Positions 1-64,000 of a DNA stretch of 64,000 bases are shown piece after piece. The position numbers and the translations under genes are program-made. Origin of the DNA: Acidobacteriota bacterium (lineage in GTDB: Bacteria; Acidobacteriota; Holophagae; Holophagales; Holophagaceae); NCBI GenBank assembly GCA_016195985.1, contig JACPYP010000016.1, forward strand, positions 372,001 to 436,000. The letters are read 5' to 3'. The notes under the pieces are model-generated. The model was not told the origin of the DNA. It was given only the letters and a program-made list of their open reading frames with translations, and made no database searches. How positions within the stretch are numbered: position 1 is the first letter of the stretch; every line of letters starts with the position of its first letter.

Positions 1-2805
1 ACCTCCGGTGGACGCGACATCAACGCGGCCCTCCGCATGGTCCCAGGCGCCACGCCCACCCAGATGGGGCTGCCTTCCTTCCGCGGCGCCTCGGTGGAAG
101 CCACGCAGTACACCCTGAACGGCGTGGACATCAAGGATCCCATTTACAACCAGCCCACCGGCGACTTCTTCATCGAGGACAACGTCGAGGACATCGCCGT
201 GGTCCTGTCGCCCCTCAACGCGAAATTCGGCCGCGCCCTCGGCGGCGGCGTCAACGTCGTCACCAAATCCGGCGGCAACGATTTCGCCGGATCGATCCGG
301 GCCACCTACTCGCGTCCCTCCTACCGGGCCACGGACTACCGGCAGCAGGCCACCGGCACATCGGAGGGCCTGACCCGGCAGTGGTACATCACACTCATGG
401 GCCCCATCGTCAAGGACAAGCTCTGGTTCAACTACGCCACCCAGCTGAGGCCGGATACCCAGGCTTATGGAACGGTGGGGACCCTCGACAAGTCCGTGAT
501 GAATGTCCAGAGGACCGGCAACCCACTGATCGACGGCCTGACCGCCATCGACCCCAATACGCTCATGGCGCGTTCGACGGCCGCTTCGCAGATCCAGGGC
601 TACGGCATGCCCAAGACCGACGCGGGCGCGCAGTACAGCCAGACGACCAAGTACGCGTACAACGAAGGGAAGCTGTCCTGGGCCATCACGCAGGACCAGC
701 GGCTGCAGATCATGGGTTCCAAGGGCGAATGGACCTACGGCGGCCAGCTGGACGGCGACGACTACTTCCTGGCAGGCCGCAGTCCTTCCAAGGAAACCCA
801 CGAATCGGCGGGCTTCAACTACACCGCGACCTTCGGCTCGACCACGTTCCTGGAGGTCACCGGAAACACCTCCAGCAACAAGTTCAAGCAGAACTCCGGC
901 AAGCTGGGCAGGGACCCGCTCAACAATCCCGTCCGGGCCTACGTGGACGCCTTTGACAACGCTCCCGACCCCAGCCACGTGTATGGCGTCGACCTCCTGG
1001 TGGGCGGCACGGGACGCGGCAACCCGTCGGAGAATTTCGGTTCCAAGAGCCTGAACGGAAACGTGAAGCTCTACCGCGAATTCTGGGGCCTCCAGCACGA
1101 CATCGACATGGGCGCCGAGTGGTACCGCACCCACGTGTATTCCTCCTCCTACCTGGGGTCGAACCACACCCAGTTCTACGTGGGCGGCTGGTACGCCAAG
1201 GGCGGTTCCTACGATGGCGACTGGCTGTTCCCCACCATCGTCTACAGCAGAGGCGCGGGCGGCCAGGATGTGAACGGCCAGAACGGGAACGTCGGCCTGG
1301 CTCCCGTGATGCTCCGCGCCTACGACGATGACGGACTCTCCCAGAACACGAACCTCTCCTTCTGGCTCAACGACCAGATCACCGTGAACCCCAAGCTGAA
1401 TGTCATGGTGGGCCTTCGCGTGGACCGCACGTCCTCGAAAGACGGAAAGACCGGTCTGGACATCCTCGATCCTGTCACGGGCCTGAGCCCGCGCCTGGTC
1501 CTCACCTTCGATCCGAGGGGCGACGCCAAGCACGTGTTCAAGCTTTCCGCCGCCCGGTACCAGGATGCGTTCCCCGCCGATCTCACCAATTCGATGTTCC
1601 GGAAGGCGGAGAGCCACCTCGCCACCCTGGGCTGGACAGGGCAGAACCAGCCGGCAGCGGGTGATCCCTCGGATCCATTGCATGGCGTGCGATTCGTGGA
1701 TTACGCCGCCCTCACCAATCCGGACAACTACCGGTACCCCATCAGCATGACCAACACCATCGCGGGAACGGTCAACCAGCCGGGCCTGAAGCCCCAGAGC
1801 AACATCGAGTACTCGCTGGAATACCGCCGGGCGCTGGACAACGGCTCGTGGGTCAAGTTGACCTACGTCAACAAGTCCTACCAGAACTGCATTGCCTTCT
1901 CGCGGCAGTGGGGCACGGGCTACGATGAGCGGGTGCTGATCTCCGATTTCACCGGAACCGGCTTGCCTCCCCTGTATACCCAGGTGCGGTACGCCTTCAA
2001 CAGCAAGGATCTCTGGCGCGACTACAACGGCTTCGAGATCGAGGGCGATTTCAAGGTCAACGACTACTTCCGGTGGCACCTGAACTACACCTATGGCCGG
2101 TCGCGCGGCAACTTCACGGCCGGGGAATCCCCGACCTGGGGCGGCTACAACCAGACCGGATCCTTCGGCCGGGCCTCCGAGCTCTACAGCATGTCCCGGG
2201 TGCTCAATGCGGCCGGCATCGGCTCCGACCAGTTCGCGCCCGCCGGCGCCCTGCCTGGCGATGTTCCCCACGCGGGCCACATCATGCCCACCCTGGTGAT
2301 TCCCATCGGCAAGGGCTGGATCAGCTATGCCATCGATTTCAGCTACACCAGCGGCCAGAACTGGAGCGCCACGAACTCGCAGAACATGCCCAAGGCCGTC
2401 AACGACGCCTATGCCGCCCAGGTGGCGCAGAACCAGGCGGATCCCGTGAAATACCCCACGCCGGTCGCGCCGCCGACCAGCTGGACCAAGTACTGGTCGG
2501 AGCGGGGCGCCTACCATGACAACGATCTGTTCGACGCCTCCCTCAACGTGGCCTACGAGATTCCTCTCCTGGGCAAGGTGAAGCTGTTCGGGTTCCTGAG
2601 GGTCACCAATCTCTTCAACCACATCACCCAGCTCACCTACTACAACGGAAGCCCCCAGCAGAACGCCGTGGCCTCCGACAAGAGCCTGAACGCCGGCGGC
2701 TACTTCGTGCGGGTTCCGAACTACGGAACCAAGTACGAGCAGGGCGCCGGGAACTACGTGACGGCGCCGCGCAACGGCAGCTTCAGCATCGGCCTCAAGT
2801 TCTAG
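1..2805 (+). CDS. TonB-dependent receptor, 5'-truncated (plug and beta-barrel)
   Basis: Outer-membrane active-transport channel, probably for an oligosaccharide or glycopeptide given the GH43 gene behind it. The reading frame is open from the first base, so the signal peptide and any N-terminal regulatory domain lie outside the window; the first internal ATG is at 37. The visible N-terminus is plug-domain sequence: an FRG-type motif, then LNGVDIKDP, then FGRALGGGVNVVTKSGGN, followed by about 800 residues rich in aromatic and Gly/Asn turns typical of a 22-strand barrel. The protein ends in the usual C-terminal aromatic (SIGLKF). A small barrel gene follows after 16 bp with a good ribosome site, so the two are surely co-transcribed. 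The substrate cannot be read from the sequence. Confidence 0.9.
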   Translation, partial: TSGGRDINAALRMVPGATPTQMGLPSFRGASVEATQYTLNGVDIKDPIYNQPTGDFFIEDNVEDIAVVLSPLNAKFGRALGGGVNVVTKSGGNDFAGSIRATYSRPSYRATDYRQQATGTSEGLTRQWYITLMGPIVKDKLWFNYATQLRPDTQAYGTVGTLDKSVMNVQRTGNPLIDGLTAIDPNTLMARSTAASQIQGYGMPKTDAGAQYSQTTKYAYNEGKLSWAITQDQRLQIMGSKGEWTYGGQLDGDDYFLAGRSPSKETHESAGFNYTATFGSTTFLEVTGNTSSNKFKQNSGKLGRDPLNNPVRAYVDAFDNAPDPSHVYGVDLLVGGTGRGNPSENFGSKSLNGNVKLYREFWGLQHDIDMGAEWYRTHVYSSSYLGSNHTQFYVGGWYAKGGSYDGDWLFPTIVYSRGAGGQDVNGQNGNVGLAPVMLRAYDDDGLSQNTNLSFWLNDQITVNPKLNVMVGLRVDRTSSKDGKTGLDILDPVTGLSPRLVLTFDPRGDAKHVFKLSAARYQDAFPADLTNSMFRKAESHLATLGWTGQNQPAAGDPSDPLHGVRFVDYAALTNPDNYRYPISMTNTIAGTVNQPGLKPQSNIEYSLEYRRALDNGSWVKLTYVNKSYQNCIAFSRQWGTGYDERVLISDFTGTGLPPLYTQVRYAFNSKDLWRDYNGFEIEGDFKVNDYFRWHLNYTYGRSRGNFTAGESPTWGGYNQTGSFGRASELYSMSRVLNAAGIGSDQFAPAGALPGDVPHAGHIMPTLVIPIGKGWISYAIDFSYTSGQNWSATNSQNMPKAVNDAYAAQVAQNQADPVKYPTPVAPPTSWTKYWSERGAYHDNDLFDASLNVAYEIPLLGKVKLFGFLRVTNLFNHITQLTYYNGSPQQNAVASDKSLNAGGYFVRVPNYGTKYEQGAGNYVTAPRNGSFSIGLKF

Positions 2806-2821
2806 GGACAGGAGAAACGAC

Positions 2822-3448
2822 ATGGCTCAATTTCGCGCAATGACGATGGCCGGGCTCCTGCTCCTCACGGGGAGCGCGGCGCAGGCCCAGCAGACCGCAG
2901 GCTGGAAAGCGGGCGCCGCCATCCCGTATTCCATGGACAGCCTGAGTTCGTTCACCAACCGGACGGTGATGGGCCTTTGCCTCGACGGGGCCTACCAGCT
3001 TCCGGTCGCCGACTCCTCCACCTTCGTCCGGCTGGGGCTGGGGGTGAACGTCTTCCCCGGCCAAGAGAAGACCTCGGGCACGCTGACCCGGAAAGTCAGC
3101 TTCACCTCGGAGCAGCTCAGCGCCGATGTCATCGTGCCCATCGCCTCCTCCAAATGGGCGCTGGTGGCCGGAATCTCGGCCAACAACTGGCACACGAGCT
3201 CGACGCTGAAGGATTCCAAGGATCCCGCGGTGGAAGGCACTTCCGGCTCCGTCAAGAAGTTCTTCGGGAAGTTCGGATTCCGGACCGGCCTGGAATACCA
3301 GGTCTCCCGGACTCTGGCCGTGGCCGCGCTCTTCCAGCAGACGGAGCTCGGTTCGGACGCCCGGTTCCAGAAGAATGGCAACGACATCCTCGGCCAGCAG
3401 GGGATCAATCCCTCCTGGATCCAGGTGGGCGTGAAATACAGTTTCTAG
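2822..3448 (+). CDS. Small outer-membrane beta-barrel protein (unknown)
   Basis: A 208-residue exported protein with a Sec signal peptide (MAQFRAMTMAGLLLLTGSAAQAQ) and alternating hydrophobic/polar strands ending in VGVKYSF, the C-terminal aromatic signature of barrel proteins inserted by the Bam complex. Start chosen at the ATG preceded by AGGAG 8 bases upstream. It follows the TonB receptor by 16 bp. A protein of similar size and style follows the second TonB receptor (26463-27155), so the pair looks like a recurring module. No enzymatic motif is seen. It may be an accessory barrel or a surface binding partner of the receptor, but the function is not known. Confidence 0.75.
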   Translation: MAQFRAMTMAGLLLLTGSAAQAQQTAGWKAGAAIPYSMDSLSSFTNRTVMGLCLDGAYQLPVADSSTFVRLGLGVNVFPGQEKTSGTLTRKVSFTSEQLSADVIVPIASSKWALVAGISANNWHTSSTLKDSKDPAVEGTSGSVKKFFGKFGFRTGLEYQVSRTLAVAALFQQTELGSDARFQKNGNDILGQQGINPSWIQVGVKYSF

Positions 3449-3514
3449 CCCGCCGTTCCTGGCGGGTTCGACCGACCGGGCCGCACGCCGGCGGCCGGGC
3501 ATCGTGATGGCGTT

Positions 3515-3542
3515 CAAGCCCCGGGGGATTCTCCGGGGCTTG
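3515..3542 (+). terminator. Hairpin, possible terminator or attenuator before GH43
   Basis: A perfect 10-bp stem (CAAGCCCCGG / CCGGGGCTTG) with an 8-base loop lies in the 126-bp gap between the small barrel gene and the GH43 gene. A second weaker hairpin (CCCGCC / GGCGGG, 3449-3466) follows the barrel stop directly. Neither has a strong T-run, so they may only lower read-through or protect the upstream message. Confidence 0.5.
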
Positions 3543-3574
3543 AATCATGTCAATCGCTTTCGCAGGAGGTCCAC

Positions 3575-4567
3575 ATGAATCTCTGGACTGTGGCTTCATC
3601 CGCTTCGCGGCGCCTGGCCGCCCTCTTCATCGTCTGGTCGGCGCAGGCGGTTTCCGCCGGCAATCCGATGGTGCCGGGGTGGTACGCGGATCCCGACGGC
3701 GTGGTGTTCGGATCCACCTATTGGCTGTATCCCACCTGTTCCGCGCCCTACGGCCAGCAGACGCGCCTGGACGCCTTTTCGTCCCCGGACATGGTCCATT
3801 GGACCAAGCACGAGCGCGTCCTGGATACCAAGGGGGTTCCCTGGGCCCGGCGGGCCATCTGGGCCCCCAGCGCGATCCAGCAGGGAGGGAAGTACTACCT
3901 CTTTTTCAGCGCCAATGATATTCAAAGCGACAAGGAGCTGGGGGGAATCGGCGTGGCGGTGAGCGACCGCCCCGAAGGCCCCTTCAAGGACCACCTCGGG
4001 AAACCCCTGGTGGGCGCCTTCCACAATGGCGCCCAGCCCATCGATCAATGCGTCTTCCAGGACAAGGACGGCGCCCACTACCTTCTTTACGGCGGCTGGG
4101 GGCACTGCAACATCGCCCGTCTGAACGCCGGTTTCACGGGTTTCCTGCCCTTTCCCGACGGAAGCACCTTCAAGGAGATCACGCCCGACCAGTACGTGGA
4201 GGGGGTGTACATGATCCGCCGGGAGGGGAAGTACTACCTCATGTGGTCCGAGGGAGGATGGACCGGCCCGGACTATTCGGTGGCCTACGCCATCGCCGAC
4301 CACCCCACGGGCCCTTTCAAACGGATCGGGAAGATCCTTCAGCAGGATCCCCGGATCGCCACCGGGGCCGGCCACCACTCGGTGATCCGCGCCGGCCGGG
4401 GCCGGGAGGAAACCTGGTACATCGTCTACCATCGCCGCCCCCTGGGAGAGACCGACGGCAACCACCGCGTCATTTGCGCCGAGATCATGTCATTCGACGC
4501 CGAGGGCCGCATCAGGCCCGTCACGCTCACCCATGAGGGTGTGCCGGCCCGCCCGCCGGCGCGTTGA
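3575..4567 (+). CDS. Glycoside hydrolase family 43 (arabinofuranosidase/xylosidase-type)
   Basis: Exported five-bladed beta-propeller glycosidase. A Sec signal peptide covers about residues 1-28. The three GH43 carboxylates are visible: catalytic base Asp in WYADPDG (about D39), the pKa-setting Asp in PIDQ (about D157) and the proton-donor Glu in YVEGVYM (about E209). At 330 residues it is a single-domain member without a carbohydrate-binding module. The strong AGGAGG at 3564-3569 fixes the start. Known family activities are alpha-L-arabinofuranosidase, beta-xylosidase, arabinanase and exo-galactanase; the arabinose genes nearby favour arabinose release, but the exact specificity cannot be told. 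Confidence 0.88.
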   Translation: MNLWTVASSASRRLAALFIVWSAQAVSAGNPMVPGWYADPDGVVFGSTYWLYPTCSAPYGQQTRLDAFSSPDMVHWTKHERVLDTKGVPWARRAIWAPSAIQQGGKYYLFFSANDIQSDKELGGIGVAVSDRPEGPFKDHLGKPLVGAFHNGAQPIDQCVFQDKDGAHYLLYGGWGHCNIARLNAGFTGFLPFPDGSTFKEITPDQYVEGVYMIRREGKYYLMWSEGGWTGPDYSVAYAIADHPTGPFKRIGKILQQDPRIATGAGHHSVIRAGRGREETWYIVYHRRPLGETDGNHRVICAEIMSFDAEGRIRPVTLTHEGVPARPPAR

Positions 4568-4579
4568 CCGGCCGGCGGG
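4552..4579. terminator. Bidirectional terminator-like hairpin between convergent genes
   Basis: A 9-bp stem CCCGCCGGC / GCCGGCGGG with a 10-base loop overlaps the GH43 stop codon and precedes the stop of the convergent S9 peptidase gene (4595). It is well placed to end transcription from both sides, but there is no T-run. Confidence 0.5.
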
Positions 4580-4594
4580 GCGTGGCCGCTCCGC

Positions 4595-6835
4595 TCAGTT
4601 CGCGCGGGGCCGCACGTCGAGCAGCTGGCGGACGAAGAAATCCTTCACCCGGCGTTCCACATGGGGGATGCGCATGGTTCCGTGGTTGGAGCCGGGCACG
4701 ACCAGCATCTCGAAATCCTTGTCGGCCTTCACGAGGGCGTTGACCACCTGGATGGTGGAGGATGGGTCGACGTTGCTGTCCAGTTCGCCCACCAGGAGCA
4801 GCAACCCGCCCTGGAGCCGGGCGGCCTGGGTCACGTTGCTCTGCTCGGCGTAGTGGGGGCCGATGGGCCATCCCATCCACTGCTCGTTCCACCAGACCTT
4901 GTCCATGCGGTTGTCGTGGCAGCCGCAGTCGGAGACGCCGGCCTTGTAGAAATCGCCGAAGGCCAGCAGGCCGCGGAGGCTGTCCTGCCCCCCGGCGCTG
5001 CCGCCGAAGATGCCCACGCGGGTGAGATCCATGGCGGGGTCCTTGGCGGCGGCGGCCTTCATCCAGAGGATGCGGTCCGGGAAGCCGGCATCGCCCAGGT
5101 TCTTCCAGCAGACATCGTGGAAGGCCTTGGAGCGGTTGCTGGTGCCCATGCCGTCGATGGAGACCAGGATGAAGCCCAGCTCCACCATGTCCCAGTGCAG
5201 GGGCTGGCGCCGGAAGGCCTTGGGCGCGAAGGAATCCTGGGGGCCGGCGTAGATGTACTCGATGACGGGGTAGCGCTTCGCCGGGTCGTAGTTGCTGGGC
5301 CGGTAGATGACGCCGTGGATGTCGGTCTGGCCATCGCGGCCCTTGGCCACGAAGCGTTCCGGGGCCCTCCAGCCGGCGGCCGCCAGGGCCTTGGCGTCGA
5401 AGCGCTCCAGCTCCGCCACGAGGCCGCCGTCGGAGAGGCGGCGAAGCTCCGCCACGGGGGGCTGATCCACCCTCGACCACACGTCCACGAAGGCCGAGTG
5501 GTCCTTGTTCAGCGTGATGGTGTGGGTGCCGTCACCCGCGGTGAGCACCTTTAGGCCGGTGCCGTCGAAGCGGACCTTGGCCAGCTGGAGGTAGTAGGGA
5601 TCCTGGCCGGGGACGATGCCGCCGGCCATGAAGAGGATCTCCCGGTTCTTGGCATCCACATGCACCACGTTGCGCACCACCCATTGGCCGCGGGTGATCT
5701 GGCTCTTCACGGCGCCCGTGCGGGAATCCACCAGGTAGAGATGGTTCCAGCCGTCGCGCTCGCTCATCCAGACCAGCTCGTCGGTGTCCCCCAGGACTTC
5801 GAGGAACTGCTTGCCGGAATAATCGATGAAGGTGGCGCTGCGCTCATCCACGATGAGGCGGGACGCGCCGGTGGCGGCGTCCACGGCGATCACCCGCAGC
5901 ACCTGGTGGCCGCGCTGGTTGTGCACGTAGAAGTAGCGGCTGGAATCCTTGGCCCAGATGACCCGGAGATCCTCCCCGTAGCCGAAGTAGGGCGTGGGAG
6001 CCAGGGCCGGATCCGGAGCGCTTTGGGTGCGCGCCGCGGGGTCGATCAGGACGGGCCGGACCACGGGCAGAGGATCCCCGGGCTTGGCGTAGTCGAGCAC
6101 GTGGGTCCTGGGCTCCAGCTGGTCCTTGGGGGAGGATTCCACCAGGGTCACCTTGTGGATGGGCACCTGGCTGGAACGCTGGGCCACGAGCTTCCGGCTG
6201 TCGGGGCTCCACAGGAAGGAGCCGGTGTAGGCATCGGCCGTGGTGCCGTCCGTGGTGCGGTAGATTTCCTTTCCGCCGGCGGCGCGGATCACCACGTTGG
6301 AATCCTGCAGCTGGGCGGACCAGCGGCCGTCGGGGCTGATGACCAGGCCCGCGGTGCGCTGGGACGGCTCATCGTCGCTGTCGGGGGCGGGCGGCTGGGG
6401 GCCGGCCTTGGGCGGGGCGCCCGTCGTCAGGGCAGCGCTCTTCAGGTTGAACCGCCACCAGCCCTCCTCGGTGCGGAAGAGGAGCTGGCTCCCGTCGCCG
6501 GGAAAGGACAGGCCTTCGATGGGCAGCTTGACGGGATCGACGGGTTTGCCCGTCGCCTTGGCCAGGCCGGCGGCCAACTTGGCGTGATCGAAGGCCGGGG
6601 CCTTCCGGCCCGTTCGGGCCTGGACCCGCAGCCATTCCTGGCCCCCGCCCGGGAGACCCCTGCGGTACCAGAAGGAGGCGCCGTCCTCGGCCCAGGCAGG
6701 ATCGACGGCCATCCGCCGGTTTTCCTCCGCGACCAGCTCCTTCATGCGGGCGGCGCGCTGGTAGTCCGCGCGGGTGCCCTGGGCGCCCAGGACGCAGCCC
6801 AGGCAGAGGGCGAGGATCAAGGTTCTGGAGGACAT
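4595..6835 (-). CDS. S9 family prolyl peptidase (dipeptidyl-peptidase IV-like)
   Basis: Exported serine peptidase that should cleave behind Pro or Ala in oligopeptides. It has a Sec signal peptide (MSSRTLILALCLGCVLGAQG), an N-terminal beta-propeller (about 100-480, repeats such as SPDGRWSAQ and WSPDSRKLV) and an alpha/beta-hydrolase domain. The catalytic Ser is in GGSAGG (about S613), Asp in ELDSNV (about D686) and His in GSNHG (about H718). At 746 residues it matches family length. The frame is open further upstream, but the ATG at 6835 with AGGGAG gives the signal peptide. It is last in the long minus-strand run, 65 bp behind the M24 peptidase, and with it and the POT transporter forms a proline-peptide scavenging set. 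Confidence 0.88.
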   Translation of the reverse strand: MSSRTLILALCLGCVLGAQGTRADYQRAARMKELVAEENRRMAVDPAWAEDGASFWYRRGLPGGGQEWLRVQARTGRKAPAFDHAKLAAGLAKATGKPVDPVKLPIEGLSFPGDGSQLLFRTEEGWWRFNLKSAALTTGAPPKAGPQPPAPDSDDEPSQRTAGLVISPDGRWSAQLQDSNVVIRAAGGKEIYRTTDGTTADAYTGSFLWSPDSRKLVAQRSSQVPIHKVTLVESSPKDQLEPRTHVLDYAKPGDPLPVVRPVLIDPAARTQSAPDPALAPTPYFGYGEDLRVIWAKDSSRYFYVHNQRGHQVLRVIAVDAATGASRLIVDERSATFIDYSGKQFLEVLGDTDELVWMSERDGWNHLYLVDSRTGAVKSQITRGQWVVRNVVHVDAKNREILFMAGGIVPGQDPYYLQLAKVRFDGTGLKVLTAGDGTHTITLNKDHSAFVDVWSRVDQPPVAELRRLSDGGLVAELERFDAKALAAAGWRAPERFVAKGRDGQTDIHGVIYRPSNYDPAKRYPVIEYIYAGPQDSFAPKAFRRQPLHWDMVELGFILVSIDGMGTSNRSKAFHDVCWKNLGDAGFPDRILWMKAAAAKDPAMDLTRVGIFGGSAGGQDSLRGLLAFGDFYKAGVSDCGCHDNRMDKVWWNEQWMGWPIGPHYAEQSNVTQAARLQGGLLLLVGELDSNVDPSSTIQVVNALVKADKDFEMLVVPGSNHGTMRIPHVERRVKDFFVRQLLDVRPRAN

Positions 6836-6900
6836 GGAGACTCCCTGAGAGGTTGGAGGTTCATGGGGGCGCGGACCGCCCGGGGTTTTGCCGCGGCCGC

Positions 6901-8091
6901 TCAGTCCGCCCATTCCAGGAGGGGCAGTTCGACCTGCGGATCGCTGAGCCATTCCGCGCCGGCGGCCGTGACCAGCACCATCTCTTCGATGGACACGATG
7001 CCATGGCCCGGAACGCTGAGCCGGGGTTCGATGGTGAAGACCATGCCCGCTTCCAGGGGCCTGAAGGGCTTGCCCGCGTACTTGGCCCAGGCGGGCCCCA
7101 GCAGGGCGGTGCCGTCGTGGGCGAAGCGGCCCACCTGGTGGCCCAGGCCGAAGGGGTACTCCTCGTAGCCCGCGGCCAGGAGCGTCCGGCGGGCGGCGGC
7201 GTCGGCCTCCACCCCCTGCGCGCCCGGCCTCAGCACGGCCTTGGCGGCCTCGATGGCGCGGCGCAGGGTGTCGAAGCCGCGGCGGACGGCTTCGGGAAGC
7301 GAGGTCTCGCCGGGCCTGGCCACGTAGAAAGTGCGCTGGAGATCCGAGCAGTAGCCGTCGACCCGGACGCCGAAATCCATGGTGACCAGGTGGCCCGGTT
7401 CCACGGCCCGGGCCGTGGGGCTGTAGTGGGCCTCGGCGGTGTCCGGGCCCGTGAAGACGGAGGGGCAGGTGTCGGGGTGCCAGGCGAAGGTCAGGCCGCG
7501 GCGGCGGACTTCACTTTGCATGAAGGCCGCGATCTCCCGCTCGGTGCGGCCTGGGACGATCTGCGCCTGGACCAGATGGAAGATCTCCTGGGCGTGGCGG
7601 ATGGCCTCGCGCATGGACGCGAGCTCCCCGGCGGATTTCCGCTCCCGCAGGGCGGAGACCACGGGCTCGGCGGAGACCAGCCGGTCCGCCATGCCCAGCT
7701 CTCCCAGCAGTCCCTGGAGGGTAAGGAACATGCCGTGGGTGAGGCCGTCGCAGATTTCGCTGCCTTCGGAATAGTTCACGGCGATGCTCGCGGGGTCGAG
7801 GGCGCGGAGGCAGGCCAGGAAAGGCTCCCGGAAGCTGGCGACGAAATCGTGGACCTCATCGTAGGCGCCGGTCTCTTCCACCGCGGCGCGGTCGTAGCGG
7901 CCCACGATGGCCCGGGCGCGGCCATCGGGCGTGACGATGAAGGCCGAATGCCAGGTGAGGGGGCCGGGGGCCAGGAAGGGCAGGATCGGATCGCCGTTGA
8001 TCTCGGTTTCCCGGGTGAAGGTGATCCAGCAGCCGAGTCCGCATTCGGCCAGGATCTGGGCCGCCTGCTGGATTTTTTCCTTGATCATCAT
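6901..8091 (-). CDS. M24 family Xaa-Pro peptidase
   Basis: Cytoplasmic metallopeptidase of the creatinase/prolidase (pita-bread) fold that removes an N-terminal residue ahead of proline or splits Xaa-Pro dipeptides. An N-terminal creatinase-like domain covers about 1-150. The catalytic domain shows all five metal ligands: D239 (MDFG), D250 (CSDLQRTF), H318 (GLGHQVG), E355 (FTIEP) and E369 (SIEEM). Two ATG codons open the gene; the first has GAGGG at proper distance. It lies 9 bp behind the peptide transporter gene, so imported peptides are its likely substrate. No signal peptide is seen. Confidence 0.88.
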   Translation of the reverse strand: MMIKEKIQQAAQILAECGLGCWITFTRETEINGDPILPFLAPGPLTWHSAFIVTPDGRARAIVGRYDRAAVEETGAYDEVHDFVASFREPFLACLRALDPASIAVNYSEGSEICDGLTHGMFLTLQGLLGELGMADRLVSAEPVVSALRERKSAGELASMREAIRHAQEIFHLVQAQIVPGRTEREIAAFMQSEVRRRGLTFAWHPDTCPSVFTGPDTAEAHYSPTARAVEPGHLVTMDFGVRVDGYCSDLQRTFYVARPGETSLPEAVRRGFDTLRRAIEAAKAVLRPGAQGVEADAAARRTLLAAGYEEYPFGLGHQVGRFAHDGTALLGPAWAKYAGKPFRPLEAGMVFTIEPRLSVPGHGIVSIEEMVLVTAAGAEWLSDPQVELPLLEWAD

Positions 8092-8100
8092 GGGGACCCT

Positions 8101-9375
8101 CTATGCGGCGTAGCGTTCCAGACGCGAAAGCTGGAGGAGGACGAGCAGGGCCGAGCAGGCCAGCAGGCCGACCAGGAGCAGGTAGTACTGATGGTGGGGC
8201 ATGCGCCCGTAGAAGCTGCCGATGAGGCCGGAGGCGTAGCCGCCCGTGGCCGTGGCCGCGAACCAGCATCCCATCATCCGGCCGCGGAGGCGCGGCGGCG
8301 CCACCTTGGTGACGAAGGATTGGCCGAGGGGGGAGATCAGGACCTCGGCCACGGTGATGATGCCGTAGGCACCGATGAGCCAGGCCGGGGACATGAGGGG
8401 CCGGTCGAGGTCGCCTCCCCGGTGGCTGGCCCAGCTCATGACCAGCATGGCCAGGCCCATCACCAGCATGCCCAGCAGGATCTTCCGGGGGGTGGACGGC
8501 TCGGCGCCCCGCGCCCGGAGGAGGGTGAAGAGGCCCAGGAGGACCGGCGTGAAAACCAGGATGAAGGCCGGCTGGAAGAACTGGTAGGTCTCCGGGCGCA
8601 TGAGGGGCACGGCCCGGGTGGAGCGTTCCGCGAAGAGCGTCATGGCGAAGCCGTTCTGGTAGAAGCCGGTCCAGAAGAGGGCGGCCACCGCGAAAAGCCC
8701 CAGGAGGACGAGCACCCGCCGCCGCGACTCCCCGGAAGACATGGCCTGCGCCGCGCCTTCCTCCGCCGCCCCGGAGCCGTCGGTTTCCACCAGTCGCGCC
8801 CGGCCGCGGTAGAAGACAGCCTGGGCCAGGAGCATGCCCGCGGCCCCGACCCAGAAGGAAGCCCGGTAGCCGCCGGACCAGAAACCCAGGGCCGTGGCCG
8901 CGATGGGCGCGGCGGCCGCGCCGATGTTGACGCCCATGTAGTAGATGTTGAACCCCGCATCGCGCAGGTGCAGCCGGTCGGCGTAGAGGTTGCCGACCAG
9001 CACCGAGATGTTCACCTTGAGGATGCCGGTGCCGAGGGCGATGAGGCAGAGCCCCGAAACGAAAAGCGCCGCCTGGGCCCGCGAGGAGAGGCCCAGGGCG
9101 ATGTAGCCGAGGGTCATGAGCGCGGCGCCGAGCCGCACCGTGGTGATCTGGCCGAGGATCCTGTCGCCCAGCCAGCCTCCCAGCAGGGGGAAGAAATAGC
9201 ACCCGGCCAGGAAGAGGCCGTAGACCATGCCCTTGGTCCCGTCGCTCCAGCCCATTTCCTTGTCCATGTGGAGCGTGAGGACGGCCATGAGGGTGTAGAA
9301 GCCCAGCCGTTCCCAGACCTCCGTGAGGAACAGGGTGGCGAGTCCTGCCGGGTGGCGGTGGCTGTCTGGGCTCAT
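8101..9375 (-). CDS. POT/PTR family proton-coupled oligopeptide transporter
   Basis: Inner-membrane importer of di- and tripeptides. The family signature ExxER sits in the first helix (TEVWERLGFYTL, E19/E22/R23), followed by about 12 hydrophobic segments. The conserved cytoplasmic loop after helix 2 (GGWLGDRILG) is present. The ATG at 9375 is preceded by CGGAG. At 424 residues it is near the short end of the family. It directly precedes the M24 and S9 proline peptidases, which suggests import of proline- or hydroxyproline-containing peptides. That substrate link is inference from context. Confidence 0.85.
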   Translation of the reverse strand: MSPDSHRHPAGLATLFLTEVWERLGFYTLMAVLTLHMDKEMGWSDGTKGMVYGLFLAGCYFFPLLGGWLGDRILGQITTVRLGAALMTLGYIALGLSSRAQAALFVSGLCLIALGTGILKVNISVLVGNLYADRLHLRDAGFNIYYMGVNIGAAAAPIAATALGFWSGGYRASFWVGAAGMLLAQAVFYRGRARLVETDGSGAAEEGAAQAMSSGESRRRVLVLLGLFAVAALFWTGFYQNGFAMTLFAERSTRAVPLMRPETYQFFQPAFILVFTPVLLGLFTLLRARGAEPSTPRKILLGMLVMGLAMLVMSWASHRGGDLDRPLMSPAWLIGAYGIITVAEVLISPLGQSFVTKVAPPRLRGRMMGCWFAATATGGYASGLIGSFYGRMPHHQYYLLLVGLLACSALLVLLQLSRLERYAA

Positions 9376-9463
9376 CAGGTACTCCGTCGGTGGAGGCTGG
9401 CCGCAGAAGGGCTCCCTCCGCGGATGCGCGGCGGCGGCTCGTCTTCGGAGGGGGCGCTGGGAT

Positions 9464-10489
9464 TCAGCGGCGGGGAGGGGCGGTGGATTCCCGGATCACG
9501 AGTTGGGTGGCGAGGCTGATCTCCTGGGGCGTCTTGCGTCCAGGCTTGGCCTCCTTCAGTTGCTTCATGAGCCGGCTCATGGCCTGGAAGCCGATTTTGT
9601 AGCGGGGCATGGCCACCGTGGTCAGCGGAGGGGTCGAGTGGGCTGCCGGCCAGATGTCGTCCAGGCCGATGACGGACAGGTCCTGGGGCACGCGCAGGTC
9701 CCGGGCCCGGGCCTCGCCCATGACGCCGAGGGCCATGAGGTCGTTGGCGGCGAAGATGGCGGTGGGCCAGGTCTTGTTGTTGTCGAAGATCCGCCGGGCC
9801 GCCTCCCGGCCCCCCTCGATGTGGAAGTCGCCCTCTTCGCACTGGATCTGGCCGGGCTTGATGCCATGGGCCGCCAGTTCCTCCATGAACATGTCCCGGC
9901 GGCGGCGGCTGGTCTGGAGGTCCAGGGGCCCGCTGACGTGGGCGAAGCGCCGGTGTCCCAGGCCGACCAGGTGCTCCACCGCCGCGCGGATGCCGGGGCG
10001 GAAATCCACGTTGATCGAAACGGATTCCAGGGGCGGGATGGAAGGATCCCGGTCCACCACCGTGACGGGGATGTTGTGGCCGGCGAGGGTGGTGAGCCAT
10101 TCCTGGGAGGTGCGGCTGAACAGGATGATCACGCCGTCCACCCGGCGGTCGATGAGCGAATGGATCAGGGTGGTGCCGCGGTCGAGGTCGAAATTGGTGT
10201 TGCCCAGGAAGAGGTTGTAGCCCTCGGGAAGACCCGCGTCCTCGACGCCCTTGATCACTTCGGCGTAGAAGGGATTTCCGATGTCGGACACCAGCACGCC
10301 CACTGTGAAGGTGCGCTTCCCGGAGAGGCTGCGGGCCACGGCGTTGGGCCGGAAGCCCAGCTTCGCCACCACGGCCAGCACCTTTTCGCGCGTGGCGGGG
10401 CGGATCGGCGCATCGCTTCCGGAAAGGACCCGGCTCACCGTGGCGCGGGACACGCCGGCCTCTTCAGCCACGTCCGTGATGGTGGACAT
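9464..10489 (-). CDS. LacI family transcriptional regulator
   Basis: DNA-binding repressor with a LacI helix-turn-helix at the N-terminus (MSTITDVAEEAGVSRATVSR) and a periplasmic-binding-protein-like effector domain (about 60-340, e.g. VGVLVSDIGNPFYAEVIKG). The chosen ATG gives the canonical LacI N-terminus; the frame continues 19 codons upstream without a ribosome site. It sits 92 bp downstream of galM in the same direction. A palindrome TGAAATCGGTTTCA with a central CG, as expected for this family, occurs upstream of galM, the porin/TonB operon, araD and transketolase, so this protein is the best candidate regulator of those four units. The effector is probably arabinose or an arabinose-derived metabolite (inference). 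Confidence 0.88.
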   Translation of the reverse strand: MSTITDVAEEAGVSRATVSRVLSGSDAPIRPATREKVLAVVAKLGFRPNAVARSLSGKRTFTVGVLVSDIGNPFYAEVIKGVEDAGLPEGYNLFLGNTNFDLDRGTTLIHSLIDRRVDGVIILFSRTSQEWLTTLAGHNIPVTVVDRDPSIPPLESVSINVDFRPGIRAAVEHLVGLGHRRFAHVSGPLDLQTSRRRRDMFMEELAAHGIKPGQIQCEEGDFHIEGGREAARRIFDNNKTWPTAIFAANDLMALGVMGEARARDLRVPQDLSVIGLDDIWPAAHSTPPLTTVAMPRYKIGFQAMSRLMKQLKEAKPGRKTPQEISLATQLVIRESTAPPRR

Positions 10490-10581
10490 TTTGATCGGGC
10501 GGATTGCTTGCTTCAATTCGCTGCCCCTTCCTTCTCGGTCCTTCATGCGCAGTTCGACGGCCTAACCCAAGGATATTCTCG

Positions 10582-11751
10582 CTACTTTGCGCTGAAGCGG
10601 TAGACCGTCTCGCTGCGGTAGACCCGCCCCGGCCACAGGATGGTGGAGGGGAACAGGGGCTGGTTGGGAGAGTCCGGGTAGTGCTGGGTCTCCAGGCAGA
10701 AGCCGCTGCGCCTCGGGTAGGCCTGTCCGGCCTTTCCGACCAGGGTGCCGTCCAGGAAGTTCCCCGCGTAGAACTGGATGCCGGGCTCCGTGGTGAACAC
10801 CTCCATGCGGCGGCCCGAGGCCGGCTCATCCACTGTCGCGGCCAAGGCGAGCCCCCGCTTCTGGCGGTCCAGGACCCAGTTGTGATCGTACCCCTGGCCG
10901 AAGCCGAGCTGTTCGTCCTGGGCGGAGATCCGCTCGCCGATGGCATGGGGCGCCAGGAAGTCGAAGGGCCCGCCCTTCACGGAGCGGAGTTCGCCGGTGG
11001 GGATGAGTCCCTTGTCCACGGGCGTGAAGCGGCTCGCCTGGAGGGTGAGCTGGTGCCCGAGGATGTCCCCGTTCCCCTCGCCCTTGAGGTTGAAGTAGCC
11101 GTGATGGGTCAGGTTCACCGGAGTGGCCTGGTCCGTGGTGGCCCGGTACTGGATCTTCAACCCGTTGTCGGGCGTGAGCGAGAAGGACACGGTCACCCGC
11201 AGGTTGCCGGGGTAGCCTTCCTCGCCGTTTTTGGAGACGTAGCTCATCTGCAGGCAGTCCGCCCCCTTCCGCTTCACCTGCTTGGCCTCCCAGACCACCT
11301 GGTCGAAGCCCTTCACCCCGCCGTGGAGGGAGCAGGGCAGGCCGCCGGGCGTGTTGTTGGCGGCCAGCTGGTAGCTCTTGCCCTGAAGGGAGAAGGAGGC
11401 GTGGGCGATGCGGTTTCCGAAGCGGCCGACAATGGCCCCGAAATAGGGATTGCTCTTGCGGAAGGCCTCGCTGGTGTAGCCGTCCAGGGACGGGAAGCCC
11501 AGCGCCACGTCATCCACTTTCCCGGCCCGGTCGGGAACGAGCAGTCGCACCACGGTGGCGCCGTAGTTGGTGATTTCCACCTGCAGGCCGTTGCGGTTGG
11601 TGAGGGTGTACAGCTGCACCGGAACGCCGTCCTTGGTGGTTCCGAAGGGGCGGGGCGCGGGGGACGCCGCCATGGCGAAGGCGGCGCAGAGCCCTGCCAG
11701 GGCGCTGGTCATCGCGGTGCGGCGGGTGGGGGCCAAACCAGTGGGGCTCAT
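10582..11751 (-). CDS. galM: Aldose 1-epimerase (mutarotase), exported
   Basis: Interconverts alpha and beta anomers of free aldoses, feeding arabinose or galactose released by retaining and inverting glycosidases to the uptake and isomerase steps. The family core is visible: GRFGNRIA, LHGG, THHGYFNL with the catalytic His, and the C-terminal glutamate in FCLETQHYPD. An N-terminal TRR followed by a hydrophobic stretch (about 9-29, ending AMAAS) suggests export. Start at the ATG with GGAG upstream. The 116-bp gap before it contains one LacI-type operator. Sugar specificity cannot be told from sequence. Confidence 0.88.
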   Translation of the reverse strand: MSPTGLAPTRRTAMTSALAGLCAAFAMAASPAPRPFGTTKDGVPVQLYTLTNRNGLQVEITNYGATVVRLLVPDRAGKVDDVALGFPSLDGYTSEAFRKSNPYFGAIVGRFGNRIAHASFSLQGKSYQLAANNTPGGLPCSLHGGVKGFDQVVWEAKQVKRKGADCLQMSYVSKNGEEGYPGNLRVTVSFSLTPDNGLKIQYRATTDQATPVNLTHHGYFNLKGEGNGDILGHQLTLQASRFTPVDKGLIPTGELRSVKGGPFDFLAPHAIGERISAQDEQLGFGQGYDHNWVLDRQKRGLALAATVDEPASGRRMEVFTTEPGIQFYAGNFLDGTLVGKAGQAYPRRSGFCLETQHYPDSPNQPLFPSTILWPGRVYRSETVYRFSAK

Positions 11752-11830
11752 TGGGATTCTCCAATCGAACACGGCTTGCGATCCTGGGAACGGCATTCCA
11801 GCGGCCATGATCGCGCAAAAAGTCGAAAAA

Positions 11831-11844
11831 TGAAATCGGTTTCA
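11831..11844. promoter_or_regulatory. LacI-type operator upstream of galM
   Basis: TGAAATCGGTTTCA, a near-perfect palindrome around a central CG, lies about 80 bp upstream of the galM start. The identical 14-mer lies upstream of araD, and close variants lie upstream of the porin and transketolase genes. Unlike those, only one copy is present here. The galM-lacI unit may therefore be autoregulated. Confidence 0.7.
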
Positions 11845-11867
11845 GAGTGGGCGCCGGTACGCCGTGA

Positions 11868-14567
11868 TCAACCCGCGTTTTTCGACGCAGGTTTCCGGTT
11901 GCCGGGCAGTCGCGTGATCGCGTAGAACCCGGCCAGGGCGGGATCCACGGGCAAGGCGATCGAAGCCTCGGCGTCCTGCCCGAGCCGGAACCGTTCCGCG
12001 GAACCATCGGGCCGCTCGACGCGGTAGAGGCCCGGTTCTCCCGCGAACCGCAATTCGACGGTGTGGCGCCCCGGGGTGGCGGTTTCAATGCGGAACCGGA
12101 GCGACGAGAGATCCTCTTTCACCTGCATGGAGCCGGATGCCGCGAACCGGTCGCTGTCCAGCTGCAGGTGCAGCTTCCGGCCGCCCAGAAGGGCGTGGAA
12201 TCGCCTTCTCACGCCATCTTTCAGCGCCACTTCCAGGAATCCCTCCGCCGGTTTCCAGGTGCCGCCGTAGCAGATGCGACCGAACAGGGGGTCGTCGGCG
12301 AGGATGGTCGAGGCGCTCCGGAGCGCCCCGCAGAACCCGAGATCCGATTCGGAGCTGTAGTACCAGGGGCCGCGGTGATGGGGCTGTCCGAGCCAAGTCC
12401 GGCCCTTGGCCGCCGGCTCGAAGCCGCCGCCGGCGCCGCCGTCGTTCTCCGGGCCGGGGAACCAGTAGCCGTAGCCGGATTCCGCCGTTCCCGTGTTCAT
12501 GAGGGCCCAGGCGCTGAGGATGGAGGCATAGCCCAGGCGCAGGAAGGGGGCCTGGTTCCGCGCCTGGTTTCCAGCATGGTTCAACCCGTGGTCGAGGATG
12601 GCGCCGCCGCCCATGGGGGACATGTAGGACAGCGTGAAGGCGTCTCCGCCCGTGCCACGGTAGTCGCTCCCCAGCAGGTAGTAGGCGGGCTCGATCCATC
12701 CGCGGCAGAAGAGATTGGCCTTCAGCTGGCGCTCCAGGAAGGCCTTGGCCTTGGCGCGATCGATGGCTGGGCTCTTCAGGGCCGGGCTCTTCTGGGCTGA
12801 GCTCTTCAAGGCATAGGTGGCCAGGGCATGCGTGGATTCGAATCCCGTGGAATCGAAGGGATACTCGGAACCGAACAAGTCGGGCCGCCCGTTGACGAAG
12901 AACCGCGCCTTCCTGTCCCAATGCTCCGCGAGGGTGCGGCTCTCGGCCTTCCACCCCTCCTTCTCCAGGCAGCCGATCAGGTGGGGGATGACCGTCTCGT
13001 TGTAGTACCCGGTTTCGTAGGGGGACCACTTGGCGATGGCCATGGGGACCGTGAACATCGCCAGGCAGGTGCCGTAGGCCCGCCGGAGGTAGGTTTCGGC
13101 GCCCAGGAGGGTGCGCACCTCCGGGTGGTGCCGGGCCACGCGGTACATGCCCAGGTACGTGGCCACGATGTGGGGATAGTCGTAGACCCGCCACAGATGC
13201 TGGCGGCCCTTGGGGCCCGGATCGGGGCTTTCGCGGTTCTGCTTCCAGTCGGGAATGCCGTAGATGCCGTAGGGGAAAGGCTCGGCCTCGGTCTGCTGGA
13301 GGCCGCCCCACACGAAGTGCTGGAGGTACTCGTCCAGCGCGTCGACTTCGGATTGCACCGGGTATTCCGCCAGCTTGGAAGCCAGGAAGGCGGGCTTGCC
13401 GAGGCCGGGATCGTCGCAGGTCACTTCATAGATCCGCCATCCCTTGATCTGGTCGTAGTTGTCGGGGCCCAGCAGGGTGTGGCTCTCCATGTTCCATTCG
13501 GCGAGGAGGCCGCGGTACCACTTGGCGGGATCGCGGTGCTGGTGGCGGGCGATGAAGCTGCCCCGTTTCTGGATGAGGGTTTCCAGGGGCTCGGTGCTGA
13601 AGAACTCCAGGTAGAGGTGGCGGCCGTTTCCGTATCTCACGGTCAGGCGGTTCTCGCCCAGCCTGGCGAAGCGGACCTGGAAGAGCCGGGTTCCGTCCTT
13701 TCGGGAGCCGACCTCCACGATGGTGGTGGCCGTTGGGAATTCCGCTTCCAGGGTCTGGATGCGGGCCTTCGACCGCAGGGCCACGGTGGCTGTCAAATCG
13801 CTGGGGACGGTCATTCCCGGAACGACCTGGGTATCCACATGCCCTTCGTCCACGAGGACCTTTCGCACGCCGTCGTAGCCGTCCGCCCACTGGAGCTTGA
13901 ACCCGTAGGTGTGGGAATCGCCTTCGGATCCGGCGGGGTTCAGCCGGAGCTCCGTTCCGGGCTGGCGCCAGGTCCCCTCCCCCCGAAGAGCTTCGAGGGC
14001 GCGCTTGGCATGGATGTAGATCCGGTAGCCACCCTCGGCCTCCCAGTATTCCAGGCTGGTGTCTCCCAGGGTGGTCATGGTCAGGTAGGGCTTGGCGCTG
14101 TCGGGCCGCATCCAGAACAGGAAGGATCCCGATCCGGAGATGAAGCTGTGCTTGAGCACGGAGGTCTTTTCGGAACCGTGGCGGCTGAAATCCGTCCGGA
14201 GCGGCAGGGGCAGGGACAGATCGCCCACCTCCAGCGGCTTGCCGGTGGTGTTCCTGAGCTTGACCGTCCAGAAGAGGCCCCCGCCCCTGGCTTCAAAGCG
14301 GCTGTCCACGGACAGCCCGGGGCCGCCGTTCGTGGCCTCGCGCCAGTCCTCCCCGGCGGTCCGGTAGCGCGCGCTCACATCGCCGAGCCGCTTCCCCGGG
14401 GCGATGTACTCCATGCCGTGATGACTCTTCGGGCCCTTGAGGCTGACGAGAAAGCCACCCTCGAGTTTCGCATCCATGGATGATGCGGCCAGCCCAAAAG
14501 CAGGGGCCAGGGCTAGAGCCAGGGCCAGGCGCGCGATGGCGCGGACGAAGGGGATCTTTCTGAACAT
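11868..14567 (-). CDS. Large exported protein, DUF5695-like; putative glycoside hydrolase
   Basis: An 899-residue exported protein with a Sec signal peptide (about 1-29, ending FGLAASS). The N-terminal third is beta-rich, like a supersandwich domain. The middle (about 380-760) is helical and aromatic-rich with repeated His/Trp/Tyr motifs (WYRGLLAEWNMES, GPWYYSSESDLGF), as in (alpha/alpha)6-barrel carbohydrate enzymes. The C-terminus is again beta-rich. I recognise it only as resembling the DUF5695 family; no validated catalytic residues can be named. An in-frame TTG precedes the ATG. Its place among arabinose-releasing enzymes suggests a role in plant glycan breakdown. Confidence 0.6.
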   Translation of the reverse strand: MFRKIPFVRAIARLALALALAPAFGLAASSMDAKLEGGFLVSLKGPKSHHGMEYIAPGKRLGDVSARYRTAGEDWREATNGGPGLSVDSRFEARGGGLFWTVKLRNTTGKPLEVGDLSLPLPLRTDFSRHGSEKTSVLKHSFISGSGSFLFWMRPDSAKPYLTMTTLGDTSLEYWEAEGGYRIYIHAKRALEALRGEGTWRQPGTELRLNPAGSEGDSHTYGFKLQWADGYDGVRKVLVDEGHVDTQVVPGMTVPSDLTATVALRSKARIQTLEAEFPTATTIVEVGSRKDGTRLFQVRFARLGENRLTVRYGNGRHLYLEFFSTEPLETLIQKRGSFIARHQHRDPAKWYRGLLAEWNMESHTLLGPDNYDQIKGWRIYEVTCDDPGLGKPAFLASKLAEYPVQSEVDALDEYLQHFVWGGLQQTEAEPFPYGIYGIPDWKQNRESPDPGPKGRQHLWRVYDYPHIVATYLGMYRVARHHPEVRTLLGAETYLRRAYGTCLAMFTVPMAIAKWSPYETGYYNETVIPHLIGCLEKEGWKAESRTLAEHWDRKARFFVNGRPDLFGSEYPFDSTGFESTHALATYALKSSAQKSPALKSPAIDRAKAKAFLERQLKANLFCRGWIEPAYYLLGSDYRGTGGDAFTLSYMSPMGGGAILDHGLNHAGNQARNQAPFLRLGYASILSAWALMNTGTAESGYGYWFPGPENDGGAGGGFEPAAKGRTWLGQPHHRGPWYYSSESDLGFCGALRSASTILADDPLFGRICYGGTWKPAEGFLEVALKDGVRRRFHALLGGRKLHLQLDSDRFAASGSMQVKEDLSSLRFRIETATPGRHTVELRFAGEPGLYRVERPDGSAERFRLGQDAEASIALPVDPALAGFYAITRLPGNRKPASKNAG
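12769..12813. repeat. Three tandem 15-bp units inside the DUF5695-like gene
   Basis: Three successive near-copies of a 15-base unit (GGGCTCTTCAGGGCC and variants) encode a Lys/Ser/Pro-rich stretch (LKSSAQKSPALKSPA). It probably forms a flexible linker that varies in length between strains. Confidence 0.6.
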
Positions 14568-14598
14568 CAAAACCGCCTTACGGAGGGGAGATGGGGAT

Positions 14599-14748
14599 CT
14601 AGAGAAGGTTCTTGGCCTTGAGCTGTTCCTCCAGCCGGCGGACCCTGCGGAAGGCCAGGAATCCGAGGACGCCGCCCCCGATGAGGGCGGCCCCCGGCAC
14701 GAGGGCCGCGAGGAGAAGAAGCAGTTCCATGCAGCCTAGATTGCCCAT
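14599..14748 (-). CDS. 49-residue single-pass membrane protein
   Basis: A short frame with a clear ribosome site (CAGGAG, 5 bases before ATG). The product starts MGNLGCMELLLLLAALVPG, continues with one Gly/Leu/Ala-rich membrane segment to about residue 33, then has a basic patch (RRVRR) and a charged helical tail (LEEQLKAKNLL). The topology is N-out with a cytoplasmic tail by the positive-inside rule. It lies 28 bp before the DUF5695-like gene and 31 bp after the Tat-exported protein gene, in the same direction, so it belongs to the operon. Function unknown; it could anchor or assist a neighbour. Confidence 0.65.
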   Translation of the reverse strand: MGNLGCMELLLLLAALVPGAALIGGGVLGFLAFRRVRRLEEQLKAKNLL

Positions 14749-14779
14749 GTCGGCTCCTGTGGGGAGGGAGGGTGGACCC

Positions 14780-15334
14780 TCAGGCGAGGGAGATCCGGTA
14801 GCGGCAGCTCTTGGCGCCCCGCAGGATGGAGGCGACCACTTCGGCCTTCACGGGCCTGCCCGCCACGGCGGAGAACAGCTTCTCGGCAAAGCCCTCGGAG
14901 CAGTCGCAGAGCAGGGCGGATTTCTGCGGCGCCTCCTGGTGGTTCAGGGGGCACACGCAATAGGACTTGGCCTCGTCGATGCGGATTTGGCCCGCGGCCT
15001 TGTCGTATTCGATCTTCCAGCCCCACTCGGCGGCGAGAAAGGCCAGGAAGGCGTCCATGTTCCCGGCGTAGGGCGCGACCTGCCTGCCCATGTCGAGGTG
15101 GTCGAAGTGGGCGGCGGCGCAGCCCTTCAGCACGGATTTCGCAGCCTTGCGGTCCACGCTCTGCTCCAGCTGGGGCAGCAGCGCCGCGATCCACTTGGAG
15201 GGCATGGGGTCCTTGACGGTCTGGATGCCTTCCCCAGCCGCCTCCGCAGGCGAGGCGGCGGCCAGGCGCGAGAAGCCGCAGGCGCAAAGGCCCGTCGCGC
15301 ATGAGGCGAGGAAGGACCGGCGGGTGCTTTCCAT
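14780..15334 (-). CDS. Tat-exported cysteine-rich protein (unknown)
   Basis: A 184-residue protein with a twin-arginine signal (STRRSFLASCATGLCACGF) beginning at the ATG preceded by AGGAG. The mature part holds paired cysteines (SYCVCPL, LLCDCSEGF) and ends GAKSCRYRISL, a pattern reminiscent of the V4R or DUF6144-type ligand-binding domains; this similarity is tentative. Tat export and CxC pairs suggest a cofactor or metal bound before export. It sits between the GH36-type enzyme and the 49-residue membrane protein with gaps under 35 bp. Why a sugar operon carries it is unclear. Confidence 0.6.
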   Translation of the reverse strand: MESTRRSFLASCATGLCACGFSRLAAASPAEAAGEGIQTVKDPMPSKWIAALLPQLEQSVDRKAAKSVLKGCAAAHFDHLDMGRQVAPYAGNMDAFLAFLAAEWGWKIEYDKAAGQIRIDEAKSYCVCPLNHQEAPQKSALLCDCSEGFAEKLFSAVAGRPVKAEVVASILRGAKSCRYRISLA

Positions 15335-15351
15335 GGCGCGGCTCCTGTCAG

Positions 15352-17871
15352 CTATTGGGCGCGCTTGGCCAGGAGGGGATCCAGCCAGGCCGCGTGCGGG
15401 GCGTTCAGCCAGTCGTCGTCCTCGGGAGCCGCATCCTTGGCGACGGCGCGAAGGATCAGCTGCTTCACGCCGGTGACATCGATGCGGAAGGTCTTGGGCC
15501 CGGCGGCCTTCGCCAGGGCGCCGCTGGTCCACAGTTCCCGGCCGTCACCCAGCACCACGAAGGTCACCGGCGTCTTCTCCCGATCGGAATCCTCGAAGGC
15601 GGCCTCGGCCGAGAAGGTGGTGAAGAGGCCTTTCAGATCGAACGCCACTTCCGAGGCGGGGTGGGCCGCCAGGCCCTGGCGGTGGCGGGAGGCCACGCTG
15701 AAGGTTCGCGGCTCGGCGCCGCGGCCTTCGGAGCGCGAGGGCTCGAGCTCCTCGAGTTTGGCGGTGTCGGGGAGCAGGGCCGCCAGGGTGAAGGTCAGCT
15801 CGGCCTTCTTCGGCCCCTTTTGCTCGATCCCATCCTCCCAGACGCTGCGCACTTCGGCGGTGTGCTTCCGGGCTGGGTCCAATCCGCGCAGGGGGAAGCG
15901 GGGCGTGCCGGTGCGGCCCAGCAGCTGGCCGTCCAGGTACACCTGGTAGCCGGCGTTGAGGTAGTACTGATCCTTCCATTGCAGATCCACGCCGTCGAGG
16001 CCCCGGGGCTCCGCCTGCAGGCCCACGGGGGCCTGGGTGGGATAGTGGTAGTAGTCCGCGGGCTTGAAGGCCACCTTCCAGGACACGGCCTGGGTCTTGC
16101 GGGAGGTGATGCGGAGCGTGGCCCAGCCCTGGTGCTGGGTGATCTGCACGGGCAAGGGGCCGGAGGCGGAGCGGGCCGAAGCCTGGCTGATCTCGAAATT
16201 CTGTCCCCGCGGGAAGGCGAAGTGCAGCTCGTAGGGATCATCCTTGACGACCTGGCTCTTCCCGGAGAACCCGGTGTCGTGGCGCTGGAGTTCCTGCAGG
16301 TCCACCCAGCCCTGGGTGAGGTGGCGGTTGGTCGATACCAGCTGGATCTGGCCGTCGCTGGGCACGAGGCTGAGCACCCGGCAGCTGGTGGGCGCGAGGT
16401 CCAGGGCCACTCCCGCCTCCCAGGCGCCGAGGTATTCCTGGTTCCAGAAATCGAAGACGTGGACGGGGGCGTTGGCGGGCAGGCCCAGATCCTTCCAGCC
16501 CAGGTAGAGCTGGTCGGGGCGGTCCTGGCGGAAGTTGAAGGCGCCCACCACGTCGTAGCCGCGGCCCAGGTGCTGCACCTTGAGATCCCAGATGCGCTTG
16601 TTCCGGGTGGCGGGGAAGAGGTCCAGGGGGCGGATGTCCGTGGCGGGGAACACCCTGCGGAGGATGTTCACCCGTTCCTGCGACAGGTCCGGCAGGCGGT
16701 CGCTGGCGAAGAGGGCCTGGCCCGTGAGGCCCTGGAGCGAGGCCCAGACCCGGGCCTGGTCCAGGGTGAGCGGCGCGCGCAGCAGCATCACGTCGGGATC
16801 GGTGTACCAGGCGATGTTGTGCTGGTAGTAGGACTGCAGGGTGGGCGCCAGGGCCGTGAGGAAGCCTTCCCAGCCCAGCACCACATCGCCGCCGGTGCGC
16901 GATCCGTTCATGATGCCCATGCCTTCCACGGGAAGGCCCCAGCAGCCCAGGAGGTAGCGGTCGGGCCCGAGGCCCGCGCGGATGGCGTCCAGGGTGCGGC
17001 GGTAGAGCTGGTCCGGCGCGCCGGGCTTCTGCATGAAGGCTTGGGTCTTGCCGTACTCCTCCACCACGATGGGCTGGCCGTCGATCTTCAGGTAGTCGTA
17101 GCCCCAACCGGCGAGCCGGGAGAAGAGGCCCTTCAGGTAGGCCTGGGAGGCGTCCGAGGAGGGATCCACCAGCCACTTGCCTTCCCAGGTGTCCGAGGGC
17201 GAGGTGCCGTCGGGCTTGCGCAGGAACACGCCCGGCGAAGCCTGCACCACCTGGTCGTTGGATTGGCCGTGCGGCGCGATCCACAGGCCGGGCGTGAAGC
17301 CCTTGTCCTTGATGTAGCGGGCGAGGCCGGCCATGCCGCTGGGGAAGTGGCGGTCCACGGCGCTCCAGTCCCTGGAACCATGGCTGCCGTCGGCCTTCTC
17401 CGCCTGCCATGCATCGTCGATCTGGACGATCCGGGCCCCGTAGTCCTTGAGGTTCCGGGCGATCCAGTCGGTGTTGCGTCGCACTTCCTGCTCGTTGAGA
17501 TCCTGGTAGTAGTAGTACCAGGTGCAGAAACCCGATGGAGCCACGGGAAAGATGGACTTGTCCACGGGCTTGAAGAATTTCAGCTTCAGGGTGTCGCGGT
17601 AGTAGTGCGGCATCCGGCTGCCGTCCTGGAGGACGAGTTCGTCCGCAGCGGGATCGTAGGTGCCCTGGGCCAGGCTGGTCTTCACGTCGCCGAGGGTCAT
17701 CACGAACAGATCGCCGTTGGCGCTGTCCTTCACGCGGGCCGGGATGGGGAAGGGCCAGGTTTTTGCTGGAGTTCCCGGCCGAGCTTTAGCCGGAATCTCA
17801 GCTTTGACTTGGCCCGCGGCCAGGATGCAGGTCAAAGCCAGCAGGAGGGCTGGACGGGAAGGGACTGGCAT
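15352..17871 (-). CDS. GH36/GH27-type (clan GH-D) glycosidase with FN3-like and NPCBM domains
   Basis: Exported retaining glycosidase. A signal peptide covers about 1-24. The (beta/alpha)8 domain shows the clan signatures FCTWYYYYQDLNEQ and IVQIDDAWQ, the nucleophile Asp in YDYLKIDGQ (about D264) and the acid/base Asp in SRTGGDV (about D329). After a beta-sandwich come an FN3-like module (about 595-690) and a C-terminal NPCBM-type module ending DDDWLNAPHAAWLDPLL. At 839 residues this is a multidomain member. Known activities of the clan are alpha-galactosidase, alpha-N-acetylgalactosaminidase and, in GH27, beta-L-arabinopyranosidase. Either sugar occurs on arabinogalactan proteins and extensins. 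It lies 3 bp behind the zincin gene. Confidence 0.85.
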   Translation of the reverse strand: MPVPSRPALLLALTCILAAGQVKAEIPAKARPGTPAKTWPFPIPARVKDSANGDLFVMTLGDVKTSLAQGTYDPAADELVLQDGSRMPHYYRDTLKLKFFKPVDKSIFPVAPSGFCTWYYYYQDLNEQEVRRNTDWIARNLKDYGARIVQIDDAWQAEKADGSHGSRDWSAVDRHFPSGMAGLARYIKDKGFTPGLWIAPHGQSNDQVVQASPGVFLRKPDGTSPSDTWEGKWLVDPSSDASQAYLKGLFSRLAGWGYDYLKIDGQPIVVEEYGKTQAFMQKPGAPDQLYRRTLDAIRAGLGPDRYLLGCWGLPVEGMGIMNGSRTGGDVVLGWEGFLTALAPTLQSYYQHNIAWYTDPDVMLLRAPLTLDQARVWASLQGLTGQALFASDRLPDLSQERVNILRRVFPATDIRPLDLFPATRNKRIWDLKVQHLGRGYDVVGAFNFRQDRPDQLYLGWKDLGLPANAPVHVFDFWNQEYLGAWEAGVALDLAPTSCRVLSLVPSDGQIQLVSTNRHLTQGWVDLQELQRHDTGFSGKSQVVKDDPYELHFAFPRGQNFEISQASARSASGPLPVQITQHQGWATLRITSRKTQAVSWKVAFKPADYYHYPTQAPVGLQAEPRGLDGVDLQWKDQYYLNAGYQVYLDGQLLGRTGTPRFPLRGLDPARKHTAEVRSVWEDGIEQKGPKKAELTFTLAALLPDTAKLEELEPSRSEGRGAEPRTFSVASRHRQGLAAHPASEVAFDLKGLFTTFSAEAAFEDSDREKTPVTFVVLGDGRELWTSGALAKAAGPKTFRIDVTGVKQLILRAVAKDAAPEDDDWLNAPHAAWLDPLLAKRAQ

Positions 17872-17874
17872 GGA

Positions 17875-19452
17875 CTACTCCTGATTCCGGGGACAGGGCT
17901 GGAAGCGCCAATCCACGTGTTCCCCGTAGGCCATGGTCTTGTCCACCAGGCGGTAGAGCTCGGGGTCGTGGGCCTTGAGGGCTTCGCGGGTGGTGATGGG
18001 CCGGTCCGCCTTCAGGGGCGCGAAGCCGTCGCCGGCGGCGTCGAAATAGGCGGAGACGCCGGCGGTCCAGTAGGCGAAGCGGTCCTGGGCGCCGGGCGTC
18101 CCGCGCCATAGCCCCAGCTGAGCCGCATGGGCGAAGGCGGCCCGCACCTGGGCGTCGAAGCGCACGTCCATGCGCTGGACGCGCAGCTCGTACTGCTGCC
18201 GCTCGGCCCCCTTCCGCTCGAAGGCGGCATCCACCAGGCGTCCGCCGGCGGCGGTGTAGACGGCCTTGGCGAGCACGCTGAGGGTCATGCATTCCCCGGC
18301 GAAGGGCTCGCCGGGAAGGCTGAGGACGTTCTCCTCGGGCACCACCATCAGCTTCAGCTCCGGGGCGTAGTCCAGGAAGCGCACCTCGTCGAAGCCGTGG
18401 GCGGCCTTGTCCGCCTTGAGTTCGGGGAGATCGCTCAGGCTTTCGCCCCGGCCCAGCACCACCAGCCGCGCCCCCTGGTGGATGAGCACCTTCAGGAGGT
18501 CGTGGCGGTAGGCGAACAGCTTGCGGATGGTGTCGTTGGCCTTCAGCAGCGCCCGGTCGCTCACCTTGGCGGTGCCCAGCACCGGGAACTCCCGGGCGTA
18601 GGTGAGCTTGGTGTAGACGGAGGCGGCGCCCAGGGCGGGCGGGGGGGCGATGACCGAGGGCTGGCTACGCAGAGGGCGCAGCCGCCAGTCCTGGGCCGGG
18701 CTGAGGTGGAAGACCCGGTGGACGAAGGCATAGGCCTCGGGCTGGTACCGCTTCAGCCCCTCCCGGGTGGTCACGGGGCCGTGGTTCCAGTTGTTGCCGC
18801 GCTCGCAGTCGAAGTACATGGTGACCAGCTCGGCCCAGTATTCGGTGGCGCTGGATCCTGCGTAGGTGTTGTGGAATAGCCCCTGGGCCACGGCCCGGCG
18901 GTACAGCGCCTCCAGGTTCTTCTGCCAGCTGGGGTCCATGCGGGCCAGGGTGGCGTCGATGGTGTGGGCGAATTCGTGGAGCCCCACGCTCATGTCGTCG
19001 TAGCGGTCGTTGGCCAGGTTCAGGAGGTTCTCTTCGCCGAAGCTGGTGACATCGTCTCCGCCGGTGCCGCGCACCCGCTCGTTCCAGAAGGCCGGGTCGG
19101 GCGTGTCCCGGTAGTCGGGAAGGTCCGTGTAGACCTGGTCCTTGCCGATGATGACCAGCCGCGTGCCGAAGGCGGCCATGGCCTGGATGATGTCGGGCCG
19201 CCCCGCCAGCACGTGGGTGACGATGTCGTAGGTGCGGTGCAGGGCCTCGTCAGCCACGGCCTCCCCAGCCAGCACCGGCATGCCCTGGATATCGAGGCTC
19301 TTGCGGTAGAAGGCCCGGGCGGTCTCCCGGCGCTTCGCCTCGAAGGTGCTGAACATCTTTTCGGTGGGAGGCTTCACCGGGGGAATGGCCTGGGCCAGGA
19401 GCGGAAGGCAAAAGGCCAGAAAAGCCGGGGGCAGGAATCGATGGATGGTCAC
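17875..19452 (-). CDS. Exported zincin metallopeptidase with a degenerate second copy of its domain
   Basis: A 525-residue secreted protein (GTG start with AGGAG at 7 bases; signal peptide about 1-22) built from two tandem homologous halves (about 50-260 and 280-518). The first half has a zinc site GLHEFAHTID (H159, E160, H163) and the downstream gluzincin glutamate in YWAELVTMYF (about E208). This matches the anthrax-lethal-factor-like (M34/ATLF) fold, which includes the Pro-Pro endopeptidases. The second half keeps the scaffold (ITTREALKAHDPELY against VTTREGLKRYQPEAY; DWRFQP against DWRLRP) but has lost HExxH and reads YWTAGVSAYF at the third ligand, so it should be inactive. It may bind substrate. 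Pro-Pro specificity is inference from the operon. Confidence 0.72.
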   Translation of the reverse strand: MTIHRFLPPAFLAFCLPLLAQAIPPVKPPTEKMFSTFEAKRRETARAFYRKSLDIQGMPVLAGEAVADEALHRTYDIVTHVLAGRPDIIQAMAAFGTRLVIIGKDQVYTDLPDYRDTPDPAFWNERVRGTGGDDVTSFGEENLLNLANDRYDDMSVGLHEFAHTIDATLARMDPSWQKNLEALYRRAVAQGLFHNTYAGSSATEYWAELVTMYFDCERGNNWNHGPVTTREGLKRYQPEAYAFVHRVFHLSPAQDWRLRPLRSQPSVIAPPPALGAASVYTKLTYAREFPVLGTAKVSDRALLKANDTIRKLFAYRHDLLKVLIHQGARLVVLGRGESLSDLPELKADKAAHGFDEVRFLDYAPELKLMVVPEENVLSLPGEPFAGECMTLSVLAKAVYTAAGGRLVDAAFERKGAERQQYELRVQRMDVRFDAQVRAAFAHAAQLGLWRGTPGAQDRFAYWTAGVSAYFDAAGDGFAPLKADRPITTREALKAHDPELYRLVDKTMAYGEHVDWRFQPCPRNQE

Positions 19453-19498
19453 GCCAGGTCTCCTGAAGTGGAATCGCCGGGACCGGCTATTGCGCCGG

Positions 19499-21982
19499 TT
19501 ACTGCACAGCCCATTCGTAGAGGCCCGCCGAGAGCCCCGGTTTGAGTCGCACTTCGAGGCGGAGGCCGGTGGTGGCCACGGGGGCGAAGGTGGTGTTCAG
19601 CAGGACGCCGCGGGTGGTGGGGTAGGCGGCGCCGCTGACGGGCTGCCATCCGCCCTCCTTGGTGCGGTAGAGCAGGCGCCAGGATTCCGGCACGGCGCAG
19701 CCGCCGCCCGCAGGCTGGTCGTCGAACCAGCACACGGACACCTGGGATACGGTGGCAGGGGCCTTGAACTGGTAGTCCACCCACTCCACGCCGCCGTTGT
19801 GGGGCCAGAAGTCGAAGTGGGGCGCGAAGCCGTCGGTGGCGTTCTGGGGCACCAGCTGATCGCTCAGCGCCTCGGTGCCCATGCCCTGCCGCATGAAGGA
19901 GACGGTCACCTTGCTTTCGGAAGCCAGGGTGGGTTTGGGGGGCAGGGGCACGTCCTTCGCGTCGGTGGGCAGCCAGACCTGCATGGGCGAGGGGCCGCGG
20001 TTCGCCCATGCGAAATAGGGAATGGCGGTCACGGTGGCGGCGGTCGAGGCGGTTCCGCCGTCCTTGAGGCGGGAGATGCGGTGGGCTCCCTGGATGTCCA
20101 GCACGGTCACGCCGCCCAGGAATCCGGGCCGGCTCACGGGCTTCACGTCATGAAGGGCGGGAACCGCCACGTCGAAGACATCGCCGCCGTTGTCGCTGCC
20201 TTCCAGGCAGTAGACCATGGGCCCGCGCTCCAGCGCCACGCGGCCGCGGGTGGCCGCCACATGGGCGTTGCCCACCACCGTGCGCACGGGCATGGGCAGA
20301 TCCACTTCCACCGTGTCTCCCTGGCGCCAGGTCCGGGTGAGGATGGCGTAGCCGTCCCGCAGCTCGGCCGGGACCGTCTTGCCGTTCACGGAGACCGTCC
20401 AGGCCCCGGCTTCAGCCCCGGTGCCGGCCAGGGCATTCCGGTAGGCGTAGAGGTCGCTGGGCAGGGGCTGGCCCTTGGTCCAGCCGGGAATGCGGATGCA
20501 GAGGCTGAAGGCGCCGGGCCGCTTGGGGTCGACCCCCATGCGGATCCGCCCGGACCAGGGATAGTCCGTGGTCTGGCTCAGGGCCACCTTGGTGCCCGCC
20601 ACTTCGGCGGTGGCCTGGCTCTGGGCGTAGAGGTTCACGAAGAGGCGGTCGTCCTTCACGGCGTACATGTAGCCCGATAGTGCGGCCAGGGTGCGCAGGA
20701 CGTTGGGCGGGCAGCAGGCGCAGCCGAACCAGGGGGCCCTGCCGGCATGCCCGTGGTTGTTCCGGCTCTTGCCGTCGTAGACCAGGGGGTTGGGATAGAA
20801 GAAGCGGTCGCCGCTGAGGGAGACGCCGCTGAGGAAGCCGTTGTAGAGGGTGCGCTCGAAGACATCCATGAACTTGGACTCGCCGGTCATGAGGAACATG
20901 CGGTGGTTCCACATCAGGTTGGCGATGGCGGCGCAGGTCTCGTTGTAGGCGCGCTGGGGCAGCTCGTAATCGTCGCCGAAGGCTTCGCCCGAGCCACGGG
21001 CGCCGATGCCGCCCGTGATGTAGAGCTTGCGGCCCACCACGTTGTCCCAGATGCGGGTGATGGCCTTCATGTAGCTGGGATCGCCGGTGAGGGCGGCCAC
21101 GTCGGCCATGCCCGAATACATGTAGCCGGCCCGCACGGCGTGGCCCACGGCCTCGTCCTGGTCCACCACGCGCTTGTGCATCTGGGCGTAGGTGTCGCCG
21201 CCGGGGCCGCGGACATCCAGGAAGAACTTGGCGAGCTTGATCCAGCGCTCGTCGCCCGTGGCCCGGTAGAGCTTGGCCAGGCCCATTTCCACCACCTGGT
21301 GGCCGGGGGCGATCTTCAGGTCCCCCTTGCCGAAATCCTTCCACAGCAGCTCGGCGCTCTTCAGGCAGACGTCAAGCAGGGCCCGCTTGCCCGTGGCCTG
21401 GTAGTAGGCCGTGCCCGCCTCGTAGAGGTGGCCCAGGTTGTAGAGCTCGTGGCTGAGGTCGGGGTCGTTGAGCCAGCGCTTTTGATGGATCCACGGGTGG
21501 GCGGGCGAATCCGGGTGCATGGTGCGCCAGGTGTACAGGTAGCCGTCCGGCTCCTGGGCTGCGGCGATCCGGGTGATGATGCCGTCGCAGAGGGCTTCCA
21601 GGGCGGGGTCCCGCTGGAGGCTCAGGGCGTAGGCGGCGCCCTCGATGCTCTTGTAGGCGTCCGAATCGTCGAAGGTGTACTCGGTGAGAGGCTTCATCTG
21701 GAAGTCCTTCTCGCCGGCGGCCCGGCGCCGCATCACCTCGGCGGCCTGGTCGAAGTTCTTGATGCGCCCGGTGGCCTCGCACTGCTCGAAGGCGAAGGGC
21801 AGGGTCACCTTCCGGTTCACCTCCTGGCGGGGCTGCCAGAAGCCCCCGGTGATGCGCACGGAGGTGAAGGGCACAGGCTTCACCGGGTAGTCGGCGGCGG
21901 TGGCGAAGGTGGCGCAGAGGGCGAGGGCGGGGCCCAGGGCCCTCCAGGGGGAAGGCAGGATGCGGGGTTTGAAGGAAAGCAT
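19499..21982 (-). CDS. GH127-type beta-L-arabinofuranosidase (DUF1680 family)
   Basis: Exported (alpha/alpha)6-barrel enzyme. Signal peptide about 1-30. The GH127 zinc-thiolate site is present: Glu in GSGEAF (about E333, acid/base), E348 and C350 in YNETCAA, and the cysteine pair in GCACCPPN (about C423/C424, one being the nucleophile). The family prototype, HypBA1 of Bifidobacterium longum, removes beta-1,2-linked L-arabinofuranose from the short arabinose chains on extensin hydroxyproline. The C-terminal beta-sandwich (about 690-827) is a possible carbohydrate-binding region. Start ATG with GGAG. A second family member follows directly upstream in the operon. Confidence 0.88.
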   Translation of the reverse strand: MLSFKPRILPSPWRALGPALALCATFATAADYPVKPVPFTSVRITGGFWQPRQEVNRKVTLPFAFEQCEATGRIKNFDQAAEVMRRRAAGEKDFQMKPLTEYTFDDSDAYKSIEGAAYALSLQRDPALEALCDGIITRIAAAQEPDGYLYTWRTMHPDSPAHPWIHQKRWLNDPDLSHELYNLGHLYEAGTAYYQATGKRALLDVCLKSAELLWKDFGKGDLKIAPGHQVVEMGLAKLYRATGDERWIKLAKFFLDVRGPGGDTYAQMHKRVVDQDEAVGHAVRAGYMYSGMADVAALTGDPSYMKAITRIWDNVVGRKLYITGGIGARGSGEAFGDDYELPQRAYNETCAAIANLMWNHRMFLMTGESKFMDVFERTLYNGFLSGVSLSGDRFFYPNPLVYDGKSRNNHGHAGRAPWFGCACCPPNVLRTLAALSGYMYAVKDDRLFVNLYAQSQATAEVAGTKVALSQTTDYPWSGRIRMGVDPKRPGAFSLCIRIPGWTKGQPLPSDLYAYRNALAGTGAEAGAWTVSVNGKTVPAELRDGYAILTRTWRQGDTVEVDLPMPVRTVVGNAHVAATRGRVALERGPMVYCLEGSDNGGDVFDVAVPALHDVKPVSRPGFLGGVTVLDIQGAHRISRLKDGGTASTAATVTAIPYFAWANRGPSPMQVWLPTDAKDVPLPPKPTLASESKVTVSFMRQGMGTEALSDQLVPQNATDGFAPHFDFWPHNGGVEWVDYQFKAPATVSQVSVCWFDDQPAGGGCAVPESWRLLYRTKEGGWQPVSGAAYPTTRGVLLNTTFAPVATTGLRLEVRLKPGLSAGLYEWAVQ

Positions 21983-22012
21983 GGCTGCTCCAGAACGGGG
22001 AGGGATCAGAGC

Positions 22013-24373
22013 TTAGCGCTGGGCATCCGCGCGGATGGTCCTGACGCCGAAGATGGCTGGGGTTTCGCTGTCCGGGGCCGCCTCGATGCGGACGGTGACC
22101 GTTTTCTTGCCCTGGACCAGGGCCTGGGGCACGGCGTATTCCCGGTCGAAGAAGCGCGGGACGCCGCCGCGCTCGATGACCTCGTCCGCCACTTTGCGGC
22201 CGTCCACGAGAACGCTGAAGGTGCGCTTGCGCCATTCATCCTGGAAATAGGTCAGGACCACGGAGGTGGGATGGGCCGTGTCCACGGGCATGTCGAAGGA
22301 GAACCACTGCTTCGCGTGGCGGAAGGGGCGGCCCTGGATCCGGCGCATCTCCTCGAGGATCAGGCCCTCGCCCTTGAAGTTGAAATCGCGTTCGGGCTGC
22401 ATCTCGCCGGGCTGGGCGTAGGCGACGGTGGCCAGCTGGAGCCTGCGTTGGCGTTCCGCGGCCTGGGCGTACTCGGCGGAGCGGGCCTGCCACTCCTTGG
22501 GCGTGAACAGATCGAAGTAGACGGCGTAGGAGCGGCGGTGCAGCTGGAAGAAGGGAACCAGGTCCACTTCGTGGGGATTGCCTGCGCCTTCGGTGCGGAA
22601 CTGGCCGGGCTTCCCGGGGACGGGTTTGATCCACTCGTCCAGGGGCCGCTCAGCGGCCACCAGCACGGGCACGTTGCCTTCCTTCCAGGTTTCGAAGTTC
22701 TCCTCGGCGCCCAGGTTGCCGGCCAGCACCAGCGGGCCCCAGAGGATGGCGGCCCGGCGCGGGTTGTCCGGCAGCGCTTCGAGGCGCAGCTTTTTCGGCA
22801 TGAGCAGGCGCACCACGTCGCCGCTCTTCCAGGTGCGGGTGATCTCCACATAGGCGCCGGGCTTGGCCAGGGACGGCAGGCTCTCGCCGTTGACCTGGAC
22901 CTGGAAGCCTTCCTGGGCCCAGGCGGGACGGCGCAGGTTCAGGGTGAAGGCCCTGGGGGCCTTCACGGTGAAGGTGAGGGTGGCCTGGTCGCCCAGGGGC
23001 ATGTCCGTGGTGGTGGCCACGGATACTCCGGCGGCTTCCCAGGCGGCGGTGGAGGGCGCGTAGAGGTTGACCCAGAACCGGTTCCCGGCCTCGTAGTAGA
23101 TGCCGAAGGCGTGCAGGGCGTGACTTTCCATGCCCGACCCCACGCAGCAGGTGAAGTCGTGGTCGAGATCCTGGTACTCGTGCTGCACGCCCCGGCCCAC
23201 GGGCACCATGTAGCAGGTGCGGCCGTCCTGGGGATCCATGGAGGCCAGGATGTGGTTGAACAGGGCCCGCTCGTGGAATTCCGCGTAGTGGGGATCCGGG
23301 CGCAGGGCGAAGAGCTTCCTGGCCATCTTGATCATGTTGTAGACGTTGCAGGTCTCGGCAGTGCGGCCGTCGACGCTGTCCGACATGCGGTCGGCGTCGA
23401 AGAAGTACTCGTTCTTGCCGTGGCCGCCGGTGGCGAAGGTGTGGTGCTGGGCTACACGGTCCCAGAAGAAGGAAGCCGCGAAGCCGTCTCCGGAATCGCC
23501 GGTGTAGGCGTAGCGCGCCAGGTTGCCCATGAGCTTGGGCACCTGCGTGTTGCCGTGCAGGCCGCTCAGCTTGTCCTCGTGCCGCTTCAGGGGATCGAGC
23601 ACCGCGGTGTGCTCGAACTTGTAGGAGAGGTCGAGCCAGCGCCGGTCCCCGGTGTCGGCGTAGAGATCCGCCAGCACTTCGTTCATGGCGCCGAATTCGG
23701 TGTTGAGCATCTTCTGGAGCTGGGCGTCGTTCAGCCCGGCGAGGGTGCGCTCCGCCCAGGCGGCGAACTTGATCTCGATGGCCAGGGCCAGGGGGTTCCC
23801 GGTGCAGCGGTAGGCGTCCCTCAGCCCGGCGTAGATCTTGTGCTGGACGTACCAGGGCGACCAGAGGCCGTTGAGGTCGAAGCCGCCGGAGCGGATGTCG
23901 CCGCGCGCCACTTCCTGGAACCGCTCCTTGCCCATCTCCAGGGCGCCCAGGTAGCCGTCGCCCTGCTTGTCCTGGACCACCTTGAGTTCGGCCAGGATGT
24001 AATCCACCTTGGTTTTGAAGCGGGGGTCGCCCGTGGCGCTGCCCATCAGGCTGATGGCGGACAGGTAGTGGCCCAGGATGTGGCCGGAGAGGTTCTTGCC
24101 GTCGCCGTCCCAGCCGCCGTAGGGCTGGGCCTTGGGCTGGAGGCCGGCCCGCTTGCGGAAGTTGGCCAGCATCCGGTCCGGCTCCAGCCGGAGCAGGTAG
24201 GCGGCATCCAGATCCTGGGCCTGCTTGAGCGGACCGCCGGTGAGGCGGACGGACTGGAGGGGCAGGGGCCGCGCCGCGTCGGCGATGACGGGCTGGATGG
24301 GCCGGGCGACCTGGGCTGGGGCCAGGGCGGCGAACAGACAGAAGGGGATGATGGCTTGCACAGGGGCTTTCAC
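22013..24373 (-). CDS. GH127/GH146-type beta-L-arabinofuranosidase (DUF1680 family)
   Basis: The second, divergent member of the GH127 superfamily in this operon. Exported (signal about 1-21). Catalytic elements: Glu in GGHGKNEYF (about E322), E340 and C342 in AETCNVYN, and the cysteine pair in FTCCVGSGMESH (about C409/C410). The spacing and the GSGMESH motif differ from the neighbour and resemble the GH146-like branch. The C-terminal domains (about 600-786) are beta-rich. It starts at GTG, which overlaps the stop of the GH51 gene by 4 bases (GTGA), indicating translational coupling. Two differing beta-arabinofuranosidases imply two linkages or chain lengths. Confidence 0.85.
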   Translation of the reverse strand: MKAPVQAIIPFCLFAALAPAQVARPIQPVIADAARPLPLQSVRLTGGPLKQAQDLDAAYLLRLEPDRMLANFRKRAGLQPKAQPYGGWDGDGKNLSGHILGHYLSAISLMGSATGDPRFKTKVDYILAELKVVQDKQGDGYLGALEMGKERFQEVARGDIRSGGFDLNGLWSPWYVQHKIYAGLRDAYRCTGNPLALAIEIKFAAWAERTLAGLNDAQLQKMLNTEFGAMNEVLADLYADTGDRRWLDLSYKFEHTAVLDPLKRHEDKLSGLHGNTQVPKLMGNLARYAYTGDSGDGFAASFFWDRVAQHHTFATGGHGKNEYFFDADRMSDSVDGRTAETCNVYNMIKMARKLFALRPDPHYAEFHERALFNHILASMDPQDGRTCYMVPVGRGVQHEYQDLDHDFTCCVGSGMESHALHAFGIYYEAGNRFWVNLYAPSTAAWEAAGVSVATTTDMPLGDQATLTFTVKAPRAFTLNLRRPAWAQEGFQVQVNGESLPSLAKPGAYVEITRTWKSGDVVRLLMPKKLRLEALPDNPRRAAILWGPLVLAGNLGAEENFETWKEGNVPVLVAAERPLDEWIKPVPGKPGQFRTEGAGNPHEVDLVPFFQLHRRSYAVYFDLFTPKEWQARSAEYAQAAERQRRLQLATVAYAQPGEMQPERDFNFKGEGLILEEMRRIQGRPFRHAKQWFSFDMPVDTAHPTSVVLTYFQDEWRKRTFSVLVDGRKVADEVIERGGVPRFFDREYAVPQALVQGKKTVTVRIEAAPDSETPAIFGVRTIRADAQR

Positions 24374-26376
24374 GGGATCTCTTTCACGAGGGGAAGGCGC
24401 AGGATGGTCAGGGATTGGGGAGGGAGGGTCCGGGTGAATTCGGGCCCCGGAATGTCCACCTCGGAGGTGGCGGGCGCGACCTTGGGCGGCGCGCCCACGG
24501 GGTTCTCATCGGCAAGGCCGGCGCTGAGCACCGTGAGGCGGCCCTTCCCGGCCAGGGACTGGAATCCCTGCAGCCGCACGGCGAGATCCGAGGGGCGGTG
24601 ACCGGCGTTGACCACCTTGAGCACCACCTCGCGGGTGGCCTCGTCCAGCGCGGCGGTGGTGTAGAGGCCCGCCGTGGCGGTGGCCGAGGGGGCCAGGGCC
24701 AGCTCCACGGGGAGCACCCGGCTGGCCCGGTTCCCGGAGAAAAGGTGCTGCACCCAGTAGGAGGGCGTCGGCGCGGATTGGAGGCTGTCGAACCAGATGA
24801 GGTTCGGGGACCACTGCCAGGCGTCCACGCTGGCAAGGAGAGGCGCGTAGGAGGCCAGGCGCACCACGTCGGCGTTGCGCTCGAGGCCGGTCATGAAGGC
24901 GGCTTCGGACAGGGCGGCTTCCCAGGAATTGGGCCTCGGCGCCCCTGGCGCGGGCCGCGCGGGGTGGGCGGCGTATTCGCCCGCGAACACCTTGGGGCCG
25001 GTGCGGGGGTAGGCGTCGTAGCGATGGGCGTTGTTGAAGAACCAGGCCGGGGGCGCGTAGTAGTGCTCGTCCACCAGGTCGGCCTTCCGGGCCCGCAGGC
25101 CGGCCCAGAGGGTGTCGAAGTCCGCGCCGCCCATCCAGGGACCGGCGCTGCCGATGATCTGGATCTGCGGGTGCTTGGCCTTGATGGCCTGCTCGAAGCG
25201 GCTGAAGCGGTCCAGGTATTCCGGGCCCCACTGCTCGTTCCCCACGGCGAGGAACTTGAGGCCGAAGGGGGCCGCGTGGCCCATGGCCGCCCGGAGCTTG
25301 CCCCAGCGGCTGGAGGGGGCGCCGTTGGCGAATTCGATGAGGTCCAGGGCGTCCTGGATGAAGGGTTCCAGCCGGTCGAGGGGCACCATCTCCCCCGTCT
25401 CGAACTGGCAGGCCATGCCGCAGCTGAGCACCGGCAGCGGCTCCGCGCCCAGGTCGGCGCAGAGCTGGAAGAATTCGAAGAAGCCCAGCTGGAAGGACTG
25501 CTGGTAGTCCGCGGCGAAGCGGCCCTCGCCCGCCAGGTTGTCGAGCCAGCGGTTGGGCATGGGACGCCGGGCGTCGACCGGTCCCACCGTCTGCTTCCAC
25601 TGGTAGCGGTTGGCGAGGTCGTGGCCTTCCACCACGCAGCCCCCGGGGAAGCGCACGAAGCCGGGTTTCATGTCGGCCAGGAGGCGCATGAGGTCGGGGC
25701 GGAAGCCATGCTTGGCCGCCACCGGCATCAGGGAGACCGCGTCGAGGTCCACCTGGCCGGGGCCTTCCAGGGTCAGCTCCAACCGGCCGCCGGGGTCCGT
25801 GGCCGCCGGATCGAGCTGCAATTCAAAATGGGCCCAGACGGGACTGTCCACCCGCACCTGCCCCCCGGCCAGGATGCGGTTTTCAGCCCCTCGGAGGGTG
25901 GCACGGAGGAGCACCGGTGCCGCCCCCCGCCGGGCCCAAAGGGTCAAACGCAAGGCCTCTCCGGCCTTGACTCCCATTCCGCGGAATCCCTCGTTGCCGA
26001 CGCCATAGCCCTCGTCAGGAGCTTGGGACTGGAGACGGAGGTAGTGGGGATTCTCCGGAATGGCTGGTTTCTCGTCCTGGATGGTCATGGTGCCGCGGGC
26101 ATGCTTGCGCCGCACCTCGAACCAGCCCTGAAGGCGGTTGGGAAACTCGAAGGAGCGGTTCTTCACCAGCTCCGCCCAGAGGCCCCCATCCGCCGCGAAA
26201 TTGATGTCTTCAAAAAAAACGCCCCACATGGCCGGGTTGATGGCGGCGCCAGGCTTCCGGGCATCGACGGTGAGGACGGCCGACGGGACGCGGGGGCTCC
26301 GGTCCGGGGGCTGGGCTCCCAGCCAGGGAATGCCGGCCGCCAACACCAAGAGGGATGCGAATCGGATGGATCTCAC
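24370..26376 (-). CDS. GH51 alpha-L-arabinofuranosidase
   Basis: Exported retaining alpha-L-arabinofuranosidase. The proton-donor Glu lies in AVGNEQWGPEY (about E381 from the chosen start) and the nucleophile in VFAGEYAAH (about E467), within a (beta/alpha)8 barrel. An N-terminal beta-rich insert (about 80-215) looks like a CBM4-type module, and a C-terminal beta-sandwich closes the protein. The frame is open 25 codons further up to an ATG without a ribosome site. The GTG at 26376, preceded by AAGG, yields a clean signal peptide starting RSIRFASLLVLAAG and is preferred. Its stop overlaps the start of the next gene. It would remove alpha-linked arabinose, complementary to the two beta-enzymes. 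Confidence 0.88.
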   Translation of the reverse strand: MRSIRFASLLVLAAGIPWLGAQPPDRSPRVPSAVLTVDARKPGAAINPAMWGVFFEDINFAADGGLWAELVKNRSFEFPNRLQGWFEVRRKHARGTMTIQDEKPAIPENPHYLRLQSQAPDEGYGVGNEGFRGMGVKAGEALRLTLWARRGAAPVLLRATLRGAENRILAGGQVRVDSPVWAHFELQLDPAATDPGGRLELTLEGPGQVDLDAVSLMPVAAKHGFRPDLMRLLADMKPGFVRFPGGCVVEGHDLANRYQWKQTVGPVDARRPMPNRWLDNLAGEGRFAADYQQSFQLGFFEFFQLCADLGAEPLPVLSCGMACQFETGEMVPLDRLEPFIQDALDLIEFANGAPSSRWGKLRAAMGHAAPFGLKFLAVGNEQWGPEYLDRFSRFEQAIKAKHPQIQIIGSAGPWMGGADFDTLWAGLRARKADLVDEHYYAPPAWFFNNAHRYDAYPRTGPKVFAGEYAAHPARPAPGAPRPNSWEAALSEAAFMTGLERNADVVRLASYAPLLASVDAWQWSPNLIWFDSLQSAPTPSYWVQHLFSGNRASRVLPVELALAPSATATAGLYTTAALDEATREVVLKVVNAGHRPSDLAVRLQGFQSLAGKGRLTVLSAGLADENPVGAPPKVAPATSEVDIPGPEFTRTLPPQSLTILRLPLVKEIP

Positions 26377-26462
26377 GGGCACCTTGTCATCCCGCCGGAG
26401 GGGCGGGTTCAAAGAGAGATGACGGGAAGGGCGCAGGGCCCTCCCCGCCATTTTGAGGCCAG

Positions 26463-27155
26463 CTAGAAGCGGTAGGATCCCGTCAGCGTCAGGTAGGCCG
26501 GACGGCTGGGGTTTCCGCCCTTTTCATAGGGCATGGTGGCGGCATCCTTGGAGCGCCACTCGGTGAAGACGTAGGTCAGGTTCAGCTCGATGTCCTTGGC
26601 GACGGGGAGGCCGAGGCCCACGCGCCATCCCGCGCGCCAGTTGCGGTCCCCCTGCGGCTCGTTCGGGTTTACGCGCGTCACGAACCACTGATGCAGCGAA
26701 GGGCCGAGGAAGACATTGAAGGGGACGTTGCCGAGCTTGACCGGGTGGATCATGTCGAAGCCGATGAAATTGCCGCGGACATCGTAGGAGAACTTCCGCT
26801 CGAAGACAGTCATGGCGCTCTGCTGGCTGGGCGTCATGGCCTGGTAGGTGGAGTAGGGAATGGTCTCACTCCCGTTGCCGCGGTCCACCCGCAGCCAAGG
26901 GCTGAAGCCCGAATCCCCCGGAATGGTCACCGTGCCGCCGTAGACACGGTACTGCAATCCATCCCAGGAGGCGGGCGCCCCGATGTAGCCGAGCTCGAGG
27001 GTGTAGCCATGGCCCTTGTTGGTCATGTCCCGGGTATCGCCCTGGCTGCTGACCAGGCCTCCCTTGATGTACAGGTTGAGCGGCCCCTCGGCGAGCAGGG
27101 GAGTGGCGGCGGCGGCCAACGCCAGCCCCGCGATCATGATGGTGGTTCTTTTCAT
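26463..27155 (-). CDS. Small outer-membrane beta-barrel protein behind the TonB receptor
   Basis: A 230-residue exported protein with a Sec signal (MKRTTIMIAGLALAAAATPLLA), about 8-10 predicted amphipathic strands and the terminal motif LTGSYRF. Strong ribosome site (GAGGAG). It follows the TonB receptor by 17 bp, mirroring the order TonB receptor then small barrel at 1-3448. No SusD-like helical lipoprotein is present in either place. Function unknown; an accessory of the receptor is the simplest idea. Confidence 0.75.
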   Translation of the reverse strand: MKRTTIMIAGLALAAAATPLLAEGPLNLYIKGGLVSSQGDTRDMTNKGHGYTLELGYIGAPASWDGLQYRVYGGTVTIPGDSGFSPWLRVDRGNGSETIPYSTYQAMTPSQQSAMTVFERKFSYDVRGNFIGFDMIHPVKLGNVPFNVFLGPSLHQWFVTRVNPNEPQGDRNWRAGWRVGLGLPVAKDIELNLTYVFTEWRSKDAATMPYEKGGNPSRPAYLTLTGSYRF

Positions 27156-27172
27156 GTGAATCTCCTCGGGCC

Positions 27173-30100
27173 TCAGAACTTGATTCCGGTTTCAACCGTG
27201 AAGTAGCGTCCTCCGGGCATCCCGGCGTAGTAGGGCCCCCTGTACTGCATGGTCGAGGGATCCATGAAATAGCCGTTCTTGCCGTAGAAGTTCGTGGACT
27301 GGCTGCCATCAGCCAGGTTCTGGCCCATGCGCAACGTTGCGGCGTTGTCGCCCACCTGGTTCTGGGTGTAGACATGGTTGAAGGGGTTGGAAACTTCCAC
27401 GCCCATCCACCAGCGGGCCAGAGGACCGATGGGGATCTCCAAGTTGTAGCGGAGGTTCAACTCGAAGGTGTCCGGGTACTGGAAGCCGCCGACCGATGTG
27501 CCGCGCTGAGCCTTGAAGATGTAGGTGCCCGCGCCGCCGTTGATCATGTTGGTGGTGGCGTAGTTGGCGGGAGCGTTGGCCATCACGGCCTGGTATTCCG
27601 CGGAGTAGGGGTTCAGATCCCACTGTTCCTGCTGGGTCCAGGTGCTTCCGGCGGTGTACTTGCCGCGGAGCACGAGGGAGGATTTCACGGCGCCGTGGCT
27701 GAGGTCGTAGGTGAACCAGAAATTGGTGACCTGGTTGATGGTGAGGCTGGGCTCGGTGATGTCTTCGGTGCTGTAGCCGAAGCGCTTCCAGAGGTCTTCC
27801 CAGCGCAGGCCCCACACCCAGTGATTGGTTCCGATGTTATCCACCCGGAGGTTGGACTGGGCGGACCAGTACTGGAGGTTCTGGTGGTTCCGGCTGTAGT
27901 TGTAGTTGCCGCCGAAGCTCAGGCGTTTCGAGAGCTTGAAGTCCCACTCGATCTCCGCCGCCGAGTAGTCGTGGTACAAGCCCGGATCGTTGGCCAGCAG
28001 GTTGCGGTAGCTGGTGACGGTGGTTCCGTTGGTGTAGGCGTTGTTGACGGAGTGCTGGTAGGGATCGGCCAGCCACTGGTAATTGTTCTTCCAATCACGC
28101 CGCACGAGGGTGAAACGGATGTTGGAGCCGTTGTCGTAGGCGCGGCGGAAGGAGATGCTGTGCTCGTCGGAGTACTCCGCCTTGAAGTTCGGGTCGAGCC
28201 CGATGAAGTCCGGCGACCAGAGGCTCCGGAAGTAGGTGTAGTTGGCTGGATTCAGGAGCTCTGAGGTGCTGGCCAGCGTGTAGCCGTCATTGGCCAGGTT
28301 GGTTCCATCGTAGGGCAGCCCGTTGGTGGTGGGATCCCAGCTGTAGTTTGCGATGTAGGGCTTCCGGCGGTGGACGAAGGCCATGTACATGGCCGCCGGG
28401 ATGCGGTTGTGGAAGCGGCCGAAGGAGTAGCTGAGGAGCCGCTTCTGGTCGCCGCCGAGGTCCCACTTGAATTCGAAACGCGGGGTCAGGATGTTGTAGG
28501 CGAGGACGCTGCCTTTGTCGTCTCCCAGCTGGAAGCGGTCGAAGCGCAGGCCGCCCATGACGGAGAAGTTGGAATTCAAGGCCCAGCGGTCGTTCACGTA
28601 GAGGCTGGTGGTGGGCTGGTTGAAACTCCCGCTCTCCGGGCCCATGAAGTTCCGCATGCTGGCGACCTGGTACCACTGGTAGGCGTAAGGGCGGCTCGCC
28701 GATACGGCGTCCGTTGTCCCGGGCCAGAGGCTGGTGAGGTTCGAATGCGCCGCCCACATGACCCATTTGCCCGCGTAGGCGGAAGGATCCAGCAGAGCCC
28801 CCGAATAACCGGTGGGGTAGAGGATATCGGCCGCCGACAGGTCCGGCGAGATCTGGCCGCCGGGGGTGTAGAACTGGCGGGGAGCCGCTCCGGTGGACGT
28901 GTCCCAGTCCGTCCGCTCGTAGTTGAGGCCCCAGTCGATCTGATGATCGCCGATGAGCGATTGGACGTTGACGTAGAAGGTGGTGTTGGATTTCTTGTCG
29001 CCCTGGTCGTAGGGGCTTCCGGCGACCGCCTCGTCCCGCGTCCAGCCCTGCCTTTTGCGGGCTTCCAGGAGGTTGGTGTAGGGATACCAGGCGCCCGCGG
29101 CGCTGGGGCTTCCGGGATGCAGGAAGGCGCCGGGGATGCTGCTGGCGCCGTTGGCGTAGTTCCCGTTCTCCCAGGTACGGTTCGAACCCGAAGTGATCAG
29201 GTAGCCGCTGCTGGGCGGGACGATCGTTTCATTGGTGTGGCGCGCCAGGCGGGCTTCCACCACATGGTTGCCGAAGACGCCCTTGTAGCCGAGGTTCCAG
29301 ACCCGGTTGACTTCACCGGTGTTGCCGTAGAGACCCGGGCTGATGGAGGCGTTCCAGTCGCGGTTGTACATGTCCGTGAGGGCGCTTCTGGCCTGGGAGT
29401 AGGACCACTCCAGGGTCTGGTCCTGCGTGATCTGGTAGAACAGCGAGTACTGGTTGAAGGTGTCTTCCTGGCTGGTCTTGTAGGTCTTGCCCTGGTCCCA
29501 GAGATTCGCCTTGCGGATCTGCGCGCCGCCGGGCGTCACGAACAGGGTGCCGTCCGTGGAATTGGCGTAGTCGTGGCTGATGGAGCTGCTGCCGCCGTTG
29601 TAGTCCGACCACCACCTGGGCACGAAATTCTGGCTGCTCTTGGTGGGTTTGAAACGGCCGCCCCAGGCGAAGGTGATGTGGTCCTTCCAGAGCGGGCCAC
29701 TCAGGGTGGCTTCGTAGGAACGGTCGATGGCGTCATCGGTGGGTGAGATCTGGCGGGTGTTCCAGTCGGTGCCGAACCGGGCGACCTGGCGGCCGGGGTA
29801 GCCGGGGTCCCCTGTGGCGCCGAGGGTGGAACGGCCGTAGTTCGCGCGGATGCTGCCTTTGAATTCATTGGTGCCGCGGGTGGTCACGTAGGAGACCATG
29901 CCGCTTTCCGTGTTGCCGTAGCGGGCATTCAGGGGCGACTGGATGAGGGACACGGATTCGATCATGTCCGTGACCATCAGCTGGCTGCCCTTGAAGTTGC
30001 CCCATCCGGCGTCGCCGGCGGACATGCCGTTCACCAGGAACTTGCCGCCCACCGTGTTGCCGCCGCGGATGTGCACCGTGGTGCCGTTGTCATTGGAGTC

Positions 30101-30598
30101 CGTCACCACGCCTGGAGCGATCGAGGTGATGGAAAGGAGGTCGGAGGACGGCAGGAGGGCCGTGAGGGTGTCCATGGAATAGACGGACTGGGTGGTGGTC
30201 TCGGTCTTGTCGATCTGGGAGGCCGCGGCGATGACCTGAACCTCGGCGCCTTGGACTTCTGTCTGGATGGGCGCCACGCGCATGTTCTGGCGGATGGTCT
30301 GGCCCGGGCTGACGAAACACTTGACCGTGCCGGACACGTAGCCGTCCTTGGAACAGCTCAGGGCGTATTCGCCGTTGGGAAGCAAGGGGATGCGGTAGTT
30401 GCCGTCGGCGTCGCTGAAGACCGTCCGGTCGCTGAGGATCTTGGGGGACCGCAGGATGAGGCGGACGCCCTGGAGGGGTTTGCCTGTCTTCTGGTCCGTG
30501 ATGGAGCCGACGAGGGTTCCGACGGTTTCCTGCGCCATCAGGGATGCGGCGCCGGCCAGGAGGAGCGTGAGGGTTGAGAGGCGGGTGAATGGGCGCAT
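27173..30598 (-). CDS. TonB-dependent receptor, Oar type (carboxypeptidase-regulatory domain)
   Basis: Complete 1141-residue outer-membrane receptor. A signal peptide (about 1-22) is followed by a carboxypeptidase-regulatory-like beta-sandwich (about 26-107, GSITDQKTGKPLQGVRL, DADGNYRIPLLPNGEY). The plug (about 120-235) includes VHIRGGNTVGGKFLVNGM and GNTESGMVSYVTTRG, and the barrel ends TVETGIKF. This domain order without a SusD partner is typical of acidobacterial receptors. It sits between a porin-like barrel (38 bp upstream) and a small barrel, ahead of GH51 and the GH127 enzymes. It most likely imports arabinose-containing oligosaccharides or glycopeptides. Ribosome site AAGGAG. Confidence 0.9.
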   Translation of the reverse strand: MRPFTRLSTLTLLLAGAASLMAQETVGTLVGSITDQKTGKPLQGVRLILRSPKILSDRTVFSDADGNYRIPLLPNGEYALSCSKDGYVSGTVKCFVSPGQTIRQNMRVAPIQTEVQGAEVQVIAAASQIDKTETTTQSVYSMDTLTALLPSSDLLSITSIAPGVVTDSNDNGTTVHIRGGNTVGGKFLVNGMSAGDAGWGNFKGSQLMVTDMIESVSLIQSPLNARYGNTESGMVSYVTTRGTNEFKGSIRANYGRSTLGATGDPGYPGRQVARFGTDWNTRQISPTDDAIDRSYEATLSGPLWKDHITFAWGGRFKPTKSSQNFVPRWWSDYNGGSSSISHDYANSTDGTLFVTPGGAQIRKANLWDQGKTYKTSQEDTFNQYSLFYQITQDQTLEWSYSQARSALTDMYNRDWNASISPGLYGNTGEVNRVWNLGYKGVFGNHVVEARLARHTNETIVPPSSGYLITSGSNRTWENGNYANGASSIPGAFLHPGSPSAAGAWYPYTNLLEARKRQGWTRDEAVAGSPYDQGDKKSNTTFYVNVQSLIGDHQIDWGLNYERTDWDTSTGAAPRQFYTPGGQISPDLSAADILYPTGYSGALLDPSAYAGKWVMWAAHSNLTSLWPGTTDAVSASRPYAYQWYQVASMRNFMGPESGSFNQPTTSLYVNDRWALNSNFSVMGGLRFDRFQLGDDKGSVLAYNILTPRFEFKWDLGGDQKRLLSYSFGRFHNRIPAAMYMAFVHRRKPYIANYSWDPTTNGLPYDGTNLANDGYTLASTSELLNPANYTYFRSLWSPDFIGLDPNFKAEYSDEHSISFRRAYDNGSNIRFTLVRRDWKNNYQWLADPYQHSVNNAYTNGTTVTSYRNLLANDPGLYHDYSAAEIEWDFKLSKRLSFGGNYNYSRNHQNLQYWSAQSNLRVDNIGTNHWVWGLRWEDLWKRFGYSTEDITEPSLTINQVTNFWFTYDLSHGAVKSSLVLRGKYTAGSTWTQQEQWDLNPYSAEYQAVMANAPANYATTNMINGGAGTYIFKAQRGTSVGGFQYPDTFELNLRYNLEIPIGPLARWWMGVEVSNPFNHVYTQNQVGDNAATLRMGQNLADGSQSTNFYGKNGYFMDPSTMQYRGPYYAGMPGGRYFTVETGIKF

Positions 30599-30636
30599 GT
30601 GGATGTCTCCTTGGATGGGATCCGGGTGGCCGCGGG

Positions 30637-31461
30637 TCAGAGCCGGACGCCCAAGGCGACTTCAAGCACCAGTCCGGTCTTGCTGGACTCGGTGTACTTG
30701 GGCGCCGCGCCGGTCGTGGAGAAGGGGTGGTAGTAGATGCCGTTGAAGGTGGTCTCGCGGAGGTTCAGCTCCAGCCGGAAGATGTCGGAGAAGGTCGTGC
30801 TCACGCCGGCGTAGGCGCCCGGCTGGACCTTCTTCACGTCCTTCGAGTAGTTGGCGCCCTCGTAGTAGTTCCAGTCGCCGTAGCCGCTGATGCGGGGGAT
30901 CACCTGGAAGGTGTGGGTCGAATCGTAATAACCCGGCGTCAGCGTCATGAAGATTTCGTGGTGGGTCTGGCGGTAGTCGAGGCTCAGGCCCGCCTGCCAG
31001 TCCCAGCCCTCGGCCCAGGAGAAGGGCAGCGCGGCCTGGTAGCCCACCTTCAGCCCGAATCCCTTGAACGTCATCGACTCGCCTTGAAGGGACAAGTCGG
31101 GGTTGATGACCACGGGGTGGGTGCTGGTCCCGTCGAAATAAGTCTGAGAGACGCTGCCGGGATTCCAGGGGTCCTGGTTGGGCGTGTAGTAGGCGGGGCC
31201 GTACTGGGTGGTGTCGCGGCGGTAGCCGTTGAACACGTCGTAGGTGAGCTCGGTGGTCAGGCGCCCTTTGCTAAGCGGGAAGGCGGCTTCCAGGCCGAAG
31301 CCCATGGTCCGGTTGCCCAAGGAATCCTTGGACACCGGGCCGGAGAGATTGCCCGCCCGGATCTTGAAGGAAAGGTCAGGCATGGTTTGAGCCTGGATGG
31401 GCAGGGCCATGCCTGCCGCCAGCGCAAGGCGGATAGCCGCGGTTCGAACGCGGGTGGTCAT
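30637..31461 (-). CDS. Porin-like outer-membrane protein, first gene of the TonB/GH operon
   Basis: A 274-residue exported barrel protein with signal MTTRVRTAAIRLALAAGMALP, many amphipathic strands with aromatic girdles and the terminal LVLEVALGVRL. The frame is open much further upstream, but the ATG at 31461 has GGAGG at proper distance and gives the signal peptide. The end differs from the classic terminal Phe. As the first gene behind the promoter and paired operators at 31671-31727, it heads the unit of surface and degradation genes. It may be a diffusion channel for sugars; specificity unknown. Confidence 0.7.
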   Translation of the reverse strand: MTTRVRTAAIRLALAAGMALPIQAQTMPDLSFKIRAGNLSGPVSKDSLGNRTMGFGLEAAFPLSKGRLTTELTYDVFNGYRRDTTQYGPAYYTPNQDPWNPGSVSQTYFDGTSTHPVVINPDLSLQGESMTFKGFGLKVGYQAALPFSWAEGWDWQAGLSLDYRQTHHEIFMTLTPGYYDSTHTFQVIPRISGYGDWNYYEGANYSKDVKKVQPGAYAGVSTTFSDIFRLELNLRETTFNGIYYHPFSTTGAAPKYTESSKTGLVLEVALGVRL

Positions 31462-31670
31462 GTGGTACCTCCGAAGTGGGTGGGGTGGAGGAGAAGGGGA
31501 CAACGGGACCGTTGGGGGTGGCCGCCATCGGGACTGGAATGGATCGGGAACTCGCGCACGCAGCGGGCGAAATTCCGCTGGCTGCGGCAAAGGCAGGACA
31601 CAAGATTCCGTGGCGCATATCCGTGGGGATGAAGCGCCAGGAGCATTCGGCTGGAAAGGATCTCGCAAGA
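31462..31670. other. Leader region of the porin/TonB operon
   Basis: About 210 bp between the operator pair and the porin start. Apart from the ribosome site GGAGG just before the ATG I see no gene, hairpin or known riboswitch in it. The reading frame that runs through it lacks a ribosome site and has shadow-like composition. Confidence 0.5.
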
Positions 31671-31697
31671 TGCAATCGGTTTCTGAAATCGGTTACA
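31671..31697. promoter_or_regulatory. Tandem LacI-type operators upstream of the porin/TonB operon
   Basis: Two copies of the regulon motif lie head to tail: TGCAATCGGTTTCT and TGAAATCGGTTACA. They share one base and their central CG steps are exactly 13 bp apart. They abut the likely -10 element (31697-31702), so a bound repressor would block the start site. Confidence 0.75.
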
Positions 31698-31727
31698 TTA
31701 TTGCGCTCGAACATGTCGCTTGGTCAA
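31697..31727 (-). promoter_or_regulatory. Probable sigma-70 promoter of the porin/TonB operon
   Basis: Read on the minus strand: TTGACC (-35, 31722-31727), a 19-bp spacer and AATAAT (-10, 31697-31702), followed at once by the tandem operators. The spacer is slightly long; CAATAA one base nearer would give 18. Confidence 0.55.
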
Positions 31728-31845
31728 TAGGCTTTTTACATCTTTTTTTGCGTGTGTTGCTTTGCGTTTCCTTCAGGTTTCCGCGCCGTGAATTCCACTC
31801 GAAGCATTTCCGGGCCGTGGGGTGGAACGGGCGGGATTCCGGGCC

Positions 31846-32493
31846 TCACCTTCCGCTCTTTTTCCAGTCGGCCAGAAAGCCTTCGATGCCCTTCTCGGTC
31901 AGGGGATGGAAGAGCATCTGGTCAAACACCTTGGTGGGGATCGTCGCCACCTGGGCGCCGGCCAGGGCCGCGTCCGTCACATGCCGGGGGCTGCGGATGG
32001 AGGCTGCCAGGACATGGGTGGGCAGGCCGTGCGTGGCAAAGATCGCGGTCAATTCCGAGATGAGGTCCATTCCCGGCAGGTTGATGTCGTCCAGGCGGCC
32101 GATGAAGGGGGAGACGTAGGTGGCACCGGCCTTGGCGGCCATCAGACCCTGGGTCGCGCTGAAGCAGAGAGTCACGTTCGTCTTGATGCCCTCGTCCTTG
32201 AAGGCATGGGTGGCCTTGAGCCCTTCGGCGGTCAAGGGCACCTTCACCACGATGTTCCGGTGGATCTTCGCCAGCTTCCGGCCTTCCTCGATCATCCCGG
32301 GGGCATCCAGGGCGATCACTTCAGCGGAAATGGGGCCATCCACGATGCCGCAGATCTCCTCGATGATGGCTTCAAAGGGGCGGCCGGATTCCTTGGCGAT
32401 GAGGCTGGGATTGGTGGTGACGCCGTCGAGGATGCTCCAGGCGCTGATCCGGCGGATCTCCGCGACGTTGGCGGTATCGATGAAGAATTTCAT
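31846..32493 (-). CDS. Transaldolase (short transaldolase/fructose-6-phosphate aldolase type)
   Basis: A 215-residue class I aldolase. The N-terminal [13 protein letters not shown] and GVTTNPSL motifs and the Schiff-base Lys in IVVKVPLT (about K84) define the short transaldolase/FSA subfamily. It transfers a dihydroxyacetone unit between sedoheptulose 7-phosphate and glyceraldehyde 3-phosphate in the non-oxidative pentose-phosphate pathway. As last gene of the araDBA operon it carries xylulose 5-phosphate carbon onward, together with the transketolase at 46978. FSA-type aldolase activity cannot be excluded from sequence. Ribosome site AGGAA. Confidence 0.88.
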
Positions 32494-32518
32494 GTTCGGT
32501 TCCTGGGCAGGACCAGCC

Positions 32519-33205
32519 TCAGGGCAGAGGCTCGCAGAGAGGGAGGGAGGGCCGGACCGGAATCAGGTCGGCCAATGCTTGGGGAGTGTCCACCAGGGCA
32601 TCGAAGCCCAGGGGTTCGAGTTCGGAGCGGGAATGGGTGCCCCAGGTCACGCCGACGGCGCGAATCCCGGCGTTCCGGGCCGTTTCCAGATCGGCGGAAC
32701 TGTCGCCCACGTAGACCGCCCGGCCCGGGGAGATGGCGCCCAGGGCGGAGAGGAGCCCCCTGGGATCGGGCTTGGGCGCGGGCATGTCGTCCTCGCCCAC
32801 CATCGCGGCGAAGCTGTCCGCTACGCCGAGGCGGTGGAGGATGGTGCGGATGAAGGCGCCACGGCTGTTGCTGACGACTCCCAGGCGGAAGCCCCGGCCC
32901 GCGAGGGTTTCCAGGGCCTCCCGCACGCCCGGATAGAGCTCCGCGAGATCGGCGTGGTGCAGGGCCAGCTGGCTGTACCGGCGGGCCATGTTCTCCTGGG
33001 CCGCGGGGTCGCCGATGCCCGCGAGCAGGCCCAGCCGCCGGGCCGTGGGATGGACCATGCCCGCCACGATCCGGCCGGGGTCCGCCTTCCCCAGGCCCCG
33101 CTCCCACAGGACGCCGTTGGAGGCGGAAATCACGGCGGGAATGGAGTCGACGAGGGTGCCGTCGTGATCGAACATCACCGCGTCGATGGGGCCGAGAGGG
33201 CTCAA
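32519..33205 (-). CDS. HAD family phosphatase (phosphoglycolate-phosphatase-like)
   Basis: Cytoplasmic haloacid-dehalogenase-type hydrolase. Motif [12 protein letters not shown] (D13/D15), motif II VVSNSRG, motif III Lys in APKPDPRG and motif [14 protein letters not shown] are all present, with an alpha-helical cap after motif I. It starts at TTG, with GGAG six bases before. It lies between the symporter and the transaldolase in the arabinose operon, with gaps of about 20-25 bp. It may clear phosphorylated pentose side products; the exact substrate is unknown. Confidence 0.82.
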
Positions 33206-33226
33206 AAGGGGCTCCGGAAGGGGGGG

Positions 33227-35059
33227 TCAGCCGCGGAAATACAGGTAGGCGGCGGCGATCAGGGCCACGACCAGGGCGGATACCGCCACGTCGCGGCGGC
33301 TCCAGGAACTGCGGCTTTCAGCGCGCTGCTCGCTCGTGATGGTGCTGAACGTGAGGCCCACGAGCTGGGCCTCGTCCGGCGCCTTGGTGAGGTAGCTGAC
33401 CACCACCATGGCGATGGCGCTGACCACGAGGATGATCATGCTGAAGTACTGGAAGTAGATGTGATTGATGATCCAGAGCCAGGAGCCGGGAGCGTAGGTG
33501 AATCCGTGGATCAGGGCTCCGGGCGTGTCCACCGCCAGGCGGAACAGGCCGAGGATGAAGCCGACGGTGAGGGCGGCCAGGCAGCCCTTCGCGTTCAGCC
33601 GCTTCCAGTAGATGCCCAGGAAGAACACCACGAAGATGGGCGGCGCCAGGTAGCCCTGGACCGACTGCAGGTAGTCGTAGAGGCCGTGGGAGCCTTTGAT
33701 GACCGGGATCCAGAGGATGCCGATGAGCACCATGACCATGGTGGCGGTGCGGCCCATCCGCACCAGGGAGATCTGGCTGGCCTGGGGCCGCATCTTGGCG
33801 TAGCAGTCGAGGGTGAACAGGGTGGAGCTGGCGTTGAAGACGCCGGCCAGGGAGCTCATCAGGGCGGCGATGAGGCCCGCGACCACCAGGCCGCGGACGC
33901 CGACCGGAAGCACGTAGGCGACCATGGAGGGGAAGGCGTATTGCAGCTGCGAGCGCACGGGCTGTCCGGACGCGTCGACCATGCCATTGAGGGCCGGGAC
34001 GCTGCCGCTCTTGGCGAGGGCAAAGCAGATCATGCCGGGAATGATGAAGATGAACACCGGAAGCAGCTTGAGCAGGGCGGCGAAGATGGAGCCGCGGCGG
34101 GCGTGCTGCTCATTCTTGGCGCCGAGGGTGCGCTGGACGATGTACTGGCAGGTGCACCAGTACCACAAGCCGATGACCGGGGCGCAGATGATCATGCCCA
34201 GCCAGGGATAGTGGCCGTTGAAATACCAGGCCATGCGCGTGACCACGCCTGCCTGGTTGGCCTCGATGACGGGCGCCCAGGTGCTTTGAACGCCGTGGGG
34301 CACCATGGGCTTCCAGAGGTTGAACATGTCCGCCGGGAGGGCGTTGTGGAGCGCCTGCCAGCCGCCGAGCTTGTGGAGGCCCAGCACGGTGACGAGCAGG
34401 GACCCGAGGATGAGCACCACCACCTGGATGGTCTCGGTGTAGGCCACGGCGCGCATGCCGCCGATCACGGTGTAGAGGCCGGTGAGCAGCAGCAGCGTGA
34501 GGCAGCCCACCCAGAAGCTGTCGAGGTAGATGAAGCCCAGGTTCAGGTGCATTTCAGGGAGCAGGAAGCCGAAGACCACGCCACCGGCGAAAATGCCGAC
34601 GGCCACCTTGGAGAGCACGTACAGCACCAGGGAGACGATGGAGAGCATCCAGCGCGAAGCCGGGGAGAAGCGTTTCTCCAGGAACTCCGGCATGGTGTAG
34701 ACCCGGCTCCGCATGTAGAACGGGACCATTACCCAGGCCAGGACCAGGAGGCACCAGGCATGCAGCTCGTAATGGGCCATGGCCACGCCGTCCGTGGCTC
34801 CGGATCCGGCCAGGCCCACCACGTGCTCGGAGCCGATGTTGGAGGCGAAGATGGAAGCGCCGATGATCCACCAGCTGAGGTTCCGGCCCGCCAGGAAGTA
34901 GTCGTCCGTGGTCTCGCGGTTTTTCCGGATCACCCACCAGGACACGGCGAGGAGGACACTGAAGTAGAGGCCGATCACCAGCCAGTCGAAAGTCTGAAGG
35001 GCCGACCGCGACTGAGGCAGGGCCTGGGTCGGATCGCCTGTGAGGAGGGTGAGGAACAT
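33227..35059 (-). CDS. Sodium/solute symporter (SSS family), probable arabinose importer
   Basis: A 610-residue inner-membrane protein with about 14-15 hydrophobic segments. SSS signatures are visible: YFLAGRNLSWWIIGASIFASNIGSE near the N-terminus and the central GMRAVAYTETIQ. The length and the C-terminal extra helix match the SglT-like glucose/galactose branch. It lies 45 bp behind araA and before the HAD and transaldolase genes in one operon, so L-arabinose is the likely substrate. Start ATG with AAGGG. Confidence 0.87.
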   Translation of the reverse strand: MFLTLLTGDPTQALPQSRSALQTFDWLVIGLYFSVLLAVSWWVIRKNRETTDDYFLAGRNLSWWIIGASIFASNIGSEHVVGLAGSGATDGVAMAHYELHAWCLLVLAWVMVPFYMRSRVYTMPEFLEKRFSPASRWMLSIVSLVLYVLSKVAVGIFAGGVVFGFLLPEMHLNLGFIYLDSFWVGCLTLLLLTGLYTVIGGMRAVAYTETIQVVVLILGSLLVTVLGLHKLGGWQALHNALPADMFNLWKPMVPHGVQSTWAPVIEANQAGVVTRMAWYFNGHYPWLGMIICAPVIGLWYWCTCQYIVQRTLGAKNEQHARRGSIFAALLKLLPVFIFIIPGMICFALAKSGSVPALNGMVDASGQPVRSQLQYAFPSMVAYVLPVGVRGLVVAGLIAALMSSLAGVFNASSTLFTLDCYAKMRPQASQISLVRMGRTATMVMVLIGILWIPVIKGSHGLYDYLQSVQGYLAPPIFVVFFLGIYWKRLNAKGCLAALTVGFILGLFRLAVDTPGALIHGFTYAPGSWLWIINHIYFQYFSMIILVVSAIAMVVVSYLTKAPDEAQLVGLTFSTITSEQRAESRSSWSRRDVAVSALVVALIAAAYLYFRG

Positions 35060-35104
35060 GGTGGATCCCTTCGAAGGGGGACAGGGTGAGAAGGCGGAAG
35101 CCTG

Positions 35105-36598
35105 CTAGCGGTAGGAAGCCTCGTTCCAGCGGAGCTGGTTCTTGAAGTCGGGAATGCGGGTGTTCTCATCGATGCAGAGGTACTCGATGCCGGCAATGGC
35201 CGTGAAGTCCTCGATGTGGGGCGCGAGGGCGGCCTGGCTGAAGGCCGCGTGGTGGGCGCCCCCGGCGTGGATCCAGGCGGCGGCCGCCACCTTCAGGCTC
35301 GGCCGGGGCACCCACAGGGCGCGGGCCACCGGGAGGCGGGGCAGGGCGTGCTGAGGTTCCACCACGTCCAGGACGCTGACGATCATGCGGAAGCGGTTGC
35401 CCATGTCGATGAGAGAAGCGTTCACGGCGGGACCAGAGGGAGTGCCAAAGACCAGGCGCGGCGGATCATCCTTGCCGCCGATGCCCAGGCGGTGGATCTC
35501 CAGGGAGGGGCGGGGCGTGTCCGCGATGGAAGCGCAGACCTCTAGCATATGGGCGCCGAGCACCTGGGGGGCCGAAGGATCGAGGTGGTAGGTGTAGTCC
35601 TCCATGAAGGAGGTGCCCCCGGGCAGGCCGGAGCCCATCACCTTCATGGCCCGGACCAGGGCGGCCGTCTTCCAGTCGCCTTCGGCGCCGAAGCCGTAGC
35701 CGTCGGCCATGAGACGCTGCACGGCCAGGCCGGGAAGCTGGCTGAGGCCGTGTAGATCCTCGAAATTCGTGGTGAAGCCCTTGAACCCCCCCTCGATCAG
35801 GAAGGCGCGCAGGCCGAGCTCGATCCGGGCGGATTCCTGAAGCGAGGCCCGCCGCTCGCCCCCGGGGCGGAGGCTGGGCATGAGCTCGTACCGGTCGTCG
35901 AATTCACGGCAGAGGCGCTCCACCTCGGCATCGCTCACGGACTTGACCGCGGCCGCGAGGCTGCCCATGGCGTGGGCCGTCACCGAATAGCCGAGCCGGA
36001 TCTGGGCTTCCACCTTGTCGCCTTCGGTCACGGCCACTTCGCGCATGTTGTCACCGAACCTGACGATCCGGGCGCCCTGGGCGTCCTGCCAGGCGCAGGC
36101 TGCACGGGCCCACACGCCGACTTCTTCCTGGACGCCGGCTTCCGTCCAGTGCCCGACCACCACCTTCCGCTCCTTGCGCATGCGGGTGGCGATGAAGCCG
36201 AATTCCCGGTCGCCGTGGGCGGCCTGGTTCAGGTTCATGAAATCCATGTCGATGGTGGCCCATGGCACGTCCCGGTTGTGCTGGGTGTGCAGGTGCAGGA
36301 AAGGCTTCCGCAGCACGGACAGCCCCCGGATCCACATCTTGGCCGGGGAGAAGGTGTGCATCCAAAGCACCAGGCCCGCGCAGGCCGGGGCGCAGTTGGC
36401 CTCCTCGCACAGGGCGGTGATGGCCTCGGGCGTGGTGAGCACGGATTTGAAAACCACCTTGGCGGGGATGCTGGGCGAGGCGTCCAGGGCCCGGGCGATC
36501 TCCTGGGAGTTGGCGGCCACCTTCTCGAGGGTGCCGGGCCCGTAGAGGTGCTGGCTTCCGGTGACGAACCAGATTTCCTGCTGCTTCAAGTCGATCAT
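35105..36598 (-). CDS. araA: L-arabinose isomerase
   Basis: Converts L-arabinose to L-ribulose with Mn2+. The 497-residue protein begins with the family opening ([21 protein letters not shown]) and keeps [32 protein letters not shown], and the C-terminal [10 protein letters not shown] histidine region over full length. The ATG at 36598 carries AGGAG and overlaps the araB stop by 4 bases (ATGA), showing translational coupling. It belongs to the operon araD-araB-araA-symporter-HAD-transaldolase under the LacI-type operator at 39080. Confidence 0.95.
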
Positions 36599-38292
36599 GC
36601 TTGCTCCTGGCGTTGGCACTGCTGGTCCCGGATGGTGAGGAGTTCCTTCATGACGTTGGCCATGGAGCCGTTCCAGGACGGAGTCCCGAAACCGTCATGG
36701 AGTTGGCGGTAGAGCTGGTAGAGGCGGCGGTAGACCGCGTGGGCCTCGGGGTTGGGCTGGTAGACCTTGCGGATGCCGCACAGGCGTTCCTGGGCCTTCC
36801 GGATGGAGGGGAAGGCGCCCGCGGCCATGGCCCCGAACAAGGCGGCCCCGAGGGCGGGCGTCTGCTCGCTGCGGGCGATCTTCATGGGCCTTCCGGTGAT
36901 GTCGGCGTAGGTCTGCATGAGGAAGGCGTTCTTGGCCGCCAGTCCGCCGCAGTTCACCACCTCGCGGATGGGCACGCCGTATTCCTCGATGCGCTCGATG
37001 ATGGTGAGGGCCCCGAAGGCGGTGGCCTCGATGAGGGCCCGGTAGATCTCGTGGGGCTGGGTGTGGAGGGTCTGTCCCAGGAGGAGGCCCGTCAGGCGGG
37101 CATCCACCAGGACCGTGCGGTTCCCGTTGTTCCAGTCCAGGGCCAGGAGGCCGCTCTCGCCGGGTGCCTGCTGCGAGGCCAGCTCTCCGAGGGTTTTGAA
37201 CTTCGCGTCGAGGTCGGCGCCCAGGCTGTCGGGGGCGAGGTTGCGCACGAACCACAGGAACAGGTCGCCCACGGCGGATTGGCCGGCTTCGATGCCGAAG
37301 TAGCCGGGGACCACCGAGCCATCCACGATGCCGCAGACCCCGGGGATGTCCGCCAGGGGCTGCCCGTTGGGCCAGACCATGATGTCGCAGGTGGACGTGC
37401 CCATGATCTTCACCAGGCTGCCTTCGGCCACGCCCGCGCCCACCGCTCCCATGTGGGCGTCAAAGGCGCCTGCCGCCACGGCGACCCCGGCCCGGAGGCC
37501 CAGGCGGGCGGCCCATTCAGGGCAGAGGCCGCCCGCCAGGTGGTCGGCGGGGTGCGCTTCTGAAAACAGGCGGGAGCGGAGGGTGGCCAGGGCCGGGTCG
37601 AGCTGGCCGAGGAAATCCGCGTCCGGCAGGCCGCCCCACTTCGGATTGAACATGGCCTTGTGCCCGGCGGAACAGATGCCCCGCACGATCTTGTCCGGCC
37701 TCTGGTTGCCGGTGAGCACGGCGGGAAGCCAGTCGCAGATCTCCACCCAGGTGGCGGCGGCATCGAACACATCAGGCGCCGCGCGGCGGCAGTGCAGGAT
37801 CTTGCTCCAGAACCATTCAGAGCTGTAGGTCCCGCCGACCTGCGCGAGGTACTGCGGGCGGATCCTGGCCGCGAGTTCCGTGATCTGGCCCGCCTCCTCG
37901 AAGGAGGTGTGGTCCCGCCAGAGCCAGACGCAGGCGGCGGGGTTCTCCTTGAACCGCGGATCGAGGCTGAGGGGATTCCCCTGGTCATCGATGGGCATGG
38001 GGCTGCTGCCCGTGGTGTCGATGCCGAGCCCCACCACGTAGGCCGCGTCGAAGGCGGGATCGCGGTCCTGGGCCTGGGCCAGCACGGAACGCACAGTCGT
38101 TTCGATGCCCAGCAGGTAGTCCGAGGCGTTCTGCCTGGCGAGGTGCGGATCCTTGGGGTGGGTGATGATGCCGGCCTGTCCCGAGGGGTAGTTGAACACC
38201 TCGGTGGCCTTTTCTTCGCCTGTGTGGAGGTCCACCAGCAGGGCGCGGCAGCTGTTGGTGCCGAAATCCAGTCCGATTGCGTAGATGGTCAT
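36595..38292 (-). CDS. araB: Ribulokinase (FGGY family)
   Basis: ATP-dependent phosphorylation of L-ribulose to L-ribulose 5-phosphate. The 565-residue FGGY kinase has the N-terminal phosphate loop [15 protein letters not shown], the bacterial ribulokinase motif [12 protein letters not shown], and the C-terminal [18 protein letters not shown] with [11 protein letters not shown]. It sits 7 bp behind araD and overlaps araA by 4 bp. Confidence 0.95.
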
Positions 38293-38299
38293 GGGTGTC

Positions 38300-38995
38300 T
38301 CATTCCTGGCCGTAGTAGGCGTTCTTGCCGTGTTTCCGCTGGAAGTGCTTCTGCACGAGCGTGGCTTTCAGGGGCACGGCGTCCGGGTTGATCTGCAGCG
38401 TCAGCAGGGCCATCCGGGCGATCTCCTCCAGCACGCCGCTGTTCAGGACGGCCTGCATGGGCGAGGATCCCCAGGTGAAGGGGCCGTGCCCCCCCACGAG
38501 GATCATTTCGGGAGATGGTCCGGGCAGGGCGGCCAGGGTTTCGAGGATGAGCTTTCCGGTCTCTTCCTCGTAGTCGCCCTGGATGGCTGAGTCTGAAAGG
38601 AGGGGGGTCACGGGGACCGGCGCGGGGAACTGGTCCGCGTGTGTGGTCCCGAAGAGGGGGATGGCGCGCTGGGCCTGGGCCCAGGCCACGGCATGGGTGG
38701 AGTGCGTGTGGGCGACGCCCCGGATGCCGGGGATGTTCTTGAACAGGACCGCGTGGGTTTTGGTGTCGGAAGAGGGGCGCAGGGCGCCCTCCACCACCCG
38801 GCCGTCCAGATCCACCACGACCATGTCGCCGGGCCGCATCCGGGAGTAGGGCACGCCGCTCGGCTTGATGGCGAAAACGCCGGCGGCCGGGTCGAAGGCG
38901 CTGACATTCCCGAAGGTCTGTATGGCCAGGCCGTCATGCTTGAGCTGCATGTTGGCGTTCCATGCGGCGATCTTCAGGTCTTTATACGCACTCAT
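38300..38995 (-). CDS. araD: L-ribulose-5-phosphate 4-epimerase
   Basis: Class II aldolase-fold zinc enzyme converting L-ribulose 5-phosphate to D-xylulose 5-phosphate. The 231-residue protein shows the metal ligands H96 and H98 (AHTHSTH) and H170 (GGHGPF), the phosphate-binding GNVS near residue 30, and SSDTKTH. It is first in the arabinose operon, preceded by a promoter and tandem LacI-type operators 85-140 bp upstream. Confidence 0.94.
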   Translation of the reverse strand: MSAYKDLKIAAWNANMQLKHDGLAIQTFGNVSAFDPAAGVFAIKPSGVPYSRMRPGDMVVVDLDGRVVEGALRPSSDTKTHAVLFKNIPGIRGVAHTHSTHAVAWAQAQRAIPLFGTTHADQFPAPVPVTPLLSDSAIQGDYEEETGKLILETLAALPGPSPEMILVGGHGPFTWGSSPMQAVLNSGVLEEIARMALLTLQINPDAVPLKATLVQKHFQRKHGKNAYYGQE

Positions 38996-39079
38996 GCTTG
39001 CCTCTCACCGGCGGAGGGCCGGGAATACACAGAAAAACCCACCTGAAACCAGGCGGGTGGAGCGGGTTCAAGTTGGGAA

Positions 39080-39106
39080 TGAAATCGGTTTCAGAAACCG
39101 ATACCA
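39080..39106. promoter_or_regulatory. Tandem LacI-type operators upstream of araD
   Basis: TGAAATCGGTTTCA followed by AGAAACCGATACCA, with central CG steps 13 bp apart. Together they contain a perfect 19-bp palindrome ATCGGTTTC-A-GAAACCGAT (39084-39102). This is the strongest version of the motif in the window. Confidence 0.82.
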
Positions 39107-39134
39107 ATCTACTGATCCACCGCAGGGGGGTCAA
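39106..39134 (-). promoter_or_regulatory. Probable sigma-70 promoter of the araDBA operon
   Basis: On the minus strand: TTGACC (-35, 39129-39134), 17-bp spacer, TAGATT (-10, 39106-39111), then two bases and the operator palindrome. It has the same -35 hexamer and the same order of elements as the porin operon promoter. Confidence 0.65.
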
Positions 39135-39249
39135 GCGTCGGGTTGAAAAATATTCGAATGGCCAGAAACCGCGCGGATTCGCGGCTTCCGGCCCGGTTCA
39201 CATGCGGAAGGCCCCCGGGAGGTTCACCCGGCCGGCTCCGGAGGGGGGC

Positions 39250-39507
39250 TTACCCGAACTTGATCTTCATGGCGAGGATGGTGCCCGCGAGGAGCAGGGT
39301 GGCGCCGTTGGCCAGGTAGACCGGGGCGCTTTGGATGAGGACGCCGTAGATGGTCCAGAGGAGGATGCCCAGCGTAAACAGGGAGTACATCACCAGAGAG
39401 ATGCCCGCGGTCTGGCGCTCCCGGATGATCTTGATGGTCTGCGGGACGAAGCTCAGGGTGGTGCACACCGCCGCCGCAGAGCCCAACAGGATTTCGACGT
39501 GTGACAA
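39250..39507 (-). CDS. SemiSWEET-type sugar transporter (PQ-loop/MtN3)
   Basis: A small three-helix membrane protein of about 85 residues that works as a dimer to pass sugars by facilitated diffusion. The PQ motif lies in TTLSFVPQTIKIIRERQT, followed by GISLVMYSLFTLGILLW and a last helix ending MKIKFG. I prefer a TTG start (39507) because GGAGG sits five bases before it and the product then has family length; an ATG at 39519 is the alternative and lacks a ribosome site. It lies upstream of the ara promoter on the same strand. A sugar-efflux or uptake role in arabinose use is possible, but the gene is outside the operator-controlled unit. Confidence 0.8.
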   Translation of the reverse strand: MSHVEILLGSAAAVCTTLSFVPQTIKIIRERQTAGISLVMYSLFTLGILLWTIYGVLIQSAPVYLANGATLLLAGTILAMKIKFG

Positions 39508-39708
39508 GCCAGCCTCCATCTCGTCGACCATACACGAACCGGGGGGCGCCACGGATGAACACGGATGAACACCGGTAAAAACATCCGGCATCCATCCCCC
39601 TGCATTCCGGCTGAGAAAACCTTTCCCGCGCACCGGTCCGGCTCAGGTTGAAACGGTCCCTATGAGCGCACGAAGATGCCCTGAGCTTTGTTCGAATGCC
39701 AAACGGCT

Positions 39709-41280
39709 TCAGTGGCGGTCGAACGCGCCGTCGCGGAGCCTCCAGAGGCCGAGCGGATTCCCGGTTTGCAGGGCCATGGGCAGCAGGTTCTCAGGCGCGT
39801 CCTGGTAGCAGATGGGCCGTGCCCAGCGGGCGATGGCGCGGGTTCCCACGCTGGTGGACTGGGGCGCGCTGGTGGCGGGCCAGGGGCCTCCGTGCACCAT
39901 GGCGTGGCCGACTTCCACTCCCGTGGGAACGCCGTTGAAAAGCACCCGTCCCGCCAGGCGGCGCAGCTCCGGCAGCAGGTCCGCGGCCAGGGCTTCGTCC
40001 CCGGGTTCCATCCACAGGGTGGCCGTGAGCTGGGCGGGGAATGCGGCGATCACCTTCCGGCGTTCGGCCTCGTCTGCGCAGGCCACGAGCAGCGTGGCGG
40101 GCCCGAAGACTTCCTCCATCAGGTCCGGGCGCCGGAGCAGATCCTGGGCCGTGGTTTCCAGGAGCGCGGGCGCGCCGAAACAGCCCTGGGAGGGACACGA
40201 AGGAAAGACGGGGTTCGCGCCTTCAGCTTGGTGCCGTTCCAGACCTCGGCGGTAGGCGAGGGCGAGGCCTTCGCCCAGCATCGGAGCGGGGGGGGCGGCG
40301 CTCATCGCTTCCGCCAGGCCACTGCGCAGGGACCGGAAACCGGGGCCCTGGACGGCGAGGACGATCCCGGGGCAGGTGCAGAATTGGCCCACGCCGTTGA
40401 GCACCGAGGCCGCCAGCGTCTGGCCCAGGCGGGAGCCCAGCGCCGCCAGGGCCCCGGGAAGCACCACCACGGGATTCGCCGCTCCCATTTCCGCGAAGAC
40501 GGGAATGGGAGCGGGCCGGTTCCGGGCCAGTTCCAGAAGGGCGCTTCCTCCGCGGAACGAACCGGTGAAGCCCACCGCGCGGATGGCCGGGTGTCCGACC
40601 AGGCGCCGGGCCACGTCGTGGCCCGCGTCGAAGAGCAGGCTGAAAGCCCCGGAGGGCAGGCCCTCGCGGAGCAGGGCGGCCTGCACCACCTGGGCCACCT
40701 GTTCGCTGGTGCCGGGATTCAGCGGGTGGGCCTTGGCCACCACCGGGCATCCGGCGGCGAGGGCCGAGGCGGTGTCCCCTCCCACGGCGCCGAAGGCCAG
40801 GGGAAAGTTGGACGCGCCGAAGACGGCCACGGGTCCCAGCGGCTGCAGCATCGAGCGCAGATCGGGCTTGGGCAGCGGCGTCCGGCCGGGGTGTCCTGAA
40901 TCCAAGCGCGCCTCCACCCAGGACCCCTCCGCCGCGACATCGGCGAAGAGGCGCAGCTGGCCGCAGGTGCGGGCCAGTTCCCCCCGGACCCGGGGTTCCG
41001 GCAGGGCGGTCTCGGCCATCACCCGGGGCACCAACTCCCCGGCGGCCTCTTCCAGCCCCGCGGCAATGCGGCACAGAAGGGCCGACCGCGCCTCGCGGGG
41101 GGCGGCCTCCATCGCCGGCGCGGCCGCCTCGGCCAGTTCCACGGCGCGGTCCACCTCGGCGCCGGAGGCGGAATGGAAGGGCGGATCCAGCCGCGCTCCG
41201 GTGGCGGGGTTCTGGGCGTGGAAGGTGGCGCCGCCGGGGTGCCCGGGCGCAGGGCCGATGAGAGAGAAGCCGTGGATCAT
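39709..41280 (-). CDS. 2-oxoglutarate (alpha-ketoglutaric) semialdehyde dehydrogenase
   Basis: NAD(P)-dependent aldehyde dehydrogenase that oxidises 2-oxoglutarate semialdehyde to 2-oxoglutarate, the last step of hydroxyproline breakdown. The 523-residue protein shows the ALDH catalytic set: Asn in FGASNFPLAFG (about N158), Glu in VFAEMGAANP (about E264) and nucleophilic Cys in GQFCTCPG (about C301). The length and these motif variants fit the branch associated with hydroxyproline or sugar-acid pathways. It is last in the hydroxyproline operon, 58 bp after the deaminase gene. The end product enters the citric acid cycle directly. Confidence 0.88.
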   Translation of the reverse strand: MIHGFSLIGPAPGHPGGATFHAQNPATGARLDPPFHSASGAEVDRAVELAEAAAPAMEAAPREARSALLCRIAAGLEEAAGELVPRVMAETALPEPRVRGELARTCGQLRLFADVAAEGSWVEARLDSGHPGRTPLPKPDLRSMLQPLGPVAVFGASNFPLAFGAVGGDTASALAAGCPVVAKAHPLNPGTSEQVAQVVQAALLREGLPSGAFSLLFDAGHDVARRLVGHPAIRAVGFTGSFRGGSALLELARNRPAPIPVFAEMGAANPVVVLPGALAALGSRLGQTLAASVLNGVGQFCTCPGIVLAVQGPGFRSLRSGLAEAMSAAPPAPMLGEGLALAYRRGLERHQAEGANPVFPSCPSQGCFGAPALLETTAQDLLRRPDLMEEVFGPATLLVACADEAERRKVIAAFPAQLTATLWMEPGDEALAADLLPELRRLAGRVLFNGVPTGVEVGHAMVHGGPWPATSAPQSTSVGTRAIARWARPICYQDAPENLLPMALQTGNPLGLWRLRDGAFDRH

Positions 41281-41338
41281 GGGATGCCGCCAGGAAAGGG
41301 AGAACGCGGAAGTGGAGGTGAAGGTTCAGGCCAGGGCT

Positions 41339-42226
41339 CTAGGGCCGGTGGGCCAGGGCGTAAGCGAGCTCCGCCAGCGCCGTCTCCCGCTCCGCCCCCG
41401 CCAGCACGGCCCGGGGGGCCCGCATGCGTTCGCTGCCCCAGCCCATTTCCTGCTGCACGAGCTTGATGAGCTGCACGAACTTCGGCACCGTGTCCATGCG
41501 GAGCAGGGGCAGGAACCAGGCGTAGAGGCGGAAGGCTTCGTCGCGCTTGCCGGCCAGGGCCAGGTTCAGGAGATCCACGCTTTCCTTGGGGAAGGCGTTC
41601 ACCAGGCCCGCGATCCAGAAGGAGGCGCCCATGGCCACGCCCTCCACCAGGCAGTCGTCGACGCCGACGCCCAGGGCGAGCCGATCGCCGATGAGGGCGC
41701 GGATGCCCGCGATGCGGCGGGCGTCGGTGCTGCTCTCCTTCACCCCCAGCAGGTTGGGATGGAGGGCCGCCAGTTCGGCGATGTTCTCGGGAACGAAGTC
41801 CACTTTGTAAGCCACCGGGTTGTTGTAGAGCAGGCAGGGCAGGGCGGTCGCGCGGATGACGGCGCTCATGTGCGCGCGCATCTCCGCCCAGTCGCCCACG
41901 TAGACGTAGGGGGGCAGCACCATCAGCCCTTTCGCCCCGGCCGCCTCGGCCGCCTGGGCCAGGCGCACCGCCTCGGTGGTGGACAGCGCCGCGATGCCGG
42001 GGATCACGGGCCGGCCATCGGCCGCCTTCACGCAGGTCCGGATCACGGCCACCCTTTCCTCGAAGTCCAGGGTGGCGCCTTCGCCCAGCGATCCGCAGGG
42101 AACGAGGCCGCTGCAGCCTTGGCTCAGCATCCAGCGGGCGTGGGCCTCGAGGGCCTCGTGGTCCACGGATCCGTCGGCGCGGAAAGGGGTGGTGATGGCG
42201 GGCAGGACGCCCTGGAAGGGATTCAT
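41339..42226 (-). CDS. Probable 1-pyrroline-4-hydroxy-2-carboxylate deaminase (DHDPS family)
   Basis: A 295-residue (beta/alpha)8 enzyme of the dihydrodipicolinate synthase superfamily. The Schiff-base Lys lies in LGVKESSTD (about K163) and the active-site Tyr in CLLYNNPV (about Y134); GSLGEG takes the place of the usual GTTGE loop. Between a D-hydroxyproline dehydrogenase and a 2-oxoglutarate semialdehyde dehydrogenase the expected reaction is deamination/dehydration of pyrroline-4-hydroxy-2-carboxylate to 2-oxoglutarate semialdehyde. The frame runs far upstream, but this ATG has GGAG and overlaps the stop of the preceding subunit gene by 4 bases. A true DapA role is unlikely in this place. 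Confidence 0.85.
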   Translation of the reverse strand: MNPFQGVLPAITTPFRADGSVDHEALEAHARWMLSQGCSGLVPCGSLGEGATLDFEERVAVIRTCVKAADGRPVIPGIAALSTTEAVRLAQAAEAAGAKGLMVLPPYVYVGDWAEMRAHMSAVIRATALPCLLYNNPVAYKVDFVPENIAELAALHPNLLGVKESSTDARRIAGIRALIGDRLALGVGVDDCLVEGVAMGASFWIAGLVNAFPKESVDLLNLALAGKRDEAFRLYAWFLPLLRMDTVPKFVQLIKLVQQEMGWGSERMRAPRAVLAGAERETALAELAYALAHRP

Positions 42227-43521
42227 GGTGGCTCCGGTGGGGAGAGAAGGCCGACGAGGTCGGCGAAGGTCGTGGGGGCGAGCGGTTGGCGGGGGCCGCC
42301 GGGGCGCCAGCCGAAAAGGAATTCCGTGGCGGGGCCGCAGGTCCGCCCTTGGCACCGGCCCATGCCGCAGCGGCCGTGAAGGCGGGCCTCGCGGCCGCTG
42401 GCGAAGGACTGGAGGTCGCCCACGGACACGTCCTCGCAGCGGCAGAGGAGGGTGTCGGGGGTGGCGATGCGCCGCAGTTCCGGGCGGAGGGCGAAGGTCG
42501 AGGCGAGGGCGGCGGCCCAGGCCCTTCCTTTGCGGACCTCCGCGCCCAGCAGGCGGGCCTCCGCTTCGCGGCCGGCGGCCCAGAGCCCCGCGACGCGGCC
42601 TTCGGCCAGAGCCTTGTCCACGCCGCCGATGCCCGTGGGTTCGCCCGCCGCGAAAACGCCGGCCACGGAGGTGCGCTGCCCTTCGTCCACGACGACGCCA
42701 TCGGAGGTGGCCGCGCAGCCCAACAGGCCCGGCAGCTCCAGATCCGGCACCAACCCGTATCCCACCCCCAGGAGATCCGCTTCCAGGGCCACCGGCCCTC
42801 GCGGCGTCTGGAGATGAACGATGCGGAGCTGCCCGTCCCCCTCGGCCCGGGTGACCCAGGTGTCCGGCCTCAGGGGCAGCCCCAGGGCCGAGAGCCCCTG
42901 CAGCAGCAGGCCCGGATGCCGGAGCAGGCCAGGGAGGAGCCCGGGCAGCGAGGCCGTCGGCGCCTGCTCTGCCACGGCGAGGACGCGGGCCCCCCGGCGG
43001 CGCAGGTGCGTGGCCACGGCCAGGAGCAGAGGCCCGCTGCCGCCCAGGACGATCCGTTTCCCGCGCACATCGAGCCCTCCCTTCTCCAGGGCCTGCAGGC
43101 CCCCGGCCCCGCACACGCCCGGCAGGGTCCAGCCGGGGAAGGGCAGGAAGCGGTCGCGGGCCCCGGTGGCCAGGACCAGCCGGTCGTAGCCCAGCTGCGC
43201 GGCCCCCGCCGGACCCGTCACGCCGAGCCAGCCCGGAGCCGGAGCCGTCACGACCCGTTGGGACATCTGAAGGCGGACGCCGCTTTGGCGGAGCGCGGCG
43301 AACCAGGACCGCGCGGCGGGATACACGGGGGCGTCCCACTGTCCGCGCCAGATCTGGCCGCCGGGTTCGGGCTGGGCGTCCACCAGGGTCACGGCCATGC
43401 CGGCCTTCGCGGCGCTGACGGCGGCCGCGATCCCCGCCGGACCCGCGCCCACGACGAGGAGGCGCCCAGTGAGAGGGCCAGTGAGAGGCCCAGTGAAACG
43501 CCCAGGGAGATGCTCAGTCAC
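42223..43521 (-). CDS. D-hydroxyproline dehydrogenase, FAD/NAD-type subunit with C-terminal Fe-S motif
   Basis: A flavoprotein of the HcnB/OoxA-like type. The N-terminal Rossmann motif LLVVGAGPAGIAAAVSAAKAG binds FAD, a second nucleotide motif is IVLGGSGPLLLAVA, and GVFAAGEPTGIGG closes the FAD site. Near the C-terminus are the cysteines of a BFD-like [2Fe-2S] site (LLCRCEDVS, RCGMGRCQGRTC). It starts at GTG overlapping the end of the ferredoxin-like gene by 8 bases. Together with the neighbouring small Fe-S protein and the DAO-type subunit it forms the three-part dehydrogenase known from Pseudomonas aeruginosa LhpBEF. It should oxidise cis-4-hydroxy-D-proline and pass electrons onward. Confidence 0.83.
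   Translation of the reverse strand: MTEHLPGRFTGPLTGPLTGRLLVVGAGPAGIAAAVSAAKAGMAVTLVDAQPEPGGQIWRGQWDAPVYPAARSWFAALRQSGVRLQMSQRVVTAPAPGWLGVTGPAGAAQLGYDRLVLATGARDRFLPFPGWTLPGVCGAGGLQALEKGGLDVRGKRIVLGGSGPLLLAVATHLRRRGARVLAVAEQAPTASLPGLLPGLLRHPGLLLQGLSALGLPLRPDTWVTRAEGDGQLRIVHLQTPRGPVALEADLLGVGYGLVPDLELPGLLGCAATSDGVVVDEGQRTSVAGVFAAGEPTGIGGVDKALAEGRVAGLWAAGREAEARLLGAEVRKGRAWAAALASTFALRPELRRIATPDTLLCRCEDVSVGDLQSFASGREARLHGRCGMGRCQGRTCGPATEFLFGWRPGGPRQPLAPTTFADLVGLLSPPEPP
43466..43513. repeat. Four 12-bp tandem units at the start of the FAD subunit gene
   Basis: CCAGTGAGAGGG and three near-copies lie directly downstream of the GTG start. The gene then encodes RFTGPLTGPLTG ahead of the FAD motif. 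The unit length keeps frame, so strains may differ in repeat number. Confidence 0.6.
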
Positions 43522-43741
43522 GGCGCACCTGCATGCCTTCCAGGGCCACGGCCAGACAGGCCAGGGTTTCCCGCCCATCCACCCGCACGCGGCATTCGAA
43601 GCACTGCCCGATGCCGCAGAGGGGTCCCCGCGGGGCGCCGGAAAGATCCCGGCAGGCCACGGGCGGCAGGCCCAGGGCCGAGGTGAGCCGCGCGCCTTCG
43701 GCCACCTGCACCGGAAGGCCGTCCACCCACACCCTAGGCAC
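43514..43741 (-). CDS. [2Fe-2S] ferredoxin-like subunit of D-hydroxyproline dehydrogenase
   Basis: A 75-residue protein with four cysteines in plant-type ferredoxin spacing: CGIGQCFEC (about C42, C47, C50) and ACLA (about C62). The fold matches the small HcnA-like subunit that links the two flavin subunits. The gene overlaps both neighbours by 8 bases. Such tight packing suits subunits made in equal amounts. Confidence 0.83.
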   Translation of the reverse strand: MPRVWVDGLPVQVAEGARLTSALGLPPVACRDLSGAPRGPLCGIGQCFECRVRVDGRETLACLAVALEGMQVRRD

Positions 43742-44852
43742 GGGCCACCTCCGGGAAGCGGCTGGGCAGGTAGGGCGCCGGATCCAGGGGCGGGGCCTGG
43801 CCCAGGATCCAAGCCGTCAGCAGCTCCGCCGTGGCCGGGGCCGTGGTGATGCCCAGCCCCTCGTGGCCGCAGGCCAGGAACACTCCCGGCCGGTGGGGCC
43901 AGGGACCGATCAGGGGGCGGTGGTCCGGCGTCGTGGGGCGGAAGCCCGTCCAGGCCCGCAGGACGGGCACCTCCGCCAGGCCGGGCACATAGGCCAGGGC
44001 CCGGCGGATCATGCGCTGGAGCAGGTGGGGGCGGAGATCGGGCGATTCATCTCCGAACTGGCGGCTCGATCCCAGCAGAAGCTGGCCGTTGGGGCGGGGC
44101 TGCAGGTTGAAGGCCACGCTGTCCTCCCGCGAGGCGTGGGCGGATTTCAGGTAGCCCAGCTCCACCAGCTGGTGCCTGAGGAAGCCGGGGCGGCGGTCCG
44201 TGATGGCCAGGTGCCCCTTCCGTTTCACCAGGGGCAGGTCCGGCAGCAGGCGCTTGGAGTCGCTCCCCGCGGCGATCACCACGCGGCCCGCCGGAAGGCG
44301 GGTGCCATCGTCCAGGCGCAGGCCTTCCGGTTCGAGGCTTGCCACGCGGCGGCCGCACAGGAGCTCGGCCCCGGCGCGGGCCGCGGCCTCCGCCAGCAGC
44401 CGGGCCCCGGCGGGCGGATAGACCACCGCGTCTCCGGGCACGAGCATGCCCCCGGCGAGGCCGGTGGCCAGGCAGGGTTCGAGGCCGCGCAGCGCGGCGG
44501 CGTCCAGCAGCTCCGCCCGGATTCCGGCCGCGCGGTAGGTTTCGCAGCGCGGGCGGACCAGCTCCATCTCCTCATCGTCGGCGGCCACCCAGAGGGTGCC
44601 GCAGGTCGTCATGTCCAGGGCCGCTCCCAGCTCCGGCGCCAGCTCCTTCCAGCGCTCCAGTCCCAGGCGGCACAGCGCCAGCTCCTCCGGCGAACCGTCC
44701 AGGGCCACCAGGTGTCCCATGGCCGCGCCGGTGGCGCCCAGGCCCCAGCCCTCGGCCTCCAGCAGGCCCACGCGGCAGCCCTGCCGCGCGAGGGCCAGGG
44801 CGCAGGCGCCGCCCACGATGCCTCCGCCCACGATCAGGACATCAGGCGCCAC
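43734..44852 (-). CDS. D-hydroxyproline dehydrogenase, DAO-type FAD catalytic subunit
   Basis: A 372-residue D-amino-acid-oxidase-fold flavoprotein (HcnC/SoxB-like). FAD-binding motif DVLIVGGGIVGGACALALARQG at the N-terminus, VVIAAGSDS in the middle and GHEGLGITTAPAT near the C-terminus. It begins at GTG, overlapping the stop of the epimerase gene by 11 bases, and overlaps the ferredoxin gene by 8. As the substrate-oxidising subunit it should act on cis-4-hydroxy-D-proline; acceptance of D-proline is possible. Confidence 0.84.
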   Translation of the reverse strand: MAPDVLIVGGGIVGGACALALARQGCRVGLLEAEGWGLGATGAAMGHLVALDGSPEELALCRLGLERWKELAPELGAALDMTTCGTLWVAADDEEMELVRPRCETYRAAGIRAELLDAAALRGLEPCLATGLAGGMLVPGDAVVYPPAGARLLAEAAARAGAELLCGRRVASLEPEGLRLDDGTRLPAGRVVIAAGSDSKRLLPDLPLVKRKGHLAITDRRPGFLRHQLVELGYLKSAHASREDSVAFNLQPRPNGQLLLGSSRQFGDESPDLRPHLLQRMIRRALAYVPGLAEVPVLRAWTGFRPTTPDHRPLIGPWPHRPGVFLACGHEGLGITTAPATAELLTAWILGQAPPLDPAPYLPSRFPEVARA

Positions 44853-45795
44853 GGAGGAAATCCGCGGTGAATGGATCCTCGGGATCGAGGATCAGGGCCG
44901 CCTCTGCGGTCATATGGGCCCGCCCCTGGATGTGCGGCAGCAGGACGCCCTCCCGCCGGGCCATCCACCCCTTGAACACGGATCCGATGAGGCTTTCCTG
45001 ACGCCAGACCTGGCCCTCCGCCAGCTTTCCCTCCTCCACCAGGCAGGCGAGCTTGGCGGAGGTCCCCGTTCCGCAGGGGCTGCGATCCCACTCCAGCCCG
45101 GGGCAGAGGACGAAGTTCCTGCCCTGGTTGGCCGGATCGGCGGCGGGGCCCGTGAGCTCCACGTGATCGACCTCGAAGCCGGCCTGGCGGCTCAGGCCCT
45201 GGCGCTCCACTTCCCGCAGGATGGCGGAGGCGGCTGTCATCAGCGCGGGCAGCTGCTCCCGGCGCAATTCGAGGCCGTGGTCCTCCACGAGGAAGAACCC
45301 GTTGCCGCCCCAGGCCACGTCTCCGTGCACCAGGCCCAGCCCCTGCACCTGCAGGGGGACGCGGCGGAGGCAGCGGCGGGCGGGCACGTTGACCACCACG
45401 ACGCTTCCGTCTTCGAGCAGCTCTGCCTCCACCACGCCCACGGGCGTGTCGATGCGGAGCCGCCCCGGCCGGATCCTGCCCACATGCCGCAGCGTCTCCA
45501 CCACGCCCATGATGCCGTGGCCGCACATGCCGAGGACGCCCACGTTGTTGAAGAAGATCACGCCGAGGTCGCAGCCTGGCGCGTGGGGCGGCACCACCAG
45601 GGCCCCCACCACCACCTCTGACGCCCGGGGCTCGCAAACCAAAGTCCGGCGCCAGGCGGCGTGGCCGCTCAGCAGCTTCGCCCGGCGCTCGCCCAGGGGG
45701 CCCGCGCCGAGATCAGGGCCGCCCTCCAGCACCACCCGGGTGGGCTCGCCGCCCGTATGGCTGTCGAAAACGTGGATTCGGGTCGCAGGTGCCAA
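44842..45795 (-). CDS. 4-hydroxyproline 2-epimerase (proline racemase family)
   Basis: Epimerises trans-4-hydroxy-L-proline to cis-4-hydroxy-D-proline without cofactor. Both catalytic cysteines are visible: C91 in GMCGHGIMG and C241 in SPCGTGTSAK. The N-terminal RIHVFDSHTGGEPTR is the family start. I chose the TTG at 45795, with AAGGA six bases before and family length (317 residues); a GTG at 45816 is an alternative. It is the first gene of the hydroxyproline operon and is divergent to the PAS-AraC regulator. Proline racemase and trans-3-hydroxyproline dehydratase share the fold, but two cysteines and the context favour the epimerase. Confidence 0.88.
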   Translation of the reverse strand: MAPATRIHVFDSHTGGEPTRVVLEGGPDLGAGPLGERRAKLLSGHAAWRRTLVCEPRASEVVVGALVVPPHAPGCDLGVIFFNNVGVLGMCGHGIMGVVETLRHVGRIRPGRLRIDTPVGVVEAELLEDGSVVVVNVPARRCLRRVPLQVQGLGLVHGDVAWGGNGFFLVEDHGLELRREQLPALMTAASAILREVERQGLSRQAGFEVDHVELTGPAADPANQGRNFVLCPGLEWDRSPCGTGTSAKLACLVEEGKLAEGQVWRQESLIGSVFKGWMARREGVLLPHIQGRAHMTAEAALILDPEDPFTADFLRGA

Positions 45796-45831
45796 TGGAT
45801 GTCCTTGTTTGAACACAATCTTCCGCCGGGC

Positions 45832-45843
45832 ACCCGCGCGGGT
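45832..45843. promoter_or_regulatory. Perfect palindrome in the divergent hydroxyproline/AraC control region
   Basis: ACCCGCGCGGGT lies in the roughly 150-bp region between the epimerase start and the divergent AraC-type gene. It could be a protein-binding site or a hairpin in the epimerase leader; the sequence alone does not decide. Confidence 0.35.
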
Positions 45844-45965
45844 CTTGTGCGATTCCCCCCTTGCGGATGCCGAAAGAGCACAAGGCCGGGCCAGGAGCCC
45901 GTCCAAGTCATGGGTGGGGGCTGCGCTGGGGCGCCAGCCGAGGGAGGCAAGGTAAACTGCGAGCC

Positions 45966-46715
45966 ATGCCGCCCTTCCGCGAATCGAGCCTGGATGCCCT
46001 GTTGAGTCAGGCGGGGAGCCTCGATTTCGTGGAAGCGCTCTTCGACCGCCTCCACCAGGCGGTCTTCACCGTGAAGGACACGGCGGGGCGCTACCTGGCC
46101 ATGAGCCAGAGCGGCGTCGAGCGCTGCGGCCTGGCCTCGAAGCAGGCGGCCATGGGAAAGACGGTGTTCGAGCTGTGGCCCCCGGAGATGGCCAAGCGCT
46201 ATGCGGATCAGGACGCCCGGCTGCTGAGGACCGGAAGCCCCATCGTCGACGCGCTGGACCTCACCCTCTATCCGGACCGCCGCCCGGGCTGGTGCCTCAC
46301 CCAGAAGGTTCCCGTCAGGGACCACGGCGGCCGCGTGATCGCCCTGGCCTGCCTCAGCACGGACCTGCCCGAGCCCAGCCGCGCCGGCCTCATCGACGCC
46401 CCCTTCGCGGCGGCGGTGGACCACATCCACGGCCACTTCGCCGAGGGGCTCCGCATGGAACAGCTGGCCGCCATGGCGGGGCTGTCCATGGTCCAGTTCG
46501 AACGGCGCATCAAGAAGGTCTTCCACCTCAGCCCGGGCCAGTACGTCATGAAAGTCCGCATCCAGGCGGCGGCCGACGCCCTGTCCGACACGGAACTTCC
46601 GATCTCTGCCATCGCCGTGGACACGGGCTTCTGCGACCAGGCGGCGCTGACACGCCAGTTCAAGCAGGTCACCGGCCTGAGTCCCGCCGCCTACCGGAAG
46701 TGGGCCCGGGGCTGA
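45966..46715 (+). CDS. AraC family regulator with N-terminal PAS domain
   Basis: A 249-residue transcription factor. A PAS-like sensor covers about 18-130 ([30 protein letters not shown]), then two AraC helix-turn-helix motifs (about 145-249; [23 protein letters not shown] and [20 protein letters not shown]). It is divergent to the hydroxyproline operon, as the AraC regulator LhpR is in Pseudomonas, so it is probably the hydroxyproline-responsive activator. A PAS sensor in place of a cupin-like domain is less usual. The ATG is at family length; the ribosome site is weak. Confidence 0.85.
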
Positions 46716-46753
46716 TCGGCCAGGAGGCTGGTGCCTGGTCCGGATTTCGTTTC

Positions 46754-46780
46754 AGAAATCGGTTTCAGAAATCGGTATCA
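46754..46780. promoter_or_regulatory. Tandem LacI-type operators upstream of transketolase
   Basis: AGAAATCGGTTTCA followed by AGAAATCGGTATCA, with central CG steps 13 bp apart as at the araD and porin promoters. A TATCAT (46776-46781) inside the second copy could be the -10 element. The site is about 200 bp upstream of the transketolase ATG and just after the AraC gene. Confidence 0.75.
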
Positions 46781-46977
46781 TTTTGCTGGACACGGGCCCG
46801 CCGCCCCCTGATGCTGGTGGGGCCGTTCAGGCGCTTGGCCTCAGCCATCTTGCGGCCAGGCGTGTATCCTCCCTGCAACGATCCTTCGCAGCCCGTTTGC
46901 ACCCCCTTTCTGAACCTCTGGACGCCCCGGCCAGGTTCCAGGGTGCTTGCCGTATCTCTCCCTTCCAGGAGCCGCCG

Positions 46978-48957
46978 ATGAACAACCTCGACAAGCGCTG
47001 CATCGACACGATCCGCTGTCTGGCCATGGATGCCGTGCAGAAGGCGAACAGCGGCCACCCCGGCACCCCCATGGCCCAGGCACCGGCGGCCTACGCCCTG
47101 TGGGCCCAGGTCATGAAACACAATCCCGCCAACCCCCATTGGCCCGACCGCGACCGCTTCGTGCTGTCCTGCGGCCACGCTTCCATGCTCATCTACAGCC
47201 TGCTCTTCCTGGCGGGCTACGGACTGGAGCTGGATGACCTGAAAGCCTTCCGCCAGTGGGGCTCCAGGACCCCCGGCCATCCGGAATTCGGCCACACTGC
47301 CGGCATCGAAACCACCACGGGCCCCCTGGGGCAGGGCATCGGCAACGCGGTAGGCATGGCCATCGCCGAGCGCTGGCTGGCCGGCCGTTTCAACCGCCCG
47401 GGCCACGACATCGTGAACCACCGCACCTTCGCCTTCGCGGGCGACGGCTGCCTGATGGAAGGCGTCGCCTACGAGGCCGCCAGCCTCGCGGGGCATCTGG
47501 GCCTGGGAAAGCTCACCGTGCTTTGGGACAACAACAGGATCACCATCGAGGGACGGACGGACCTGGCTTGGAGCGAGAACGTCCCGGGCCGCTTCGAGGC
47601 CATGGGCTGGCGGGTGCTGAAAGTGGCTGATGGCGAAGATCTGGAAGCGCTGCTGAAGGCCTTCCGGGAACCCGCCTGCGGCAGGCCCACCCTCATTGAT
47701 TGCACCACGGTCATCGGGTTTCCGGCTCCCAGCAAGAAGGACACCCACCATGCCCACGGCGCTCCCTTGGGCGACGCGGAAATCCGCGCCACCAAGGAGA
47801 TCCTGGGCTTCGATCCCGATGTCCAGTTCCCCGTTCCAGCGGAGGCCCTCGCCCACTGGCGCGGCCAGTGCGGCCCCCGCGGAGCTGCCGCCGAGGCCGA
47901 GTGGAGGGCCCGTTTCGAGGCCTACCGGCAGGCCTTCCCGGAACTGGCGGCCGAGTACGAGGCGTTTATGAAGGGAGAGCTGCCGCCGGAATGGCGGAAG
48001 GCCCTGCCCACCTTCTCCACCAGTGACTCATACGCCACGCGCGAGGCCAGCGGCAAGGTTCTCAACGCGCTGGCGGCGGCCATCCCCAACCTCATCGGCG
48101 GCAGCGCAGACCTCGCCCCTTCCAACAACACGCACCTGAAGGATGGCGGCGATTTCGGGCCCCGGGAGAATGGGCGGAACTTCCATTTCGGCATCCGCGA
48201 ACACGCCATGGGCGCCGTCCTGAACGGCATGAGCCTTCATGGCGGCCTGAAGCCTTTTAGCGCCACCTTCTTCATCTTCTGCGACTACATGCGGCCCACG
48301 GCGCGCCTGGCCTCGCTGATGAAGATTCCCGTGACCTACGTGTGGACGCACGATTCCATCGGTGTGGGCGAGGACGGCCCCACCCACCAGCCCATCGAGC
48401 AGATGATGAGCATGCGCCTCATCCCCGGGTTCACCATGATCCGTCCCGCGGACGCCAACGAGACCGCCCAGGCCTGGGCCATCGCGGTGGCGAAGAAGGA
48501 CGGACCCGTGGGGCTGGCGCTCACCCGCCAAAAACTGCCCACGCTGGATGCCACGAAGGCCGAAGGTGCCGCCAAGGGCGCCTACATTCTCGAGGAGGCC
48601 AGCGCGGCGCCCCGGCTCCTGCTTCTGGCTTCCGGATCCGAAGTCCACCTGGCGGTGCGGGCCCGCAAGGCGCTCGAAGCGGAAGGCGTGCCCACCCGCG
48701 TGGTGTCCATGCCCTGCTGGGAGCTCTTCGAGGCCCAGAGCGCCGCCTACAGGGCGGAGGTCCTGCCGGAGGCCGTCACCGCGAGGGTTTCCATCGAGGC
48801 AGGCGTCACCACCGGCTGGCAGCGCTACACCGGCGCCAAGGGCGCTTGCATCGGGCTGGACCACTTCGGGGCCAGCGCCCCGGCGGACATCCTCTTCGAG
48901 CAGTTCGGCCTCACGGTGGACCATGTGGTGAAGGCCGCCAGGGCCCTGCTCGCCTGA
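46978..48957 (+). CDS. tkt: Transketolase
   Basis: Thiamine-diphosphate enzyme moving two-carbon units in the non-oxidative pentose-phosphate pathway. The 659-residue protein has the N-terminal NSGHPGTPM, the ThDP motif beginning [10 protein letters not shown] and ending about 30 residues later with DNN, and the catalytic Glu in FGIREHAMG; the C-terminal domain is complete. The frame is open upstream, but this ATG has AGGAG and gives the normal N-terminus. The tandem operators upstream suggest it is induced with the arabinose operon, where it takes the xylulose 5-phosphate made by AraD. Confidence 0.94.
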
Positions 48958-49009
48958 GCAGAATCGGGAACGCGTCTCTGCAATGGACACACTGAATCCG
49001 GGAGGTCTT

Positions 49010-50581
49010 GTGCGCGTGCTGCGGCTGCTCATCTGCCTTGTTCTGCTTGGCCCGGCCATGGTCTGGTCCCGGGCCACGACTCGGTCCAGGGGTGGGATCG
49101 CCTACACCATCCGCATTCCCAGGCCCCAGGACCACAAGGCCGAGGTGAGCGTCCGCATTCCCACGGAGGGCCAGGCCGTCCTCGATCTGATGATGCCCCG
49201 GTGGTCGCCGGGCTATTACGCGGTCCAGGACCTCGCGGCCCGGGTGCAGGATCTGGCCGCGGCCGGGGTGGCGGGCAAGCCGCTGAAGGTGGAGCATCCG
49301 GCCCCGAACCGCTGGCGCGTGCGTGCCGCAGGCGCCCGCGAGATCACCTTGTTCTACCGCCTGGATTGCCCCTCCCATTTCGTCACCACCAACCTGGTGA
49401 CCGGGCAGATGGCCATTCTGAGCGGCCCGGCCACGTTCATCACGCCGGTTCCTTTCGCGGGCCGGTCCTACGAGGTGGTGCTGGACCTTCCCCCGGGCTG
49501 GACGCAATGCGCCACGGGCCTGGAAGCCGCGCCGGCCGGCCGGTCCTGCCACTTCACGGCTCCGGACTACGACACCCTGCTGGACTGCCCCCTGGCCGCG
49601 GGGGCCTTCTCCACCCACACCTTCGAGGTGGGGGGTATCCGCCACGAGCTGGTGGACATCGGCGACTACGGCGCCTGGGACGGCGCCCGGGCCGGCGAGA
49701 ACCTCGCCACGGTGGTGAAGGAAAACCAGCTTTTCTGGGGTCGGCTGCCCTACCGGAAATACGTCTTCCTCAACGTTTTCGGCCCGGGGGCAGGGGGCCT
49801 GGAGCATCAGAATTCCGCGATGCTCAGCTCCATGCCGCCGCCGGAGGGCAAGACTGGCGCCGATTTCCGCTGGTACTCGTACGTGAGCCACGAATTCTTC
49901 CACGGCTACAACGTCAAGCGCCTGCGCCCGGTGGAACTGGGGCCCTTCGACTACGAGCGTCCGCCGCGCACGGCGGGGCTCTGGGTGGCCGAGGGCCTGA
50001 CCACCTACTACGGCCCTGTGATGGCCGTCCGCGCAGGCCTGGGAACACCGGAGGATTTCCTCGCGGAACTGAGCGGCGCGATCCGCCGCCTTCAGCAGGC
50101 CCCGGGCCGGCTCAAGCAGACTTTGGAGCGGGCCTCCCTCGACGTTTGGGATGAAGGCGGCTCCGGCGTGGGGGGAGACCCGGACAAGGGCGTCAGCTAC
50201 TACGTGAAGGGCCCCGTGGTGGGGTTCCTGCTCGACGCGCGCATCCGGATGGCCAGCAAGGACAAGCGGAGCCTGGACGATCTCATGCGGCTCGCCTTCC
50301 GCCGTTTCAGCGGGAGGACGGGTTTCACCGAAGCCCAGTTCCGCGCCGCCGCCGAAGAGGTGGCGGGAACCAGCCTCCGGGACTGGTTCCGCAGGCACCT
50401 GGCGTCCACTGAGGAGCTGGATTACCGCGAAGCCCTGGACTGCTTCGGGCTCCGCTTCGCCGCTCCCGCCGCTTCCGGCCAGCCCAGCTGGACCCTGGAA
50501 GTGGATCCGGGAGCGGGCCTCCCGCAGAAGGCCCGGCTCGCGGACTTGCTGAAGGCCCGCCGGGCGGACGCTAGATCTTGA
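49010..50581 (+). CDS. M61 family peptidase (glycyl aminopeptidase-like), exported
   Basis: Exported zinc aminopeptidase. An N-terminal beta domain is followed by the thermolysin-like catalytic part with GGLEHQNS, the zinc site [16 protein letters not shown] (HEFFH) and the third ligand Glu in [11 protein letters not shown]. Family members usually carry a C-terminal PDZ domain; here the protein stops about where it would begin. I prefer the GTG at 49010, which has GGGAGG just before it and yields a compact signal peptide ([14 protein letters not shown]); the ATG at 48983 is the alternative. Its 3' end overlaps the convergent chemoreceptor gene by 11 bases. It may trim small N-terminal residues from peptides. 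Confidence 0.85.
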
Positions 50582-52151
50582 ACACCTTCATGGCCGCGGA
50601 AAGCTCTTCGGAAACCCGCGCCAAATCGCTGGCCGTCCGGGCGATCTCCTGGACCGTGGCGGACATCTGCTGCGTGGCGGCCGCGTTCTGTCCAATCTCC
50701 CGGCTGACCTCCTCCACCCGGTGAGCCACGTCTTCGGATGTGTGTGACTGCTCCTCGGTCGCGGTCCCGATCTGGGTCACCATGCTGGACATCCCTGTGA
50801 TCGCCTGCTGGATGTCAGACAGCAGGTGGGCAGTGCGTTCCACCGCCGTCTCGCCCGTTTCGACGGAATCCCGGCTTTCGACGAGCAGCCCTTCGATCTC
50901 GGCGGCCGAGGCGCGGCTGCGTTCCGCCAGCTTGCGTACCTCCTCCGCCACCACCGCGAAGCCCTTGCCCTGGGCCCCCGCCTTGGCCGCCTCGATGGCG
51001 GCATTGAGGCTCAGCAGGTTGGTCTGCCGGGCGATGTCCTGGATGACCTGGATGGCTTTGCCGATGTTGGCGGTCGATTCTTTGATCCGGCCCATGCCTT
51101 CGGCCATCTCCATTCCTCCGCGGCCGCCCTCTTCCGCCGCCTTGACCGCGGCATCGGAGTGGCGGGACGAAGCGCGGACGTTTTCCGCGACCTGCTGGAC
51201 ACTGGCCGAGAATTGCGTGATGGCGGCGGCCATGGATCCAGCCGATAGGTGGATCGACTCGCCGCCTTTCGCTATCTGGTCCGTGGTCGCCGACATCTCT
51301 TCGGCCGAGGCGGAAAGCTCGGTCGCGCCGCTGGCCACCGCCATGGCCGAATCCGACACCTTCCTGAGCGTGGCGCGGAGGGCCTCCAGCGTCTTGTTCA
51401 ACGCATTGCCCAGCTGGCCGATCTCATCGGTGGAATCCACCTTCGCCTGAAGGGTCATGTTGCCCTGGGACACCTCGTTCAGCACGCCCATGAAGGCCGT
51501 GATGGGACGGGTGATGCTCCGCGTGATCAGTCCGGCGGCTGCGAGCCCGAGGCCCAGCGCCACGAGGCTGATGACGATCAGAGCGCCGGTCGCAAAGCGC
51601 CGCGCCGCCTCAGCCTCTTCATAGCCCTGCCGCATCTGTTCGGAGGTGAAGTCGCAGACGGTCTGGAGCTCGGCCATCCACCGGTCATTGGCCGCGCCAC
51701 CTTCTCCCACTGTCAGGTCCGTGGCCTCTTTCCGTTTTCCCTGCGCGGCGAAGGCGAGGGCCCGATCGTTGAATTCCCTCGCGAGAACCGCCTGTTCCTT
51801 CATGACCTTCACGGCCGCGCGGCCTCGGTCCGACACCAGCAGGCGGTCGAGCTCCTCTGAGGCCTTGCGGTAGTGTTCTCTCGCACCCTCGATCTTCTTC
51901 TGGGCCGCCGCGACGATCTCGGGGTTGTCGGAAAGGATGATGGTGCGGACTTGGCTTTGGATCGCCTGGACCTCGAATTGGATGTCGCTTGCCAGGTCAC
52001 TCTGGCGCCCGAGGACCATGACCACCTGGGTCAGGTCATTTCCCAAGCGGAAGAGTTGCAGCACCGCGAAACCGCTGGCGAGAATCAGCAACCCGAGAAC
52101 CAGGCCAAAGGCGAGGGTCAGTCTTTGACCAATGCGAAGACGTGCGAGCAT
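50571..52151 (-). CDS. Methyl-accepting chemotaxis protein (4HB sensor, HAMP)
   Basis: A 526-residue membrane chemoreceptor. One helix at about 8-32, a periplasmic four-helix-bundle sensor (about 35-180), a second membrane helix (about 185-210), a HAMP domain and the cytoplasmic signalling hairpin with the core [40 protein letters not shown]. The ATG at 52151 is preceded by GGAG. It ends without a CheR-binding pentapeptide. Ligand unknown. Confidence 0.9.
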
Positions 52152-52597
52152 TATTCGGTTCTCCAATGGTGAATTCGATTCCATGTTCGCGCTGCAGCAC
52201 CCACCGCAGGAGGACGCCCTTAGATTTTGTCATGCGAGCAGCCGTTACCAATGAATACAAGCGACTCTACCGGTCCGGAAACAGACCAGATGCCAGAAGA
52301 GGAACAAAAGAACGCTCAAGGGCCTTCAAGGCCCGCCCGGCTGCATACCAGACTCGGCGTCCGGTCCGAGGAGAACGACCTCTCCTTGCGTGACATGAAG
52401 CCTTCACCTGATAGAGCGATGGCGTCCTCCATCCGTGAGATCGGCCGGCTAGCCATCTCGACCCTCCCATAAAAACCCGAAGGCCCTGCGTGACAGGGGA
52501 ACCTTGATGATGCGGCGAAGCCCAGCAAGAAGAAGCGGGGCAGATCATGAGTCGCCGGGCCGGATTTGAGCCGGGCCTCGGTACCTCCGTCCCCAGA
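52152..52597. other. Gene-poor stretch between chemoreceptor and DUF6191-like gene
   Basis: About 445 bp. Short frames on both strands have no ribosome sites and no family resemblance. Apart from the terminator at 52471-52505 I see nothing in it. Confidence 0.5.
52471..52505 (-). terminator. Rho-independent terminator (minus strand)
   Basis: Read on the minus strand: AAGG, a 3-base bulge, CCCTG, loop, CAGGG, CCTT, then CGGG and a run of five T. It lies about 90 bp behind the stop of the DUF6191-like gene, which it should terminate. Confidence 0.65.
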
Positions 52598-52882
52598 TCA
52601 GGCCCTACCGCCGGGACCCGACCTTGGGTCCGGTCCCGGATATGGCTCTGGATCCGGCCTCTCCTTGTTCCGGTCCTGCTTCGCCTCTATGACGTGGGTG
52701 GCCTTGCCCGATTCAAAGATCTTCTGCAATTCGAGGGCCCCATGTCCCAACGAATTCCCCGTGGGCTTGCTTCTCCGGTAGAAAATCCATCTCCTCCGCT
52801 CCGCCCATAGCGCCACCCGGTCAAGCCCATACAGACCGAAGAGAACGGCCACGCCAGCGATCGTGATTTTCAGCGGTCCCAT
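52598..52882 (-). CDS. Small membrane protein, DUF6191-like
   Basis: A 94-residue protein with AGGA before its ATG. One N-terminal membrane helix (KITIAGVAVLFGLYGLDRVALWA), a basic patch (ERRRW), then a conserved-looking segment HGALELQKIFESGKATHVIEAKQD that resembles the DUF6191 family, best known in Actinobacteria, and a Pro/Gly/Asp-rich tail. Function unknown. It is followed by a good terminator and stands alone. Confidence 0.6.
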   Translation of the reverse strand: MGPLKITIAGVAVLFGLYGLDRVALWAERRRWIFYRRSKPTGNSLGHGALELQKIFESGKATHVIEAKQDRNKERPDPEPYPGPDPRSGPGGRA

Positions 52883-53048
52883 CCGAATCCTGTAAGCCTA
52901 ACGGCGGAAGCTGGCCGGCCCCATTGCTGTGGGGACCTGGTTACTGAATGGTTTGGGGGACATGGCGAACAGCGATAGGGTTCGTGTTGAGCGAAGGGTT
53001 TGGCCCGTGGCGTCAGCTTGAATGAATCGTTCGGCGCGAGGCATCTGG

Positions 53049-53579
53049 TTATACCGGTCTGTCGGCTGTTTCAAATGCTTCGATGCGTTTTCTGTTCGCC
53101 TCTATGATCGCATCGGGACATATCATTTCAGCCCTAAACACCAGATCATAATTTGGATCCCTCATTCGGTATTGATTCACGCCATATGCGATGCTATTGG
53201 CTGGAATGTTTTTGGTAACCATCGCACCCGCGCCAATGACACTATTCTCACCAATCACGATCGGACCCAGAATTTTCGCTCCATCGCAAATGATGACATT
53301 AGAAGAAATGATGGGTGTTCCAACGTTCTCCCACTCGTTGCTGATCTTGTTGAACCTCAAGTTTGCGCCAATGCTCACATTTTGGAATATCACGACCTTT
53401 TCAAGAATCTTCGCGGCGACAATCGTGCAACCCCGTGCGTGATGAGCAAACCTGACACTTTCATCGATTTGATCGCAGTTGATCTCGCAGGCGTAGAGCT
53501 TCTCCAGCAGCTCGTGAGCAAGCCATTTCAAGGTTTTGCTTTTGGAATGACAATTTGCGCGAATCAACATATCAAACAT
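53049..53579 (-). CDS. Hexapeptide-repeat acyltransferase (serine acetyltransferase-like)
   Basis: A 176-residue left-handed beta-helix transferase. Hexapeptide repeats run over about 60-145 (VIFQNVSIGANL, VIICDGAKILGPIVIGENSVIGAGAMVTKNIP), preceded by a helical N-terminus. This resembles CysE-type serine acetyltransferases, though the substrate could be a sugar. The ATG at 53579 overlaps the stop of the upstream hydrolase gene by 8 bases. Base composition is visibly more AT-rich than the surroundings, and codons ending in A/T are common, which suggests transfer from another genome. Confidence 0.75.
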   Translation of the reverse strand: MFDMLIRANCHSKSKTLKWLAHELLEKLYACEINCDQIDESVRFAHHARGCTIVAAKILEKVVIFQNVSIGANLRFNKISNEWENVGTPIISSNVIICDGAKILGPIVIGENSVIGAGAMVTKNIPANSIAYGVNQYRMRDPNYDLVFRAEMICPDAIIEANRKRIEAFETADRPV

Positions 53580-54564
53580 GTGAATTCCCCGTTCTTTCAA
53601 TGAGACTCATTGAGAAGGCGCTTTTTAGGGAAGAGGTGATCTGATTGATGGCATCCCGGGCGGGAGTGAACAGGGCGGGAAGAACTAAAAAATCGTGGAG
53701 CATTCCCGGATAGGAACTGAAGGTCACTGGAACACCAGCGGTCTCCAGGCATCGAGCATAGGCCCGGCCCTGATCAGCCAGCACATCAAATTCGGCCGTG
53801 AGAACCAGGGCAGGCGGCAGGTTATTAAAATGATCCGCAAGCAATGGAGAGACCCGCGGGTCTTTGGCCTGGGCCAGGTCGGTCAAATAGTGATATCGGT
53901 ACCACTCAATCCCCTTGGCAGATAGCCAAAGACCCTGGCCGAAATGATTGAATGATTCCGTGGATTCACTGGCCGGCGACAAATCAACCCACGGGCAGAT
54001 GAGTGTCTGATGGATGAGGTTAAGGTCGTTGCTGTCACGTGCAAGCATAGAGACAACCGCGGCCAAATTGCCTCCTGCACTATCCCCCGCGACAGCGATA
54101 CGGGAAGAATCCCCGCCAAAGGCGAAGGCTCGGGAAGCGATCCATTTTGTCGCAGCCCAGGCGTCATCAACAGCCGCCGGGAAAGGGGCCTCGGGCGCCA
54201 ACCGATAGCCAACGGATACGACGATGCATTGGGCGCCTTCGGCGAGAATCGTGCAAAATGCCTCGAATTCATCAAGATTGCCTGCGACGAATCCACCCCC
54301 GTGGAAGAAAATCAGAATCGGTTTTGGCCCCGTTCCATCGGGGGTATAGATCCGAACGGGGACTCCTCCTGCGGTTGTCTTGCGGACGGCGATGTCCTTT
54401 CGAGGCGGCTCGAGCCACCCGGGAGGCAGAAACCCATTTCGCGCCTCTGAAGGGCTCATCTCATGTACCGGTAGTCCCCCTCCAAGGGCGATTTGTGTAA
54501 GGATGGCCTCGCTCTCAGGATGCAAACAACCGGACTTGTATGTTGGATAGAAAACAACCGTCAT
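53572..54564 (-). CDS. Alpha/beta hydrolase of the hormone-sensitive lipase family (esterase)
   Basis: A 330-residue cytoplasmic esterase. The oxyanion motif FFHGGGFVAGN, nucleophile Ser in VAGDSAGGNLAA, Asp in AEFDVLADQG and His in GMLHDFLV form the HSL catalytic set. Start at the ATG preceded by AGAGG. It is translationally coupled to the acyltransferase gene behind it, so the pair may act on one metabolite (one adds, one removes an acyl group). Like its partner it is poorer in GC than the flanking genes. Confidence 0.85.
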   Translation of the reverse strand: MTVVFYPTYKSGCLHPESEAILTQIALGGGLPVHEMSPSEARNGFLPPGWLEPPRKDIAVRKTTAGGVPVRIYTPDGTGPKPILIFFHGGGFVAGNLDEFEAFCTILAEGAQCIVVSVGYRLAPEAPFPAAVDDAWAATKWIASRAFAFGGDSSRIAVAGDSAGGNLAAVVSMLARDSNDLNLIHQTLICPWVDLSPASESTESFNHFGQGLWLSAKGIEWYRYHYLTDLAQAKDPRVSPLLADHFNNLPPALVLTAEFDVLADQGRAYARCLETAGVPVTFSSYPGMLHDFLVLPALFTPARDAINQITSSLKSAFSMSLIERTGNSHV

Positions 54565-55017
54565 AGAAAACCTCTGGTTGATCCTCAAGACGAGGAGGTG
54601 CGGCATGACGAAGCTTGGCGGCTCCATTTCTGAAGGAACTTCGGGCCCGGGATTGTTTGAGGGCACGAGGCGGACTCAGGTTGCCTCGATGAAGGCGGAG
54701 CGTTTATGGACGGGTCACTGCGAATGGCGTTGAAAGGCGGTACGAACGGCCACGGTGGCCAGTCGGGCGGAGGAACTGGGTGGGTTCAACCATGGGGTGC
54801 GTTTAAAAACGAGAGTATCGGGGAGGTTTTCTTCCCGGGGGCAAATGATCGCATGGCTGCGGCGAGGGGCAAGGATTCAACGGGCGCGCCGCTCAGCCGG
54901 GGACCGGACGGGTGAAAGGGAGCGGCCTTCTCTGCGGAACGGCCTCGGGGGCCTGGCGGGCGATGCCATCAACGCCCGCGACAGGCTTGATCCCGCTGGT
55001 CCGGTTCCCAGGGCCGT
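54565..55017. other. No gene recognised
   Basis: About 450 bp between the esterase start and the end of the hybrid kinase gene. The short frames in it lack ribosome sites. It marks the edge where GC content returns to the window's normal level and may be a scar of insertion. Confidence 0.45.
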
Positions 55018-56814
55018 CTACTCCACGCCACGCCTCTGCCCCCACCGGGCCAGGGTTTCGCGGACCTTGATCCTGAGGCGGTTGGGCGTGAACGGCTTCT
55101 CGAGGAAGGGGACATTGGCTTCCAGGACGCCATGCCGGAGGATGGCGTCGTCGGTGTAGCCGGATATGAACAGGACGGCCATGTCGGGCTGGGCGGCGAC
55201 CGCGAGTTCCGATACCCGCCGCCCGTTGATGCCTGGCATGATCACGTCCGTGATCAGCAGGTGGATCCGTTGCGCAGCTTGACGGCAGATGTCGGCGGCC
55301 TCTTCTCCATGGCGAGCTTCCAGCACGGTGTATCCGGCCTCGCGTAATGCGTTCCCGGCCACTTCCCGGACCATGTCCTCGTCCTCCACCAGCAGAATGG
55401 TCTCGCTGCCCCCTTCATCCAGGATGGAAGGTACGGCGGCATCGATCGTGGAGCGCTCTTCCCCGCGGATTTCCGGGAAATAAATTTTAAAGGTCGTTCC
55501 AACGCCCGGTTCACTGTAGATCCAGATGTGTCCGTGGCTCTGCTTGACGATCCCGAAGACGGTGGAAAGGCCCAGGCCAGTTCCTTTCCCTGGGCCCTTG
55601 GTCGTGAAGAAGGGTTCGAAGATTCTGGCTTGGGTCGCCTTGTCCATGCCCTGGCCGGTATCGCTGACGACCAGCCGGATGTAGCGGCCCGGCGCGACGC
55701 CCTGATGGTCCTGCGCATACGCTTCGTCGAGATCCGCGTTTTCGGTTGCGATGCTGAGCTTTCCGCCATCCGGCATCGCATCCCGCGCGTTGATCGCCAG
55801 GTTGAGGATCACCTGCTCGATCTGGCCGGGGTCCGCGAAGACCATCCGGAGTTCCTGGGCACAGCGGATCTGCAGTTCGACTTCTTCGCCAAGAAGGCGC
55901 TGGAGGATCGGGTTCAGGCCATCCAGGGACGCGCTGAGGTCGATGGCCTGCGGCGCCAGGACCTGCTGGCGGCTGAATGCCAGAAGCTGGCGGGTGAGCC
56001 GGGCGGCGCGTTCGGAGGCCAAAAGGATCGCGCTCAGCTGCTTGTCCTCCCCGATCTTGAATTCGAGGGACTGAGAGGCGCTGAAGATGACGGTCAGAAG
56101 GTTATTGAAATCGTGGGCGATGCCCCCGGCCAGGCGACCCACGGCCTCCATTTTTTGAGATTGCCGAAGCTGGTCTTCGCTTTGCTTCAAGGCGGTCATG
56201 GCTTCCTGGAGTTCTGCCGTGCGTTCCTCGACTCTGGCCTCGAGGTGGACCTGGAGGTCCCGCAACTGCCGGTTCGCCTCCTGGATTTCCTGGGCGCGCT
56301 GGAAGACTTCCGCCTCCATGCGCGTGGCTTTGTCCTCCAGCTTCGAAGCGAGGTCCGCCTGGGCGGTTTGGGCCTCCTTCAGCCGCACGAACTCAGTCAC
56401 GTCCTCCACCCGGTGAATGATGTAGGCGAGATCGCCGCCCGGCTTGAGGATCGGGGTGTTGACTGGGCTCCAATGCCGGACCTCGAAGCCGCCTCCTTCC
56501 GAAGGGGGGCGTTGAATGTCGTATTTCTGAACGGCCATGACATCTGGCCGCTTTTGAGACAACACACGCATGAGCGACGCGCGAAGGTTCGAGGTTCCGG
56601 TGGCGGCAGGGTCGTCGGGGTTGTCGGGGAACACCTCGAAGATGCCGCGCCCGAGGATGTCCTCGCGGCGGGTCAAGGTGGCCGAAAGGTAGGCATTGCT
56701 CACGGCCACGATCCGGAGTTCAGGATCCAGGACAAGGTACAGGTTCGGAACGGCTTCGAAGAGGGCCCTGAAATCCGGGTCCCGGTGACCGTCATTGGAA
56801 TTCGCAAATGTCAT
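55018..56814 (-). CDS. Hybrid histidine kinase (PAS, HisKA, HATPase, receiver)
   Basis: A 598-residue soluble signalling kinase. PAS-type sensor (about 12-140), long coiled coil (about 145-225), HisKA with phospho-His in AGGIAHDFNNLL (about H234), HATPase motifs ([40 protein letters not shown]) and a C-terminal receiver with phospho-Asp in LLITDVIMPG (about D523) and KPFTPNRL. No membrane segment is seen. The ATG at 56814 is preceded by GGAG. It lies downstream of the FIST, kinase and chemoreceptor genes on the same strand, after a gap of 180 bp. No DNA-binding output, so a partner regulator must exist elsewhere. Confidence 0.9.
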   Translation of the reverse strand: MTFANSNDGHRDPDFRALFEAVPNLYLVLDPELRIVAVSNAYLSATLTRREDILGRGIFEVFPDNPDDPAATGTSNLRASLMRVLSQKRPDVMAVQKYDIQRPPSEGGGFEVRHWSPVNTPILKPGGDLAYIIHRVEDVTEFVRLKEAQTAQADLASKLEDKATRMEAEVFQRAQEIQEANRQLRDLQVHLEARVEERTAELQEAMTALKQSEDQLRQSQKMEAVGRLAGGIAHDFNNLLTVIFSASQSLEFKIGEDKQLSAILLASERAARLTRQLLAFSRQQVLAPQAIDLSASLDGLNPILQRLLGEEVELQIRCAQELRMVFADPGQIEQVILNLAINARDAMPDGGKLSIATENADLDEAYAQDHQGVAPGRYIRLVVSDTGQGMDKATQARIFEPFFTTKGPGKGTGLGLSTVFGIVKQSHGHIWIYSEPGVGTTFKIYFPEIRGEERSTIDAAVPSILDEGGSETILLVEDEDMVREVAGNALREAGYTVLEARHGEEAADICRQAAQRIHLLITDVIMPGINGRRVSELAVAAQPDMAVLFISGYTDDAILRHGVLEANVPFLEKPFTPNRLRIKVRETLARWGQRRGVE

Positions 56815-56994
56815 TTGCGGTCTCCGATTTAGGCTTCCCAGGAAACACCCAGGCTGGCGAGCGTCCACAAATATCAGGCGAACGGTCCATTCCGGTCCCT
56901 CAACGGTCGTCGTGTTCGCGCACGGGCCAGGAAGCTGGGCAAAAACGTCCGCATCCGCGCGAATGAGAGGACGGTCAGCGCTTCAAGCGGGAAC

Positions 56995-58623
56995 CTATGC
57001 GGATCGCCCCCTGAGACCAAGCCTTTCTCTATCGGAGTGAGACCGGAGATGGGCGGGCCGGGCAAGGTCGGGACGGGATTCTGCTCCGGTCTTGAACCGC
57101 GCGACGATCTCGTGGAGGGCCTGGGCCTGGGCGTCCATGGACTCTGCGGCCGAGGCGGATTCTTCCACGAGAGCCGCGTTCTGCTGAGTCACCTCGTCCA
57201 TCTGCACAACGGCCTTGTTGATCTCGTTGAGGCCCGTGCTCTGCTCCTGGGTGGCGTTGGCGATTTCGCTCACCAGGGACGTGACTCTCTGCACGCTGGC
57301 CACCACTTCCTGGATGGTGCTTCCGGCCTGGGCGGCGACCTTGTTGCCGTCCTCGGATCGGGCCACACTTTCGCGGATCAGGTTCTTGATCTCCTTGGCG
57401 GCATCGGCGCTGCGCTTGGCGAGGTTCCGGACCTCGGCGGCCACCACTGCGAAGCCCCGCCCCTGCTCGCCGGCCCGGGCGGCTTCCACGGCGGCGTTGA
57501 GGGCTAGGAGGTTGGTCTGGAAGGCGATCTCGTCCACCACCCCGATGATTTCATTGATCCTGGCGGAGGATTGATTGATGGCCGCCATGGCGGAAATCGC
57601 CAGGGAAACAGCCGTCCCGCCGTCATGGGCGACCTGGCGGGTTTTGGCGGATTCCTGGTTGGCGGAACGGGCGTTGTCCGCGATCTGATGCACGTTGCTG
57701 GTGATCTGCTCCATGCTTCCGGCGGTTTCCTCCAGGCTGGCGGCCTGTTCCTCCGTCCTGCGGCTCAGATCGGTGTTGCCCAGGGAGATCTCGCGGGAGG
57801 CCGAGGAGATCGCCTGGGCGCTGTTCTGGATCTGAAGCACCATCGTCCGCAGCCCTTCGTTGGTGCTGTTGAGGGTGCGTCCCAGCTCGCCCAGTTCGTC
57901 CTTTGAAGGGATCTCCACGCGCTGGGTGAGATCCCCATGGGCCACCGTTTCGATGACCGCGCCCATGGCCGCGAGAGGCCTCGTGACGCTCCGTGTGATC
58001 GTGAAGGAGATGATGATGCCGAGAACAAGGGCCAGCGCCGAAAGCGCCAGGGTGAAGACAACCGCCTGCCTGTGGCTTGCTTGCGCCTGTTCGTATCGTT
58101 TCTGGATGCTGCCGGTGAAATGCTCCACAAGCCGGGCCAGGCTGTCCTGGTAGGCCTTCTCGACGGGCCGGACTTCATCGGACAGGATGCGGGCCGCTTC
58201 GCTGTCGCGCTTTTCCAGAAGGGCGTTCAGGATCCGGGTATTCGCAGCGCGGTACTTCACCAGGTTTGCCTGGATTTCCGCGAACAGGCTCTTGGACGCG
58301 TCGCTGTTCAGGGTCTGTTCAAGCTCCCTGGTCTTCTCGTTATACCTTTCACGGGCCTGGCCGATTCGCTCCACATCGGCTTTCCGCTCCGCCACACTGT
58401 CCCAAATGAAGACGGTTCGCACCATGCGGGTAATGAGGTAGACCTGCTCGGACATCTGGTTGGCCAATTCGAGCTGCTTGTTGTAGTGGAGGACGATGTT
58501 TTCGGTATCGCCCGCAATGGCTCCCATGCGGTTGAGGCCGGCTCCGGCGATGAGCAGCAGCAGGGAGAGGATGAATCCAAAACCAAGGCCGAGACGAACG
58601 CCTATTTTCAGGTTACTCAACAT
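56995..58623 (-). CDS. Methyl-accepting chemotaxis protein (4HB sensor, HAMP)
   Basis: A 542-residue chemoreceptor: membrane helix (about 9-30), four-helix-bundle sensor to about 185, second membrane helix, HAMP (about 210-265) and signalling domain with the core [40 protein letters not shown]. It lies 14 bp after the sensor kinase gene and so shares its transcript with the FIST protein. This class differs from the other two chemoreceptors here in the core sequence. Confidence 0.9.
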
Positions 58624-58637
58624 GATGACTCCTTGTT

Positions 58638-59657
58638 TTAAGGGGCATTCGTGGCCTCTGGGGCTTCAAGGGGCAGGCGGATCCAAAAAGTCGTCCCCAT
58701 CCCCATGATCGAATCGACGCCAATCTCCCCGCCATGTTTCTCCACGATGATGCTGTAGGCGATGGCAAGGCCCTGGCCGGTGCCTTTCCCGACTCCCTTC
58801 GTGGTGAAGAAGGGTTCGAATATCCGGAACCGGATCGCTTCAGGAATGCCGGTCCCCGTGTCCTGGATTTGGATCTCGACGGACTGGGGAAGTCTCCGGG
58901 TGCGGAGCGTAATGGCCCCTTTCTGCGCGGAGCCTCCATGAAGGGTGTCTCCGATGGCATCCGCGGCGTTTACCAGAAGGTTGAGGATGGCCTGGTTGAA
59001 TTCATCCCGGATGAGGGGGATCAGGGGACAGGACAGATCGTAGTCGCGCCGGAGATCGGCCACGTATTTCCAGGTGTTGCTGGCGACGGCGGCCGTGCTG
59101 TCGAGACAGTCATGGATGTCCGCCATCTCCTTCCGTCCGCCGCTCGGGTGGGAGAATTTCTTCATCGCTTCGACGATGCCGATCACCCGGCGGATGCCGT
59201 CCTTGGTTTGCCCGATGGCGCGCGGGATCTCCTCCCGCAGGTAGGGGATGTCGCCTGAGGCGCGGCTCCCGGCCTCACCTTCGATGATCGTGAGGAGTTC
59301 TTCGAACGAGCTGGCCAGAAAGCTGACGTTGTCGTTGATGAATTGCATGGGGGTGTTGATTTCGTGGGCAATGCCGGCCGCGAGCTGGCCGATGGCCGTG
59401 AGCTTCTGGGCCTGAAGCAGCTCGCTCTGGGTGCTCCGCAGCTCCGACAGCGTCTGTTCCAGTTCCCGGCGATGGAATTCCAACTCCTGGGTGCGCCTTT
59501 CGACCGTCTTTTCCAGAGCCGCGTTGTCGTGCAGGAGGGAGATGGCTGAGCCCCGGCTTTTCTGGTACCGCTCGGCCGCGTTGATGAGCACGGCGATGGT
59601 CCGCTCCTGGGCCTTCAGGTCCTCTTCCATCTCTTCGAACGAGCGACGCTCAGACAC
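58638..59657 (-). CDS. Sensor histidine kinase without sensor domain, coupled to the FIST protein
   Basis: A 339-residue soluble kinase: coiled coil (about 8-85), HisKA with phospho-His in [17 protein letters not shown] (about H98), HATPase with [20 protein letters not shown] and [18 protein letters not shown]. The N-terminus has no ligand domain. The frame is open into the preceding gene, but that part is a shadow; the GTG at 59657, with GGGGA six bases before, overlaps the FIST stop by 8 bases. The coupling suggests the FIST protein supplies its input, as NosP does for its partner kinase in Pseudomonas. Confidence 0.85.
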
Positions 59658-60777
59658 GCTCACTCCCCAGGGCGAGGCCCGTGAAAGTCTGGTTGATGTG
59701 CATGCCGTTCCATTGCTCGCCGTAGGTGCTGAAACCCACCACGCGCCTTTGCGCGAAAAGGCCTCCCACCTCCGAATCGAGGCCGGCCGCTTCCAGCTCC
59801 AGCCGCCGCAGAATGCAGTCGCATCCGAGAATGACCTGCGGTTCTCCAATGGCTTTGAAGGCTTCTTCGAATGCTCGGCTGGCGATGTCCGTGGCGTTGT
59901 CGAGACGCTGGCCCAAGGTGAACACCAGCGCTTCGTCGATCGCACAGTAAAAGGCAAGGCTCCCATCAGGAAGGACGCGTTGAATGGAGCGCACGTAGTA
60001 GTCGTCCCCGATCAACAGCATCAACGGGTGGGCGGAAAACACGCTTGGGTCCAGCTTCTCAACGCTGAGGTTGAGGGCTTTCGCATAGGCCTTGGCCGCG
60101 GGCATTCCGTTGAACGTTTCGACGATGCGGGCTTTGGGCTGGGCCGAGGTGGCGACCAGTTTCACGCCGGTGGGGGCGAAATGCTGGAATTTGATGGGGG
60201 CGAAAGGCAGGTCGGCATGCATGACAAGAAGGACCGCCGCAGATTGGCGGAAGATGCCGTCAAAACAGACCTTCGTTTGATGGAAGGCCAGATTGTCGCC
60301 GGCCGATCCTCCCACCAGGGTCATGCCGCCCAAGGCATGGTGGAGCGTCGAGCTCAGCAGCTCCTCCACCATCGAAAGCCCGTCGACGAGGAGAAAACCC
60401 AACAAGGGGAGCGGGCCGAAGTCCTGCGCCACCTGGGTTGCCACGGCGAAAGCCTGGTCGCGCACCTCTTCCAGCGGCGTGATGAGGTAGGGCCGGATCT
60501 TGAGGCCCGGTTTTGACAGGGCCACCGCGGAAAGGCCGTCTTTCTGGAACCCAGCCGGGCCGATCTGCCCGGACGTGGTGCACCCGATCACGGGGCAGGG
60601 GAATCCTGCCTTCAGGGCGGGGCCGAGCTGATCGAGATCGTAGTCCGGCGAGCAGAAAACGATCACCACGCACGGCGTTTCGAGACCGGTCCCCAACAAC
60701 TGGCTGCGAAGGTCCTCCACGGCGCTTGCCGCGTCCGGCGCCAAGGTGGACCCACGCATGGCTCTGAATCCCGACAC
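59650..60777 (-). CDS. FIST domain sensor protein
   Basis: A 375-residue soluble protein with FIST-N (about 30-205; VIGCTTSGQIGPAGF, GGSAGDN) and FIST-C (about 220-360; GCDCILRRLELE, GGLFAQRRVVGFSTYGEQW). GTG start with AGGAGG five bases before. FIST proteins sit beside kinases or chemoreceptors and are thought to bind small ligands; some (NosP) bind haem and sense nitric oxide. Whether this one binds haem cannot be told. It is the first gene of a FIST-kinase-chemoreceptor unit. Confidence 0.88.
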   Translation of the reverse strand: MSGFRAMRGSTLAPDAASAVEDLRSQLLGTGLETPCVVIVFCSPDYDLDQLGPALKAGFPCPVIGCTTSGQIGPAGFQKDGLSAVALSKPGLKIRPYLITPLEEVRDQAFAVATQVAQDFGPLPLLGFLLVDGLSMVEELLSSTLHHALGGMTLVGGSAGDNLAFHQTKVCFDGIFRQSAAVLLVMHADLPFAPIKFQHFAPTGVKLVATSAQPKARIVETFNGMPAAKAYAKALNLSVEKLDPSVFSAHPLMLLIGDDYYVRSIQRVLPDGSLAFYCAIDEALVFTLGQRLDNATDIASRAFEEAFKAIGEPQVILGCDCILRRLELEAAGLDSEVGGLFAQRRVVGFSTYGEQWNGMHINQTFTGLALGSERV

Positions 60778-60910
60778 ACCCGCCTCCTGGCTGTCTCTTG
60801 TCGCCTATCTCATCGACAGAAGGGAGGGGGAGACAAGTTATTCGCTATTTCCTCCCGGATGGGCCGGCGGCGCTGTTTGGGGGCCGGTATGCGGCCAGGG
60901 GCTCTCGGAT

Positions 60911-62500
60911 TCAGAGCTTGAAACCGCCCACCACAGCTCGAAGCCCTTCAGATACTTGGGCTAACTCCTCTGAGGTTTTGGCAATTTCCTGCACCGTTGA
61001 GGCCAATTCGTGAGTCGCCGAAGCATTTTGGGCCAAACGGCCCGTGGTCTTGGACATCATGCCCGAGACCTCCTGACCGGTGATGGCCTGTTGGCGGGAC
61101 AGGCTGCCAATGTCGGTAATGCTCTGGGCCATGCCGCCAATGCGCTCGCGGATGGCCTCCAGGCTGGCCAGGGTGGTGTCCACGCTCTGGACGCCACCTG
61201 AGACCACCTCCTGGGTGTGTTGAGTCAGAGCCTCGATTTCCCGTGCGGCGGTGCCGGAGCGTTCCGCGAGCTTGCGGACCTCATCGGCCACCACGGCGAA
61301 GCCTTTGCCCATGGAACCGGCCTTGGCGGCCTCGATGGCGGCATTGAGGGACAACAGATTGGTCTGCCGTGCGATGTCCTGGATGACGCTGACGGCCTTC
61401 ACGATCTGGCCTGTGACCTGCTGGATGCCGGTCATGCCTTCGGCCGTGCCCCGGCCCGCTTCGGCGCTGCGGTCCGTCTCGTTCGCGACCTCGCGGCTGC
61501 GGGCCTCAGCCTCCTGAGTGCGAGCCGCGACCAGGTTTGCGCTGGAGCCAAGGCCCTTCATGGACTCCGCCACTTGTTCGCCGGCGCTTTTCAAATCCTC
61601 GCTCACCCGGGCGATCTCCCCCACCGCCTGGGACATCTGCTCCGCAGCCGCCGCCAATTCCGTGCTGCCGGAAGCCACCCGGGTGGCATATTCGGATATA
61701 TCCTGCACGGTCTTCCGCATGCCGCTGTTGTAGTCGTTGAAGGCCTGTGCCGCCTGGCCGATCTCATCCTCCACGGTGACCGTGATCAGTTTGGAGAGAT
61801 CGCTGTTCCTGAGGCCCTCGACGAGATGGTGCAGTGGTTGCACCACTTTGCGGGAGATCGTCCGGACCAAGACATAGACCAAGCCGGACACCAGGAGGAG
61901 ACCCAAGGCGATGACTGTGGTGACCGTGCGGACTTGGCGGTCAACATCGTCCACATACACCCCTGTCCCCACCGACCATCCCCAGGGAGCAAAGGTCTGG
62001 ATGTAGCCGACCTTGGGGAACAGACCCGACTGGCCCGGCTTGCCAAAGCTGTACTCGTAGAAGCCGCCTTCGGGATTCTGGGCAACAGCTTCCAAACCCC
62101 GGAAGAGCTTCACTTGGGCAGGGTCCCCAAGATCATCCGTGGCTTTTCCTGCCCATTCGGGATGGCTGGGATGAAGCACAATGCGGGGGCCTGCGGATTG
62201 AATCCAGAGGTAGTTGGTCTTGTCGTAACGCAGCACGCGAAGGAGGGCCTTGCCGCGTTCCTGCGCGGTTTCCTGGCTGATCTGACCGGACCTGACCTGG
62301 GCTTCCTGATCCTGGAGCAGGGTGATGGCGGTTTCGACCAGCTGGCGGAGCCCCTCCTGCTTGGCATGCATCACCGAGCTGTGGATGGTGGGGATCACAT
62401 AGGCCAGAAAGAACAGAATGAACAGGACCACAGGGAGCAGACTGAGGCCCAACATCTTGCTAGACAGGGTCTTGAAGCGAAGGAAACGGCCGCTTGACAC
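60911..62500 (-). CDS. Methyl-accepting chemotaxis protein (single Cache sensor, HAMP)
   Basis: A 529-residue chemoreceptor starting at GTG with GAGGTGA before it. Membrane helix (about 17-38), periplasmic single Cache domain (about 45-185; NYLWIQSAGPRIVLHP, GGFYEYSFGKPGQSG, WGWSVGTGVYVDDV), second helix (about 192-215), HAMP and signalling hairpin with [40 protein letters not shown]. Cache domains of this kind commonly bind small carboxylates. The signalling core is close to that of the receptor at 50571. Confidence 0.9.
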   Translation of the reverse strand: MSSGRFLRFKTLSSKMLGLSLLPVVLFILFFLAYVIPTIHSSVMHAKQEGLRQLVETAITLLQDQEAQVRSGQISQETAQERGKALLRVLRYDKTNYLWIQSAGPRIVLHPSHPEWAGKATDDLGDPAQVKLFRGLEAVAQNPEGGFYEYSFGKPGQSGLFPKVGYIQTFAPWGWSVGTGVYVDDVDRQVRTVTTVIALGLLLVSGLVYVLVRTISRKVVQPLHHLVEGLRNSDLSKLITVTVEDEIGQAAQAFNDYNSGMRKTVQDISEYATRVASGSTELAAAAEQMSQAVGEIARVSEDLKSAGEQVAESMKGLGSSANLVAARTQEAEARSREVANETDRSAEAGRGTAEGMTGIQQVTGQIVKAVSVIQDIARQTNLLSLNAAIEAAKAGSMGKGFAVVADEVRKLAERSGTAAREIEALTQHTQEVVSGGVQSVDTTLASLEAIRERIGGMAQSITDIGSLSRQQAITGQEVSGMMSKTTGRLAQNASATHELASTVQEIAKTSEELAQVSEGLRAVVGGFKL

Positions 62501-62628
62501 AATTCACCTCGATGTTTGGATGCCCCCAACTTATCGCCACGTGTTGTCGCATGCATGATCTTTGGAAAAGAGACATAGGGGCGGGGGCAGAAGCCGAGCA
62601 AGGGATTTGGCGGCTTTGAGAGCTGGAC

Positions 62629-62709
62629 TCAGAAAGCGAAGGAAGATTGGATCTTGAACCGGGTTCCATCGCCCGGCGCCTTGGTGGTGATGAAAGGTTC
62701 AAATATTTT
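62629..62709 (-). pseudogene. Remnant of a histidine kinase ATPase domain
   Basis: On the minus strand a short piece reads KIFEPFITTKAPGDGTRFKI, which matches the F/G2-box of sensor kinases ([13 protein letters not shown]) fused directly to the final FKI strand. The sequence between is missing and no start, H-box or N-box is found upstream. It looks like the end of a deleted kinase gene next to the chemoreceptor. The rest of 62501-62915 holds nothing else recognisable. Confidence 0.55.
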
Positions 62710-62915
62710 CCTGTCATGGGCTCTGCTGTAGGGAAATGGCAAGAAGTCATGGGGGTATCCGTTTCTGTCGATAACCACCATTGCCTGGCACCCGAAAAAC
62801 GTGATTACCGAGAAGTCCCTTGCTTTCCAATCTGATCTTGGAGGGGTGATCAACCGTTCCAGTCCCGGAAACGACGATTTTGGCCAAAACAAAGGCATAT
62901 TCGGAGGAGAGCACC

Positions 62916-63134
62916 ATGGTTCCTGATAAATCGAGCTCATGCTGGCGCCAAATTTTAACCGGCAAGAAGGCGCTTCAAACGCAGACACTGGCCCTGCAAA
63001 TGCTGTTGAAACGGCTCCAACGCAACATCACTCCCACCACATCCGAGGCGGATATAGGCATTGCAATAGGAGAGTTGCACGCCTTTTTCACCAAATATCA
63101 AAATATGCTATCCACTGAAATTCAATCACTCTAA
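62916..63134 (+). CDS. Small helical protein upstream of the DUF6976-like gene
   Basis: A 72-residue protein. The ATG at 62916 is preceded by GGAGGAG, a near-ideal ribosome site, so I prefer it over the ATG at 62880. The sequence is predicted helical (KKALQTQTLALQMLLKRLQ, GELHAFFTKYQNMLSTEIQSL) with no membrane segment. It is 9 bp ahead of the next gene and therefore co-transcribed. Not recognised; it may be a small partner of the following protein. Confidence 0.65.
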   Translation: MVPDKSSSCWRQILTGKKALQTQTLALQMLLKRLQRNITPTTSEADIGIAIGELHAFFTKYQNMLSTEIQSL

Positions 63135-63143
63135 GGACGGGCC

Positions 63144-64000
63144 ATGAAAAAGACAATGCTCACCCTCGAAGAGACTGCCGCGCTTATCAAGACCGGGAGC
63201 TTCCTTGCGCTCGCCGCGGATGAATCCATCCTCCGGCAACTGCCGGCCGGCAATTGGATCGGCGGCACCATCCCCTATTTCATTGGCGATCAAGGCGGGC
63301 TTGAGTCCCGGGACCTGGTGCACGTCACCCCCCTGGCAGAGGCCGGCACGGCGGCGAAAATCGTGGACTACACCACCTCGACCATTTCCCGCATTGCCGT
63401 CGAGGCTCCGGACAATGGGTTTTCCGTGGTGATCCTGCCCGCCTTCAGCGCCATTCATGGCGAGTACGCGGCCCACGCGCAGGATTATGAGGATCTCTTC
63501 CTGAAGCCCATTGTCGGCTGGATCAGCGGCACCCATCTCGCCGACCTCGGCAAGGCCACCCCGAAGGTGATGAACGGCCTGACCGGCTGCCTCTCCAGCG
63601 ATCAGGCAAGCGTGATCCACGTTCCGCTGCCGTCCAGCCAGGTTGCGAGGGTCCAGATCCTCAACCTGTTCAGGCAGGGGGATGGGGATGTCATCACCTT
63701 CCCGAAGGATGGCTTCACGGCCTCGGATTGCATGGTGAACGGGCGCCCTGCCAATGTCGCTGCCTACGCGCAGGCCCGGGCCCTTGACCCATCGCGTCCC
63801 CTGGTGGCCGATTACCACGGCGCCCAGATCAACATCTCCTTCCAATCTGTGGATGCCGAAAAGGGGCAGGTGACCTTCTACGCTCCCGTGTTTGCGGGCG
63901 TCGAGTACCGGCAGGCGGGCCCGGTGGGCGACTACGTCGAAGGCTTCAAGGCCCTCGTATCGGGGGTCCACGTGAATGCGCGTTTTACATGCAATTGCAT
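63144..64000 (+). CDS. DUF6976-like (FIST-associated type) protein, 3'-truncated
   Basis: The frame starts at ATG with AAGGACGG before it and is still open at the window end (285 codons seen). The N-terminus MKKTMLTLEETAALIKTG and LPAGNWIGGTIPYFIGD matches my recollection of the DUF6976 family, whose members occur near FIST and signalling genes. GSFLALAADES and HVTPLAEAGTAAKIVDYTT are further visible segments. No signal peptide is seen. Function unknown. It is on the opposite strand to the signalling genes and preceded by the 72-residue gene. Confidence 0.75.
   Translation, partial: MKKTMLTLEETAALIKTGSFLALAADESILRQLPAGNWIGGTIPYFIGDQGGLESRDLVHVTPLAEAGTAAKIVDYTTSTISRIAVEAPDNGFSVVILPAFSAIHGEYAAHAQDYEDLFLKPIVGWISGTHLADLGKATPKVMNGLTGCLSSDQASVIHVPLPSSQVARVQILNLFRQGDGDVITFPKDGFTASDCMVNGRPANVAAYAQARALDPSRPLVADYHGAQINISFQSVDAEKGQVTFYAPVFAGVEYRQAGPVGDYVEGFKALVSGVHVNARFTCNC

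Follow-up and report, generated by a model that had tools for sequence, protein, structure and literature searches.

A hydroxyproline operon at the end of a beta-arabinofuranosidase and arabinose gene run in a Holophagaceae genome: a candidate locus for the use of plant hydroxyproline-rich glycoproteins

Extensins are a store of hydroxyproline (Hyp) in plant litter. These glycoproteins are described as carrying alpha-galactose on serine and one to five arabinofuranose residues on Hyp (PMC5371791, from the text available). The hypBA1/hypBA2/hypAA systems of Bifidobacterium longum and Xanthomonas combine GH127/GH146 beta-L-arabinofuranosidases with an alpha-L-arabinofuranosidase, a broken prolyl oligopeptidase gene adjoining that of Xanthomonas, and the available parts of both accounts concern removal and use of the sugars and do not mention Hyp catabolic genes (PMC6085000; PMC10850190). 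For Latescibacteria single-cell genomes, GH127 was taken as evidence of extensin degradation, along with import of amino acids and oligopeptides, as a gene list and not a locus, and the Hyp catabolic pathway is likewise unmentioned in the available portion of that paper (PMC4454575). The described bacterial systems strip arabinose from extensin, and the available parts of these accounts do not deal with what happens to the hydroxyproline backbone. The catabolic pathway itself is already known in kind from the lhp genes of Pseudomonas. Among the matches listed in open-licence full-text literature (titles and abstract openings), no paper joined a Hyp catabolic operon to GH127/GH146 glycoprotein degradation.

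The locus described here lies in a 64,000-nt window (the whole stretch of DNA analysed; positions 372,001 to 436,000, forward strand, of contig JACPYP010000016.1, assembly GCA_016195985.1, Acidobacteriota bacterium, Holophagaceae). Its hydroxyproline operon comprises six genes, all on the minus strand, running from 45795 to 39709:

45966..46715, plus: divergent PAS-AraC regulator, LhpR-like (PF08448 and PF12833)
45844..45884, no strand: dyad CTTG-N6-TTC-N-GAA-N6-CAAG, candidate operator between regulator and epimerase
44842..45795, minus: 4-hydroxyproline 2-epimerase, LhpA type (PF05544, 280.7 bits; TTG start, AAGGA upstream)
43734..44852, minus: DAO-type FAD subunit of a three-part dehydrogenase, LhpB type (PF01266, 247 bits; beta in the available text of PMC5144071)
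43514..43741, minus: small 2Fe-2S subunit, 75 aa, gamma, LhpD type (PF13510, Fer2_4, 49.4 bits)
42223..43521, minus: Pyr_redox_2 FAD/NAD-type subunit with cysteine-rich C-terminal part, alpha, LhpC type (PF07992, 93.8 bits; syntenic homologs)
41339..42226, minus: DHDPS-type deaminase (PF00701, 189.8 bits)
39709..41280, minus: predicted 2-oxoglutarate semialdehyde dehydrogenase (PF00171, 149.6 bits; best PDB matches 1eyy, 3v4c)
39250..39510, minus: PQ-loop/SemiSWEET-like small transporter gene, 86 aa, start approximate (PF04193, 44.8 bits)

A sequence-only reading of 39709–46715 had proposed a compact operon of epimerase, three dehydrogenase subunits, deaminase and semialdehyde dehydrogenase, and this was confirmed by the coordinates and by Pfam families matching expectation (Pro_racemase, DAO, Fer2_4, Pyr_redox_2, DHDPS and Aldedh). 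Its report of an overlap at every junction is true of the first five genes (11, 8, 8 and 4 bases) but not of the sixth, a 58-base gap separating deaminase from aldehyde dehydrogenase. The absence of a transporter was borne out by a Pfam scan of the operon proteins, the small PQ-loop gene lying 198 bases downstream. The stretch 45966–46715 of that range is the divergent PAS-AraC regulator on the plus strand.

Hydroxyproline catabolism is supported as the best reading of the six genes. As had been claimed, homologs for all four steps from trans-4-hydroxy-L-proline to 2-oxoglutarate are present; for the final two enzymes, the names come from family and context only. The epimerase would yield cis-4-hydroxy-D-proline, which the three-subunit FAD/Fe-S dehydrogenase would convert to pyrroline-4-hydroxy-2-carboxylate, followed by predicted deamination to 2-oxoglutarate semialdehyde and NAD(P)-dependent oxidation to 2-oxoglutarate by the semialdehyde dehydrogenase. 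The epimerase, sole proline-racemase-family match in the genome, has catalytic cysteines Cys91 and Cys241 in MCGH and DRSPCGTG motifs, and carries Val63, His211 and Cys231 at sites 1, 4 and 5 (positions assigned from motif spacing and from an alignment with PA1268 and 4j9w), a hydroxyproline-epimerase and not a proline-racemase pattern. The former is given in the available text of PMC4364671 as a residue other than Phe at site 1, His at site 4 and Cys or Tyr at site 5. PDB matches of the epimerase were 4k7x, 4q60 and 2azp/PA1268. Its top NCBIfam scores were to 4-hydroxyproline epimerase models, yet below cut-off (368.7 of 442 and 368.1 of 450 bits), the cut-off being a naming threshold and not a functional feature, a reservation which the 4HypE name carries; the proline racemase model gave 160 of 556 bits. 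DAO-type, small 2Fe-2S and Pyr_redox_2 subunits are encoded together. The DHDPS-type protein scored 157.4 of 206 bits against a DapA model, with no deaminase-specific model among its NCBIfam matches. The aldehyde dehydrogenase reached 74.7 of 770 bits (NF042993) and 89.5 of 750 bits (NF052305), its best PDB match being 1eyy, which the type III 2-oxoglutarate semialdehyde dehydrogenase resembles.

The six genes recur in identical order in genomes G020, G053, G160 and G257 and in three of 80 named loci, so the arrangement is not due to chance. The order of the first four is kept in 39 of the 80 named epimerase loci, with the deaminase directly after the dehydrogenase in 11 of these colinear loci (43–65% identity). 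Homologs of the DAO-type subunit (~46–57%) adjoin the epimerase in many hydroxyproline loci, and those of the semialdehyde dehydrogenase show 85% identity in G020 and 56% in locus L064. PAS-AraC regulator homologs of at least 220 aligned residues were found in 19 of the 80 loci (best 55%, L064), the type of regulator varying between clades. The proposed closeness of the order to the Pseudomonas lhp cluster stands in part: Pseudomonas locus L086 shares the first four genes and contains a PAS-AraC homolog, but there the regulator comes after them and no deaminase or semialdehyde dehydrogenase match lies within 10 kb. The P. aeruginosa cluster PA1252-1269, in the available text, shares the epimerase family, the three-subunit alpha4beta4gamma4-type dehydrogenase and, as far as it is described, the pathway, whereas the present operon is a compact six genes without ABC transporter, aconitase X or second proline-racemase-type gene, and is embedded in an arabinofuranosidase/arabinose locus (PMC5144071).

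The operon terminates a co-directional run of approximately 41,000 bases (4595–45795). The Pfam scan took in 31 window proteins, up to position 50581, and the smaller part of the genes in the linked runs. Around the operon were found:

46978..48957, plus: transketolase, scanned from 46975 (TIGR00232, 881 bits, cut-off 682)
38300..38995, minus: araD, L-ribulose-5-phosphate 4-epimerase (NF006047, 309 bits, cut-off 257)
36595..38292, minus: araB, ribulokinase (NF003154, 674 bits, cut-off 428)
35105..36619, minus: araA, L-arabinose isomerase (NF002795, 797 bits, cut-off 622)
33227..35059, minus: sodium:solute symporter (SSF), probably for arabinose by position (PF00474, 273 bits)
32519..33205, minus: HAD-family phosphatase (PF13419, 110 bits)
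31846..32493, minus: fructose-6-phosphate aldolase/transaldolase (TIGR00875, 308 bits, cut-off 246)
27173..30598, minus: TonB-dependent receptor-like protein (PF13620, 55 bits; PF07715, 32 bits)
24370..26451, minus: GH51-type alpha-L-arabinofuranosidase (PF22848, 201 bits; PF06964, 108 bits)
22013..24373, minus: GH146-type beta-L-arabinofuranosidase, GH127 clan (PF07944, 367 bits)
19499..21982, minus: GH127 beta-L-arabinofuranosidase-family enzyme (PF07944, 370 bits)
17875..19452, minus: secreted putative zinc metallopeptidase, weak ATLF/M34-type (PF07737, 24.5 bits, under the 27.4 cut-off; HExxH)
15352..17871, minus: GH27/36-like (melibiase-type) enzyme with NPCBM domain (PF02065, 41.9 bits, cut-off 27; PF08305, 68 bits)
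11868..14570, minus: DUF5695 protein, candidate glycosidase (PF18951, 165 bits)
10582..11808, minus: aldose 1-epimerase (PF01263, 297 bits)
9464..10546, minus: LacI-type regulator (PF00356 and PF13377)
8101..9375, minus: POT di/tripeptide transporter (TIGR00924, 228.8 bits, cut-off 130.2)
6901..8091, minus: M24 peptidase, Xaa-Pro type (PF00557, 161.5 bits), no signal peptide seen
4595..6952, minus: DPP-IV-type (S9) prolyl peptidase (PF00326, 141 bits; PF00930, 140 bits)

The stretch from POT to the operon, missed in the earlier reading, is a beta-arabinofuranosidase/arabinose locus. The GH146-type protein matched PDB 5opj (BtGH146) at 464 bits, the best GH127 (4qjy) reaching 82; its zinc-ligand motifs are ETC340-342 and CC409-410. 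The GH127 protein, which also has ETC and CC motifs, matched 6ex6 at 691 and 4qjy at 456 bits, its sole NCBIfam match being an aceric acid hydrolase at half cut-off. The true start of the DPP-IV-type peptidase is probably an internal Met ahead of a signal-peptide-like stretch.

Glycosidases, prolyl peptidases, peptide uptake, and arabinose and Hyp catabolism are found here in one locus, and the predicted content of the run is close to what the dismantling of extensin would need. On the basis of the genes present and their order, of families and catalytic motifs, and of linkage elsewhere, we consider it probable that the operon, with its Hyp route to 2-oxoglutarate, completes the work of a locus dismantling hydroxyproline-rich glycoproteins of plants, with extensin the likeliest target. 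A secreted GH51 enzyme would remove alpha-arabinose, secreted GH127 and GH146 enzymes beta-arabinose as far as the residue attached to Hyp, and a secreted GH27-like enzyme galactose, after which the DPP-IV-type and other secreted peptidases would cut the bared backbone. POT would bring in di- and tripeptides from which the M24 peptidase would release hydroxyproline in the cytoplasm, while arabinose would enter by the SSF symporter and pass through AraABD, transaldolase and transketolase. Cleavage of Araf-beta1-Hyp is a predicted candidate activity of the GH146-type protein, and the GH146 enzymes XeHypBA1 and Bll4HypBA1 are described, in the text available, as acting on Hyp-linked arabinose (PMC10850190; PMC6085000). 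That arabinan, RG-I or RG-II are substrates of GH127 and GH146 enzymes too counts against the extensin reading, as does the aceric acid hydrolase match of the GH127 protein. Provided that substrates, secretion, transport and regulation are as predicted and the parts act together, one locus may consume a hydroxyproline-rich glycoprotein whole, which would explain a Hyp operon without its own transporter.

The POT assignment first proposed for the protein at 8101 is clear from its TIGR00924 score. Its suggested role in importing Hyp peptides gained support without being proven: POT, M24 peptidase and DPP-IV-type peptidase form a tight run (gaps 9 and -52), and a POT ortholog (83–90% identity) and the operon's regulator occur in the same three genomes out of 47 in the genus, one of them the present genome. 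Shared ancestry explains this co-occurrence equally well, because araD has the same distribution in the genus, and the genome carries a second POT (65% identity).

The dyad between regulator and epimerase, which occupies an identical position in each of the family's four loci, is likely an operator. Its pattern had one match in the window, at the Hyp operon, and this search revealed no operator shared with the sugar genes. This result and the variation of the regulator between clades count against the glycoprotein-locus reading. The PAS-AraC protein would sense the Hyp branch and the LacI-type regulator the sugar branch.

A possible but less probable explanation is a plain pathway for hydroxyproline that is free or comes from collagen, the arabinose and beta-arabinofuranosidase genes serving pectic arabinan/RG-I and lying nearby by accident or through a plant-litter diet. 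The lack of a common operator fits this explanation, as does the GH146 protein BT0349, placed in an RG-I locus in the available text of PMC10850190. A GH127-clan match within ~10 kb was found by tblastn with the window's proteins in one named hydroxyproline locus (L074) and not in the other 79 of 80, and in L064 an M9 collagenase sits between the 55% PAS-AraC homolog and the epimerase. M9 matches were absent from eight genomes including this one, which argues weakly the other way, as no control genome matched. Linkage was assessed in 44 epimerase-positive genomes of the phylum, with PF07944 at E 1e-20 defining the GH127 clan and GH3 as control. Counted over epimerase-positive genomes only (linkage, not co-occurrence) and with a null model that ignores contig ends, a GH127-clan gene lay within 25 kb of the epimerase in 9/44 genomes against 0.59 expected (P 1.6e-9), in 5/32 by genus against 0.40 (P 2.7e-5), and in 7 against 0.52 (P 3e-7) once the window's family was left out. 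GH3 was not enriched at this distance (2/44 against 1.58 expected), with a small excess at 55 kb (6/44 against 3.38, P 0.11). Such linkage, far above chance, and prolyl peptidases within the same runs argue against the plain pathway; in its favour, a GH127-clan match at that threshold is absent from 21 of the 44 genomes, including G160 and G053. Thirteen of the 23 GH127-clan-bearing genomes had none within 55 kb of the epimerase, several assemblies being fragmented, and the linked genomes come from three families only (f1, f10 and f83).

An unlikely variant of the glycoprotein-locus reading takes arabinogalactan protein as the target, which has the same Hyp backbone and different glycans. A GH146 enzyme is described as acting on arabinogalactan proteins (PMC10850190, from the text available), but GH27-type alpha-galactosidases lie within or next to the Hyp run, which suits the alpha-galactosyl serine of extensin, and no arabinogalactan-type galactanase was found by Pfam among the 31 window proteins scanned (up to 50581). 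Related multi-subunit FAD enzymes have other substrates, and the epimerase falls under the NCBIfam cut-offs, but it is very improbable that the dehydrogenase acts mainly on D-proline, an opine or another D-amino acid in cells not living on hydroxyproline, given the hydroxyproline-type epimerase residues, the co-operonic deaminase and semialdehyde dehydrogenase, which by the published pathway would best fit a 4-hydroxy substrate, and a trans-3-hydroxyproline-dehydratase-like gene adjoining the operon in G257.

Returning to extensin as the target, we lean towards the view that at least three families of the phylum carry dedicated loci using both its arabinose and its Hyp backbone, with a predicted front end of GH146, GH27, DUF5695 and DPP-IV and an LhpA-type pathway as back end. 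Such a locus makes the fate of the backbone testable in one organism, and offers GH146, DUF5695 and prolyl peptidases as candidate enzymes. Ten genomes have a GH127-clan gene within 55 kb, and in the stretches of these that were examined DPP-IV was found in 8 and DUF5695 in 7. G182 has a single co-directional run joining Hyp and sugar genes, made up of the epimerase, the three subunits of the dehydrogenase, the deaminase, GH27, DUF5695, DPP-IV and a gene of GH146 type, whereas in the window the dyad stands at the Hyp operon only. A GH146-type gene lies 0.3 kb upstream of semialdehyde dehydrogenase and epimerase in G283, and the operon stands beside SSF-araB-araD-TonB-GH51-GH127-GalM in G363. 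Against the locus reading, in G257 the operon is ~52 kb from the GH127 genes, on the far side of POT. If such loci are what they appear to be, DUF5695 would be an unrecognised enzyme for hydroxyproline-rich glycoproteins; a homolog (47%) adjoins the hydroxyproline operon in L103.

The hydroxyproline (Hyp) operon of the window comprises six head-to-tail genes on the minus strand, which Pfam assigned in order to Pro_racemase, DAO, Fer2_4, Pyr_redox_2, DHDPS and Aldedh. Each of the four genes after the epimerase begins within the preceding one (overlaps of 11, 8, 8 and 4 bases) and the aldehyde dehydrogenase gene follows after 58 bases; the description given by the sequence-only reading is accurate. 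The following features lie at the start of the operon:

45966-46715, divergent from the Hyp operon: PAS-AraC regulator (Pfam)
45844-45884, regulator-epimerase gap: dyad conserved in four loci
45795-44842, minus strand: epimerase, TTG start with AAGGA upstream

The epimerase is the sole match to the proline-racemase family in the genome, its closest solved structures being 4k7x, 4q60 and 2azp (PA1268), and both catalytic cysteines (Cys91, Cys241) are kept. Three sites are described in PMC4364671 as separating hydroxyproline epimerases from proline racemases, and at all three, placed by motif spacing, the residues are of the hydroxyproline type (Val63, His211, Cys231). The protein scored below the cut-offs of the NCBIfam hydroxyproline-epimerase models (368.7 against 442 bits and 368.1 against 450 bits), and at most 160 bits with the proline racemase and trans-3-hydroxyproline dehydratase models. 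In composition, the predicted dehydrogenase with its three subunits corresponds to the alpha4beta4gamma4 enzyme that PMC5144071 reports from P. aeruginosa (LhpB beta, LhpC alpha, LhpD gamma). The deaminase and semialdehyde dehydrogenase are predicted by family and context only, similarity to PDB entries having been set aside as unspecific, since DHDPS and ALDH proteins have so many relatives there.

An epimerase match at E 1e-60 was found in 44 of the 396 genomes of the phylum sample. Within the genus, the regulator occurs in 3 of 47 genomes (the window's own, G000, with G020 and G257), as does a close epimerase among the genus genomes searched with it (G422-G424 lay outside that search). The operon is also present in G160, from another genus of the same family, and G020, G160, G257 and the more distant G053 all have the same gene order. 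Among the matches listed of the epimerase scan, 80 named loci were kept, 39 of which hold a colinear epimerase-FAD-FeS-FAD/NAD arrangement; the deaminase comes next in 11, the semialdehyde dehydrogenase follows it in three (L064, L103, L106), and a PAS-AraC homolog with at least 220 aligned residues is found in 19. Because the colinear arrangement recurs across genomes and named loci, the operon is confirmed as a pathway cluster of a known kind. Its high G+C content (73.5%, against 68.4% in G020, 71.9% in G160 and 72.4% in G257) was rejected as a sign of recent transfer, not being diagnostic.

A dyad of 40-41 bp, CTTG-N6-TTC-N-GAA-N6-CAAG with differing inner letters, lies between regulator and epimerase in all four loci of the family and is likely the operator of the Hyp operon. 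Support for this comes from conservation in the four loci and not from arm length, the longest perfect arm of the region being 7 bases, which is not unusual among shuffled sequences (92/300). The pattern had no second match in the window, nor any match among the sugar genes of G020 and G257; in these stretches the dyad stands upstream of the epimerase only, and no operator common to sugar and Hyp genes was found. A different dyad, CTTGT-N31-ACAAG, without the inner TTC/GAA, occurs far from the operon at 60797-60837. The regulator itself varies: in G053 (L015:10117-10689) an XRE-cupin regulator is the first gene of the same six-gene operon, replacing PAS-AraC, and a GntR-type regulator stands in its place in L103.

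All assigned genes from 45795 down to 4595 lie on one strand. Past the Hyp operon, the strand continues with a SemiSWEET-like gene, araD, araB, araA, an SSF symporter, a HAD phosphatase, a transaldolase-type gene, one frame without assignment and a TonB-receptor-like gene. These are followed by a tight run (gaps of -4, 30, 46 and 3) of GH51, GH146, GH127, a weakly ATLF/M34-like metallopeptidase and a melibiase-like enzyme, and, after 781 bases, by a second run (gaps of 59, 35, 88, 9 and -52) of DUF5695, aldose epimerase, LacI, POT, M24 peptidase and DPP-IV-type peptidase. Zinc motifs ETC and CC are kept in both beta-arabinofuranosidase-type proteins, one of which belongs to GH146 (best solved relative 5opj) and the other to GH127. 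Judged by eye, signal-peptide-like stretches are present near the N-termini of the sugar enzymes and the S9 peptidase, and none was seen in the M24 protein. The AlphaFold model of DUF5695 (11868-14570; mean pLDDT 57) was too poor for fold assignment; this gene recurs alongside Hyp operons in several genomes. An M61-type peptidase gene (48983-50581, plus strand) adjoins a transketolase gene.

Extensin is described in PMC5371791 as carrying Ser-Hyp4 motifs with alpha-galactose on Ser and one to five beta/alpha-linked arabinofuranoses on Hyp, and the GH146 enzymes XeHypBA1 and Bll4HypBA1 act on arabinose bound directly to Hyp (PMC10850190; PMC6085000, Discussion). The predicted gene set of the window (GH127/GH146, alpha-arabinofuranosidase, GH27-like enzyme, prolyl peptidases, peptide uptake, arabinose and Hyp catabolism) is close to what growth on extensin would need. 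Among the publications listed by full-text searches, judged by title and abstract opening, there was apparently none joining a Hyp catabolic operon with GH127/GH146 glycoprotein degradation.

Gene content bore out the earlier statement that no transporter lies inside the operon. POT with the adjoining M24 and DPP-IV would be the most economical route for Hyp, so that no dedicated Hyp transporter would be needed. The POT ortholog occurs in the same 3 of 47 genus genomes as the regulator, and co-occurrence was discarded as evidence of function, since araD has the same pattern; a second POT is present in the genome. Only a 35% POT relative was found in G160, and its operon must therefore be fed otherwise. 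PutP-type proline symporters gave weak matches in four of seven genomes, none over cut-off, the best being the SSF gene beside araA. For collagen as a source of Hyp, M9 had no match in eight genomes, a weak absence since the control was also without a match.

Linkage was assessed in the 44 epimerase-positive genomes (window's included), each searched for the GH127 clan (PF07944), which matched at E 1e-20 in 23 and was without a match in 21. A GH127-clan gene lies within 25 kb of the epimerase in 9 of 44, against 0.59 expected by random placement (P 1.6e-9), in a statistic that covers related, epimerase-positive genomes only and three families only, and ignores contig ends.

Distance from GH127-clan gene to epimerase (kb)
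G283: 4.3
G098: 10.4
G182: 11.7
G363: 13.9
G313: 18.8
G189: 19.4
G276: 20.1
G020: 21.4
G000: 21.7

Counted per genus, linkage was 5/32 against 0.40 expected (P 2.7e-5), and without the window's own family, the source of the idea, 7 genomes were still linked at 25 kb, where 0.52 would be expected (P 3e-7). At 55 kb the count was 10/44 against 1.28, the gene of G257 lying at 51.8 kb; 13 of the 23 positive genomes had no linkage within this distance, several assemblies being fragmented. The control family GH3 (PF00933) had at least 161 matches, the weaker of which, such as the only one of G000, were not placed, so its linked counts could be low: among the matches listed, 0 against 0.96 expected at 15 kb, at least 2/44 against 1.58 at 25 kb and at least 6/44 against 3.38 at 55 kb (P 0.11). 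The placing of the Hyp operon in a putative glycoprotein-eating locus draws support from gene content, motifs and linkage above chance in other genomes, and is weakened slightly by the 21 genomes without a GH127-clan gene and the small GH3 excess at 55 kb.

Genes in the linked loci were named by tblastn with the window proteins unless a Pfam family is given. In G182, one strand carries the epimerase, three dehydrogenase subunits, deaminase, GH27 (L172:11595-12785; PF16499, 236 bits), DUF5695, DPP-IV (PF00326 and PF00930) and a GH146-type gene. In G283, 0.3 kb separates the GH146-type gene (54% to the window's) from the semialdehyde dehydrogenase downstream of it, which there precedes the epimerase, and in G363 the operon adjoins SSF, araB, araD, TonB-like, GH51-type (PF06964), GH127 and GalM genes. 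Beside the operon of G098 are GH27 (PF16499), DPP-IV, GH146-type and GH51-type (PF06964) genes and an amino acid permease (PF13520), similar permeases being present in the G276, G313 and G189 stretches; in loci of this type the permease may take the place of POT. Of the ten genomes linked at 55 kb, eight have DPP-IV and seven DUF5695 in the stretches examined.

In the named loci, a GH146-type gene adjoins the 2Fe-2S subunit in Acidicapsa dinghuensis (L074), a DUF5695 homolog (47%) adjoins the semialdehyde dehydrogenase in L103, and an ATLF/M34-like homolog (35% to window 17875-19452) lies between deaminase and epimerase, upstream of the latter, in a Spartobacteria MAG (L063:8889-9530). DPP-IV homologs occur in L055, L079, L094 and partly L119, and linked genes are common to the named Acidobacteriota loci L074, L103 and L119. 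The rest of the 80 among the matches listed held none of the linked genes at E 1e-15, apart from a few with weaker matches to LacI, GalM and M24. In a Rhodanobacteraceae MAG (L064:6276-15589), PAS-AraC (55% to the window's) and an M9 collagenase precede a complete six-gene Hyp operon, which would be a collagen counterpart of the proposed glycoprotein locus. In G257 (L125:1867-4048), the semialdehyde dehydrogenase is immediately followed by an alanine-dehydrogenase-family gene, which might encode a pyrroline-2-carboxylate reductase of unexpected family, and a trans-3-hydroxyproline-dehydratase-like gene in whose product Thr replaces the second Cys (DRSPTG).
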